A stretch of DNA of 37,569 bases. Source: a virus. The notes under the pieces are model-generated. The model saw nothing but the letters and a program-made list of their open reading frames with translations, searched no databases and was not told the DNA's origin. Shown here piece by piece: positions 1 through 37,569 of this stretch (position 1 is the first letter of the stretch; the number at the start of each line of letters is the position of its first letter). The position numbers and the translations under genes are program-made. The stretch is taken from positions 1-37,569 of IMG/VR virus record IMGVR_UViG_3300010300_000005. One strand, given 5' to 3'.

Positions 1-123
1 CACAATTTTCCTCGTCAAAGTAGGATATTTTAATTCGGTTTCTACTCGCTTCGATGCGATCTTCAATTCGCTGCTTGGGTTGAATAAATACTCTAAGCCC
101 TTTCTTTCGTGCAGTTTCTTGCC
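1..123. repeat. Direct repeat, left copy (circular-closure overlap)
   Basis: Bases 1-123 are identical to 37447-37569. The repeat lies wholly inside the terL coding sequence, and removing one copy joins the two terL parts in frame. It is therefore best read as the overlap of a circular assembly (circularly permuted or closed genome), giving a 37446-bp unit. A physical terminal repeat inside terL would be unusual, so I do not call a packaging repeat. Confidence 0.95.
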
Positions 124-1453
124 TAGATTGACCAGATCCGAATTCTTGAACGCGACCGTCATGCGGCCAGACGTGTCTGCCGTATTTAAACCCTCTTCCA
201 ATAATTTCAACACCTTCAGAAACCTCCGTCACCTTTCCATCATAGGCGGCTTTGGCATCCAACACCTTAATGTAGTGGTCAATACCTTCACCGTGGAACT
301 CATAATAATCTATATAATGGTATTGATTTCCGATCTTTTGCCGAAACCAAATAGTACACTTGTCTCCAACACCAATATCCCAATGAGTATCAACAGGATG
401 GCGAGGGTCATAAGCCACTTTACCAATACGGCCAGCTTTCTCCGCTTGGATGAGGAGGTGCCCATAGTAACTTCCTAATATTGCGGCGGTAAATGAGCAT
501 TCTAATTCTTGCTCGACCTCTGACTCGGTGAGGTCTTCTTGCATCTCTTCAATTTCTTCCAAAGCGAGAACACCAGTTTCGCTAGCTTTATAAAGAGCCG
601 TAAACCATTGAGAAGATATATTATATTTCCTAAAAGCTTCATATTGTTGCCTAGTCTCAGAGTCAACCGAATCAAGTATATCACGCATTTGGATTTGTGA
701 GGTGTCCTCATCAATTCCATGCACTTGCTCAAAATCTTCCCAAACTATGCGCTCTTCCACTAAATCGTGCGTCTTTTCATACTCCTTACAATAATTTTCA
801 TTATCAATAGCCGATCGATACCGTCGATAAAAGTGATTCTGCCCCTTAGGTGTACCGATAAAAATTACCCAAGGTTCCAGTTTATTTCCGGTCAAGTCCG
901 TTTTAATGCCAAGTTCAAAAGCAATTTTCTTTCTATCACCCAATGCAGGGCGAACAATCTGTCCCCATACAATTGGGTCACACTGGGCGTACTCATCCAT
1001 AATAGTGCCATCCAAATACAGACCTCGAAGGCTGTCAGGGTCATCGGCACCGATTAACATTATCTTTATATGATCTGGCTGATGTTCACCTGTCTTTGGA
1101 CAAGTCCGATCCGGTCGGGTGATGTAGATAGTGAGTTCTGATCTATTTGCCTTTACGTGCGGAAGGTGCATTGTGTAGTCAACAAAATATTGCCATGCTA
1201 CCTGTTTCGCCTGCTTGTAGGTCGGAGCGATGTAGGCGTATTGCGGATTTCTCATAGTGTTAGAAATAGCACGATGGATAAGGTGGTTAACCGCTAGCAC
1301 AGTTTTACCAAAACGACGATGGCATACCAAAACATTAAACCTACGGAGTGAGTTATGTAGGAGAAGTTGTATTTTCCTCGGCACATAACCAGTAGTTATG
1401 CGCTTAATCTGCTTCTTTGTGGTGGGATTAGTGTCGGGTCGAACTTCATCCAA
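1..1453 (-). CDS. terL: Terminase large subunit TerL, N-terminal and central part (continues across the junction at 37446)
   Basis: This is the packaging motor, an ATPase plus nuclease that cuts and pumps phage DNA into proheads at the portal. The reading frame runs off the left edge and continues at 37446 down to 37235; joined, it is about 554 aa. Visible motifs are YVPR near residue 23, Walker A CHRRFGKT at about 44-51, Walker B IMDE at about 151-154 in LDGTIMDEYAQ, and a nuclease acidic motif THWDIGVGD. The C-terminal part carries HDWSSHGADSF, typical of podoviral TerL. The start is unresolved. No ATG lies in frame between the upstream stop at 1484-1486 and the ATPase motifs. TTG at 1453 is used here; GTG at 1384 and an ATA at 1480 are other options. 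The gene sits just downstream of a 171-aa acidic gene rather than terS. Family assignment is firm; the start is not. Confidence 0.93.
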   Translation of the reverse strand, partial: MDEVRPDTNPTTKKQIKRITTGYVPRKIQLLLHNSLRRFNVLVCHRRFGKTVLAVNHLIHRAISNTMRNPQYAYIAPTYKQAKQVAWQYFVDYTMHLPHVKANRSELTIYITRPDRTCPKTGEHQPDHIKIMLIGADDPDSLRGLYLDGTIMDEYAQCDPIVWGQIVRPALGDRKKIAFELGIKTDLTGNKLEPWVIFIGTPKGQNHFYRRYRSAIDNENYCKEYEKTHDLVEERIVWEDFEQVHGIDEDTSQIQMRDILDSVDSETRQQYEAFRKYNISSQWFTALYKASETGVLALEEIEEMQEDLTESEVEQELECSFTAAILGSYYGHLLIQAEKAGRIGKVAYDPRHPVDTHWDIGVGDKCTIWFRQKIGNQYHYIDYYEFHGEGIDHYIKVLDAKAAYDGKVTEVSEGVEIIGRGFKYGRHVWPHDGRVQEFGSGQSRQETARKKGLRVFIQPKQRIEDRIEASRNRIKISYFDEENC

Positions 1454-1476
1454 CCCGACATATTTTCTTGTATTTT

Positions 1477-1992
1477 CTATAGATCATCGTCCTGTTCTAA
1501 AGATTGATTAACTGCGGCTGTAATTAACTCAACTGCCTTAGACTTAGTAACTCTTGCCGGAAGTTTTATAGCATTCGCCTTAGCGATCTTCTTCAATTGG
1601 ACTAATGAGGTCTTTTTGTCATGGATAAATGCCAAATCGATCTCTTCCGTAAGTTCAGCAGGCTGATCTAAATCTTCTGTCTCACCTAATAGGTGTGCTG
1701 CCAGAGACTTAGCAGTCCAATCACTTTTTGTCGGAACAGCAACATCACGTAAGATCGCAAGAGACATCATACCTTGAATATCTAACATCCCTCCTTTAAT
1801 CTTCTCCTTATCGTCATCCGACAATCCACCTTGAGCAGGATTATCAGGACTTACTCCGATGTTAGCAGCAGTCTGCTCTATCATCACTCGTTCTTTAATC
1901 TTCTGCTCAACTGTCTTTCTTGGCGTACTGGGTAATGTCGTTTTACCCATAAATTTACTGAAAGAACCATCCTCATTCAAAACTCTCTTCAT
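1477..1992 (-). CDS. Acidic protein with a SAP/HeH-like C-terminal motif, upstream of terL
   Basis: 171 aa, with a strong ribosome site (AGGAG, 8-nt spacing). It occupies the position where terS usually lies, but the sequence does not look like a terS; the better terS candidate is at 3949-4521. Residues around 130-162 (LVQLKKIAKANAIKLPARV, then TKSKAVELI) resemble the short helix-extended-loop-helix of SAP/HeH or Rho-N type nucleic-acid-binding motifs. This is inferred from pattern only. The C-terminus is acidic and ends in DDDL, a weaker form of the tail shared by the replication proteins. Expression is probably from the TATAAT elements at 2073-2087. It could be a packaging accessory factor, but the function is unknown. 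Confidence 0.8.
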   Translation of the reverse strand: MKRVLNEDGSFSKFMGKTTLPSTPRKTVEQKIKERVMIEQTAANIGVSPDNPAQGGLSDDDKEKIKGGMLDIQGMMSLAILRDVAVPTKSDWTAKSLAAHLLGETEDLDQPAELTEEIDLAFIHDKKTSLVQLKKIAKANAIKLPARVTKSKAVELITAAVNQSLEQDDDL

Positions 1993-2072
1993 TTTTAGGT
2001 CTCCTATGACTATATCCTTATTAAAATAATAACATACTACATATTTCTAAACTATATCAAATGCTGCATAGC

Positions 2073-2087
2073 ATTATACCTATTATA
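2073..2087 (-). promoter_or_regulatory. Candidate tandem leftward -10 elements
   Basis: The minus strand reads TATAAT at 2087-2082 and again at 2078-2073, nine bases apart, about 80-95 bases upstream of the 171-aa gene start. No matching -35 or TGn extension is present, so this is a modest host sigma70-type candidate. Confidence 0.35.
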
Positions 2088-2244
2088 GGGTTGGCAGAAT
2101 ATTTACCTAACATACTGTCAGCTTAGGGGGAAATTTGGGCTAAACAATTATTATTGGGGTTGATTGCAAAAAATAATTTCTTGTTGTGGTCGGAACGCCT
2201 CCCCACCTCCACCTCCTTTTTGGGGGTACCCACCCCTTGACCTT

Positions 2245-2567
2245 TATACAATTGTCCACCTTACCTCATTTTTTCACCTACCCAAATGTACAGGGGCGGT
2301 CAATTATACATTTGGGTAATATTTCGCGTTCACTCGGGCAGCACTGGCAAGGTGGACAATTGGGAGTGTGGACAAATGTACAGACTAATTGGACTGGACA
2401 ATTGTACAGACATTATGTCCCTAAAATAATGTACATCTTATAAAGTGTGGACAAATGTACAGACTCCAAGCCTCTCTAAAAATCTTAACCAGTCTTAAAG
2501 TATGGACAATTGTCCAGTCTAACTATGAATTTTTTACTCTCAAGCTGGAAGTATGGACAATTGTACA
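2245..2567. repeat. Cluster of seven 14-bp near-palindromic sites
   Basis: Seven 14-mers of the form TRKACAAWTGTMCA lie at 2245-2258, 2353-2366 (degenerate right half), 2369-2382, 2395-2408, 2448-2461, 2503-2516 and 2554-2567. The copy at 2503 (TGGACAATTGTCCA) is a perfect palindrome. Several copies share flanks beyond the palindrome (GT or GTG before, GACT after), giving them a common orientation. Successive spacings are 16, 26, 53, 55 and 51 bp, so many are near multiples of 26. Identical sites recur at 4976, 5541 and 5567. They could be operators for a dimeric HTH protein or initiator-binding iterons. Confidence 0.9.
2279..2318. repeat. Perfect 12-bp inverted repeat within the site cluster
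   Basis: TACCCAAATGTA at 2279-2290 is answered by TACATTTGGGTA at 2307-2318, with a 16-base loop. Each arm contains half of the 14-bp site family (AAATGTA), so it may be a paired half-site rather than an RNA hairpin. No T-run follows on either strand, so it is not a terminator. Confidence 0.7.
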
Positions 2568-2640
2568 GACTTCCCTTGACTCTATTTCATAGTTAGTGAT
2601 ATCACTTTTATCAATATTATCGACCAACAAAAGGAAAAAC

Positions 2641-2742
2641 ATGAAAAACATCAAAGAAACGACATTAAACCTTTACACTATTATTATTGTGCAAGCATCA
2701 ATCTTTTATACTGCCTTTACTGTTATTGAGGCATCATTATAA
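2641..2742 (+). CDS. Tiny hydrophobic peptide, possible single-span membrane protein
   Basis: 33 aa. ATG at 2641 is preceded by AAGGAA at 5-6 nt spacing. Residues 9-30 (LNLYTIIIVQASIFYTAFTV) form one hydrophobic stretch suited to a membrane span, with a charged N-terminus. It is the first gene rightward of the repeat cluster and 29 bases before the clamp-like gene, so it is probably the leader gene of that transcript. Function unknown. The good ribosome site is the main evidence for translation. Confidence 0.5.
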   Translation: MKNIKETTLNLYTIIIVQASIFYTAFTVIEASL

Positions 2743-2771
2743 TAACTAGTTAAACAATAGGAGACCAAAAC

Positions 2772-3377
2772 ATGAGAAGAAGTACAGCAGAACAACTAAT
2801 CAATTTATTTAATGTGGCGAGCAAAGACGAGACTCGACTCCACTTAACAGGTATTTATTTGGAGCCTATCGACGATGATACAGTGCGAGCTACGGCAACT
2901 AATGGGATAGCCTTATCGACCATCGTCATCCACGACGACATGGTGCCATGGAGAGCGGTTAATCCATTTATCTTAGCCCCTGAAGCGAAGAAGATGCTAC
3001 AAGCATGGGTTAAAGACATGAAGGCATTGAAGCGAGAAATCAGTGACGGAACTAAACTTTCATCTGGCAATGATGCAGTAAATTTTGTGTTATGTGCCAG
3101 TACTGGCGTGAAATATAAGCTACCAATACTTTACAGGGACTACGTGAAGTATTCAGCTATTTTGCCGAGTAACCAAGAGACGACTCACACTAAGGAGCTA
3201 TCGTTTAACGTGGATGAGCTGATAAACCTATGTAAATCCCTCGGTAAGCGCAAGATTAATCAAGTCACGCTCCAGTATGAATCCAGTATGAAGCCTATAA
3301 TTGTTAAACCAATTGGCACCAAGAACGTATTCACAGAACAAGTAGATACAATGCTTCTAATGCCGGTACAGGTATGA
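2772..3377 (+). CDS. Small sliding-clamp (beta-clamp)-like protein
   Basis: 201 aa with ribosome site AGGAG at 8 nt. Two stretches resemble DNA polymerase III beta-subunit folds. Near residues 22-50, LTGIYLEP then VRATATNGIALS matches the beta pattern GVxLE...LxxxATDGxRLS. The end, VTLQYESSMKPIIVKP to MLLMPVQV, matches the domain-3 ending with kPvvi...viMPmr. At 201 aa it is little over half of a 366-aa bacterial clamp, so it would carry two domains per chain, closer in size to T4 gp45 or PCNA. The likely role is a processivity or tethering ring for the phage polymerase and other factors. It lacks the acidic-LL tail found on its presumed partners. The assignment rests on motif recognition and needs a profile or structure search. 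Confidence 0.62.
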   Translation: MRRSTAEQLINLFNVASKDETRLHLTGIYLEPIDDDTVRATATNGIALSTIVIHDDMVPWRAVNPFILAPEAKKMLQAWVKDMKALKREISDGTKLSSGNDAVNFVLCASTGVKYKLPILYRDYVKYSAILPSNQETTHTKELSFNVDELINLCKSLGKRKINQVTLQYESSMKPIIVKPIGTKNVFTEQVDTMLLMPVQV

Positions 3378-3392
3378 AGGGGACACCAAACA

Positions 3393-3677
3393 ATGGAAAA
3401 ACGTATGAAAAAGCCAATACAAATAAATTTTAATAATTATAAATCGCAGATGACTGAAAAAGACCTAGACGAGATTCACGAGCTGCTAGCTAAAGGTTGC
3501 AGGAAACACAACAGAGATCTTCTTTGGCTAAGGCTAACGACTCAACGCAGCCTAATTCCTGAGTATGGGATTATGAATAGGTTAATTAAAGATACTTACG
3601 GTTGGCACTACTGTGCTGGCCAGTCTTACCCTGATGAAATACGAACGGTTAGGAAAATTATATTGGAGTTACGGTGA
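3393..3677 (+). CDS. Hypothetical protein, 94 aa
   Basis: A basic 94-aa protein starting with ATG at 3393 behind AAGGGG (about 11 nt away); an alternative ATG lies at 3405. I recognise no domain. The middle (CRKHNRDLLWLRLTTQRSLI) is rich in Arg and hydrophobics and could be helical. It lies 15 bases after the clamp-like gene and its last codon overlaps the GTG start of the zinc-ribbon gene, so the three are probably co-transcribed and translationally coupled. Confidence 0.75.
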   Translation: MEKRMKKPIQINFNNYKSQMTEKDLDEIHELLAKGCRKHNRDLLWLRLTTQRSLIPEYGIMNRLIKDTYGWHYCAGQSYPDEIRTVRKIILELR

Positions 3678-3916
3678 ACCCTGCAATTATATGTCCCGAA
3701 TGCAATAATAATGAGCTAGTTTTTAGAGTTGAGTCTGTCAACAGTTACTGCATTTATATTCCGAATTCTCAAGACAAAACTCCGGAAGTTGCCCATAGAG
3801 CGTATGACATACAAGAAACTGAAAACAGTTGGGTGTGTTGTGACTACTGCGGAGCTACCAGTGAGGATAGCCCGGATTTTTCTGAAGAGGTCTATAAGAT
3901 ATGGATGTCATTATGA
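3674..3916 (+). CDS. Small zinc-ribbon-like protein (two CxxC pairs)
   Basis: 80 aa from GTG at 3674, overlapping the preceding stop (GGTGA), with GGAG 7 nt upstream. Residues 7-10 are CPEC and about residues 56-59 are CDYC, preceded by another Cys pair (WVCCDYC). This spacing fits a four-cysteine zinc ribbon similar to the small phage Lar/restriction-alleviation class (CPxCG...WVxCxxC). By resemblance it may counter restriction or bind nucleic acid; I cannot choose. Last gene of the rightward mini-operon, converging on terS with only 32 bases between. Confidence 0.7.
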   Translation: MNPAIICPECNNNELVFRVESVNSYCIYIPNSQDKTPEVAHRAYDIQETENSWVCCDYCGATSEDSPDFSEEVYKIWMSL

Positions 3917-3948
3917 ACCACCTAGGCTATTGCGTACACCAATTAGAC

Positions 3949-4521
3949 CTATAGCAAATCATCCTCATTAGGTTCAATCTCTTTATAATCCGCCTCAATG
4001 GTTTTAATATCTGTTAACTGTTGAGGCGGATCTTTTTTTGCCGGAATACCAGTATCAATCATATAGACAGTACCTTGATGCGTGTGGACTTCTTCCCTCT
4101 TGTCTTTGAAGTCTTCTGGAGCGGCATTTTTAGCATAGAATATAGCCGCCGCTGCATTCCCTTTAGCCTTGCCAGTACCTAAATCAGTTAACATCTCTTC
4201 AATCTTCCCTAACCTTCCCTCAAATGCTATCTTCTTAGCCTCTGCCCATTCAGCATGGGTCTTCTCCCACTTATGCATTGCACTGGGATTAACGCCTAAT
4301 TTAAAAGCTAAACTCTTATATGACTTCCCTTCGACACACATATGCTGAAACATAACCTTTATAAACTTACTATCATATTTCAGACCGGAGTCGCCCTTGT
4401 TATGACCGCCTCTCATTACATAATCGTATAAATCATCAATCCTCTCCTTATTTTCAATCTCTTCTTTCTCCTCTTCACTCAATTCTTTATAGGTTAATCC
4501 CTTCTTTTTAACTAAGCTCAT
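3949..4521 (-). CDS. terS: Probable terminase small subunit TerS
   Basis: 190 aa, DNA recognition for packaging. A helix-turn-helix lies near residues 62-85 (GKSYKSLAFKLGVNPSAMHK, then WEKTHAEW). A downstream segment, GNAAAAIFYAKNAAPEDFKD then K, follows the terS pattern 'GNa.a.iF.lKnraPeeWrdK'. The C-terminal tail is acidic and ends in EDDLL. It overlaps the HNH gene by 4 bases (ATGA-type junction), and the HNH stop region supplies its ribosome site (GGAGGTGAT). It is unusually far from terL: about 2 kb of oppositely oriented genes and the repeat cluster lie between. terS-HNH pairing itself is common in phages. Confidence 0.75.
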   Translation of the reverse strand: MSLVKKKGLTYKELSEEEKEEIENKERIDDLYDYVMRGGHNKGDSGLKYDSKFIKVMFQHMCVEGKSYKSLAFKLGVNPSAMHKWEKTHAEWAEAKKIAFEGRLGKIEEMLTDLGTGKAKGNAAAAIFYAKNAAPEDFKDKREEVHTHQGTVYMIDTGIPAKKDPPQQLTDIKTIEADYKEIEPNEDDLL

Positions 4522-4946
4522 AGTAAATCACCTCCAGACTCATAGTATTTTACTACACTTTCACGATGTTTGTGAGTATCCTTATTATAATCAGCAGTCT
4601 TTTTGCTATGGCACCTCTCGCACAATCTTTGCAGATTTTCGACATCACAAAACAATCTCTTAAACCAGATATCCAGATTCTCAATAGAACAATCCCCATA
4701 TCTAGTATGACTCTTAGGCCCTACCACAACAAAGCTGCCAACCTCTTCGATATGATCGACCTCAATCTCATGTGGCAAGAACCAACCACCGCAACCATTA
4801 CATTGATAATGGTACACTTCCCTCTTGTGGTTAGGATGTCTCATTTTTTTGCCATGTTTAGCACCTTTTATCAGTAAATCTCTATGAATCTGACTGGCAA
4901 TCTCTCTAATTTTATTTTTAATTCTTTGTATCTGCTTCCTGTTCAT
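4518..4946 (-). CDS. HNH homing-type endonuclease
   Basis: 142 aa from ATG at 4946 (GGAAAATATTGC upstream). A TTG 36 bases further up would add 12 residues but has no ribosome site. The HNH core is clear: a CNGCGG zinc knuckle, EVDHIEEVGS with the catalytic DH, IENLDIWFKRLF, the helix ENLQRLCERCHSKKT with the second CxxC pair and the final H. HNH proteins beside terS often support terminase or cos cleavage, or act as mobile nucleases; this one shares an operon with terS. The C-terminus is GGDLL, but that stretch also encodes the terS ribosome site, so its likeness to the other DLL tails is partly forced. Confidence 0.85.
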   Translation of the reverse strand: MNRKQIQRIKNKIREIASQIHRDLLIKGAKHGKKMRHPNHKREVYHYQCNGCGGWFLPHEIEVDHIEEVGSFVVVGPKSHTRYGDCSIENLDIWFKRLFCDVENLQRLCERCHSKKTADYNKDTHKHRESVVKYYESGGDLL

Positions 4947-4975
4947 GCAATATTTTCCTTTCAATCCCTCAATAC

Positions 4976-4989
4976 TGTACAATTGTATA
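4976..4989. promoter_or_regulatory. Single copy of the 14-bp near-palindromic site between divergent genes
   Basis: TGTACAATTGTATA, one mismatch from a perfect palindrome and a member of the same family as the 2245-2567 and 5541-5580 sites. It sits 30 bases upstream of the leftward HNH-terS start and 77 bases upstream of the rightward HTH gene, overlapping possible leftward -10 sequences (TATACA). The position suits an operator for the neighbouring HTH protein. Confidence 0.6.
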
Positions 4990-5066
4990 GATAAATGATA
5001 CTACTAGATTGACCAAAACACAAAACAAGGAAACCTTTTGGGGTTTCAAGATAGGAGTAACACGCC

Positions 5067-5297
5067 ATGACATTATTTGAGTACCTATCAGTCTTCAATA
5101 TTCCTAAGAGAGAATTTGCCGAGCGCATTGGAGTATCTGAGAGCGGATTGTATAAGATTATCAACGGCACAAGAGAGCCTAAGCTACTGACTGCTATTAA
5201 GATTTATAAGCTAACTAGTGGATATGTGGACTATTCTGACCTACTGGTAGACCCATCTGAGGCAGATATAGACATATCAGACAGTGATATGTTATAA
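5067..5297 (+). CDS. Cro/CI-like helix-turn-helix regulator
   Basis: 76 aa with an HTH at residues about 14-38: KREFAERIGVSESGLYKIIN then GTREPKL. This is the classic Cro/CI XRE pattern (FAxxxGVSxSxLYKIxNGxREP). Ribosome site AGGAG (5053-5057), 9 nt upstream. After the HTH there is only a short C-terminal region that turns acidic and ends in DSDML, matching the family tail. It probably binds a palindromic operator as a dimer; the 14-bp sites at 4976 and 5541/5567 flank the gene. Because no integrase is present it is more likely an early-to-late switch or autoregulator than a lysogeny repressor. That role is inference. Confidence 0.78.
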   Translation: MTLFEYLSVFNIPKREFAERIGVSESGLYKIINGTREPKLLTAIKIYKLTSGYVDYSDLLVDPSEADIDISDSDML

Positions 5298-5452
5298 TGA
5301 TTTTAAGACAGGACGTAAGACCCCTGATTTTTTTGTAAAAAGTTGTGAAAAACAAACAGATGAACTTCACCTTTTTATATTAGTTTAAATAATGTAAAAA
5401 CGAAAAAATGCATTAGTTAAAGTAAATATAAAACACAAAATTTTCAAATCTC

Positions 5453-5470
5453 AAAAAAAAAAAAAAAAAA
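5453..5470 (+). repeat. A18 homopolymer tract
   Basis: Eighteen consecutive A residues followed by TTTT. It could bend or melt DNA at the putative origin. Tract length may be miscounted by the assembler. Confidence 0.85.
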
Positions 5471-5536
5471 TTTTCCTAGGCGAATGATTTCAGTATTTAT
5501 AAATTATAAATTATGGGATTTTTGCGCCCTTTTTAA

Positions 5537-5584
5537 AGTCTGTACATTTGTCCACACTTTTTAGTCTGTACATTTGTCCACACT
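5537..5584. repeat. Two tandem copies of the 14-bp site, inverse orientation
   Basis: TGTACATTTGTCCA occurs at 5541-5554 and 5567-5580, each inside the same 22-base context (AGTC before, CACT after), 26 bp apart. These are the reverse complement of the copies at 2369 and 2448, so the two clusters face each other across a 3-kb segment. Confidence 0.92.
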
Positions 5585-5626
5585 CCCCGAATGCTTATTT
5601 TCCGCCTAAAATCTGTAGACTCCTAG

Positions 5627-5635
5627 TGTTATAAT
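5627..5635 (+). promoter_or_regulatory. Extended -10 promoter for the replication operon
   Basis: TGTTATAAT is a perfect TGn-TATAAT extended -10, about 92 bases before the SF3 helicase start and about 50 bases after the repeat pair. No good -35 at 17 bp (TAAAAT), as is tolerated for extended -10 promoters. A separate perfect -35 TTGACA lies at 5653-5658 but has only weak -10 partners (TTTTAT at 17 bp). The sites 47-90 bases upstream could allow activation or repression. Confidence 0.55.
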
Positions 5636-5726
5636 ATTTACACTAATCGGATTTGACATCATGTAAATTTTTCTGTTTTATAGTTGAGCGCTATGTAAAA
5701 AAATTTATAAGAGGGAGTGGTTAAAA

Positions 5727-7364
5727 TTGAAACGACAGCTAGAATCACTAATTAATGAAAATTATCAAATTCGCAGAGTACTCTCAAAGAAAATTGAGCT
5801 AATGGATGGAACCTCTATTAATGTGGCCGAAATTGACAGCGCTTTGCATTCACTTTTAATTGAGAAGCTCAAGGGCGAGGATCTTAATCAGTACACCAGA
5901 CTAGACCCAAACAGTAAGAGGACTGAACTGGTTAAGGTGTTTCAGACTATTGCTCATAGGCAAAAGGATGAGAGGGATCAGGAGCGATTAGAATCAGAGT
6001 ATGAGGCGCAAGCTGAGGAGCATGGGATAGACCTCTCAAAGCTTATTGTCTTATGTGATACGTATGATGATAGGGCACTGACATTCTTATATGATGTGGA
6101 AGAGGAGAAGCTCTCGGAGTTTTCATATAAGGCGGTTAAAGAGTTTCTGGTCAATGATAAACTGCTTCATAGCCTGCCACGTCGACCTGTTAAGGTGTTT
6201 TATGATCCCATGAGTACGCCAAATTATTTGTCGACTGAATCGATTGACGGTCAGCAAGTAAGTAAGATAAATATCTATAAAGAGCCTAGTTGGTTGGAGA
6301 CCTGTCTAGAGAAGTTTAATTTTGAATCTCCCTCTTTTTTTATATGGCGTAAGAATATGAAAGAGGTTCAAAGAACGGATCTTCCTCCGCTGGCTAGGCG
6401 CTTTTTTGAACACTTGTTTCCCGACCGACTTTCACGTGAATATGCCTACAGTTTTATTTTTGATGCCCTTACTTCAAGGAATGGGAGTGAGTATATTTTA
6501 GTGCTTTCTGGCCCTACTGGAACTGGTAAGACTATATTCGCCGAGAAACTGATGAAACGGCTAGTAGGAGCTAGTAATTGGGCGGCAGCGTCTAAGAACC
6601 TGTTTAAATCGACTTTTAATGGGGTTCTGGAGAATAAGCGGCTGATACATGTGGATGAAGCGAGGGTGAGTCAGGATACCTACAGCACAGTAAAATTATA
6701 CGCCAATAAGGTGATGAATATTGAGCGCAAGGGGATTGATGCTGAGAACACGACTGAGCTATTCCTGAGCTTTGTCATCACCAATAATGTGGTAGGTCAA
6801 TATTACATACATTATGACGATAGACGAAACTCGGTGCTAGAGATAACCAATAAGAAATTACTGAATGAATGGGATAAGACAGAAGTTGATGAATTTATTA
6901 AGCTTTTAAATGATGAGGACTTTATCTATGAAATAGGAGAGTTCATTCTGACTAGATCATGGCAGAAGGATAAAGAGCGCAGTAAGGACTTCTCAATTGA
7001 ACAGTTTAGAGGGGATAAATTCTATAAATTTGTGCAAAGACACCTTTCAAGCTGGCAAAAGCTGCTACTGAGGTTAGTGATGACTAAAGGACGCAGAGGA
7101 GAGACCGAAATAACACTAGATGAGGTGATACGTAAGATGGAAAATGATGGAAGACGCAAGACTGTACCGCAAGAGGATACAATAATTGAATTTATCAATG
7201 CCTACAGGCACTTAAACCAGTATGGACTTGGGGTAGTTAAGACTAGATATGATGATGAAGATGGACTGGCCGTAAACACGATAGAGATAGATGATTATTT
7301 TATCGTAAATGAAACGAATGAACAGAGCGGATCAGATGATGAGGAAGAAGAGGACATACTGTGA
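5727..7364 (+). CDS. Superfamily 3 replicative helicase / probable initiator
   Basis: 545 aa from TTG at 5727 (GAGGGAG about 9 nt upstream). SF3 motifs: Walker A GPTGTGKT at about 262-269, Walker B RLIHVDEA, and motif C LFLSFVITNNVV ending in the sensor Asn pair. This places it with D5/P4-alpha/NTPase-type phage helicases that unwind the origin and often recognise it. The N-terminal 250 residues are helical and acidic with no primase signature that I can see; no zinc finger is present, so a separate or host primase may be used. The C-terminus is a run of Asp/Glu ending in EEDIL and overlaps the next start (CTGTGA). It heads the rightward replication operon behind the putative origin. Confidence 0.88.
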   Translation: MKRQLESLINENYQIRRVLSKKIELMDGTSINVAEIDSALHSLLIEKLKGEDLNQYTRLDPNSKRTELVKVFQTIAHRQKDERDQERLESEYEAQAEEHGIDLSKLIVLCDTYDDRALTFLYDVEEEKLSEFSYKAVKEFLVNDKLLHSLPRRPVKVFYDPMSTPNYLSTESIDGQQVSKINIYKEPSWLETCLEKFNFESPSFFIWRKNMKEVQRTDLPPLARRFFEHLFPDRLSREYAYSFIFDALTSRNGSEYILVLSGPTGTGKTIFAEKLMKRLVGASNWAAASKNLFKSTFNGVLENKRLIHVDEARVSQDTYSTVKLYANKVMNIERKGIDAENTTELFLSFVITNNVVGQYYIHYDDRRNSVLEITNKKLLNEWDKTEVDEFIKLLNDEDFIYEIGEFILTRSWQKDKERSKDFSIEQFRGDKFYKFVQRHLSSWQKLLLRLVMTKGRRGETEITLDEVIRKMENDGRRKTVPQEDTIIEFINAYRHLNQYGLGVVKTRYDDEDGLAVNTIEIDDYFIVNETNEQSGSDDEEEEDIL

Positions 7365-7669
7365 GGAAGAAAACTGATGAACTACTTAAGGCGCTGGAAT
7401 GGTGTATTGAAAACAGAAGATCTTTTTGTTTACAGCACCAAGCTCGGCACAATTGGTATAACTTTGAATATTATGATGAAACATTGAAAAAAAGCATCAC
7501 TACTGCCGCTGATAATATTGATAATCTAGCGGTTAGGGTTGATTTAATTAAACGAGGGGAAGCGATAAGAAGGGGTGAAGATCCTGATAACAGCGCTTTC
7601 GAGACAAAGGATGAAAGAAATGATGAAAAGAATGATGAGGGGATTGATGGAGATGAGGATTTGTTATAG
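7361..7669 (+). CDS. Hypothetical acidic-tailed protein, 102 aa
   Basis: Starts at GTG 7361 overlapping the SF3 helicase stop, with GAGGAAGAAGAGG upstream, so translation is coupled. The N-terminal half is helical and basic (LLKALEWCIENRRSFCLQH); the last 30 residues are strongly Asp/Glu/Asn-rich and end in DEDLL. No domain recognised. This tail is followed by a stop and not by a coupled start, so it is one of the independent examples of the DLL ending. Coupling to the helicase suggests a replication accessory role. Confidence 0.75.
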   Translation: MRKKTDELLKALEWCIENRRSFCLQHQARHNWYNFEYYDETLKKSITTAADNIDNLAVRVDLIKRGEAIRRGEDPDNSAFETKDERNDEKNDEGIDGDEDLL

Positions 7670-7829
7670 TATTGTAACGTACATTCGCCAAAAGTGGTGG
7701 CGTTTTATCGACCGAATAATAAAATTTTTATATCGAAATGGAGACATGATTTTACTGGCATTTGCCTTAGCGTTTATGCTGGTTTTAAGCCACGTCATAT
7801 ACTTTTTTACAGGCATTTACGCCATTTAG
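7647..7829 (+). CDS. Small single-span membrane protein, 60 aa
   Basis: ATG at 7647 follows GAGGGG with 5-nt spacing inside the end of the preceding gene; an alternative ATG lies at 7653. A basic amphipathic region (YIRQKWWRFIDRIIKFLYR) is followed by one hydrophobic span (MILLAFALAFMLVLSHVIYF). Basic residues before the span predict an N-in topology. Its place in the early replication operon argues against a holin; it might anchor replication proteins to the membrane or modify the host envelope. Function unknown. Confidence 0.6.
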   Translation: MEMRICYSIVTYIRQKWWRFIDRIIKFLYRNGDMILLAFALAFMLVLSHVIYFFTGIYAI

Positions 7830-7842
7830 TGAGGGTTACCAA

Positions 7843-8058
7843 GTGACCAAGACTGAAGAGATTATATTGAAATATTTTAAAACACCTTTCGACCAAGAGG
7901 AAGCAAATGAGATTCTACAAAGTGAAAACGCGATTAAAAGTCACACTGCAATTGCTATTGTTTTTGGCATGCTTGAAGCTGGTAAGCTCTTGGGCAGACA
8001 GGACGAGCTAATTGCAATACTTAATGACAAACCAATAGAAGGGGAAGATCTATTATGA
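7843..8058 (+). CDS. Hypothetical protein, 71 aa
   Basis: GTG start at 7843 with GAGGG 7 nt upstream. Helical, acidic and small, with no known domain seen. It ends in GEDLL, matching the tail shared with replication proteins; here the codons also form a ribosome site (AGGGGAAG) for the 22-aa frame that follows, so the tail is partly explained by coupling. Likely an accessory protein of the replication operon. Confidence 0.65.
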   Translation: MTKTEEIILKYFKTPFDQEEANEILQSENAIKSHTAIAIVFGMLEAGKLLGRQDELIAILNDKPIEGEDLL

Positions 8059-8123
8059 ACTTAGAGACTGATATAAGACACTTACAGGAGAAGGTGAAAT
8101 TTAATGCAAACAACAAAAGTTAA
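8055..8123 (+). CDS. Possible 22-aa coupling peptide
   Basis: ATG at 8055 overlaps the previous stop (TTATGA) behind a good ribosome site, and the 22-codon frame stops at 8121-8123, after the start of the M15 peptidase gene at 8104. It contains the peptidase ribosome site, so it may serve only to couple translation. No sign of a conserved product. Confidence 0.3.
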   Translation: MNLETDIRHLQEKVKFNANNKS

Positions 8124-8493
8124 AAAAGGCGTTGAAATATTGGATTTGCTTAACCTGACAGAAAATATGAAAGAGTTATTGCTAGGTGCATCTTGGTGGT
8201 TCAAAATGCATGAATTTGAATTCGTAATTACGTCAATTAAGTCAGATCGTGAAAATGTTAAATCGGTTTCAAGCACACACGAAGACGGGCGCGCGGTTGA
8301 CATTAGATCGAATCACTTAAATGAAAAGCAGATAAAAAGGTTTATTCAATTTTGCGAGGACAATTATAGTCACATAGGTGCAATTAGTGCAAAAGACAAC
8401 GTGGTTCGCCCATGTGTTTACCATAACAACCATTTTCATTTGCAAGTACGAAGAGAGAAAACCTTAATCGATAAAATGAAGTTTTGGAAATAA
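8104..8493 (+). CDS. M15-type peptidase (peptidoglycan endopeptidase-like)
   Basis: 129 aa. Zinc-ligand motifs of peptidase family M15 are visible: STHEDGRAVDI gives H59 and D66 (SxHxxGxAxD), and HNNHFHLQV gives H110 and H112 (HxH). Such enzymes cut the stem peptide of peptidoglycan, and many phages use them as endolysins or, from early regions, as ejection or cell-wall factors. There is no signal peptide, so export would need a holin or other route. It lies among early small genes, far from the amidase at 14747 and the lysis genes at 16-17 kb. Ribosome site AAGGTG at 8 nt. Confidence 0.75.
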   Translation: MQTTKVKKGVEILDLLNLTENMKELLLGASWWFKMHEFEFVITSIKSDRENVKSVSSTHEDGRAVDIRSNHLNEKQIKRFIQFCEDNYSHIGAISAKDNVVRPCVYHNNHFHLQVRREKTLIDKMKFWK

Positions 8494-8578
8494 ACTAAGA
8501 ATTTTTCATAGTTATTAACTAAATATGCGTGATGTTAACAAAAAATTGTTAGAATCACGATTAGGCAAAGGAGATGGA

Positions 8579-8716
8579 ATGACCGAAGAAAGCATAATTT
8601 TTGCTTGGTATGACATTGAAAACGATGTGATTTTAACAAGCGGTCATTTAGACAGCTTGTTTTACGGTTTATACCGATGCGACTGGGACAGGTTTATTTT
8701 ATTGGGGGAGCTATGA
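8579..8716 (+). CDS. Hypothetical protein, 45 aa
   Basis: ATG at 8579 has an excellent ribosome site (AAGGAG, 6 nt). A longer frame from 8525 lacks one and is not used. Compact sequence with Trp/Asp and no recognised domain. The stop overlaps the next start (CTATGA), and the final GEL codons form that gene's ribosome site. Confidence 0.6.
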   Translation: MTEESIIFAWYDIENDVILTSGHLDSLFYGLYRCDWDRFILLGEL

Positions 8717-8925
8717 AAGATAAACACGCAACACCACCAGTAGTCTTTGTTTTAGAGGAAAAGATTGCCGAGCTAGAAAAGAAACTAGCGGAAGCGGTGA
8801 AACACATAAAGCAACATTGCGGAGATGCCTTAATTTGTCCAGAGTTAACCTGTTATCACTCCATGGACAAGATAAAAAAAACGGAAGAGTTTTTGGAATC
8901 CCTTGAAGAAAAGGAGGGTGAGTAG
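8713..8925 (+). CDS. Small coiled-coil protein with a Cys/His cluster, 70 aa
   Basis: ATG at 8713 follows GGGGGAG closely and overlaps the preceding stop, which is better supported than the ATG 36 bases earlier. Residues 14-33 (FVLEEKIAELEKKLAEAVKH) form a strong heptad coiled coil, followed by H-x3-C...C-x4-C-x-H, which might bind zinc. No family recognised. It ends just before the next ATG, in a tight operon. Confidence 0.6.
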   Translation: MKDKHATPPVVFVLEEKIAELEKKLAEAVKHIKQHCGDALICPELTCYHSMDKIKKTEEFLESLEEKEGE

Positions 8926-9177
8926 ATGAATACATTTTACGTAATTGAAAAAGGAAACTTATATTTAGGAATTAGCTGCGGTCAGTTTAGATATCACAGT
9001 TTAGATGGAGCTATAAAGTTTCACGATGTCGTCAGCGCAAAAGAGGTGAGCAATGTTTTAGGCCAAATGTTTGGAAGCATTTCAGATGAGTTTAGAAACG
9101 TGAAAATTACCGAGCATATAACAGAGTTTGATGACGAATTCCCTGAAGAAAAGGAAGGTGCGGAGTGGATAAAATAG
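8926..9177 (+). CDS. Hypothetical protein, 83 aa
   Basis: ATG at 8926 directly after the previous stop, with AAGGAGGGTG upstream. The N-terminal half looks beta-rich (FYVIEKGNLYLGISCGQFRY) and the tail is acidic. I recognise no family. The end overlaps the GTG start of the following gene, so the block 8579-9443 is translationally coupled. Confidence 0.65.
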   Translation: MNTFYVIEKGNLYLGISCGQFRYHSLDGAIKFHDVVSAKEVSNVLGQMFGSISDEFRNVKITEHITEFDDEFPEEKEGAEWIK

Positions 9178-9443
9178 ACACCAGTCATCAGGCATATCTT
9201 AGAGCATTGGCAGACTTTATACTGTCAATGCCTGAGGTAAAGCATTGTGTAAGAGATATGATTATTAAAGTGTATATGAGAGATATCCAAGAAGGGGGAT
9301 TTGAAATGGTCAACCCTGACCTAGTCCACCTCAGGTTGAAAGAGTTTCCTGATTATAATGAGTGGAAACAAAACCTAATGAACATACACACCTTACAAAA
9401 GGTGGGGAAGATTATCGGCCATGCTGGAATGTTTAAAAATTAA
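9165..9443 (+). CDS. Hypothetical protein, 92 aa
   Basis: GTG start at 9165 with AAGGAAGGTG upstream, overlapping the previous gene by 13 bases and the polymerase gene by 23 bases. Mostly helical, with no catalytic motif seen. Its overlap with the polymerase start indicates coupled expression and a possible polymerase-associated role. Confidence 0.65.
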   Translation: MDKIDTSHQAYLRALADFILSMPEVKHCVRDMIIKVYMRDIQEGGFEMVNPDLVHLRLKEFPDYNEWKQNLMNIHTLQKVGKIIGHAGMFKN

Positions 9444-11517
9444 ACAAGGAAAACTGTTCCTTGACTTTGAGTACAATGGATCAAATGAAAAGAAACTAAA
9501 CCTAGTTTCATGTGTGGTCTATGTGTACGACAAGGATTGGAACTTTGAGGAGTCCGAGCGCTACTGGCTACATGATAATAAGGATGTGCAAAGGGAGCTA
9601 GTAGAGACTCTCTTCCATTACAAAAAACGTAACTATATGTTTATTGCATACAATGTGATCGCTGAAGCACGGTCACTATTGTCCTTAGGTATGAAGGTTA
9701 CGGATATTCACTGGGTAGATCTATGGCTTGAATACCGTAACCTTTTAAACCACAACCATAAGCTTTCATACGGTAAGCAGTTGATTAAAGGTAAGAAGAA
9801 AATAACCAAGCCTAAGGTGAGCTTTTATGACAATGACAGTGAGAACCACGCTAAACCTGAAGATGGGTACGCAGCAGCTTGCTATAAATTATTGGATGAA
9901 GAAGTAGATACAGATCGGAAAGATCGGATTAGGGAGCTGATCATTTCTGGTAATCGAAAGGAAATCGAGCGGCATCGTGATGAGGTACTAGAGTACAACG
10001 AGGATGATGTCGTTCGACTTCCTGATATGCTGAAAAAGATGATGGCACTATATAAGAGGAAGTATAGGACATCAGATCTTAAACAGTTAAAACAATGGAT
10101 GATTAACAGAGGAAACTACTCTGCTAGAACAGCTCTCATGGAGCAGCTAGGTTATCCGGTTAATTACGAGTACATGAGAAATTTCGCCGACAGTGTTGGC
10201 GATATACTAGGAAAGATACAGGGAGAAATTAATGAGCTTAACAGAAAACACGGATGGATACCGGACGCTGACCCCTTTAAATACGATATTAGAAAGGGAA
10301 AATATAGTTGGAACCAAGTTGCCACACGTAGTTGGATTAAATCTATTGAACCGAGTTTGCCACACAATTGGGACAAGACTGACCCCTCTAAGCTACACCC
10401 CAAAGGTCAGTATTCGCTATCGGCTGAAAGTTTCCAGAAGTATTTCCACGACAGGCACTCCTATTCGCAAGAAAGTCTGGGTAGCCAGTTCGTTAGATTC
10501 CTTAAGACAAGACAACACCTTGCTGGATTTTCTAACAGTTCAAGGAGCACAATATGGGATGCGATTGGAAGCGATAAACGAGTCAGGCCGTACTTTAATA
10601 TATACGGAAGCCAGTCAAGCCGATCACAGCCGTCCAGCACTACGTTCCTCTTTTTAAAATCAGCGTGGATGAGATCTCTATGTGAGCCAGCTAAAGGTAT
10701 GGCCATGGGTGGGATCGACTGGAAGTCTCAAGAGGTATTGATTGCAGGACTTGAAGCAGATGATAAAAATTTATTAGAGGCGTATCACTCGGGGGATGTC
10801 TACCTGTGGTTCGCCAAGAAAGTAGGAGCTGTACCAAAAGATGCAACTAAGAAAAGTCACGGAGATATTAGAGACAGGTTTAAGGCTACAGTGCTTGGTA
10901 TCATGTACCTCATGGGAGCTAAGAGCTTGGCTGCAAAGATTACGAATGATACCGGAGTTCCTACTTCAGAAGAGGAAGCACAAGAGCTGATTGATTTATT
11001 CGATGATCTGTTCTACTCCTATGCTGACTTTAAGGATGACTTCTTTCATCACTATAAAAATGTAGGTTATGTCACCTTAAAAGACGGTTGGACTATGTGG
11101 GGTGATAATCCAAATCACCGCTCTGTTAAGAATATGCCGATACAAGGGGCAGGGGCAGATATCATGCGCCGCGCAGTCACTTATGCACAAGACCTCGGGC
11201 TGGCAATACCGTTCACTCTCCATGATGCCCTTTATGCTGAGTTCAATAGCGAAAATCTTGGGGCGATGGACTCTCTTAACTACGCTATGATTGAGTCATT
11301 CCAAGACTACTACCCCAGATATAGTAGGGAAGAGAAAATGGTTGGTACTGACGCTAACATCTGGAGTCCTGACTATCCTGAGGGAAGGGAGTATGTAAAA
11401 ACTCCCAAAGGGTTAGTGGTGAAACGAGAAAGAATATATGTAGATGAACGAGCAGGGGATGAATACAATAAATTCAGTCGCTACTTTCAGCGAGATGAAA
11501 TATTAGACTTACTATAA
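9421..11517 (+). CDS. Family A DNA polymerase with 3'-5' exonuclease domain
   Basis: 698 aa replicative polymerase, similar in size to T7 gp5. Exonuclease: motif I LFLDFEYNG (D15, E17), motif II AYNVIAEARSL (Glu where Asp is usual), motif III YNEDDVV (Y192, D196). Polymerase: motif A GGIDWKSQEVLIAG (D433), motif B RDRFKATVLGIMYLMG, motif C LHDALYA (H601, D602; Ala replaces the usual Glu of HDE). The two catalytic Asp residues are present, so it should be active. The C-terminus ILDLL shares the tail found on other replication proteins and is not followed by a coupled start, so it is not a ribosome-site artefact. Many phage family A enzymes need a processivity partner; the clamp-like protein at 2772 is a candidate. 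Confidence 0.93.
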   Translation: MLECLKIKQGKLFLDFEYNGSNEKKLNLVSCVVYVYDKDWNFEESERYWLHDNKDVQRELVETLFHYKKRNYMFIAYNVIAEARSLLSLGMKVTDIHWVDLWLEYRNLLNHNHKLSYGKQLIKGKKKITKPKVSFYDNDSENHAKPEDGYAAACYKLLDEEVDTDRKDRIRELIISGNRKEIERHRDEVLEYNEDDVVRLPDMLKKMMALYKRKYRTSDLKQLKQWMINRGNYSARTALMEQLGYPVNYEYMRNFADSVGDILGKIQGEINELNRKHGWIPDADPFKYDIRKGKYSWNQVATRSWIKSIEPSLPHNWDKTDPSKLHPKGQYSLSAESFQKYFHDRHSYSQESLGSQFVRFLKTRQHLAGFSNSSRSTIWDAIGSDKRVRPYFNIYGSQSSRSQPSSTTFLFLKSAWMRSLCEPAKGMAMGGIDWKSQEVLIAGLEADDKNLLEAYHSGDVYLWFAKKVGAVPKDATKKSHGDIRDRFKATVLGIMYLMGAKSLAAKITNDTGVPTSEEEAQELIDLFDDLFYSYADFKDDFFHHYKNVGYVTLKDGWTMWGDNPNHRSVKNMPIQGAGADIMRRAVTYAQDLGLAIPFTLHDALYAEFNSENLGAMDSLNYAMIESFQDYYPRYSREEKMVGTDANIWSPDYPEGREYVKTPKGLVVKRERIYVDERAGDEYNKFSRYFQRDEILDLL

Positions 11518-11527
11518 GGAGAAAAGA

Positions 11528-12025
11528 ATGAGTCGAAGAGAACGAACAACAAGAAAGAAAACATCATCTAACAGAAGAGCAGAGAAAAGATCTGAAGGAA
11601 GGAGAAGGAGAAACTATGTCCATCGTAATGCACCAAGATTCCTACACTCATGGGACAAGTGGGACGAAGGTGACTGGGCAGAAGGTATTGTAGTTGGAAG
11701 CGAAAAGGATAAAAGATTTAAGAGAATGAACTACATCATCAAGCTTGAGGACTTCGATTTAGAATGTGAAGACCAGAACGGTAATCCGATTAAGGTTGGG
11801 GATAACCTATTACTGAACGGTTGCGGTTGTTTAGAGCGTAACATGCAGGGAGTTCAGAAGGGTGATGCTGTTAAGGTAGTCTACACTGGTCAAGTTGAAG
11901 TTAGCAGCGGTGACTGGGAAGGCGAGCTATGTCATACCATGGATGTCTATGTAGCAGAAGAAGGTGGCGTACCGGACGAGCTTGATGAACTTGGTGCGGA
12001 AGAGGAAGAAGAGGAAGATCTATGA
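11528..12025 (+). CDS. Probable ssDNA-binding protein (OB-fold-like with acidic tail)
   Basis: 165 aa, ribosome site AAGGAG. Three parts: an Arg/Lys-rich N-terminus (about 1-35), a beta-rich centre (YIIKLEDFDLECED, VGDNLLLNGCG, GDAVKVVYTGQVEV) with the spacing of an OB fold, and a C-terminal run of Glu ending in EEEDL. An acidic tail after an OB fold is the hallmark of phage and bacterial SSBs, which use it to recruit partners. It lies between polymerase and exonuclease, where T7-like phages place gp2.5-type proteins. The tail codons also provide the ribosome site of the next gene (ATGA overlap). No homology search was possible. Confidence 0.65.
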   Translation: MSRRERTTRKKTSSNRRAEKRSEGRRRRNYVHRNAPRFLHSWDKWDEGDWAEGIVVGSEKDKRFKRMNYIIKLEDFDLECEDQNGNPIKVGDNLLLNGCGCLERNMQGVQKGDAVKVVYTGQVEVSSGDWEGELCHTMDVYVAEEGGVPDELDELGAEEEEEEDL

Positions 12026-12891
12026 TAGAGCCTAATGTCTATTGGGACATGCCGGACGATGAATATCATAAGCAATACAGTCGGGAGGAGCATTACTACA
12101 GCTCCTCTCAACTTAAAACTATGTTAGAAGATCCGCATAAATTCCATAGAGAATACATTTTAAATAAACCAGAGCCAACACCTCAAGCTATGCAAGATGC
12201 TTTTGACGTCGGAACTATCTTTCATCTTGCATTACTTGAGCCGGATAAACTGAAGGGTAGCTTTGTAAACTTTAAGGGCGGTCAAAGACGAGGGAAAGTC
12301 TGGGACGATTTTAAGGAGAGGCATAAGGATAAGATTATTCTAACTGAGGGTATGCTTAAGGATGTCAAACAGTTAAGAGCTAACTACGAGGCGAGCGAGC
12401 TATGTAAGTCCTATCTTGAGGGTGGGGAATATGAGGTGTCCTTCTTTATTAAGTTCCATGGGGTTAATGTTAAGGTTAGGACTGACTGCCTTCACACTGA
12501 CTACATCGTCGACCCCAAGAGTACTAAGGGTTATGTTCATCGAGCAGATATGATTAAGCAGAAGATCAAGACACTCAACTATGATCTATCGGCTGCCCTT
12601 TATCTGGATGTGGTTAATGCTTGCATTGATCACTTTGAGTTAGACATTCCCTATAAGGAGAAATTCTATTGGATCTTTGCTTCTAAGGATAAGAAGACAC
12701 CAGCTCAATTGGTGGACGCTGAGAACTACATTGAGATGGGTAGAGCTAAGTACATGAAAGCATTGAACCTCATCAAAAAGTTTGAGCGACAAGACTGGGA
12801 ATTAAAAGAAAGTATTATGGTGCCAAGACCACCTAAGTACGAATTAAACGAATGGGTTAAGCCTAAAGAGGATGACTCAGAATTATTATAA
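12022..12891 (+). CDS. RecE/RecB-type PD-(D/E)XK exonuclease
   Basis: 289 aa. It begins VYWDMPDDEYHKQ...SSSQLKTMLEDPHKF, the usual RecE/YqaJ-like lead-in. Nuclease motifs: GTIFHLALLEP (G64, H68), the acidic residue before SFF (E138), RTDCL (D155), IVDPKST (D164, K166) and the QxxxY-like helix NYDLSAALY (Y187). This is the RecB-family arrangement used for 5'-3' dsDNA resection in phage recombination or host DNA breakdown. No RecT-like annealing protein is recognisable; the SSB candidate or the Lys-rich protein beside it could fill that role. The C-terminus DSELL fits the shared tail and is not part of a ribosome site. Confidence 0.88.
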   Translation: MIEPNVYWDMPDDEYHKQYSREEHYYSSSQLKTMLEDPHKFHREYILNKPEPTPQAMQDAFDVGTIFHLALLEPDKLKGSFVNFKGGQRRGKVWDDFKERHKDKIILTEGMLKDVKQLRANYEASELCKSYLEGGEYEVSFFIKFHGVNVKVRTDCLHTDYIVDPKSTKGYVHRADMIKQKIKTLNYDLSAALYLDVVNACIDHFELDIPYKEKFYWIFASKDKKTPAQLVDAENYIEMGRAKYMKALNLIKKFERQDWELKESIMVPRPPKYELNEWVKPKEDDSELL

Positions 12892-12901
12892 GGAGACTAC
12901 A

Positions 12902-13453
12902 GTGCAAGTTACACAAATTGTTTACACTAAAACAGTACAAGAGAAAGACTACGAACCAGAGATGATGGAAGCGACAGCTAACCTAGAAGAGGGGGAAGAC
13001 TTTGAAGAGGCTGCGAAGGAGTTACGTGCGAAAGTTCGTGGAGTTCTTGGTATTGGAGGATCGACTTCTACTACTAAGAAGAAAACTTCTAAAGCTGAGA
13101 CGGAAGAGCTGCCGGAGTTACCAGAAGAAGTAGAAGAGGAAGCTCCAGCTAAGAAGACCACCAAGAAAACTACTAAGAAGACCACCAAGAAAACTACGAA
13201 GAAAGCCGCATCCCGTAAGAAGCCAGTAGCTTATGATCGAGAGGTTAAAGATCATAAGACTAAACTTGGTGAGATCTTAACTGAGAACTTCCCAGACTGG
13301 AAGAAGTCAGACGAGATGAAGCGACTTGCCAAGCAAGCAAGTACAGATTTAGAGGGAGAAGATTTCCTTGACGGCAATACAGGGGAAGTACTTGAGTCCT
13401 TTGTTGAGACTGTCATATCTGCCATGGAAAGCGCAAGCAGTGACGAGCTATAA
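12902..13453 (+). CDS. Lys/Thr-repeat protein, 183 aa
   Basis: GTG at 12902 has AAGGAG at 6 nt; a frame from 12872 overlaps the exonuclease gene and is less likely. The N-terminus is beta-like then acidic (EEGEDFEEAAKELRAKV). The centre has a Pro/Glu hinge and a KKTT repeat (about 24 residues, 13151-13220) encoded by two 24-base units. The C-terminal half (YDREVKDHKTKLGEILTENF) appears folded and helical. The cationic repeat resembles histone H1/AlgP-type nucleic-acid-binding tails. It ends in SSDEL. It overlaps the SNF2 helicase start. Perhaps a DNA-bridging or annealing partner of the exonuclease; function unknown. Confidence 0.75.
   Translation: MQVTQIVYTKTVQEKDYEPEMMEATANLEEGEDFEEAAKELRAKVRGVLGIGGSTSTTKKKTSKAETEELPELPEEVEEEAPAKKTTKKTTKKTTKKTTKKAASRKKPVAYDREVKDHKTKLGEILTENFPDWKKSDEMKRLAKQASTDLEGEDFLDGNTGEVLESFVETVISAMESASSDEL
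13151..13198 (+). repeat. Tandem 24-bp repeat encoding KKTTKKTT
   Basis: Two nearly identical 24-base units (13151-13174, 13175-13198) inside the Lys/Thr-repeat gene, the only difference seen being the last base. They continue as degenerate codons to about 13220. Unit number may vary between relatives. Confidence 0.8.
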
Positions 13454-14750
13454 AGGTCTAGCTGTTACACCATTTGATTACCAAAAGGAGGGGATCGACT
13501 TCGGTCTCCTCCATCATTACCACATTAACGCTGATGAGATGGGCCTTGGCAAAAGCCTCCAGTCCCTTACCATTGCTTTTGATGTCGTAAGTAACGGTGG
13601 CAAGGTGTTAATAATATCTCCAGCTTTCCTCCGGTACAATTGGTTTTGTGAGATCAATAAACTTGAGTCACACCTTAACATGGTTCACGTTATTGAAGGG
13701 AATAAGGAGGCGAAGCTGCCCATTCCTAAAAATGTGGACTTTATTATCATGGGTTATGCCCAGATTGACCATGCCTCTCATGTGTTTGATATGGTTGATA
13801 TGGTGATAATTGATGAAGCGCACTACATAAAGAATATAGATGCTAAAAGGACTGAGAGATTACATGAGTTAATCTATCGGTCAGCGCCGGAAAGACTGGC
13901 ACTTCTTACAGGAACTCCTATGCCTAACGGTACTCCGGTCGAGCTGTACTCTTTGCTAAGGATGTGTGGCTATACTGTACATCCTACTAATGGGGCGAAT
14001 GTTTATAAGGACTACCCTGTGCCGTGGGATTTTTATGAGGATTACTCCATTAAAAAGGAGCGCACTATCTATGTTAAAGGTAGGCGTAGGCTCATAACAA
14101 AGTACGAGGGAGTTAGAAAGGATACAGTTAAAAGACTCAAGTATTACCTTAAGGATAAGATGATTAGAAGGAGAGCTGATAAGGTATTAAAGCTACCTCC
14201 TCTTATGGAGAAGAATGTAGTTGTGGACTACAGAAATATCCCACAGCTAATGGAAATGTTTAATGAGTTTAATGGCAATGAGAAATACTCTCCAGAGCTG
14301 AAGGCGAAGTCTGCTATGCTAAAGGTGAAATACACTTTAGACTACGTGAAGATGCTGGACGAGAGAAAGCTAGGGCCATTCCTAATTTACTCAGATCACA
14401 AGAAACCAGTAGAATGGCTTGCTGAGAAGTTAGGATGTCCCTACATTCATGGCGATATCCCCGTTAGAAAGAGGGATAAGTATGTCAGTGAGTTTCAAAG
14501 AAGCCAGCATAACTTTCTATGTATTACCATAGGCTCAGGGGCAGAGGGTATGAACCTCACCAATGCGAGACATCTAATAGTCAATGACCCCAATTGGACT
14601 CCAGCTAAGAATGATCAGATGAGGAAGAGATTCCATAGGATAGGGCAGGAAGATCCCTGTACTGTCCACAATATAATTGGAAGCGTACAGGACAAGAGAA
14701 TAATTGAGAGCCTTCGCAAGAAGATGAAGGTAATAGGAGCAGTATTATGA
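13440..14750 (+). CDS. SNF2-type SF2 helicase/translocase
   Basis: 436 aa from GTG at 13440, overlapping the upstream gene; an ATG at 13368 would lie deep inside that gene. Motifs in order: Q-like FDYQKEGIDF, I DEMGLGKS, Ia ISPAFL, II IIDEAHYIKN, III LTGTPMPN, IV LIYSDH, V GAEGMNLTNARHLI, VI QMRKRFHRIGQ. This set is diagnostic of SNF2/RAD54-like ATPases; phages carry short forms beside recombination genes. It probably remodels DNA-protein complexes or migrates branches with the neighbouring exonuclease. It ends AVL and overlaps the amidase start (TTATGA). Confidence 0.92.
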   Translation: MTSYKGLAVTPFDYQKEGIDFGLLHHYHINADEMGLGKSLQSLTIAFDVVSNGGKVLIISPAFLRYNWFCEINKLESHLNMVHVIEGNKEAKLPIPKNVDFIIMGYAQIDHASHVFDMVDMVIIDEAHYIKNIDAKRTERLHELIYRSAPERLALLTGTPMPNGTPVELYSLLRMCGYTVHPTNGANVYKDYPVPWDFYEDYSIKKERTIYVKGRRRLITKYEGVRKDTVKRLKYYLKDKMIRRRADKVLKLPPLMEKNVVVDYRNIPQLMEMFNEFNGNEKYSPELKAKSAMLKVKYTLDYVKMLDERKLGPFLIYSDHKKPVEWLAEKLGCPYIHGDIPVRKRDKYVSEFQRSQHNFLCITIGSGAEGMNLTNARHLIVNDPNWTPAKNDQMRKRFHRIGQEDPCTVHNIIGSVQDKRIIESLRKKMKVIGAVL

Positions 14751-15169
14751 AAAGGGTGATTAGTCAGATATTTATCCATTGCACTGGCTTTGAGAGGGAA
14801 GAGCATGAGGATGAGTACAATATGTTCGAGTGGTGGAACCTAGTTGGACAACAGAAATACCACTATTTAATATGTAAAGACGGAGAGATTTACGGAGGAG
14901 CTAGACTCGAAAGACCTAAAAATACCGTACGAGGATTTGATAGCCACTCTATTCATGTGTGTCTTTACGGTGATTATAATTTTACTTTTAAGCAAGGGTT
15001 AAGTCTACATACGGTATTATATGAATTGAAGTCAAAGTATCCCAATGCCACAGTAGATCCGCACAGAATGTTCGCACCTAATGAAACGTGTCCTAATTTT
15101 AAAGATAAATTCCTATTTGAAAACGGAGGTATAGATGGGTATCAAGTCACGAAAAAAGAGAGAAGCTAA
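14747..15169 (+). CDS. N-acetylmuramoyl-L-alanine amidase endolysin, T7-lysozyme-like
   Basis: 140 aa. Aligning by eye with T7 gp3.5: FIHCTGF (H11), KYHYLICKDGEIY (conserved Tyr), SHSIHVCLYGD, and VDPHRMFAPNETCPNF (H106 and C115). H11, H106 and C115 are the zinc ligands. The residue matching T7 Lys128 is Glu (E113), so catalysis may be tuned differently. It cuts the amide bond between MurNAc and L-Ala; with no signal peptide it needs a holin. In T7 the homologue also inhibits the phage RNA polymerase, but no such polymerase exists here. Coupled to the helicase by an ATGA overlap, and its 3' end overlaps the next gene by 35 bases. Confidence 0.87.
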   Translation: MKRVISQIFIHCTGFEREEHEDEYNMFEWWNLVGQQKYHYLICKDGEIYGGARLERPKNTVRGFDSHSIHVCLYGDYNFTFKQGLSLHTVLYELKSKYPNATVDPHRMFAPNETCPNFKDKFLFENGGIDGYQVTKKERS

Positions 15170-15785
15170 AGAGTTTGATGTACTGATAAAGAAGAGACAA
15201 TCAGCGGTTATTGATAGCTTGAATGATGAGACTGAGGAGCTATGGAAGCAGGCATATACCCATAGGCAATGGATAGCAGGAGAGCCTATCACCTTACCTA
15301 ATGGGGATAAGGTAGATATGGCAATGTTTGATATGATTGTAGCGACCATGCACCTACAGCAATCGGATATGAGATCTATGCTAACTCTCCTTCAAAAGTT
15401 TTGGGGTGAGCTATACCCTTATGTTGAGAATCTTCTGAACCACCTCAACCATTATAAGGTGAAGTTTAAGGAGCTGTATGGAGTGGAAGAGAGGACGTTA
15501 CGTAACTTCGCCCTACAGAATCTTGAGCTACAATGTCGGCAATTGTTTATGAAGGAAGCTGCCGAGAGGACTAAGAAGGGTGAGACCTTTGATTTGGAGG
15601 AGGAGTTCAAACAGTTTCATAAGGAGTTTAAGGAGAAGTCGGACGCTGAGATCGCTAAGATTAAAGAGGAAGAGGATAAGAGGATAGAGGAAGATCTTAA
15701 GGAGGAGGAGCGACGAGCTGCCCTTGCTAAGACTAAGGCATTTGAAACTAAGCTGATGAATAAGAATGCACATATTATAAATTAA
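15135..15785 (+). CDS. Hypothetical coiled-coil protein, 216 aa, last gene of the rightward operon
   Basis: ATG at 15135 with GGAGG at 5 nt. Basic N-terminus, central helical region with Trp and Leu, then a long charged coiled coil (about 165-205, EEEDKRIEEDLKEEERRAAL). No recognised family. Its end is only 2 bases from the hairpin that terminates the opposing operon. A structural or scaffolding role is possible but unsupported. Confidence 0.75.
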   Translation: MGIKSRKKREAKEFDVLIKKRQSAVIDSLNDETEELWKQAYTHRQWIAGEPITLPNGDKVDMAMFDMIVATMHLQQSDMRSMLTLLQKFWGELYPYVENLLNHLNHYKVKFKELYGVEERTLRNFALQNLELQCRQLFMKEAAERTKKGETFDLEEEFKQFHKEFKEKSDAEIAKIKEEEDKRIEEDLKEEERRAALAKTKAFETKLMNKNAHIIN

Positions 15786-15807
15786 AAGAGGCAGCCGAAG
15801 CTGCCTC
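15784..15807 (-). terminator. Rho-independent terminator of the leftward late operon
   Basis: On the minus strand a perfect 8-bp stem (GAGGCAGC/GCTGCCTC) closes a UUCG tetraloop and is followed by TTTTAATTT. On the plus strand no T-run follows, so it mainly serves leftward transcription, which ends here after the lipoprotein gene. Confidence 0.85.
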
Positions 15808-15824
15808 AGGAGACTGTAGAGAGA

Positions 15825-15857
15825 TAGCTGTCGGGTACGAGGGAAACCTGACAGCTA
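15825..15857. other. Second hairpin between the convergent operons
   Basis: TAGCTGTC at 15825-15832 pairs with GACAGCTA at 15850-15857, including the stop codon of the lipoprotein gene. No T-run on the plus side (AATCATTGG follows), so it is at most a weak rightward terminator or an RNA 3'-end stabiliser. Confidence 0.5.
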
Positions 15858-16280
15858 ATCATTGGAGTCCCTTATGGTTTCAATTAATTCAAATATCCAA
15901 GATCTAATTGTTACCCACACTTCCGGTCTATTTCCAATCAATCCGTCACAGTACATCAGACTGTCTTGAACTTCATAGTCTATCCAATAGTCGCAAGATT
16001 CTCTGTTTCCATCATAAAATTTATAATCCATACAAGATAGTAGACTTATCTCTTTTTTACTTTGGTGGAATATGTCGCATAGTATAGGGTCTTTCGTTGT
16101 GATAGTATTGCCTTCTTCATCAATATACTGGAACTCAACAGGCTCCAGATTCATATAATCGTACATCTGACAGTAGCAGTCCAACACTTCTACTGAGAAT
16201 ATGTTGCGCTCTTGCGGTTCAATTTTAGGTAGGCAGCTAGTCAAACTAAATGCTGCCAAGATGCTTAATAAAATCTTCAT
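15855..16280 (-). CDS. Lipoprotein in the lysis region, candidate outer-membrane spanin
   Basis: 141 aa from ATG at 16280, which has GAGGG about 5 nt upstream; a longer frame to 16346 lacks a site. MKILLSILAAFSLTSC is a textbook lipoprotein signal with lipobox LTSC. The mature part is acidic and has several Cys (CYCQMYD, LLSC, SCDY, YCD), possibly disulfide-bonded in the periplasm. It is the last gene of the leftward operon, behind candidate holin and spanin-type genes, which fits an o-spanin. At about 125 mature residues it is large for one, and the Cys richness is unusual. It overlaps the 96-aa gene by 35 bases in another frame. Confidence 0.65.
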   Translation of the reverse strand: MKILLSILAAFSLTSCLPKIEPQERNIFSVEVLDCYCQMYDYMNLEPVEFQYIDEEGNTITTKDPILCDIFHQSKKEISLLSCMDYKFYDGNRESCDYWIDYEVQDSLMYCDGLIGNRPEVWVTIRSWIFELIETIRDSND

Positions 16281-16536
16281 GTCTTCCCTCTTTTTTTGCC
16301 TGTAATGCGTTGTGAACTTTAATCGCTCCGTCGAGTGTAAGTCCACCTCTCCTCAGTTTTCTGATACTGTACTCAATCGCTGGCTCTCCGTATTTGGTGG
16401 CAAGGTAATCTGACAGTAGACCGGCAATCCAAATAGGAAAGCTAGAAGATAGACCAAGTAGTTTAACTATCTGAGCTTTGATTATCTCAACCGACAGAAG
16501 TTCTACCAATGCATCTCCTAGCTTATCCCAATTCAT
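16246..16536 (-). CDS. Hypothetical protein with one hydrophobic segment, holin candidate
   Basis: 96 aa. Residues about 12-45 are hydrophobic (VEIIKAQIVKLLGLSSSFPI, then WIAGLLSDYL), enough for one membrane-embedded segment. The C-terminus is basic and helical. It starts within the stop of the preceding gene (TAATGA) and overlaps the lipoprotein gene. The arrangement is compatible with a holin, but no family match is visible and the hydrophobic run contains charges. Confidence 0.5.
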   Translation of the reverse strand: MNWDKLGDALVELLSVEIIKAQIVKLLGLSSSFPIWIAGLLSDYLATKYGEPAIEYSIRKLRRGGLTLDGAIKVHNALQAKKEGRHEDFIKHLGSI

Positions 16537-16760
16537 TAGAAAGCAGCTTTTAAAAGAGCGATAACTTTATCGTCGATTTCGCCCGGAATTGCTTCAGCTA
16601 ATTTATCAAGGAAATAGTCAGGATCGATGTCAACATACAGTCCTACGTCTGCACCTTTTCCATCGTAACCAGCAGTAAGTCGTAGCTTACCGTCCTTGTA
16701 CTCTAAACTAACATCAGCCTCTTTACTGATCTCTACACTTGCTAAATCTTTAGACTCCAT
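16536..16760 (-). CDS. Hypothetical acidic protein, 74 aa
   Basis: Strong ribosome site (AGGAGG before AATTATG). Small acidic protein with beta-like VSLEYKDGKLRLTAGYDG and a helical end (IDDKVIALLKAAF). No domain recognised. Coupled to the 96-aa gene. Lies in the lysis block; could be an antiholin-like partner, but nothing in the sequence shows it. Confidence 0.65.
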   Translation of the reverse strand: MESKDLASVEISKEADVSLEYKDGKLRLTAGYDGKGADVGLYVDIDPDYFLDKLAEAIPGEIDDKVIALLKAAF

Positions 16761-16812
16761 AATTCCTCCTATGGTAAAAGCTCTTTGTACTTATGTAACA
16801 AAGATGCTTTGT

Positions 16813-17142
16813 TCACTTATGATTCCTTTGCTCTAAGATAAATACCCTTTTCTCTATATCTTGCAGTCTTTTCTGGATCGCTCTATCGTACTGTGTGTGG
16901 TCTGATCTAGTCCATCGATCAAGGGTGTTTTTATTGACTGCCATTCTCATCTCTTTGATCTGGTCTTTAAGGTCTGATACTTGAGATGTTAGGAACGACA
17001 ATTCTTTCACAAATATTTGAGAGTTTTTGTCATTGTTGTAAATCATAACAAAAGTTCCAATTAAAAAAGCAGTAGCAAGCGTAGCGACTCCAGTTAAAAA
17101 AACTCTTTTACCTTCTGCTTCAATTTTTCCAGTGTCAGTCAT
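16813..17142 (-). CDS. Membrane-anchored coiled-coil protein, candidate inner-membrane spanin or XhlA-like lysis protein
   Basis: 109 aa with AGGAG upstream. A short charged N-terminus, one transmembrane span (VFLTGVATLATAFLIGTFVM), then a long coiled coil (FVKELSFLTSQVSDLKDQIK ... RLQDIEKRVFILEQR). This N-in, periplasmic coiled-coil layout is that of i-spanins and of some pinholin or XhlA-like proteins. With the lipoprotein at 15855 it could form a two-component spanin, although the genes are not adjacent. Confidence 0.6.
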   Translation of the reverse strand: MTDTGKIEAEGKRVFLTGVATLATAFLIGTFVMIYNNDKNSQIFVKELSFLTSQVSDLKDQIKEMRMAVNKNTLDRWTRSDHTQYDRAIQKRLQDIEKRVFILEQRNHK

Positions 17143-17156
17143 CCTTGACTCCTTTC

Positions 17157-17315
17157 TTAATTGTCTTCGACATTGATAATAACTTGCGAATCGTCACGAG
17201 TGTAAACCCCTGCACCTTGAGAAGTCCATTCCATAACGTGACGCTTTGGCTCAACGTGGCACAATGTGATTTTCTCACTACGCGTTTTTTGAATGTGTTC
17301 GCTAAAAGTTGTTAT
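17157..17315 (-). CDS. Short open frame without ATG, possibly a remnant or atypically started gene
   Basis: Between the large fibre stop and the coiled-coil gene, the minus frame ending in TAA at 17157 is open through the fibre end and reads protein-like (SEHIQKTRSEKITLCHVEPK, later GVYTRDDSQVIINVEDN). It resembles the start of phage structural proteins that set a beta motif before further domains. No ATG, GTG or TTG has a ribosome site. ATA at 17315 follows ACGAGG, and the only ATG (17231-17233) leaves 25 residues. It may be a truncated gene or a decayed fibre-associated protein. Confidence 0.35.
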   Translation of the reverse strand: MTTFSEHIQKTRSEKITLCHVEPKRHVMEWTSQGAGVYTRDDSQVIINVEDN

Positions 17316-20300
17316 TAAAACCTCGTTGTTTCTTTGGTGTAGTTTAGTTCGGTTAAGTCTACTGTAGAGCCGGAGCTTAAGGTGTCAGCCCCATTGTGCC
17401 TAACATACAACGTGGTGCTAACAGCTTTAAATTTCTTGGAAGGAGACATCCATCCAGTGTCATTTGTAGCCCCTCCTGCATTACCCTCAAATTTCTGAGT
17501 TAGGTAAAGATCACCACCTCCACCAGAAGCACTTCTAAACTCAACCGTATTCACCTTTCCTCCATCCGAAAACATTCTCATTTCACCCGTTATTTCATAC
17601 CACTTACCGACTACAAGGTTATTAAACTGCAAGTCACTTAAATCTTGGTTTGATGTTGAGGTTGTACCCAGTGTTTTAGTCTGCGTATAGTTTAAAGGGA
17701 TTGCCGCCAAAAAAGTCGCATTGGTATCTCCTTCCTCAACTTTGAAGGTTGCATTGACTGTTATTGCGTCACCTGTACCCCAAGGCGCATTACCGTTTTG
17801 CGGAGTAAGCAATACATTTGTGCCTGCGTTTCTATAACCTATGTTTAAAAATGAATCCCCAGCGGTTGCTAACGCGACATAATGGGTATCCGCTGCACTA
17901 CTTCTCTGATAGTCGCCAACTATAGATATAAAACTATAATCACTTGCAATAGTGTAGCCACTTGGTAATGGTAACTGAAACTCTGTTGCAGAAACTGTTC
18001 CATTTGTCCAGCGACCTTGGATTGTCATCATGTCGCCTTCGAGCTTGTATTTTATTTCTTGGTTAGTTGTTGTGCCGACACCTACAAGCGCTGGGGAGTA
18101 TCCCTCTAGATTTGTCGCACTAACTTTCGCAGGGGTTACAACGTGTTCGGCTTCCCAATGCTCATTTATTCTTAAATGACAAAGGTTGGAATTTGTACTA
18201 GAGGTAAATCCTGCACCATTTGAACCAAAAGATAGTTTGTCTCCAGCACTAAATTCTCCTTTTATTGAAGTAAATTGAAATTTCTTTCTAGTAGTTGTGT
18301 TAAATGCCGAAACAATTTTATAAAAAGCTCCATTTAAATAGAGCCCGATATAATTAGTTGAATTTGCGGTAAATGAGATATTTCCATCTATTTCAACAAT
18401 AGAGTTGTTTTTTTGTACTTCGTAATAGTTTCCGTTTGTAAAATTTGAACCATCCGCTCCACTGACCCATCCATTTCCAGACCCGCTCCAGTTTATTGAT
18501 TCAGTAGATATAGTAATAGCTCTCCCATCAGTTCCATTTAGCTCTACCGAATTTACTTCCGAAAGCTCCTTATAAACAAACGGATTACTTGAAAGCTCTA
18601 AATCATCAAAGACTAAAACCTTGCTCGATTCACTTGCTCCAGTGTGATGAAAGCCAAGTTTTATCGCATTGGTTGACGTTGGGATAAAAACACCAAGGCT
18701 ATATCGAGTCGGATTAGATGCGGTCTCTAAGCAATCTGTCGAGTCGTTTAGTACAGCGTCATTTGTATCATCCCAAACAATTACGCATAAAAGATCATCT
18801 GAGCCATCCCACGTATAGAAGAAGTTAAACCCGACAAAATTGCCTTTTTGCTTATCGTCTAATGTGATTGATGCACTTGCAATCCAGTCGTTGGTTGAGT
18901 TAGTTGCCGTTGCGCTAGTTGTGTACTTTATTGACGTGGCACCTGCAATGGGATTAGTTGTTTCATCTGCTAGGGCACCGCCAAGTGTACCGATATTATC
19001 AAACGTTGCGTTTAGCCCTGTGGTGTAATCTGAAGAGTCTGTAGCGGATTCGTGATCTTCGTTGTAAAAGATATCAAGACCACCACCACCGCCACCGATT
19101 GAACCCCACGCTGAACCGTTATAACCTTCAAAAGAAGATGTCTCAGAATTAAAGCGAAGCATACCGCTATTGGGTGATCCGCTTCGTTGCGCTGTCGTTC
19201 CTACGGGTAGGTCAATCTGACCTGTTCCACTCATTAAGATATCACCAGTAGAAGTAACGCCTGCAAAAGTTGGGCTTGATGTCGTTGCAATATCTTGCGG
19301 CGTGGATAATGTGATTGAGCCATTACCATTTGTTACGGATACTTGGTCTGTCGTCCCTGTTATTGTTGCTAGGTCAAAAGTGTTGTCGGATGTGTTACCA
19401 ATGAGAAGCTGTCCGTCGGTCACAGCACTTGCATCTAACCCTGTGCCACCGTTAGCTTCTGGTAAAATACCTGTAACATCCGATGTTAAGGACAAGTCTT
19501 GAGAAACCAAATTACCTGATGCATCAACATAGGCAGGCTGGCTAATTGTTAAGTCAGGCAAGTTTACGTTACCAGTGCCGTTAGGGTCTAAAATAATGTT
19601 GCCGTTAGTATCGGTTGAACTAACAGTGTTGCCATCTAATGTAAGGTTATCTACGCTTAAATCCCCTGTAACATTAACGGTTCCTGTAATTGTAGCCGCT
19701 ACCCCAGATCCGCTATGGTTAACAGATAGCCCGTCACCTGAGCCGCTGTGAGTAATAGCTAATGCATCTCCTGAACCTGATGCGTCTATAGTCGTGTCAT
19801 CTGTAAAAGTTTTCTGACCTGCTATAGACTGATTAGTCGTTAAATCCACAAAGTTTTGAGTCGCTGAGCCAGTACCGCCATTAGCGACAGGCAACACTCC
19901 AGTCACATCTGATGTAAGGTCTAAATCCTGTGAAACTAGATTCCCCGATGCATCGACATAAGCTGGCTGGCTTACTGTTAGATCCGGTAGCTGTACATTG
20001 CCTGTGCCATTTGGATCTAAGATGATATTTCCATTAGTGTCGGTCGAGCTTAACGTATTAAGATTTAAAGCTAAGTTACCGATATCAGCAGAGTTAACCC
20101 CTGTCATATCATCAGAAGCATTGATAGTAACACCCGATACCTGTAAAGCGTCCCCAGAACTTCCTGACCAAGTAGCGATTGCAAAATCTGTAGCAGAGCT
20201 TAATCGATCTATATCGTCTGACAGCTCTCTCCAAAGACCGTTACTCAGATCAGTGCTGAAGGTTCCGGCAGTATGAGATGAGTTAGCGGCGTAAATTTTA

Positions 20301-20638
20301 TCATCACTAGCGAAGATGACATCATCAGTATCGTAAAGAGTACCTGTTACCCATGGCTCAAGACCGGCTCCGCCTCCGCCTCCGACAGAACCCCAAACAC
20401 CTGAAGAATATGCCTGTAGAGATTGAAAATCTGTGTTGTATATCAACATACCGTTAGCAGGACTGCTAATAGCGTTTCTTTGTGCAGTAGTCATCCTAGG
20501 AGGTAGGAATGCCCCTGAGGTACTTTCCAGTTGAAGGACTGCACTACTCTCAGGTACAACCCTGTCACCCACTACCAGTGTATCGATGTGTTTAAAACTA
20601 AATAATAATGGAAGAATTAGTAATAGTAAGGTTCTCAT
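17315..20638 (-). CDS. Large modular tail fibre/adhesin with an N-terminal signal-like segment
   Basis: 1107 aa. It begins with MRTLLLLILPLLFSFKHIDT, a signal-peptide-like sequence unusual for a phage fibre. Next come an LPPRMTTAQRNAISSPANGM module followed by YNT and a Gly5 linker, a WVTGTLYDTDDVIF carbohydrate-binding-like segment, two 61-residue copies of a beta-repeat (residues 197-257 and 340-400), a second TTAQR...GMLRFNS module with Gly6 linker (about 490-520), then jelly-roll-like domains to the end. Such modules occur in phage fibres and in exported bacterial adhesins. It overlaps the preceding fibre gene (TTATGA), so it is made with it. Probable receptor-binding protein; no chaperone or self-cleaving domain seen. 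Confidence 0.8.
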   Translation of the reverse strand: MRTLLLLILPLLFSFKHIDTLVVGDRVVPESSAVLQLESTSGAFLPPRMTTAQRNAISSPANGMLIYNTDFQSLQAYSSGVWGSVGGGGGAGLEPWVTGTLYDTDDVIFASDDKIYAANSSHTAGTFSTDLSNGLWRELSDDIDRLSSATDFAIATWSGSSGDALQVSGVTINASDDMTGVNSADIGNLALNLNTLSSTDTNGNIILDPNGTGNVQLPDLTVSQPAYVDASGNLVSQDLDLTSDVTGVLPVANGGTGSATQNFVDLTTNQSIAGQKTFTDDTTIDASGSGDALAITHSGSGDGLSVNHSGSGVAATITGTVNVTGDLSVDNLTLDGNTVSSTDTNGNIILDPNGTGNVNLPDLTISQPAYVDASGNLVSQDLSLTSDVTGILPEANGGTGLDASAVTDGQLLIGNTSDNTFDLATITGTTDQVSVTNGNGSITLSTPQDIATTSSPTFAGVTSTGDILMSGTGQIDLPVGTTAQRSGSPNSGMLRFNSETSSFEGYNGSAWGSIGGGGGGLDIFYNEDHESATDSSDYTTGLNATFDNIGTLGGALADETTNPIAGATSIKYTTSATATNSTNDWIASASITLDDKQKGNFVGFNFFYTWDGSDDLLCVIVWDDTNDAVLNDSTDCLETASNPTRYSLGVFIPTSTNAIKLGFHHTGASESSKVLVFDDLELSSNPFVYKELSEVNSVELNGTDGRAITISTESINWSGSGNGWVSGADGSNFTNGNYYEVQKNNSIVEIDGNISFTANSTNYIGLYLNGAFYKIVSAFNTTTRKKFQFTSIKGEFSAGDKLSFGSNGAGFTSSTNSNLCHLRINEHWEAEHVVTPAKVSATNLEGYSPALVGVGTTTNQEIKYKLEGDMMTIQGRWTNGTVSATEFQLPLPSGYTIASDYSFISIVGDYQRSSAADTHYVALATAGDSFLNIGYRNAGTNVLLTPQNGNAPWGTGDAITVNATFKVEEGDTNATFLAAIPLNYTQTKTLGTTSTSNQDLSDLQFNNLVVGKWYEITGEMRMFSDGGKVNTVEFRSASGGGGDLYLTQKFEGNAGGATNDTGWMSPSKKFKAVSTTLYVRHNGADTLSSGSTVDLTELNYTKETTRF
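19439..19621 (-). repeat. Fibre internal repeat, copy 2
   Basis: Encodes residues 340-400 of the large fibre (SSTDTNGNIILDPNGTGNV ... ANGGTG). Differs from the copy at 19868-20050 at about five residues. DNA identity is lower than protein identity, indicating an old duplication under selection. Confidence 0.85.
19868..20050 (-). repeat. Fibre internal repeat, copy 1
   Basis: Encodes residues 197-257 of the large fibre, the partner of 19439-19621. Same length (61 codons), so the shaft may grow or shrink by whole modules. Confidence 0.85.
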
Positions 20639-21948
20639 AATTTACTGTTCTCCTGTCCGTTCCATGAGATTAAAGATTGATCGCCATCATCATGTCCGGT
20701 TCCTGACATATTGTCTGATGTGTAATAAACTTGTCCGTAATTATCTACGCCCGATGTCTGTACTGAGAATGTAACCCCATCGACATCTAGGCTTAAATCT
20801 AACTGCATAGTATCTTCACGCCCGATTAGCCATGTGCCATTTACTAAATGCATAACCAACACTAAGGAGCTAAATCTTCTAGCAGTACTGGTCTCCCTTT
20901 TAATATAGATTTGTACTCTCGCAAATTCAGTACCGTCACCAGATCGAGCTAGTGCAAATCCTTTATTCTGAGCATCTCCTGACTTATTAAGTCCGAGCAA
21001 ACTTACCGGAGTAGATTGATTGTTTAGACATACTTGCTGCCCTACGAACCTTCCATAATTTTCAGGATTAATTGCCTCTAGTGCTGTAACCCTAGATTGT
21101 AAGGTACTGATGTCTGATACATTATCTGCTATTTGAGACCTATTGCTTGCTAAGGTGGTCAAATCCACTTGAGCGTCAATAGCTTCAACAGTTCTAAGAG
21201 GCGTCATACCCTTAGTGTTATCGCTTCCTGTGATTGCTTCGCCTGATGAAGCGATCTGACTGAAGATACCGTCGGCTCCATCGGATCCATCTGCTCCTGC
21301 TGGGCCAGTAGGGCCGGTCGCTCCTGTGTTACCAGTAGCTCCTTGAGATCCGGTAGCGCCTGTCTCGCCTTGAGGCCCACTTAAAACTTCCCAATAACTG
21401 TTTACTAGCCAGTCAGTGTTGAAGGTTCCTGATGTGTGGGCGGTCAAACACCTATATAAGGTGCCGTCCTTAACTACTAAATTATCCTCAGAATAGGATA
21501 CTGAGTTCGCCCAGTCGGGTGCTGATGCTGAGTAGCTGCCTGAGCTAGCACCTTCAGCTTCCTCAAGATCAATTCGATCATCTAGCTCTTGAGCGATGCG
21601 GATAATGTTATCAAGCTGCTCCTCAATATCTACATTATTGTCCTCTCCTGCATCGTAGTCGGAGAGTTGAGTTAATGGAGTAACCCTTTTAACTCTTAGC
21701 TTCTCGTCGGCGCTAGGAGCGGAGTTCATCACAACCGCAGTGGCCGGATCTCCAGTCAAGGTGTAATCAGTAGTTATAGTCTGAACAGTCTCATCAAACC
21801 CTGACTCAGTTGATGTATCTACTGTAGTCTCGTCAATTAACACCACTTGAATAGTGTCATTATCACTGTGGTCAAAGGGTACGGCGAAAGAGGTGGTTAC
21901 CCCATTGCCATCATAAGTCTGTTTTACTGTAGTATTTGATACGGTCAT
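20635..21948 (-). CDS. Tail fibre with T7-type N-terminal domain and collagen-like shaft
   Basis: 437 aa. Residues 1-130 (TVKQTYDGNGVTTSFAVPF ... DYTLTGDPATAVVMNSAP ... RVTPLTQLSDY) match the T7 gp17 N-terminal domain that attaches fibres to the tail. Then a WANSVSYSEDNLVV to YWEVL segment resembling type-3 carbohydrate-binding modules, twelve collagen-like Gly-X-Y triplets (191-227), a coiled coil (SDISTLQSRVTALEA), and a C-terminal beta domain. It should anchor to the nozzle and may carry the 1107-aa adhesin encoded directly downstream with overlap. ATG 2 bases after the ejection-protein gene boundary. Confidence 0.88.
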   Translation of the reverse strand: MTVSNTTVKQTYDGNGVTTSFAVPFDHSDNDTIQVVLIDETTVDTSTESGFDETVQTITTDYTLTGDPATAVVMNSAPSADEKLRVKRVTPLTQLSDYDAGEDNNVDIEEQLDNIIRIAQELDDRIDLEEAEGASSGSYSASAPDWANSVSYSEDNLVVKDGTLYRCLTAHTSGTFNTDWLVNSYWEVLSGPQGETGATGSQGATGNTGATGPTGPAGADGSDGADGIFSQIASSGEAITGSDNTKGMTPLRTVEAIDAQVDLTTLASNRSQIADNVSDISTLQSRVTALEAINPENYGRFVGQQVCLNNQSTPVSLLGLNKSGDAQNKGFALARSGDGTEFARVQIYIKRETSTARRFSSLVLVMHLVNGTWLIGREDTMQLDLSLDVDGVTFSVQTSGVDNYGQVYYTSDNMSGTGHDDGDQSLISWNGQENSKL

Positions 21949-21949
21949 A

Positions 21950-24900
21950 TTATATCTCCAATCTAGGAATCACTTTTCTTTCAAGTTCTTCCCGAGACTC
22001 TTTATACATTTCTCGTCTTATTTCAGGATACTCTTGCATAAGAATATTTTCAGCATTTTTCCTGTACTGATTTATAGTTTGACGTATTAACTGCATTTTT
22101 AATACAGGAGTCATCGCTTTATTATTCTTAGTGCTTCTAAGAATACCTACTATCCTATTTTCAAGCGAGCCTCCACTTATTTTACCTCTATCTAAACCAG
22201 CAGAGTACTTGACGTATTTGTAATATTGCTCATTGTTTAACTCGTACGTACCTCTACCGCTAATTTTGATTGTACCGCCTTTAGTAGACTGTCTAACATC
22301 AAGCGCTCTAGGGGGCATTGTCAGTCTGAATAACTCGTAACCTGATCTGTCTTCTAAAAGATTTCTAGCTGTATTATTAAACTCACCTATAAACTTAGCT
22401 ATTTCAGGATGGATCTCCCCTCCTAAAGCACCGAACTCGTACTCGTCCTGATACAATCCATAAAACTTTATCTCTTTACCCATCAAGTTTAATCGGGGAT
22501 ACAGTCTCTCTCCTCCGGCAGCTTCAACAAAATCTTGAGGGAACCCAGCTTTAAAATTATTAATTATGGATTGCCATATCTTATTTCTATCTTCCCCTCG
22601 CGGAGACTTATCTAGAGCTACAGAACCGAAAAGACCTCTAATACTTTCCGAGGTTCTACCTACAGACATCTGACCTACCGTACTTCTTCCAAGTCTTTCT
22701 AGAGCTTGCTTATTTCCCTCTCTAGCTAAAAGTACGTCAGAGATGCCTTGGCTTAAAAAGTCTGGAGTGTATAGACTGACTAAATAAGCCCCTGCTTCTG
22801 TACCTATTTCATCTCTCTCCCCATCATCAGTGCGGCTAGCAGTACCTAATACCTCTGCAAGTTGAGCAGATTTAGCAAGTACTTCCCCCATAATACCTAA
22901 GGAGCTTAGAGGGATATATCCTTTTGGCGTTTTTAAACTATTTGCCTTCCAGTTTCCATTTTTTTCTAAAGCTATCCTAGCCCTATAATCGGTTGGGCCA
23001 TCTCCGGTAATAACACCGTTAGCTGCTAAGTAAGCGCCAAAGCCCATGACAGTTGAACCAAAGCTAACTTTAGCCAGCGCAATATCTCTAGCGGCTCCAC
23101 CTTCTCTCATAGCTTTACCGAAGGTATCCTGAATATAAGCAATAGGAGTATGTTCTAATGTTTGAGCTACAATATTTGTAGGAGTTCTAATAAAAGGAGC
23201 TACGACTCGACCCAGTACATTGCCTCTTAAGTCTTGCTCTAATCCCGAGAAGTTAAGCTTACCTAAGCCTCTAGGGGACATGTTAATATCATTTAGACTT
23301 TGGGTATATGTAGCGTACTCAGCTTGCTTTTTAGCCGCTACCTGCATTTCAAACGTAGGATCTTTCAGCAGTTTTTGTCTAAGGGCCTCAGTCTCTAGGT
23401 CAGTAAGACCCTCTATCATCTGGGTCTTTTTAGACTCTCTAACAGCTAAAGCGTGTAGCTCTCCTCGCTGGTTAATAAATTTAAAAAACTCATCAGCACT
23501 GTTTAACATTTTAGATGGGAGAGATGATGCCTTACCAAGCATGTCGAGAGTTTTACCGACAGCAGTTCCTTCTAAATCAAACGCAGCCGCGCTCATCATA
23601 TCGGGTCTGTCTATACCTTTATCCGATCTAAGGTTTAAATCATATTTAGTATAGAACTTACTTTTACCTGTCTTCCATGTGAGGGTAGCTGCTTGAAACG
23701 CGTCCTTAAGAGATTCCATACTAGTGATAACATCAAAGTATGCCCCTGCCTCACCTCTTTGTACGGACTCTTCCAGCCCTTCGCTAAGTACTTCAGCGTA
23801 CTTTCTAACTACAGGCTGAGTAGCAGTATTGAATGCATTTGAAAAAAGGTTTACGGACTGAGTAGCGACTGAACCTAAGAACCTATTGATAAGAAATTCA
23901 GTAGAAGCGTCTGCTATCTTTACATAAAACGGTCGATCAACTAACGCCTTCCAGTATAGATAATTATCAATCCCACCTCTTGCCTCGATTTCTTTCATCG
24001 CTTTAACAATGTGAGGTACAGCATCTTTACCGTACTTTCTTTTAAGCTCTTTATAGAGTCTATCCTTTTTACTCACATCTGCTACTTGCTTTAAAAGCTC
24101 TAACCCTCGCCCTTGGTCACTAGCAGCAGGACGAAGAATACTGGTTGTAGTTTCTAATTGCTCTAAATGCTGGTAAACTTCCAGCTCATCGGCTTTACTT
24201 ATATTCTCTGGGTCGATTTTTAAAATAGATTCGTAGGCGTTGTCAGCAGACTTTTTAGTCAAATCAACTAACGCCTGTAGTTCGACAGCAGAGTAACCTT
24301 CTTTAGTTATGACTTCCTCTAAGTTTTCAAAGGTAACACCTAGTTTAGCGGCGTACTCTTGCATCTGGTCTCTAGTTATAGTCTCTTTTGCAGCCTCTTG
24401 AGTAGGATGCTCACCTTTAACCATTTTCTTTATGGCCTTCCTAACTCCGTCAGTATCCTTAATGTTATAGAGGTCGGGATATTTAGGGTCTTTGGGAGTA
24501 GGTATAGGGGGTAGTTCTTTTTGCGCTTGCCTTCTTGCCTTTACCTCTTGTTTTATTTTTAAGATCTCGCCATTTAATGTATCGGGAGGAAGACCTTCTT
24601 GCTCGGGAGTAGGCGGTAGATCATCTTTCGGAGTAGGCGGTAGATCATCTTTCGGAGTAGGCGGTAGACCTTCTTCTTCTGGAGTAAGCGGTAGATCATC
24701 TTTCGGAGTAGGCGGTAGACCTTCTTTCGGAGTAGGCGGTAGACCTTCTTCTTCTGGAGTAGGAGGTAAGTCTGCTCTCCTATCAGCTTTAACTTGAGCT
24801 ACTTCCTCAGGACTTAATGCCTCTTGCTTATTAGCTGGGATACCTTGCTGTCCCATCTCCTCTAATACATCATCAGTATCTTTAGCTACACTCTTCTGTA

Positions 24901-25651
24901 CCCTTTTTGCCCTTACCAATTTAAAGGCTTTAAAAACTACTTCAGCTAGCCCTTCTAAAAAGAACCCCTCAGTAAACTTTTTAAACCTTTTCTCCGCCTC
25001 AGTATCCTTAGGGTTACTGGCAAGATAGTCCATTACAGGATTCTTTGCCTCTGGGAAGAACTCATAGAACATATCTACTGCCATGCCATCATCAGTACTA
25101 GTAGCAATAGCCTCTGACCCAGCCCCTAGTGCCATGTTCCTTAGGACTTTCCCTGCGCCCTTGGCATGTTTCCCGTACTTAAAAACTTTATCGAGACCTT
25201 TCATCCCGACAAAAAGTTGGGTCATAAATTTAGTGATCTTTCCTGCCGGAGTCTTCATCTCGGGAGTAAGCTCAGCAAACCTTAGCTTTTGCCCTTCCTC
25301 AAATAGTATATCTGCACTGTGACCGAACTTTTCAGCAGAGTAGTTTTCCACGGCATCTATTAATGCTATGGCAGTATTACCTACTTCTTGTACTGCATGA
25401 ACAGCTCCTACACCTACGGCAGTCGGCATCTCAGCGAGATTCTCTAACACCTTGCCGCCAATATCCATCAGATCTGACTCTTCTTCCTCTGGAGGTGTAT
25501 AGTCTTTACCTAACTCCTTAGAGTATTGCTCGGCTATTTTTTTCAATCTTTCCTCTGGAGTTGATGCCAGTTTTCTCTCCGAAGAGTAGACATCTACCAT
25601 TGGACTGTTTTGCTCGTTACCTATGATATCTTGACTAATTCTTTCTGCCAT
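21950..25651 (-). CDS. Large internal virion (ejection) protein, gp16-like by position
   Basis: 1233 aa, the largest gene, third of three genes between nozzle and fibre, the place of T7 gp16. N-terminal helices with short hydrophobic stretches (GVGAVHAVQEVGNTAIAL), a Pro-rich repeat region LPPTP(K/E)... at residues 295-358, then long helical segments. No lytic transglycosylase or other catalytic motif could be recognised, unlike T7 gp16. It probably leaves the capsid with the DNA and helps form the channel across the envelope. ATG overlaps the previous stop (ATTACTTCC region), consistent with coupled late expression. Confidence 0.72.
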   Translation of the reverse strand: MAERISQDIIGNEQNSPMVDVYSSERKLASTPEERLKKIAEQYSKELGKDYTPPEEEESDLMDIGGKVLENLAEMPTAVGVGAVHAVQEVGNTAIALIDAVENYSAEKFGHSADILFEEGQKLRFAELTPEMKTPAGKITKFMTQLFVGMKGLDKVFKYGKHAKGAGKVLRNMALGAGSEAIATSTDDGMAVDMFYEFFPEAKNPVMDYLASNPKDTEAEKRFKKFTEGFFLEGLAEVVFKAFKLVRAKRVQKSVAKDTDDVLEEMGQQGIPANKQEALSPEEVAQVKADRRADLPPTPEEEGLPPTPKEGLPPTPKDDLPLTPEEEGLPPTPKDDLPPTPKDDLPPTPEQEGLPPDTLNGEILKIKQEVKARRQAQKELPPIPTPKDPKYPDLYNIKDTDGVRKAIKKMVKGEHPTQEAAKETITRDQMQEYAAKLGVTFENLEEVITKEGYSAVELQALVDLTKKSADNAYESILKIDPENISKADELEVYQHLEQLETTTSILRPAASDQGRGLELLKQVADVSKKDRLYKELKRKYGKDAVPHIVKAMKEIEARGGIDNYLYWKALVDRPFYVKIADASTEFLINRFLGSVATQSVNLFSNAFNTATQPVVRKYAEVLSEGLEESVQRGEAGAYFDVITSMESLKDAFQAATLTWKTGKSKFYTKYDLNLRSDKGIDRPDMMSAAAFDLEGTAVGKTLDMLGKASSLPSKMLNSADEFFKFINQRGELHALAVRESKKTQMIEGLTDLETEALRQKLLKDPTFEMQVAAKKQAEYATYTQSLNDINMSPRGLGKLNFSGLEQDLRGNVLGRVVAPFIRTPTNIVAQTLEHTPIAYIQDTFGKAMREGGAARDIALAKVSFGSTVMGFGAYLAANGVITGDGPTDYRARIALEKNGNWKANSLKTPKGYIPLSSLGIMGEVLAKSAQLAEVLGTASRTDDGERDEIGTEAGAYLVSLYTPDFLSQGISDVLLAREGNKQALERLGRSTVGQMSVGRTSESIRGLFGSVALDKSPRGEDRNKIWQSIINNFKAGFPQDFVEAAGGERLYPRLNLMGKEIKFYGLYQDEYEFGALGGEIHPEIAKFIGEFNNTARNLLEDRSGYELFRLTMPPRALDVRQSTKGGTIKISGRGTYELNNEQYYKYVKYSAGLDRGKISGGSLENRIVGILRSTKNNKAMTPVLKMQLIRQTINQYRKNAENILMQEYPEIRREMYKESREELERKVIPRLEI
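24578..24769 (-). repeat. Pro-rich coding repeats in the ejection protein
   Basis: Seven and a half units of LPPTPKDD or LPPTPEEEG (24 or 27 bases each) at residues 295-358. Units are nearly identical at the DNA level, so copy number may vary. They would form an extended, flexible linker. Confidence 0.9.
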
Positions 25652-27213
25652 TACTTCCCTCTCGCTTTTTTCTGCTGTAAGTCTAACAGAGTAGGATATT
25701 CGTTACTTCTCAGTATAGTCTCAAACTTCTGTAAGTTTTTAAGAATAGCCTCACGCTCTTTAGGACTCGCTTTCTTGTACTCACCCTGACCAGTAGCTAC
25801 TCTTATAATATGATTTTTTACAGCCTCTAGGCTGACCTCTCCATAGTGTCCGTAGGATTCTCCCGATCTTTGCAGCTCACCTTTACCCGCGGAATTTAAG
25901 GCGATATAAGCAGCATCAACAGGAGAGTAACCGAAGTCTTGTACAATCCCATCCCTGATAGTCATAAGTCTTGCCACCTCTTCTTGATCTGTTTCATAAA
26001 AACCTATAGAATTGAGACTCTGGTTTTGCTCCCTTAGAATAGAGTTAGACTTAGACATCTCCTCTCTTTTATATTTTTTGTCGCTTCTAGTTTTAAAAGA
26101 TTTTAACGCCATTTCAGCGTCTTCCGCCGACAGTTTCCCAGCAAAGAAGTTGTTATTAATCCTCTTTCTAGTTACATAAGAAGGGCCGTCAGATTCACTA
26201 ATCGCCTCCATAAACTGAACAGCTAGCCTACTACTTCTGTTCTTATCTCGGGCACTCATAGTCTTGCGCGACCTAGAGTTATTGTATTTTACTTTAACCT
26301 CTTTCAACCTTCTTAACTTGTTAAAAGACTCATTATTATCTGCTTCAGGGTTGGCGACTTTCTCCCTAATTGCCTCCTCAGCTTGCAATAAAACCTTGCG
26401 ATTATTATCCTTAAGCCATTGATCGACTTGCCTTTGCTTGTTAATTTGAAGGTTTCTATAATACTGTTCTCTTTGGTCAATTTTTCTAAGATAGCTAGCT
26501 TTATCTAAAATAGACTCATCCCTATAGTCAGGTACTTTTTCTACTAAATCTCTAGCTTTATTAAACTGGTAGGCTCTTAAATACCCTTCTACTGCTCCGT
26601 CTACTCTAGTAGCTGTATCCTGTTGAGCCTGAGCGTTTTTTGCTTCATTGGAAAAAGACCTCCATTCAATATCTGCTAAGTCATACATAATGTCGTTAAT
26701 AACATCTTCCACATTCTCTGGAGGTGTCTGGAGGTACTGGTTTCTATCAAACTCAGCCGACTCAGTTAGCTCTTCTTTAAATAACTTTGTTCTTCTTAAA
26801 TTTTTATAAGACTCAGCCCTAATATCAAAAGCACTATCTATAATAGTTTTTTCTGATTGCAGTTCAAACTGTACTTGTGGGTCAGTCACTCCTTGCATCA
26901 TCTGTTGAGATAGCTTTTCTTTAGTCTTTTTATATTCCTCAAACCCTGTGTCGGGGTCGTTCTCGAATTCCTCTCGAATACGCTTTTCAGTCTCTCCCAA
27001 TTTGGCCTTATATATCCTACGTTTCATAGAGATTTCAGACTTCTTTTTCTCTTGCTCTCTTCTCTCTACAATAGATCCAACTTTAACGCCTACATCGGCA
27101 ATAGATCGCCCTACGTCAGACAATGCTCTACCTACTAAACCAGATCTACGAGTATCCTCTCTAGCAGTACTAACATCTTGACTAATTCTAGGTATCTTTA
27201 ATCGTAGTCCCAT
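25651..27213 (-). CDS. Internal virion protein, gp15-like by position
   Basis: 520 aa, almost entirely helical and highly charged (many Lys, Arg, Glu, Gln), with long coiled-coil stretches (KRRIYKAKLGETEKRIREEF; RKINQREQ-like segments around 240). No enzyme motif. It lies between the gp14-like and gp16-like genes with one-base overlaps, the place of T7 gp15, which forms part of the ejection tube. Assignment rests on order and composition, not on direct sequence match. Confidence 0.65.
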   Translation of the reverse strand: MGLRLKIPRISQDVSTAREDTRRSGLVGRALSDVGRSIADVGVKVGSIVERREQEKKKSEISMKRRIYKAKLGETEKRIREEFENDPDTGFEEYKKTKEKLSQQMMQGVTDPQVQFELQSEKTIIDSAFDIRAESYKNLRRTKLFKEELTESAEFDRNQYLQTPPENVEDVINDIMYDLADIEWRSFSNEAKNAQAQQDTATRVDGAVEGYLRAYQFNKARDLVEKVPDYRDESILDKASYLRKIDQREQYYRNLQINKQRQVDQWLKDNNRKVLLQAEEAIREKVANPEADNNESFNKLRRLKEVKVKYNNSRSRKTMSARDKNRSSRLAVQFMEAISESDGPSYVTRKRINNNFFAGKLSAEDAEMALKSFKTRSDKKYKREEMSKSNSILREQNQSLNSIGFYETDQEEVARLMTIRDGIVQDFGYSPVDAAYIALNSAGKGELQRSGESYGHYGEVSLEAVKNHIIRVATGQGEYKKASPKEREAILKNLQKFETILRSNEYPTLLDLQQKKARGK

Positions 27214-27665
27214 TACAGTAATAACCCTCCTGCTGTACCAGCACCTCTAAGAAAAGTGCCAAACCTTCTGTATTTACTGGCTTTCCTAACATCTCTGGCA
27301 TATATTTCATCGCTTACTGCGGATCTTCTAAGCTGCTGCGCTTGAAATAAAGCTTCCCTTTTTCTCAGGGCTATTTCATCAGCTACTAAAGCTCTAGTCT
27401 GCTCAAAGGTATCTAATGCAGAGCCAGACCCAACATCCACCCCTCTAGCCGCGGCACTTAACATTTGGTTAGATACCTCGATCTCACCCTCACCTTTCAT
27501 AGCGGCGGCATTTATATTAAAGCGATCGAGAAGCTCAAGGGCCTCTTTTCTCTTTTGATCGGCATTTCTCCTAGCAGCAGCCGCTTCAGATCTAGCAGCA
27601 TCCTTTTGCCCCTTCATGTCGAGTAATGTACCGCCAATAGCGGCTACTGCTGCACCTTCAGCCAT
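27213..27665 (-). CDS. Internal virion protein, gp14-like
   Basis: 150 aa. Ala-rich N-terminus (MAEGAAVAAIGGTLLDMKG), helical centre (AARRNADQKRKEALELLDRF), the motif SAAARGVDVGSGSALD common to small podoviral internal proteins, and a Gly/Leu-rich end (LRGAGTAGGLLL) that could insert in a membrane. In T7 gp14 forms the outer-membrane pore of the ejection apparatus. Overlaps the GNAT-like gene by 8 bases and the next gene by one base. Confidence 0.72.
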   Translation of the reverse strand: MAEGAAVAAIGGTLLDMKGQKDAARSEAAAARRNADQKRKEALELLDRFNINAAAMKGEGEIEVSNQMLSAAARGVDVGSGSALDTFEQTRALVADEIALRKREALFQAQQLRRSAVSDEIYARDVRKASKYRRFGTFLRGAGTAGGLLL

Positions 27666-28095
27666 TGTTAAACCTCACATAGATAGCGTGGTCGTTCCCT
27701 AGGTGATCATACCTTTTTTGAACTCCCTCTAACTCAAAACCTAGGCTTTCCGCCCATTTAAAATATTCTGGATAATTCACATCGACTGCTATCTCTAGTC
27801 GGTGTATCTCCATGTGCTGAAATGTAAACTCAATTAAATTTCTAATACTCTTGTAAAAGTTAAATTTATTCTCTTGAATTAGTTTACCACGAATAACCCA
27901 TAGCTCACCTACTCCATATCTCTTGTGGTTGATCCCAGCAAAGCAAATAGGCTCTCCTTTTTTATCAAATAAGGTGACAATATCCATAGTAGGATTGACA
28001 GAGTTTTCTGCCATTTGCCAGTTCAACCCATCAATAAACCTGTCGGGCATGAAGTTTAAAAGGTGCTCTACTTTAAATTTCTTGACATCAATCAT
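27658..28095 (-). CDS. GNAT-fold protein at the T7 gp13 position
   Basis: 145 aa from ATG at 28095 (GGGAGAG about 6 nt upstream); a longer frame to 28146 lies inside the nozzle gene. The segment FTFQHMEIHRLEIAVDVNYP, EYFKWAESLGFELEGV then KRY resembles the end of GCN5-type acetyltransferases (RLE..V...N..a..faeklGFe.EG). Such proteins occur between nozzle and internal proteins in many podoviruses, where T7 has gp13. Whether it is enzymatic or a structural derivative is unclear. Overlaps both neighbours slightly. Confidence 0.7.
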   Translation of the reverse strand: MIDVKKFKVEHLLNFMPDRFIDGLNWQMAENSVNPTMDIVTLFDKKGEPICFAGINHKRYGVGELWVIRGKLIQENKFNFYKSIRNLIEFTFQHMEIHRLEIAVDVNYPEYFKWAESLGFELEGVQKRYDHLGNDHAIYVRFNNG

Positions 28096-30412
28096 TGGTC
28101 TCTCCCAATAAATTAATGGCAAGTACACGACATGGGTAAGGGCCATTACTCTTAACCATTATACTGTTTTCTGTCTCTGTGCTGTTTGGAATATTTAATT
28201 CTTTAACTTCATCGGATAAAGCGGTAGTGGTAGCGTGATTAAACTCTACATCATATTGAGTATTATTCTGCTCAGTAGAATCAATTGATCCATACTTAGC
28301 GGCTCTAGTTTTATAAAACCTAATATCAGCGTCAACAATACGCTGGTACTGACCTTCACTAAAACCAATATCGCCTCCTGCATTTACATCCAAGGACTCC
28401 ATAGTCCCCTCATACTCAATACCTACCCATCCAATTCCTGCGGTATCGACTGCCGTCTGACCGGCAGCATCAAGCGATATCTCTCCACTTACGACCTCGT
28501 ACTCGCCAATCTTAACACCTCGATAAACGAAAGTTACTGTCTCTCCTTCTAAGTGAGAAAGCCCAGTTAAGGTGTCCGTCAATGTAGCTGCGGTATTATC
28601 AATCTCTAAAGCGCAGTCTAAGAACATCGACTGATTGCTTTCTACATCCTGATTGGTGTCATATAAGGTTTCGCCGTCAAAGTCTTGAGAGACTCTTTCA
28701 AGGTAGTAGACGGTGCTGCTATTAATAGTCCTCTCTAGTACTACCCATAGCTCATCCCTAGCCCCTGAGGCTGAAGGGAGGCAGCACATACTAAATACTC
28801 GTACATCCTCTTCATTATCATTAGTGTCAAAACGAAGCTTATAAAAAGCCACCATTTCATTTTCTTGACTGAACCGTATTCCGACTAACTTATTCGAGCT
28901 GTTAAGAAGCCACACAATATCCTCAGATCTTTGGTGTGCCATCGCCTTCCAGCGATAGTCGTCAGGATATTCTGAGAATATATCATCTCCATGTCGGCTA
29001 AGATGTTCTCCGGTTAAAGCAATGTTCCTTGAAATATAGGAGCCATTCTCTTCATTATATTTAAAGTTACGGATCGATTGACCGCCCCTTTGGATGTAAA
29101 GGATTTGGTTGTCAATAGAAATACATCTAGAACCTAATCCTCCGTAGGAGGTCTGCCTTCTTATGTTGATGTTGTTTATGTCGAAAGAGCCTCCGGTAAT
29201 AACATATTCAGCGGTGGTAGTTCCTACAATAAGGTTCCTACCTGAACTTGCCCAAGAGATAGGGGTTACAGTTTCAGCAGGCAAATTAAAGCTGAACGGT
29301 TGAGTAAGGAGAACTTGGACATTTCCGTTATAATTCTTCTGATCATCTGGAATGTTGGTGTCAATGAAGAAATTTATGCCGGATGTGTCGGCTCCCGAGG
29401 CTATGTCTTGAGCAAGCCTTCTTTGCATCAAGATAAATGGGTTACCGACTTGACTCGCCCAGATTGTATCTGGTTGAGATATATTTCCTAGCCACACAAG
29501 TCTTTGCTCATGAGAGATAACATCCCTAGGGTATCCTCTCGCCTCACTCCAAGCTGACTCTTCCCAATTGGTGGAGGCTGTGGTGGCTCCGAAATTTATA
29601 TTAACATCAGCCGTTACTACGGTTGCGGAAGTATATCCGACTATAGTCGCTACGCCTGTTGTAGCTCCGTGGGTAATTTTTATCTTGCATGGGACGTGCT
29701 CCGCCGTAAAAAACCCAGAAGAGGCAGTAATTGTAATCCCTGTACCTGATGTTGCGCTAGGGGTCATAGTAACTGATGTAGTATTCACATCTCGATACGG
29801 CTCTTTCAGCACAGTATTGACTCGACCAATGTTAAGGTTATTTACTAAACCAGATCCGCCATAAAACCCTACAATAGGAGTTAATGAGTAATCGACGAAT
29901 AGAAAGTCATCATTGTCCGTAGAGACCTTAGATACGATGATAGGGCGGAATAGACCGCTAGCATGAGTGATCCACATAACATCTGCTATCTGCGCCCATT
30001 TAAACCCATGAGGGTCTAAGGTGGCAAGTGGTGCGGTGGTGTATACGCTTAGGTCAAGGGCGGCGACAATAGTGGCAGCGGTTCCATCATTCTTATAAAC
30101 TGCAAAATATCGGTCGGTAGACATATCTACGCCATCGGTATTTATGACAATTGTGTAGGCTTCATTCTCTGTACTGATAAATGGAATTTGACCGGGCCCT
30201 CTTGAGCCTACTGCAAAGGAGGTAACATCTGCTTGATAGCGAGTACCGCCTCTAAGATAAAATCCTGAGTCTCTGTCAGGAACCATATTGGTGAGCTTCT
30301 TTACACCTCTTGAGTACTCCTCAAGATCTTTCCTCCCGTAATATCGAGGGGACATCTCACCATGTTTAATGTTGGATATTAGTTTTCTAAAACGACTCAA
30401 TTTGCCACCCAC
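28088..30412 (-). CDS. Tail nozzle / tail tubular protein B-like
   Basis: 774 aa, close in length to T7 gp12. The N-terminus (SNIKHGEMSPRYYGRKDLEE, then YSRG...NMVPDRDSGFYLRGGT) is the usual opening of podoviral tail tubular B / stabilisation proteins ('n.kgGvS.qp..lr......q..N...s...Gl.rRp'). The rest is beta-rich and long. It forms the tail tip to which fibres attach. Placed after the adaptor gene as expected. It starts 38 bases after the adaptor stop. Confidence 0.85.
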   Translation of the reverse strand: MGGKLSRFRKLISNIKHGEMSPRYYGRKDLEEYSRGVKKLTNMVPDRDSGFYLRGGTRYQADVTSFAVGSRGPGQIPFISTENEAYTIVINTDGVDMSTDRYFAVYKNDGTAATIVAALDLSVYTTAPLATLDPHGFKWAQIADVMWITHASGLFRPIIVSKVSTDNDDFLFVDYSLTPIVGFYGGSGLVNNLNIGRVNTVLKEPYRDVNTTSVTMTPSATSGTGITITASSGFFTAEHVPCKIKITHGATTGVATIVGYTSATVVTADVNINFGATTASTNWEESAWSEARGYPRDVISHEQRLVWLGNISQPDTIWASQVGNPFILMQRRLAQDIASGADTSGINFFIDTNIPDDQKNYNGNVQVLLTQPFSFNLPAETVTPISWASSGRNLIVGTTTAEYVITGGSFDINNINIRRQTSYGGLGSRCISIDNQILYIQRGGQSIRNFKYNEENGSYISRNIALTGEHLSRHGDDIFSEYPDDYRWKAMAHQRSEDIVWLLNSSNKLVGIRFSQENEMVAFYKLRFDTNDNEEDVRVFSMCCLPSASGARDELWVVLERTINSSTVYYLERVSQDFDGETLYDTNQDVESNQSMFLDCALEIDNTAATLTDTLTGLSHLEGETVTFVYRGVKIGEYEVVSGEISLDAAGQTAVDTAGIGWVGIEYEGTMESLDVNAGGDIGFSEGQYQRIVDADIRFYKTRAAKYGSIDSTEQNNTQYDVEFNHATTTALSDEVKELNIPNSTETENSIMVKSNGPYPCRVLAINLLGETND

Positions 30413-30450
30413 GTTTTATTTTTAAATTTGCTTTGGATTCTTGGATTCTT

Positions 30451-31050
30451 TTATATGCCGTCTTCATAGCCATAGTCTCCCGTTGGATCGCCCCATCGGG
30501 ATTCTAGCCATGTATCTGACATTAGCTGATCGTTCGTACCTTCTTGACCGTCTGCGGAACGAACATCCCGTAAAAACTCTTTTCTCTCAGCGATTAAATC
30601 TTGCTTGAGTGTCCGTTTCTGGGTCAAGGCCGTACATAAATCAATAGCGATATCGTATGCTAGTAACTCCCTAAACATGGGCGAATATTTACTTTCGTCT
30701 GTTATTTTCTTCACATATAGCAATTCAGCTTCTACTAGATTCGTATGGACATAAGCATTTTCTTCCACTTTAAATCTTGCTGTCTTGTCATTTAAGTGTA
30801 CTGCTTTGAGGCAGTCAGTAGGGAGTTGATATCGGTAATCGAACCCGAACTCGGGAGAGCCGGATACTAAGCTTAACTGTGCCCTTGCCATAGCAAAATT
30901 CCAGTAATGACTTTGTAATCGACTATCTCTAAGTTTAGAGTATTGTTCGTTACAAAGTCTAGCTCTTTTGTTGGATTCAGAAAGGGAGGAAATCCGCTCT
31001 TGTCCTAATTTAATCAACGCTGAGTTGCAAATTTCCGTACTAGAAGACAA
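30451..31050 (-). CDS. Head-tail adaptor / tail tubular protein A-like
   Basis: 199 aa, as in T7 gp11. N-terminal pattern STEICNSALIKLGQERISSL, with the cluster 'AR.CNEQY...RD..L..HYWNFA.AR..L' (SKLRDSRLQSHYWNFAMARA), and the YRYQLPTDCLKAV strand typical of this family. It binds below the portal and joins it to the nozzle. Ribosome site GGGAGG upstream. Order and motif agree. Confidence 0.88.
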   Translation of the reverse strand: MSSSTEICNSALIKLGQERISSLSESNKRARLCNEQYSKLRDSRLQSHYWNFAMARAQLSLVSGSPEFGFDYRYQLPTDCLKAVHLNDKTARFKVEENAYVHTNLVEAELLYVKKITDESKYSPMFRELLAYDIAIDLCTALTQKRTLKQDLIAERKEFLRDVRSADGQEGTNDQLMSDTWLESRWGDPTGDYGYEDGI

Positions 31051-31074
31051 ACTTCCTCCCTATCAATCTAATTT

Positions 31075-31539
31075 TTAGTCAAGTAGGTAGAAGATCGCAG
31101 CTCTTACCGTATCACCTATACCAGCGTCAGACGCCTCAGTACAAATTAGGAAAGCTTGCGCTCCGCCGTAACCGATCTCAGCAGATGCACCAGCGGCACC
31201 AGCAGCCATTTTAGCAAGAACAGCTTGTCCACCAGCATCGGCTGAAGCTACAAGAGCATCAGAGTCCTCTGAAACAGTGTTACCGTCTTTATCAGTATAA
31301 GCTTTTAGACCTAAGTCTAAAATACCTGTAGTACCAAGCTGATCTGAGTGAATGTAAGCGTCGATGATTCTAGCTCCCTCAGGAAGACTGTGCATCAAAA
31401 GCTCGTCATTTACAGCAAGTTCAGCGGTTAGCGTAAACTCATCGTAAAGGCATTTCACTCGCGCATTAATGTTATGCGGATCGGCTTTACCGTTATCATC
31501 AGCATAAGCTGAGTAGTTATCCATATTGTAGTCAGTCAT
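31075..31539 (-). CDS. Virion protein following the capsid, possible head decoration
   Basis: 154 aa. The stretch LPEGARIIDAYIHSDQLGTT then GILDLG matches a small protein found directly after podoviral capsid genes ('LPkGarvldg.l..d.lGa..tldLGy'). It is beta-rich and Ala/Gly-rich near the end. Likely a minor head or decoration protein, inferred from position and this motif. 10 bases after the capsid stop, with a ribosome site (AAGGAGG). Confidence 0.72.
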   Translation of the reverse strand: MTDYNMDNYSAYADDNGKADPHNINARVKCLYDEFTLTAELAVNDELLMHSLPEGARIIDAYIHSDQLGTTGILDLGLKAYTDKDGNTVSEDSDALVASADAGGQAVLAKMAAGAAGASAEIGYGGAQAFLICTEASDAGIGDTVRAAIFYLLD

Positions 31540-31549
31540 TTAAGCCTCC

Positions 31550-32494
31550 TTAGTTAGCCGCACACTGGATTTCAAGAACACGTTCTTCTTCCATTCGGAC
31601 AGCGCCGACTGATTGTTGAACATAAACTTGGGTTGACATTTTTTTGTCACGTCTTGGCCCTACGTCAACGAAGATGTCCATTCCTGTAGCAGAAATCATA
31701 GACATTTCGGTGAAGGCAAGAAGTCGATCAGATCCAGCAGGAATCGTATCAGATCCACCGTCTACTGTACCAGCAGAAAAGCTAGCTGCTGTGTTGTTAG
31801 CAGCAGTAACAGGAAGTCTTTCAGATCGGATAAACTCGAATCCTAAGAAAGTGTTGATCTCACCTTGAACAAGGGCACGGACAGTGTTGAAGTCAGCAGA
31901 AGTAACCTCAGTCTCAGCAAGAAGAGCTTCTTTCTGCGCACCGTTAAATACAAAATAACGCTTGTCGCTATCTTCAATTTCAGCCTCATCAAATTTTCTC
32001 ATACATTTACGTAGAGTTTTTACGTTAAGAGCTGAAAGAGCGTTCCCAGCAGCGTTAGTCGCTACTACTTTCTGAGCGTTTGGTAGAGAAACTGAACTAG
32101 ATCCAGTCTTACCTGAAAGCGCTGAACCAAAAGCAGCAGAGATAAAGATGTCGTCTTTTTTACGGTTAAGAGCCGCAACAGCGATCTTTACATAAGCGTC
32201 ATCTGGGTTGATGAGAAGACGAACTCGGTCAAGACGGTCAATCAAGTCACCCCAATCAGAATCTTGAAGGGTAACAGCACGTCTTGTGTGAGGTGCGTTG
32301 TTAATAGGAGTATCACCGTGACGTGATACGACATCGTTAGCTTCAGTTACACCAATTCTTTCGTAGTAATCTGTCTCAGAAGATTGCGTCTCTGATCGAG
32401 TCTTACCGAAAACTCTTGGAGTCTCTTGTTGTGCCAACATGTGAATGTTGTTTTTATAGCCTTGGACGAAGGCAGTTGTAATTTGAAAACTCAT
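31550..32494 (-). CDS. Major capsid protein (HK97-fold type)
   Basis: 314 aa. Opening SFQITTAFVQGYKNNIHMLA then QQETPRVFG resembles a podoviral capsid group in which 'F...Y..nv.ml.Qq..s.l...v' is common. Later segments fit the HK97 fold, for example NVKTLRKCMRKFDEAE and RYFVFNGAQKEALLAE, then the E-loop/P-domain region with WGDLIDRLDRVRLLINP. A strong ribosome site (GGAGGAAAACATG) and a structured leader precede it, consistent with very high expression. Cannot be confirmed by search here, but order and features agree. Confidence 0.85.
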   Translation of the reverse strand: MSFQITTAFVQGYKNNIHMLAQQETPRVFGKTRSETQSSETDYYERIGVTEANDVVSRHGDTPINNAPHTRRAVTLQDSDWGDLIDRLDRVRLLINPDDAYVKIAVAALNRKKDDIFISAAFGSALSGKTGSSSVSLPNAQKVVATNAAGNALSALNVKTLRKCMRKFDEAEIEDSDKRYFVFNGAQKEALLAETEVTSADFNTVRALVQGEINTFLGFEFIRSERLPVTAANNTAASFSAGTVDGGSDTIPAGSDRLLAFTEMSMISATGMDIFVDVGPRRDKKMSTQVYVQQSVGAVRMEEERVLEIQCAAN

Positions 32495-32511
32495 GTTTTC
32501 CTCCGTTAGTG

Positions 32512-32582
32512 GTTTCAGTTTCTTTGACGGATAAGGTGTCTCTTACGAGGCTTTCCTCTTGCCCATCAAAGGGGTCTGAAAC
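32512..32582 (-). promoter_or_regulatory. Structured 5' leader of the capsid gene
   Basis: In leader RNA (minus strand), GTTTCAG (32582-32576) pairs with CTGAAAC (32518-32512), CTTTGA (32571-32566) pairs with TCAAAG (32527-32522), and an inner GAGG-AAAG-CCTC hairpin lies at 32558-32547. The nested stems leave the GGAGG ribosome site free. Possible roles are mRNA stabilisation or RNase III processing. Pairing was seen by eye, with no energy calculation. Confidence 0.55.
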
Positions 32583-32634
32583 TAGAGTGTCCCATGAGCA
32601 ATTAAATAAAGTATAAGGAGGTGCGGTATAAAAA

Positions 32635-32874
32635 TCAAGTCCAATTTTCGTAGGTTACTTGGGTATAGTACTGAATCTTCTGCAATTCGTAGGAAATCAT
32701 CTCGGCTTCGGCTGAGTCTAATGTGTCAAAAAACTCGACTAACCCCTCGAAAATACCGTTTAATGCATCCATTTCCTCATTGGGATCACCGAGGCACTCC
32801 AGCGCCACACGTACTCGCTCACGATAAATGTTATCTACCTGCGGAAATTTAAGCAGATTTAATTCGCTTTCCAT
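32635..32874 (-). CDS. Hypothetical acidic protein, 79 aa
   Basis: ATG at 32874 is preceded by GAGGAG 13 nt upstream; a longer frame from 32907 has no site. It overlaps the metallophosphoesterase gene by 26 bases. Acidic and helical (LGDPNEEMDALNGIFEGLVE then FFDTLDS). No domain recognised. Last gene before the capsid leader. Confidence 0.6.
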   Translation of the reverse strand: MESELNLLKFPQVDNIYRERVRVALECLGDPNEEMDALNGIFEGLVEFFDTLDSAEAEMISYELQKIQYYTQVTYENWT

Positions 32875-33658
32875 GTGGCAGCCAAAGCTCCTCTTCATAT
32901 ATTTCATGTATGTAAGTATTGAATATTCCTGACGGTCGCATAACTACTGTTGCGTACCCATTTGTCCAATTGTTCTCACCTCGTTTTCGTTGGTACTCTG
33001 GCCCAAGGTCAGACATACAAGGTAAACTCCATGCTTTGTGGGGTATTCCCCTAACAGCAAAACTGGTACAGTTGTGGTGATGTACATGTCCGTAGATGAC
33101 GCTTCTAAAAACCATTTCGTAATGTTGTTTATTGTGGTTGCGTCCATGTTTAGATCCGTGGGTAAAAGTCAGGCTATCGCAGATGTCGAGATAGTCAGGG
33201 TAGTTGATAAAAGGAATTTTGCGCTCTTTTAATTTTAATCTTGCAACGTAATCAAAATTATGCTCATAAGCTACCGGACAATACCTCATCCACTTTTCAT
33301 AACGGTAATCATGGTTGCCAGCTACAAAATAGATCTTATGAAAAACCTTTTGTAGATCATCTAAGATTTTATTACCCCACTCCATCTCATGCTCAGTCTC
33401 GGGGATAAGGATTCCTTCAATATCATAAACGCTCTTAGCTACCCTTTTCATGGTAGTGTCGTCCATCATAAGGTGCAGGCAATCTAAAAAATCGCCTCCG
33501 ATAATAAGGTGCCTATTTTTCTTTGGAAGAAGTTTAGCGTGTTGTTTTAAAATTTCGTAGGTAGGTATATGAAGCGCGTCCGTATGCCAATCACTTGCAA
33601 TGAAGTACTGGATGTATTCGCCTTTCCTAGGCAGATCTAATGTGGTCGTTCTATCCAT
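32849..33658 (-). CDS. Calcineurin-like metallophosphoesterase
   Basis: 269 aa with GAGGAC 6 nt upstream. Canonical dimetal motifs: FIASDWHTD (D, H), IIGGDFLD (GD), VAGNHDYR (GNHD), FTHGSKHG (H) and VIYGHVHHH (GHxH). Family members hydrolyse phosphomono- or diesters, including DNA ends, cyclic nucleotides and nucleoside polyphosphates; phage examples include repair nucleases and anti-defence enzymes, and the substrate is not evident here. It interrupts the head genes between scaffold and capsid and has its own upstream terminators and promoter elements, so it is likely expressed with capsid but apart from portal and scaffold. Confidence 0.9.
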   Translation of the reverse strand: MDRTTTLDLPRKGEYIQYFIASDWHTDALHIPTYEILKQHAKLLPKKNRHLIIGGDFLDCLHLMMDDTTMKRVAKSVYDIEGILIPETEHEMEWGNKILDDLQKVFHKIYFVAGNHDYRYEKWMRYCPVAYEHNFDYVARLKLKERKIPFINYPDYLDICDSLTFTHGSKHGRNHNKQHYEMVFRSVIYGHVHHHNCTSFAVRGIPHKAWSLPCMSDLGPEYQRKRGENNWTNGYATVVMRPSGIFNTYIHEIYEEELWLPHGKRIKSA

Positions 33659-33681
33659 AGCACGTCCTCAGCTATGGGCAA

Positions 33682-33690
33682 ATTATACCA
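33682..33690 (-). promoter_or_regulatory. Extended -10 promoter before the metallophosphoesterase/capsid unit
   Basis: Minus strand TGGTATAAT (TGn-TATAAT, perfect), 24 bases before the ATG and directly after the T-run of a terminator. No recognisable -35, which extended -10 promoters tolerate. It would restart transcription for the phosphoesterase, capsid and downstream genes. Confidence 0.6.
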
Positions 33691-33691
33691 C

Positions 33692-33727
33692 AAAAATAAA
33701 AAAAGGGGCCTTCACAGCGACCCCTTT
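33692..33727 (-). terminator. Rho-independent terminator A after the scaffold gene
   Basis: Minus strand stem AAAGGGG/CCCCTTT with a 12-base loop followed by TTTTTTTATTTTT. Strong terminator form, pointing leftward. Confidence 0.82.
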
Positions 33728-33784
33728 AAATCTTTCTATCGACCAAAACAAAAAGATAGGCTGTCCCAAGGAAAGGACTCAGGC

Positions 33785-33813
33785 ATTATACAAAAAAGGG
33801 GCCTCTAGTGCAA
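33785..33813 (-). promoter_or_regulatory. Candidate promoter between the two terminators
   Basis: Minus strand TATAAT at 33790-33785 with TTGCAC 17 bp upstream (half match to TTGACA). It lies right after terminator B, echoing the arrangement at 33682. Confidence 0.4.
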
Positions 33814-33820
33814 GACCCCT
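33792..33820 (-). terminator. Rho-independent terminator B after the scaffold gene
   Basis: Minus strand AGGGG/CCCCT stem, extended by an inner TCT/AGA stem after a two-base bulge, followed by TTTTTTG. Tandem with terminator A. Confidence 0.72.
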
Positions 33821-33854
33821 ATGTAGGTTAAAAAAAGCAGCATTCAACTTCCGT

Positions 33855-33885
33855 GTCGAACAGTTATATTATAACCCTATTCGAC
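33855..33885. other. Nested inverted repeat downstream of the scaffold gene
   Basis: GTCGAA (33855-33860) and TTCGAC (33880-33885) enclose the 13-base palindrome GTTATATTATAAC (33863-33875). Both strands contain TATAAT-like sequence, so it could be an mRNA 3' hairpin or a promoter site. Function not resolved. Confidence 0.5.
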
Positions 33886-33898
33886 AATGGATAAACTT

Positions 33899-34882
33899 TT
33901 AAACTCTTGCAGCGGTAGTCGACCCTACAGGTTTATTACCATGCAATTTAGATAATAAATTCTGGTACTTAGTTAAGGTTCCTTGATATTGTGGGTGAGT
34001 TTTACCCATCTCTCTTAGTTTACTATATGTCTGATTAACTTGCTCTTGAAGCTCGTTTTTATCCATTCCAAAGCCTGAAGATGCGTCAGAAGTGAATTGA
34101 TCTTCCTTTAATCCATTGGCTAACTGAGCGAAAAACTTTGTACCTTCTACAGTATCTAGGAAACCAGTAGCGGCAATTGCTTGCTTTTGCTCGGGCGATG
34201 GGAAGAAGTGATCAAGCGCCATCTCAGCTCTTTTCATATTTGTTTCAAAGTCGTTACCCCACTCTTGTTCTAGCTTTTGTCTCCCTTGCTGGATTTCTTC
34301 TTCAACTCTTTGGGATTGCTGTTGAGTAGTTCCTGCCATTTGCTCATTGTAAAAGTTGAGTATCTCTTGCGCTTGTTTAGGTAAGATCCCCACTTTATGC
34401 GCCAACTCTTTAAATCCGTTGAACATTTCTTCATTTGCTTGTACTCCCTCAGGTAAATTATTCTCTAAGCTATACTCATCAATTTTCTCAGGTAAACCTA
34501 GCTTATGAAATGTTTCTCTCCATTGCTCCTCGGTAAAGTTCTTGTTAGGTACAGGAATTTTTTCTGAGCCGATAGCAGACTGAGCGTGGACTAACGCTTT
34601 ATAAACCTCAGCATCGTTAAATTTTCCTGTCTCTTTGTCGACATATTTCATTAGGGTTGGCGAGCCATGATAGGATTCGTCCAATCCCTGAGGATAAGAA
34701 TACTGGACATCTGTATCGGGATTACCCCCTTTTGCCGCAGGATTACCCCCTTCTGCCGGAGGTTCATTGGATCCACCCTCTACATTTGTAGAGCCTCCGC
34801 CCATAAATCCGCCGCCTTCGCCTTCAGACATGTACATCTGTAAAATAAACATTGCTTTTAATAAATTAAATAAAGTCTTCAT
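33899..34882 (-). CDS. Scaffolding protein
   Basis: 327 aa from the second ATG (34882), 6 nt after GGAG; the first ATG at 34888 abuts that site. After a Gly-rich N-terminus comes the podoviral scaffold pattern FTEEQWRETFHKLGLPEKID then EYSL ('w..l...lG.P...d.Y.l'), then long helices (QQQSQRVEEEIQQGRQKLEQ; EWGNDFETNMKRAE) and a basic end. It directs prohead assembly and leaves before or during packaging. The hydrophobic start (MKTLFNLLKAMFILQMYM) is odd for a scaffold; an internal ATG after it has no ribosome site. Confidence 0.82.
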   Translation of the reverse strand: MKTLFNLLKAMFILQMYMSEGEGGGFMGGGSTNVEGGSNEPPAEGGNPAAKGGNPDTDVQYSYPQGLDESYHGSPTLMKYVDKETGKFNDAEVYKALVHAQSAIGSEKIPVPNKNFTEEQWRETFHKLGLPEKIDEYSLENNLPEGVQANEEMFNGFKELAHKVGILPKQAQEILNFYNEQMAGTTQQQSQRVEEEIQQGRQKLEQEWGNDFETNMKRAEMALDHFFPSPEQKQAIAATGFLDTVEGTKFFAQLANGLKEDQFTSDASSGFGMDKNELQEQVNQTYSKLREMGKTHPQYQGTLTKYQNLLSKLHGNKPVGSTTAARV

Positions 34883-35216
34883 CTTCATCTCCCTCTAAAT
34901 GTTCTATAGACTTTTGAAAGAAATCTAATATTTTTCTTTCATCTGTTTCTGTTATTTTAAGAATATCAAGGATGACGGATCTTCTGCCTTCATTAAACGC
35001 CATCTCTTGTGGGTTGGGAGAGAAAGAGGTTCCTCTAAAATGGCATTGTTTCATCATGTCCCAAAGAACATATCGACCGCTGTCAGTTTCAAAGAACTGT
35101 TTATACGCTCGGATGTATGCCAATTTCTTATCCCTCTTGCCTGCTTCCCTCTCTGCTTTGGGGTCTGCCTCATTTAATGGCAAAGCCCCATCATTGTCCT
35201 CTCCGTCAGTCCACAT
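34866..35216 (-). CDS. Bbp19-like small phage protein
   Basis: 116 aa between portal and scaffold. The central segment YKQFFETDSGRYVLWDMMKQ CHF ... EGRRSVILDIL matches the pattern I know from Bbp19-type proteins ('F..lF.te.GrrVL.dL...c.......f...EGrR.v...I'), which sit in the same place in other podoviruses. The acidic end DEDFI overlaps the scaffold start and encodes its ribosome site. Role unknown, probably head assembly. Confidence 0.7.
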   Translation of the reverse strand: MWTDGEDNDGALPLNEADPKAEREAGKRDKKLAYIRAYKQFFETDSGRYVLWDMMKQCHFRGTSFSPNPQEMAFNEGRRSVILDILKITETDERKILDFFQKSIEHLEGDEDEDFI

Positions 35217-36872
35217 CTACTGCTCTCCTCCTGCTTGTGCTAATTTTAACGCTGGATCTGCCGCTTTGTTAAGTATTTCAGCTTGCTGCATATCCATTTG
35301 TGTTTGCATTTGAGCCTGCTCTTGCTGCGCCTTCTGCTCTCTAATCTCAGCTAACTCTTCCTCGTTGTGTAGAATCTCTTGAGGCACTCCTCGTAAGTGA
35401 CCTAAGGTTCTAACCGCTTGATCTCTATTGACGACATCAACTACAGATGGGTCTATTTGAGCTAGAGGCTGTAGACTTGCTAGGTAGTTGATAAGGTTAT
35501 CTGCTTCTGCCGATCTTTGAGCTTTAGCGATTTGAGAAGTAAAGAATACTTCAATTTCCAGATCTCTTTCGGTCAACTCTTGAGGCACGTTAGCCGGAAG
35601 TATTTTCTTTCTAATCATAATCTTTAGCATACGACCTACTAAAGGAATTAGCCACTCATAGTGTAAACGACCTAGAATAGGGCCAAGCAATCTTAACTGC
35701 ATTTCGACTCTGGCATTAACCTCAGTAGCGGTCATTTGCGGCCCTTCTCTTAGTTGAAACTGATCAACGAAATAATGTTGTTTAACTCTTTCACGGACAT
35801 CATTCATAATCTCAACACCAATACCAGCGTTACCTCCGGTAATCAGTGGTTCAATTCTATCGCTAGTCCCGGCTCGATAGGTGTTTAATCCGCCGGGCAC
35901 AGTATTCACTCTACCTAGAACACCATCATCAGGGACTAGCAGTGGTGGGTCTACTAGCTTTTGCGCCCCTCTGATGGTGGTTTTCATAATTTGATTTAAC
36001 ATCTTAATGTCAGGCAATGCCTTCATAGACGGAGATCTGCCGTAGATTTCATCCGATAGTTTGATCCATCTAGGCACAAGAAAAGGGAACTCCCTATAAC
36101 CGCTTTCCTTGATAATCATTTGCTTTTCGACATAGATGTAACAAGAGGCGTACTCAAAGCTCTTACTATCGATTCCGATAAGTTTCCGCTCCTCTCTTGG
36201 TAAAATTATGTGCAGGATTTCTATTTTTTTATCCAGTCCGTTTTTAAGCATTTCCGCCTCTGAGCCAAAGGCATCTTCCCCAAACTTCTTAAAAGCGTCC
36301 CGAACTTTCATTTTAACTTTAGAGGCAATGACATCGACAACACATCGACTAGACTCCTCTACATAGAACTTATAAATAGGTTCAGATCTAAACCTAAATA
36401 CATCCTTGTCATCCTCAAACACACCAAGAACGGCGGTTCCAAAGGAGCCTAAGTCAAGATAGCATTCGTGGATGGCGGCATTAAAGTTAGTGTTATTTAG
36501 TAGTTGAATCATAAGATCCGCTAGGTCTTGCAACCATTTGCGAACCTTAGGGCTTTTATTTATCTCTTGGTCTCTGGCATTGAACTCAAGCCATACTTGT
36601 GATGGATTGGTGAGCATTGAGTGTAAGGTATTTGCCAGCATTTCATTAAAATGAACGGCAGAGTTTTCATATATTCTGTGATGTTTTTGATCTCCAGTGG
36701 CGCGATTATTGTAACTAAAAACATCATCCTTATTCGGGATAACAAACCTTGCGACATCTTCCCATAGACTATCCCAGTTTTGTCGATTCGACTTCATTCT
36801 ATTAAAGCGATCGATTAACTTTTTAGCTTTTTCCTTATTCGCCTCTTCCTCAGAGTTTCCTTTAATAATCAT
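35217..36872 (-). CDS. Portal (head-tail connector) protein
   Basis: 551 aa, typical length of T7 gp8-type portals. Features: N-terminal helix, WDSLWEDVARFVIPN, motif 'LANTLHSMLTNPSQVWLEF', PRWIKLSDEIYGRSPSMKAL then PDIKMLNQ, TATEVNAR ('R.TAtEv..r'), and a Gln-rich C-terminus with repeated QAQMQTQMDMQQ. It forms the dodecameric ring through which TerL pumps DNA. ATG overlaps the preceding stop by one base, with GGAGGTAGATAATG upstream. Confidence 0.93.
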   Translation of the reverse strand: MIIKGNSEEEANKEKAKKLIDRFNRMKSNRQNWDSLWEDVARFVIPNKDDVFSYNNRATGDQKHHRIYENSAVHFNEMLANTLHSMLTNPSQVWLEFNARDQEINKSPKVRKWLQDLADLMIQLLNNTNFNAAIHECYLDLGSFGTAVLGVFEDDKDVFRFRSEPIYKFYVEESSRCVVDVIASKVKMKVRDAFKKFGEDAFGSEAEMLKNGLDKKIEILHIILPREERKLIGIDSKSFEYASCYIYVEKQMIIKESGYREFPFLVPRWIKLSDEIYGRSPSMKALPDIKMLNQIMKTTIRGAQKLVDPPLLVPDDGVLGRVNTVPGGLNTYRAGTSDRIEPLITGGNAGIGVEIMNDVRERVKQHYFVDQFQLREGPQMTATEVNARVEMQLRLLGPILGRLHYEWLIPLVGRMLKIMIRKKILPANVPQELTERDLEIEVFFTSQIAKAQRSAEADNLINYLASLQPLAQIDPSVVDVVNRDQAVRTLGHLRGVPQEILHNEEELAEIREQKAQQEQAQMQTQMDMQQAEILNKAADPALKLAQAGGEQ

Positions 36873-37234
36873 TATCTACCTCCGAGAAATAAAGCGCTAC
36901 GGCCGGGTGCCAGTCGCTTCTGCTGTATGCTTCTTTGTCTATTCATAAACATTTCCGCAATACTGTCTATATCCGCTTGCCCGAATTTAGAGAAGTCGGG
37001 GTTATTTTGATAGCTGACATTTTTACGACGGGTGCCCATACCTAAGAACCCACTTCTGTCATAACTGGCTATCTCAGTGACAAATTCTTTTTCCTTAGGT
37101 TTTAAATTTCCAATATTAAACCCATCTTTTGAGGTGGTGGTAGATAAAAGATTCCCAGACTGAAGAAATTTTCTAACATCTTTCTCTTCAAACCCTCTTT
37201 GTCTTTTTACACTAGTTTGAGAAGAACTACTCAT
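36872..37234 (-). CDS. Hypothetical protein between TerL and portal, 120 aa
   Basis: Starts one base after the TerL stop, with GGAGG 6 nt upstream. Basic, Ser/Lys/Arg-rich, with no recognised domain. Contains YDRSGFLGMGTRRKN and ends RSALFLGGR. Small genes of unknown role are common at this place. Co-expressed with terL and portal. Confidence 0.75.
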   Translation of the reverse strand: MSSSSQTSVKRQRGFEEKDVRKFLQSGNLLSTTTSKDGFNIGNLKPKEKEFVTEIASYDRSGFLGMGTRRKNVSYQNNPDFSKFGQADIDSIAEMFMNRQRSIQQKRLAPGRSALFLGGR

Positions 37235-37569
37235 CTATGCCTCCAATTCGTTATAATCGGCCTCGGCCTTCATTAATTTTTTTGTGTCGATCGACCCCTC
37301 AAATTCACTACCTCTATCGTCAAGTGAAGAGTAGCCAAAGGAGTCAGCACCATGAGAACTCCAGTCATGTTTTGGCTTTTGCTTGAATACCATTAACTTA
37401 CTGTCGTACTCTTTTTGATAATTATACAAGCATTCTAGCCCTCTTGCACAATTTTCCTCGTCAAAGTAGGATATTTTAATTCGGTTTCTACTCGCTTCGA
37501 TGCGATCTTCAATTCGCTGCTTGGGTTGAATAAATACTCTAAGCCCTTTCTTTCGTGCAGTTTCTTGCC
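37235..37569 (-). CDS. terL: Terminase large subunit TerL, C-terminal part (joins position 1)
   Basis: Carries the rest of the nuclease domain: YNYQKEYDSKLMVFKQKPK then HDWSSHGADSFGY, the signature end of podoviral TerL, then an acidic linker ending in ELEA. Bases 37447-37569 duplicate 1-123. The frame joins exactly: the codon GCA is split by the junction. ATG at 37429 is internal, not a start. Confidence 0.93.
   Translation of the reverse strand, partial: QETARKKGLRVFIQPKQRIEDRIEASRNRIKISYFDEENCARGLECLYNYQKEYDSKLMVFKQKPKHDWSSHGADSFGYSSLDDRGSEFEGSIDTKKLMKAEADYNELEA
37447..37569. repeat. Direct repeat, right copy
   Basis: Identical to 1-123; see the left copy. Confidence 0.95.

Follow-up and report, generated by a model that had tools for sequence, protein, structure and literature searches.

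The DNA analyzed here, referred to as the window, comprises positions 1–37,569 of the IMG/VR virus record IMGVR_UViG_3300010300_000005. The contig carries a direct terminal repeat, and the gene for the large terminase subunit (TerL) spans the window ends, which suggests a complete, circular genome. One scan of genomes for possible hosts gave matches to metagenome-assembled bins only (Flavobacteriaceae, Bacteroidia, and Dependentiae). The following genes are considered, with coordinates, strand, and C-terminal residues where relevant.

1453 to 1 and 37569 to 37235: TerL, crossing the window ends
1477..1992, minus strand: 171-aa protein upstream of TerL, ending EQDDDL
2772..3377, plus strand: clamp-like protein, 201 aa (phrog_947, 1e-7; PF02767, 0.001; DnaN in PDB, 0.011)
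3949..4521, minus strand: terminase small subunit (terS), 190 aa (phrog_309, 3.5e-11), tail NEDDLL
4518..4982, minus strand: HNH endonuclease, 154 aa (phrog_1985, 1.5e-10), tail SGGDLL
5067..5297, plus strand: HTH protein, 76 aa, of a family spanning 5 phages, tail SDSDML
5727..7364, plus strand: SF3-type helicase/primase-like protein, 545 aa (phrog_1156, 5e-17), tail EEEDIL
7361..7669, plus strand: 102-aa orphan, tail GDEDLL
7843..8058, plus strand: 71-aa orphan, tail EGEDLL
at 8525: 63-aa ORF, ending LLGEL
9421..11517, plus strand: family A DNA polymerase (Pol), 698 aa (PF00476, 1.8e-16), tail EILDLL
11528..12025, plus strand: SSB candidate, 165 aa, tail EEEEDL
12022..12891, plus strand: RecE/exonuclease VIII-like nuclease, 289 aa (phrog_412, 2e-41), tail DDSELL
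12872..13453, plus strand: KT193, a Lys/Thr-rich protein ending ASSDEL, the candidate hub or reader
13368–14750: ORF of an SNF2-type helicase

A first-pass annotation had listed acidic C-termini of the DLL type on the DNA-metabolism proteins between 3949 and 13453. Re-reading of the translated ends confirmed every listed tail, but the extent was too narrow, the whole set covering 1477–13453. The 63-aa ORF is probably the protein previously given as 45 aa, which had been called from a later start. Of the 42 called proteins, 8 have strict [DE][LIM]L ends, whereas the frequency of internal tripeptides predicts 0.09 (P = 6e-14), so the count against chance that the annotation had proposed comes out in its favor. 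None of the eight bearers is a virion protein, as it had also claimed. The same ends were counted on 6/48 proteins of the relative G051, 5/51 of G017, 3/42 of G034, and 3/29 of G030, and the positional counterparts of the 171-aa protein in G004, G006, G030, and G034 have acidic-L ends as well.

Tails were found in about 35 uncultivated relatives, where they are borne by Pol, SSB, the RecE or other exonuclease, the SF3 helicase, and the small terminase. The family of the SSB candidate is present in all 21 clustered phages carrying Pol. Alignment of homologous C-termini showed that the tails are added past the conserved end of the fold and are preceded by variable linkers; EILDLL of the window Pol, for example, sits after the conserved ..FSRYF end. 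In phages with a homologue of KT193 (KT+ phages), Pol has a few extra residues past this end, and in those without it (KT−), nearly all Pol proteins stop right there. A terminal hydrophobic residue with an acid among the last four was counted in KT+ phages on Pol (29/33), SSB (24/28), exonuclease (24/28), SF3 (17/19), and terS (15/15). The exonuclease family ExoB is tailed in the KT+ phages G017, G041, and G051, and its KT− members in the first phage set have no tails.

Each phage uses one form of the tail, which we call its dialect: DLL, DDL, LDL/WDL, DLF, LLDEV/LLDEI, F[DN]L, or xMxF. The HNH tails of the relatives G027 and L242 read DYL/DFL. Tails within one phage resemble each other far beyond the likeness between phages, the last four residues giving z = 10.5 overall, 6 in the first set, and 8.8 in 20 hold-out phages, with P at the permutation floor against a null of label-shuffled orthologues. 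The same shuffle test gave no within-phage effect for residues −12 to −8 or for the ends of virion proteins. The reading as a "phage-specific hub motif" has strong support from the conservation of the tails, their dialects, and the hold-out set; the hubs that had been proposed for it are not supported.

KT193 consists of a beta-alpha N-domain (residues 15–59), a disordered Lys/Thr linker (62–109), and a helical C-terminal domain (117–191). The C-terminal domain is conserved and confidently modeled (pLDDT about 95). Searches against PDB and viral folds returned nothing for it at E ≤ 0.001, and it has no detectable similarity to solved folds, including Redbeta and Orf. The protein gave no convincing family match and no Pfam or PHROG annealase match; since the N-domain is modeled less well (pLDDT 72–79), there is still room for an annealase role. 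When two members of the family were used as queries, no match was obtained among 50,697 phage records, and no cultivated phage carrying KT193 came to light; CP017838, which has the closest named polymerase, has neither a tail nor a clear KT homologue.

Wherever the contig of a tail-bearing phage extends over the site, a KT family member was found, and none was found in about 25 tailless relatives. The two-by-two table of KT against Pol tail reads 29/5/5/25 (Fisher, 4e-8). Of the five KT+ exceptions, four nonetheless have a short extension whose last residue is L. The KT phages do not form one clade on the Pol tree, where at least three KT changes are required, and G030, which has KT and the tail YLDLL, is the 100/100 sister of G001, which has neither. 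The distance between KT C-terminal domains tracks the distance between tails (Mantel r = 0.62, P = 5e-4; for the main class alone, 0.42; 0.37–0.50 on leave-one-out) in a test that pooled the first and hold-out sets and in which the phages are phylogenetically non-independent despite controls. The KT N-domain and linker and the cores of Pol, SNF2, SSB, and RecE do not follow tail distance in this test, and the terS core correlates weakly with dialect. A search by column for pocket residues in the C-terminal domain returned 3 of 71 columns at P < 0.01, with P141 and V181 (window numbering) as weak leads. In one phage (L229), RecE and KT are fused in a single protein. The idea of KT193 as a hub came from the first phage set, and the dialects and the co-occurrence were confirmed on the hold-out set.

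The first-pass annotation had treated KT193 as one more tail bearer, yet it suits the hub role much better than the clamp-like protein does, given its co-occurrence with tails, the covariation of its C-terminal domain, and the RecE fusion. KT193 is the best hub candidate, with the C-terminal domain as the probable socket for the tails. We consider it likely that the tails serve throughout the phage as a docking signal for a single partner encoded by the phage itself, for which KT193 is the foremost choice. The signal would be the acidic-hydrophobic, usually Leu-ended peptide on Pol, SSB, exonuclease, SF3, terS, and the small, HTH, and HNH proteins, and the conserved C-terminal domain would offer the pocket for it. 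The Lys-rich linker may hold DNA and the N-domain may serve in oligomerization, so that DNA-bound KT193 would bring together the proteins of replication, recombination, and packaging, including SSB, through low-affinity, exchangeable contacts like those made by sliding clamps or by the SSB tips of E. coli. We propose that, because all clients would share one pocket, pocket and tails drift together, which would give one dialect per phage. On balance we also favor the view that the KT193 family is an undescribed class of hub that reads a phage-private C-terminal "address", with reader and addresses coevolving as an insulated code in each phage. Incoming genes would then have to acquire the address of the phage, a step that the G030 Pol has apparently taken.

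If this is true, one drifting peptide code and one small domain would hold a viral replication-recombination-packaging machine together, and the small terminase would be physically tied to the replication machinery. It would also explain how foreign genes become phage-compatible, provide about 30 natural lock-and-key variants for studying the coevolution of linear motifs and readers, and allow members of the machine to be found among unknown phage proteins by the signature of the last four residues.

Several known systems resemble the proposed one in part. The bacterial SSB tip (DDDIPF) and the phage tails both have acids and a terminal hydrophobic residue at the extreme C-terminus after a disordered linker, and the phage SSB is among the bearers. 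They differ in that a tip on SSB alone would have enzymes as its readers; here, many enzymes of one phage themselves carry the tip, and one reader is proposed. In phage T7, the acidic C-terminal tail of gp2.5 docks on the gp5 polymerase. The acidic tail of T7 gp4 docks on basic patches of the same polymerase (PMC12593628). T7 is thus alike in coupling replication proteins through acidic C-terminal tails, but its polymerase is the receptor; here, Pol has the C-terminal extension in the compared KT+ phages, and exonuclease and small terminase also carry tails. The C-terminal domain of Redbeta binds both its exonuclease and the SSB tip (PMC7496540), and KT193 is similar in lying beside an exonuclease of the RecE type and in having a C-terminal domain that is small and helical, although no sequence or PDB fold match links it to the Redbeta/RecT annealases. 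In the literature, we found no report of C-terminal tails common to the replication proteins of one phage.

Another phage or host protein, such as the SF3 helicase or a host reader of SSB tips, might read the tails with KT193 as just one partner, which we regard as rather unlikely. The SF3 core distance follows dialect (r = 0.48; main class 0.32, P = 0.06), and KT− phages often retain an acidic-hydrophobic, SSB-tip-like end on SSB or SF3. KT193 is itself tailed, ending SDEL in the window and bearing a tail in 9/33 phages; this would be unexpected of a hub that does not associate with itself. However, SF3 is a bearer in those 17 of 19 KT+ phages and is also present in tailless phages, and whenever the two were compared on one set of phages, the KT C-terminal domain correlated more strongly than SF3.

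Another reading, in part raised by the first-pass annotation, is that the tails dock on a sliding clamp, either the clamp-like protein encoded at 2772 or that of the host (DnaN), and act as QLxLF-type peptides. The T4 proteins gp43, gp55, and gp33 bind the clamp gp45. In T4, replication has been proposed to be tied to late events such as packaging via gp17-gp55-gp45 (PMC9026906). Sliding clamps are alike in being a single hub for many clients with short, often C-terminal peptides. In bacterial clamps, the peptide pocket is formed by DnaN domains 2 and 3. The window protein appears to correspond to these two domains without domain 1, although both matches fall below curated cut-offs and the structure model is poor (pLDDT 31, few relatives). 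It ends in LLMPVQV, similar to the C-terminus of DnaN, the tails ILDLL, DLELF, and TDLF resemble QLDLF, and C-terminal clamp motifs are known in Pol II/IV (PMC11139829). Nevertheless, searches of 42 related phage records with phrog_947 and with the window protein as queries detected the gene in G004 and nowhere else outside the window, and no further clamp emerged when a joint profile was run over local proteomes, compared with tails in about 35 phages. The bacterial motif, Qphix[LM][FL] or a hexapeptide form (PMC11139829), matches 0/118 tails, and its Q-less form ends 11/118. The phage-specific dialects DDL, LLDEV, and DYNI are ill-suited to a conserved DnaN pocket, and sister phages that share the replication genes yet lack KT are tailless. 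The clamp finds no support as a general hub, and a clamp-binding role for the tails is improbable.

It is very improbable that the tails are shared degrons for protease clearance of early proteins. Their position at the extreme C-terminus and their absence from virion proteins would suit such a role. However, SSB and the late-acting small terminase are bearers, acidic-Leu ends are unlike the known ssrA/ClpX type, and joint drift with the KT C-terminal domain would not be expected of a host protease signal.

The HNH, SF3, and SSB genes of the window each share 4 nt with the gene that follows, and their tail codons contain SD-like bases; the tail codons coincide in HNH with the terS ribosome site and in SF3 and SSB with that of the next gene. 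That the tails are by-products of such gene coupling or of base composition is scarcely credible and largely refuted by uncoupled tails, by the likeness in the hold-out set, and by the virion proteins, whose genes are equally tightly packed and tailless. As the annotation had argued, the tails are not only a coupling artifact: those of terS, HTH, Pol, RecE, KT193, and the 102-aa and 171-aa proteins have no ribosome-site role for a coupled start, in terS because the downstream gene is convergent. In the relatives, nearly half of the counted tail ends are without a coupled start, including 12 of 14 terS tails.

The window genome (about 37.5 kb) is podovirus-like with a capsid of the HTVC010P type. 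The contig ends interrupt TerL (1-1453 and 37235-37569), and a direct terminal repeat is present; the window is probably a complete, circular phage genome. Its early region encodes the following proteins.

Family A polymerase
SSB candidate
RecE-type exonuclease
12872-13453 (+), KT193, a Lys/Thr-rich protein
13368-14750, SNF2-type helicase
SF3 helicase
HNH
Small terminase (terS)

The C-termini that the first-pass annotation had listed as sharing a short acidic-hydrophobic tail were all correct. An [DE][LIM]L end was found in 8 of 42 called window proteins compared with 0.09 expected (P 6e-14), and all eight are non-virion proteins. The annotation had cautioned that some tail codons double as ribosome sites, which was the case for HNH, SF3, and SSB; as it also held, the tail codons of terS, HTH, Pol, and RecE have no such second role. 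These four tails, together with the uncoupled tail ends in relatives (no coupled start; close to half of those counted), speak strongly against a coding artefact.

Many related loci were gathered by alignment-guided scans, with polymerases mostly around 35–50% identical to that of the window; near copies of the window polymerase locus were uninformative. The record of a Silvanigrella phage, L004 (CP017838), has near-identical duplicated segments and long N runs (21000-24200, 30300-36700), and looks partial or misassembled. The tail pattern recurs in the relatives: VDLL (Pol), GDLL (exonuclease), EDFL (SF3), EEIL (SSB), SDML (terS), and CDIL (the protein directly preceding terS) in phage G051; EDLL (Pol, RecE), DGLL (SF3), DDLL (terS), and DELL (HTH) in L233; LEDL (Pol, terS), LDDL (RecE, HTH), NDDL (SSB), and MEDL (SF3) in L250; TDLF (Pol, RecE) and EDDF (SSB) in L230; and LLDEV (Pol), LLDEI (RecE), and LLDIV (terS) in G005. 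In G004, LDL or WDL ends five proteins. Virion families of the same phages showed no tails apart from rare single cases. C-terminus alignment confirmed that polymerase tails are added past a conserved ..YxxFxKYF/M end, at which the polymerases of tailless phages terminate.

Each phage has its own version of the tail (dialect). When phage labels were shuffled within each protein family and tails of different proteins were compared, same-phage tails were alike far beyond chance. Here z was about 6 for the initial 13 phages and 8.8 for a hold-out set of 20 that was retrieved once the pattern had been defined; all phages together gave 10.5. The signal was confined to the last 8 residues and was absent at -12 to -8 and in virion families. 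The tails show concerted drift, each client protein shifting along with all others.

The first-pass annotation proposed a clamp, of the phage or the host, as a possible common partner. The 201-aa protein at 2772-3377, a possible two-domain mini-clamp, seems to correspond to DnaN domains 2 and 3 without domain 1 and ends LLMPVQV, resembling the DnaN C-terminus. As a general hub it is not supported: apart from the window, only G004 was found to have such a gene (299-aa version), and the clamp-binding motif defined in PMC11139829 matches none of the tails.

When the protein families of the first 28 phage records were clustered, the KT193 family stood out, being present in every tail-bearing phage whose contig extends to its site, which lies either between the exonuclease and SNF2 genes or immediately after SNF2, and not in tailless ones. 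The SNF2-type helicase occurs in nearly all these phages, with or without KT193, and is mostly tailless. KT presence by polymerase tail gave 29/5/5/25 (Fisher 4e-8), to be read with caution because the phages are kin. On the polymerase tree the KT state needs at least 3 changes; the most telling comparison is between G030, which has KT and the tail YLDLL, and its sister G001 (support 100/100), which lacks KT and whose polymerase ends YMEGE. ExoB exonucleases are tailed where KT is present and, in the first set, tailless where it is absent. KT193 itself is tailed in some cases. At L229:5184-6800, a RecE-type exonuclease and a KT193 homologue share a single 538-aa reading frame, and a tail-like NEEDI is kept where they join. 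The phage records searched yielded no cultivated phage that encodes KT193.

KT193 is built from a replaceable N-domain, a disordered Lys/Pro-rich linker, and a helical C-terminal domain that is conserved, with near-invariant Y, R, H, W, S, and G; no structural relative of the C-terminal domain was found. Between phages, tail-dialect distance tracks the distance of this domain (Mantel r 0.62, P 5e-4). It does not track the distances of the N-domain (-0.13) and linker (0.09), nor those of the Pol (0.00), SNF2 (0.06), SSB (0.16), and RecE (0.10) cores. The next-best correlates, SF3 (0.48) and terS (0.28), were both lower on the same phages. Within the main C-terminal-domain class alone, r was 0.42 and stable when phages were left out.

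Co-occurrence, covariation, and the RecE fusion are the marks expected if the KT C-terminal domain reads the tails, and the first two suggest that KT193 may bind them. Most likely, a DNA-bound hub would carry the tail-binding domain and would collect SSB, polymerase, exonuclease, helicase, small terminase, and regulators via their tails. Comparable arrangements are known from the SSB tip and its readers, for example the Redbeta C-terminal domain (PMC7496540), from clamp hubs, and from the acidic tails of T7 (PMC12593628). In none of them, however, does the same peptide occur on a comparable set of enzymes under one phage-private code, and no published report of such a system came up in literature searches.

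A second KT C-terminal-domain class (L105, L234, L241, L245, and L251) has different tails (F[DN]L, DYNI, DEI, MxF). Gene order also differs in these phages, with a ~385–405-aa and a ~175–210-aa protein, mostly tailed, after KT193.
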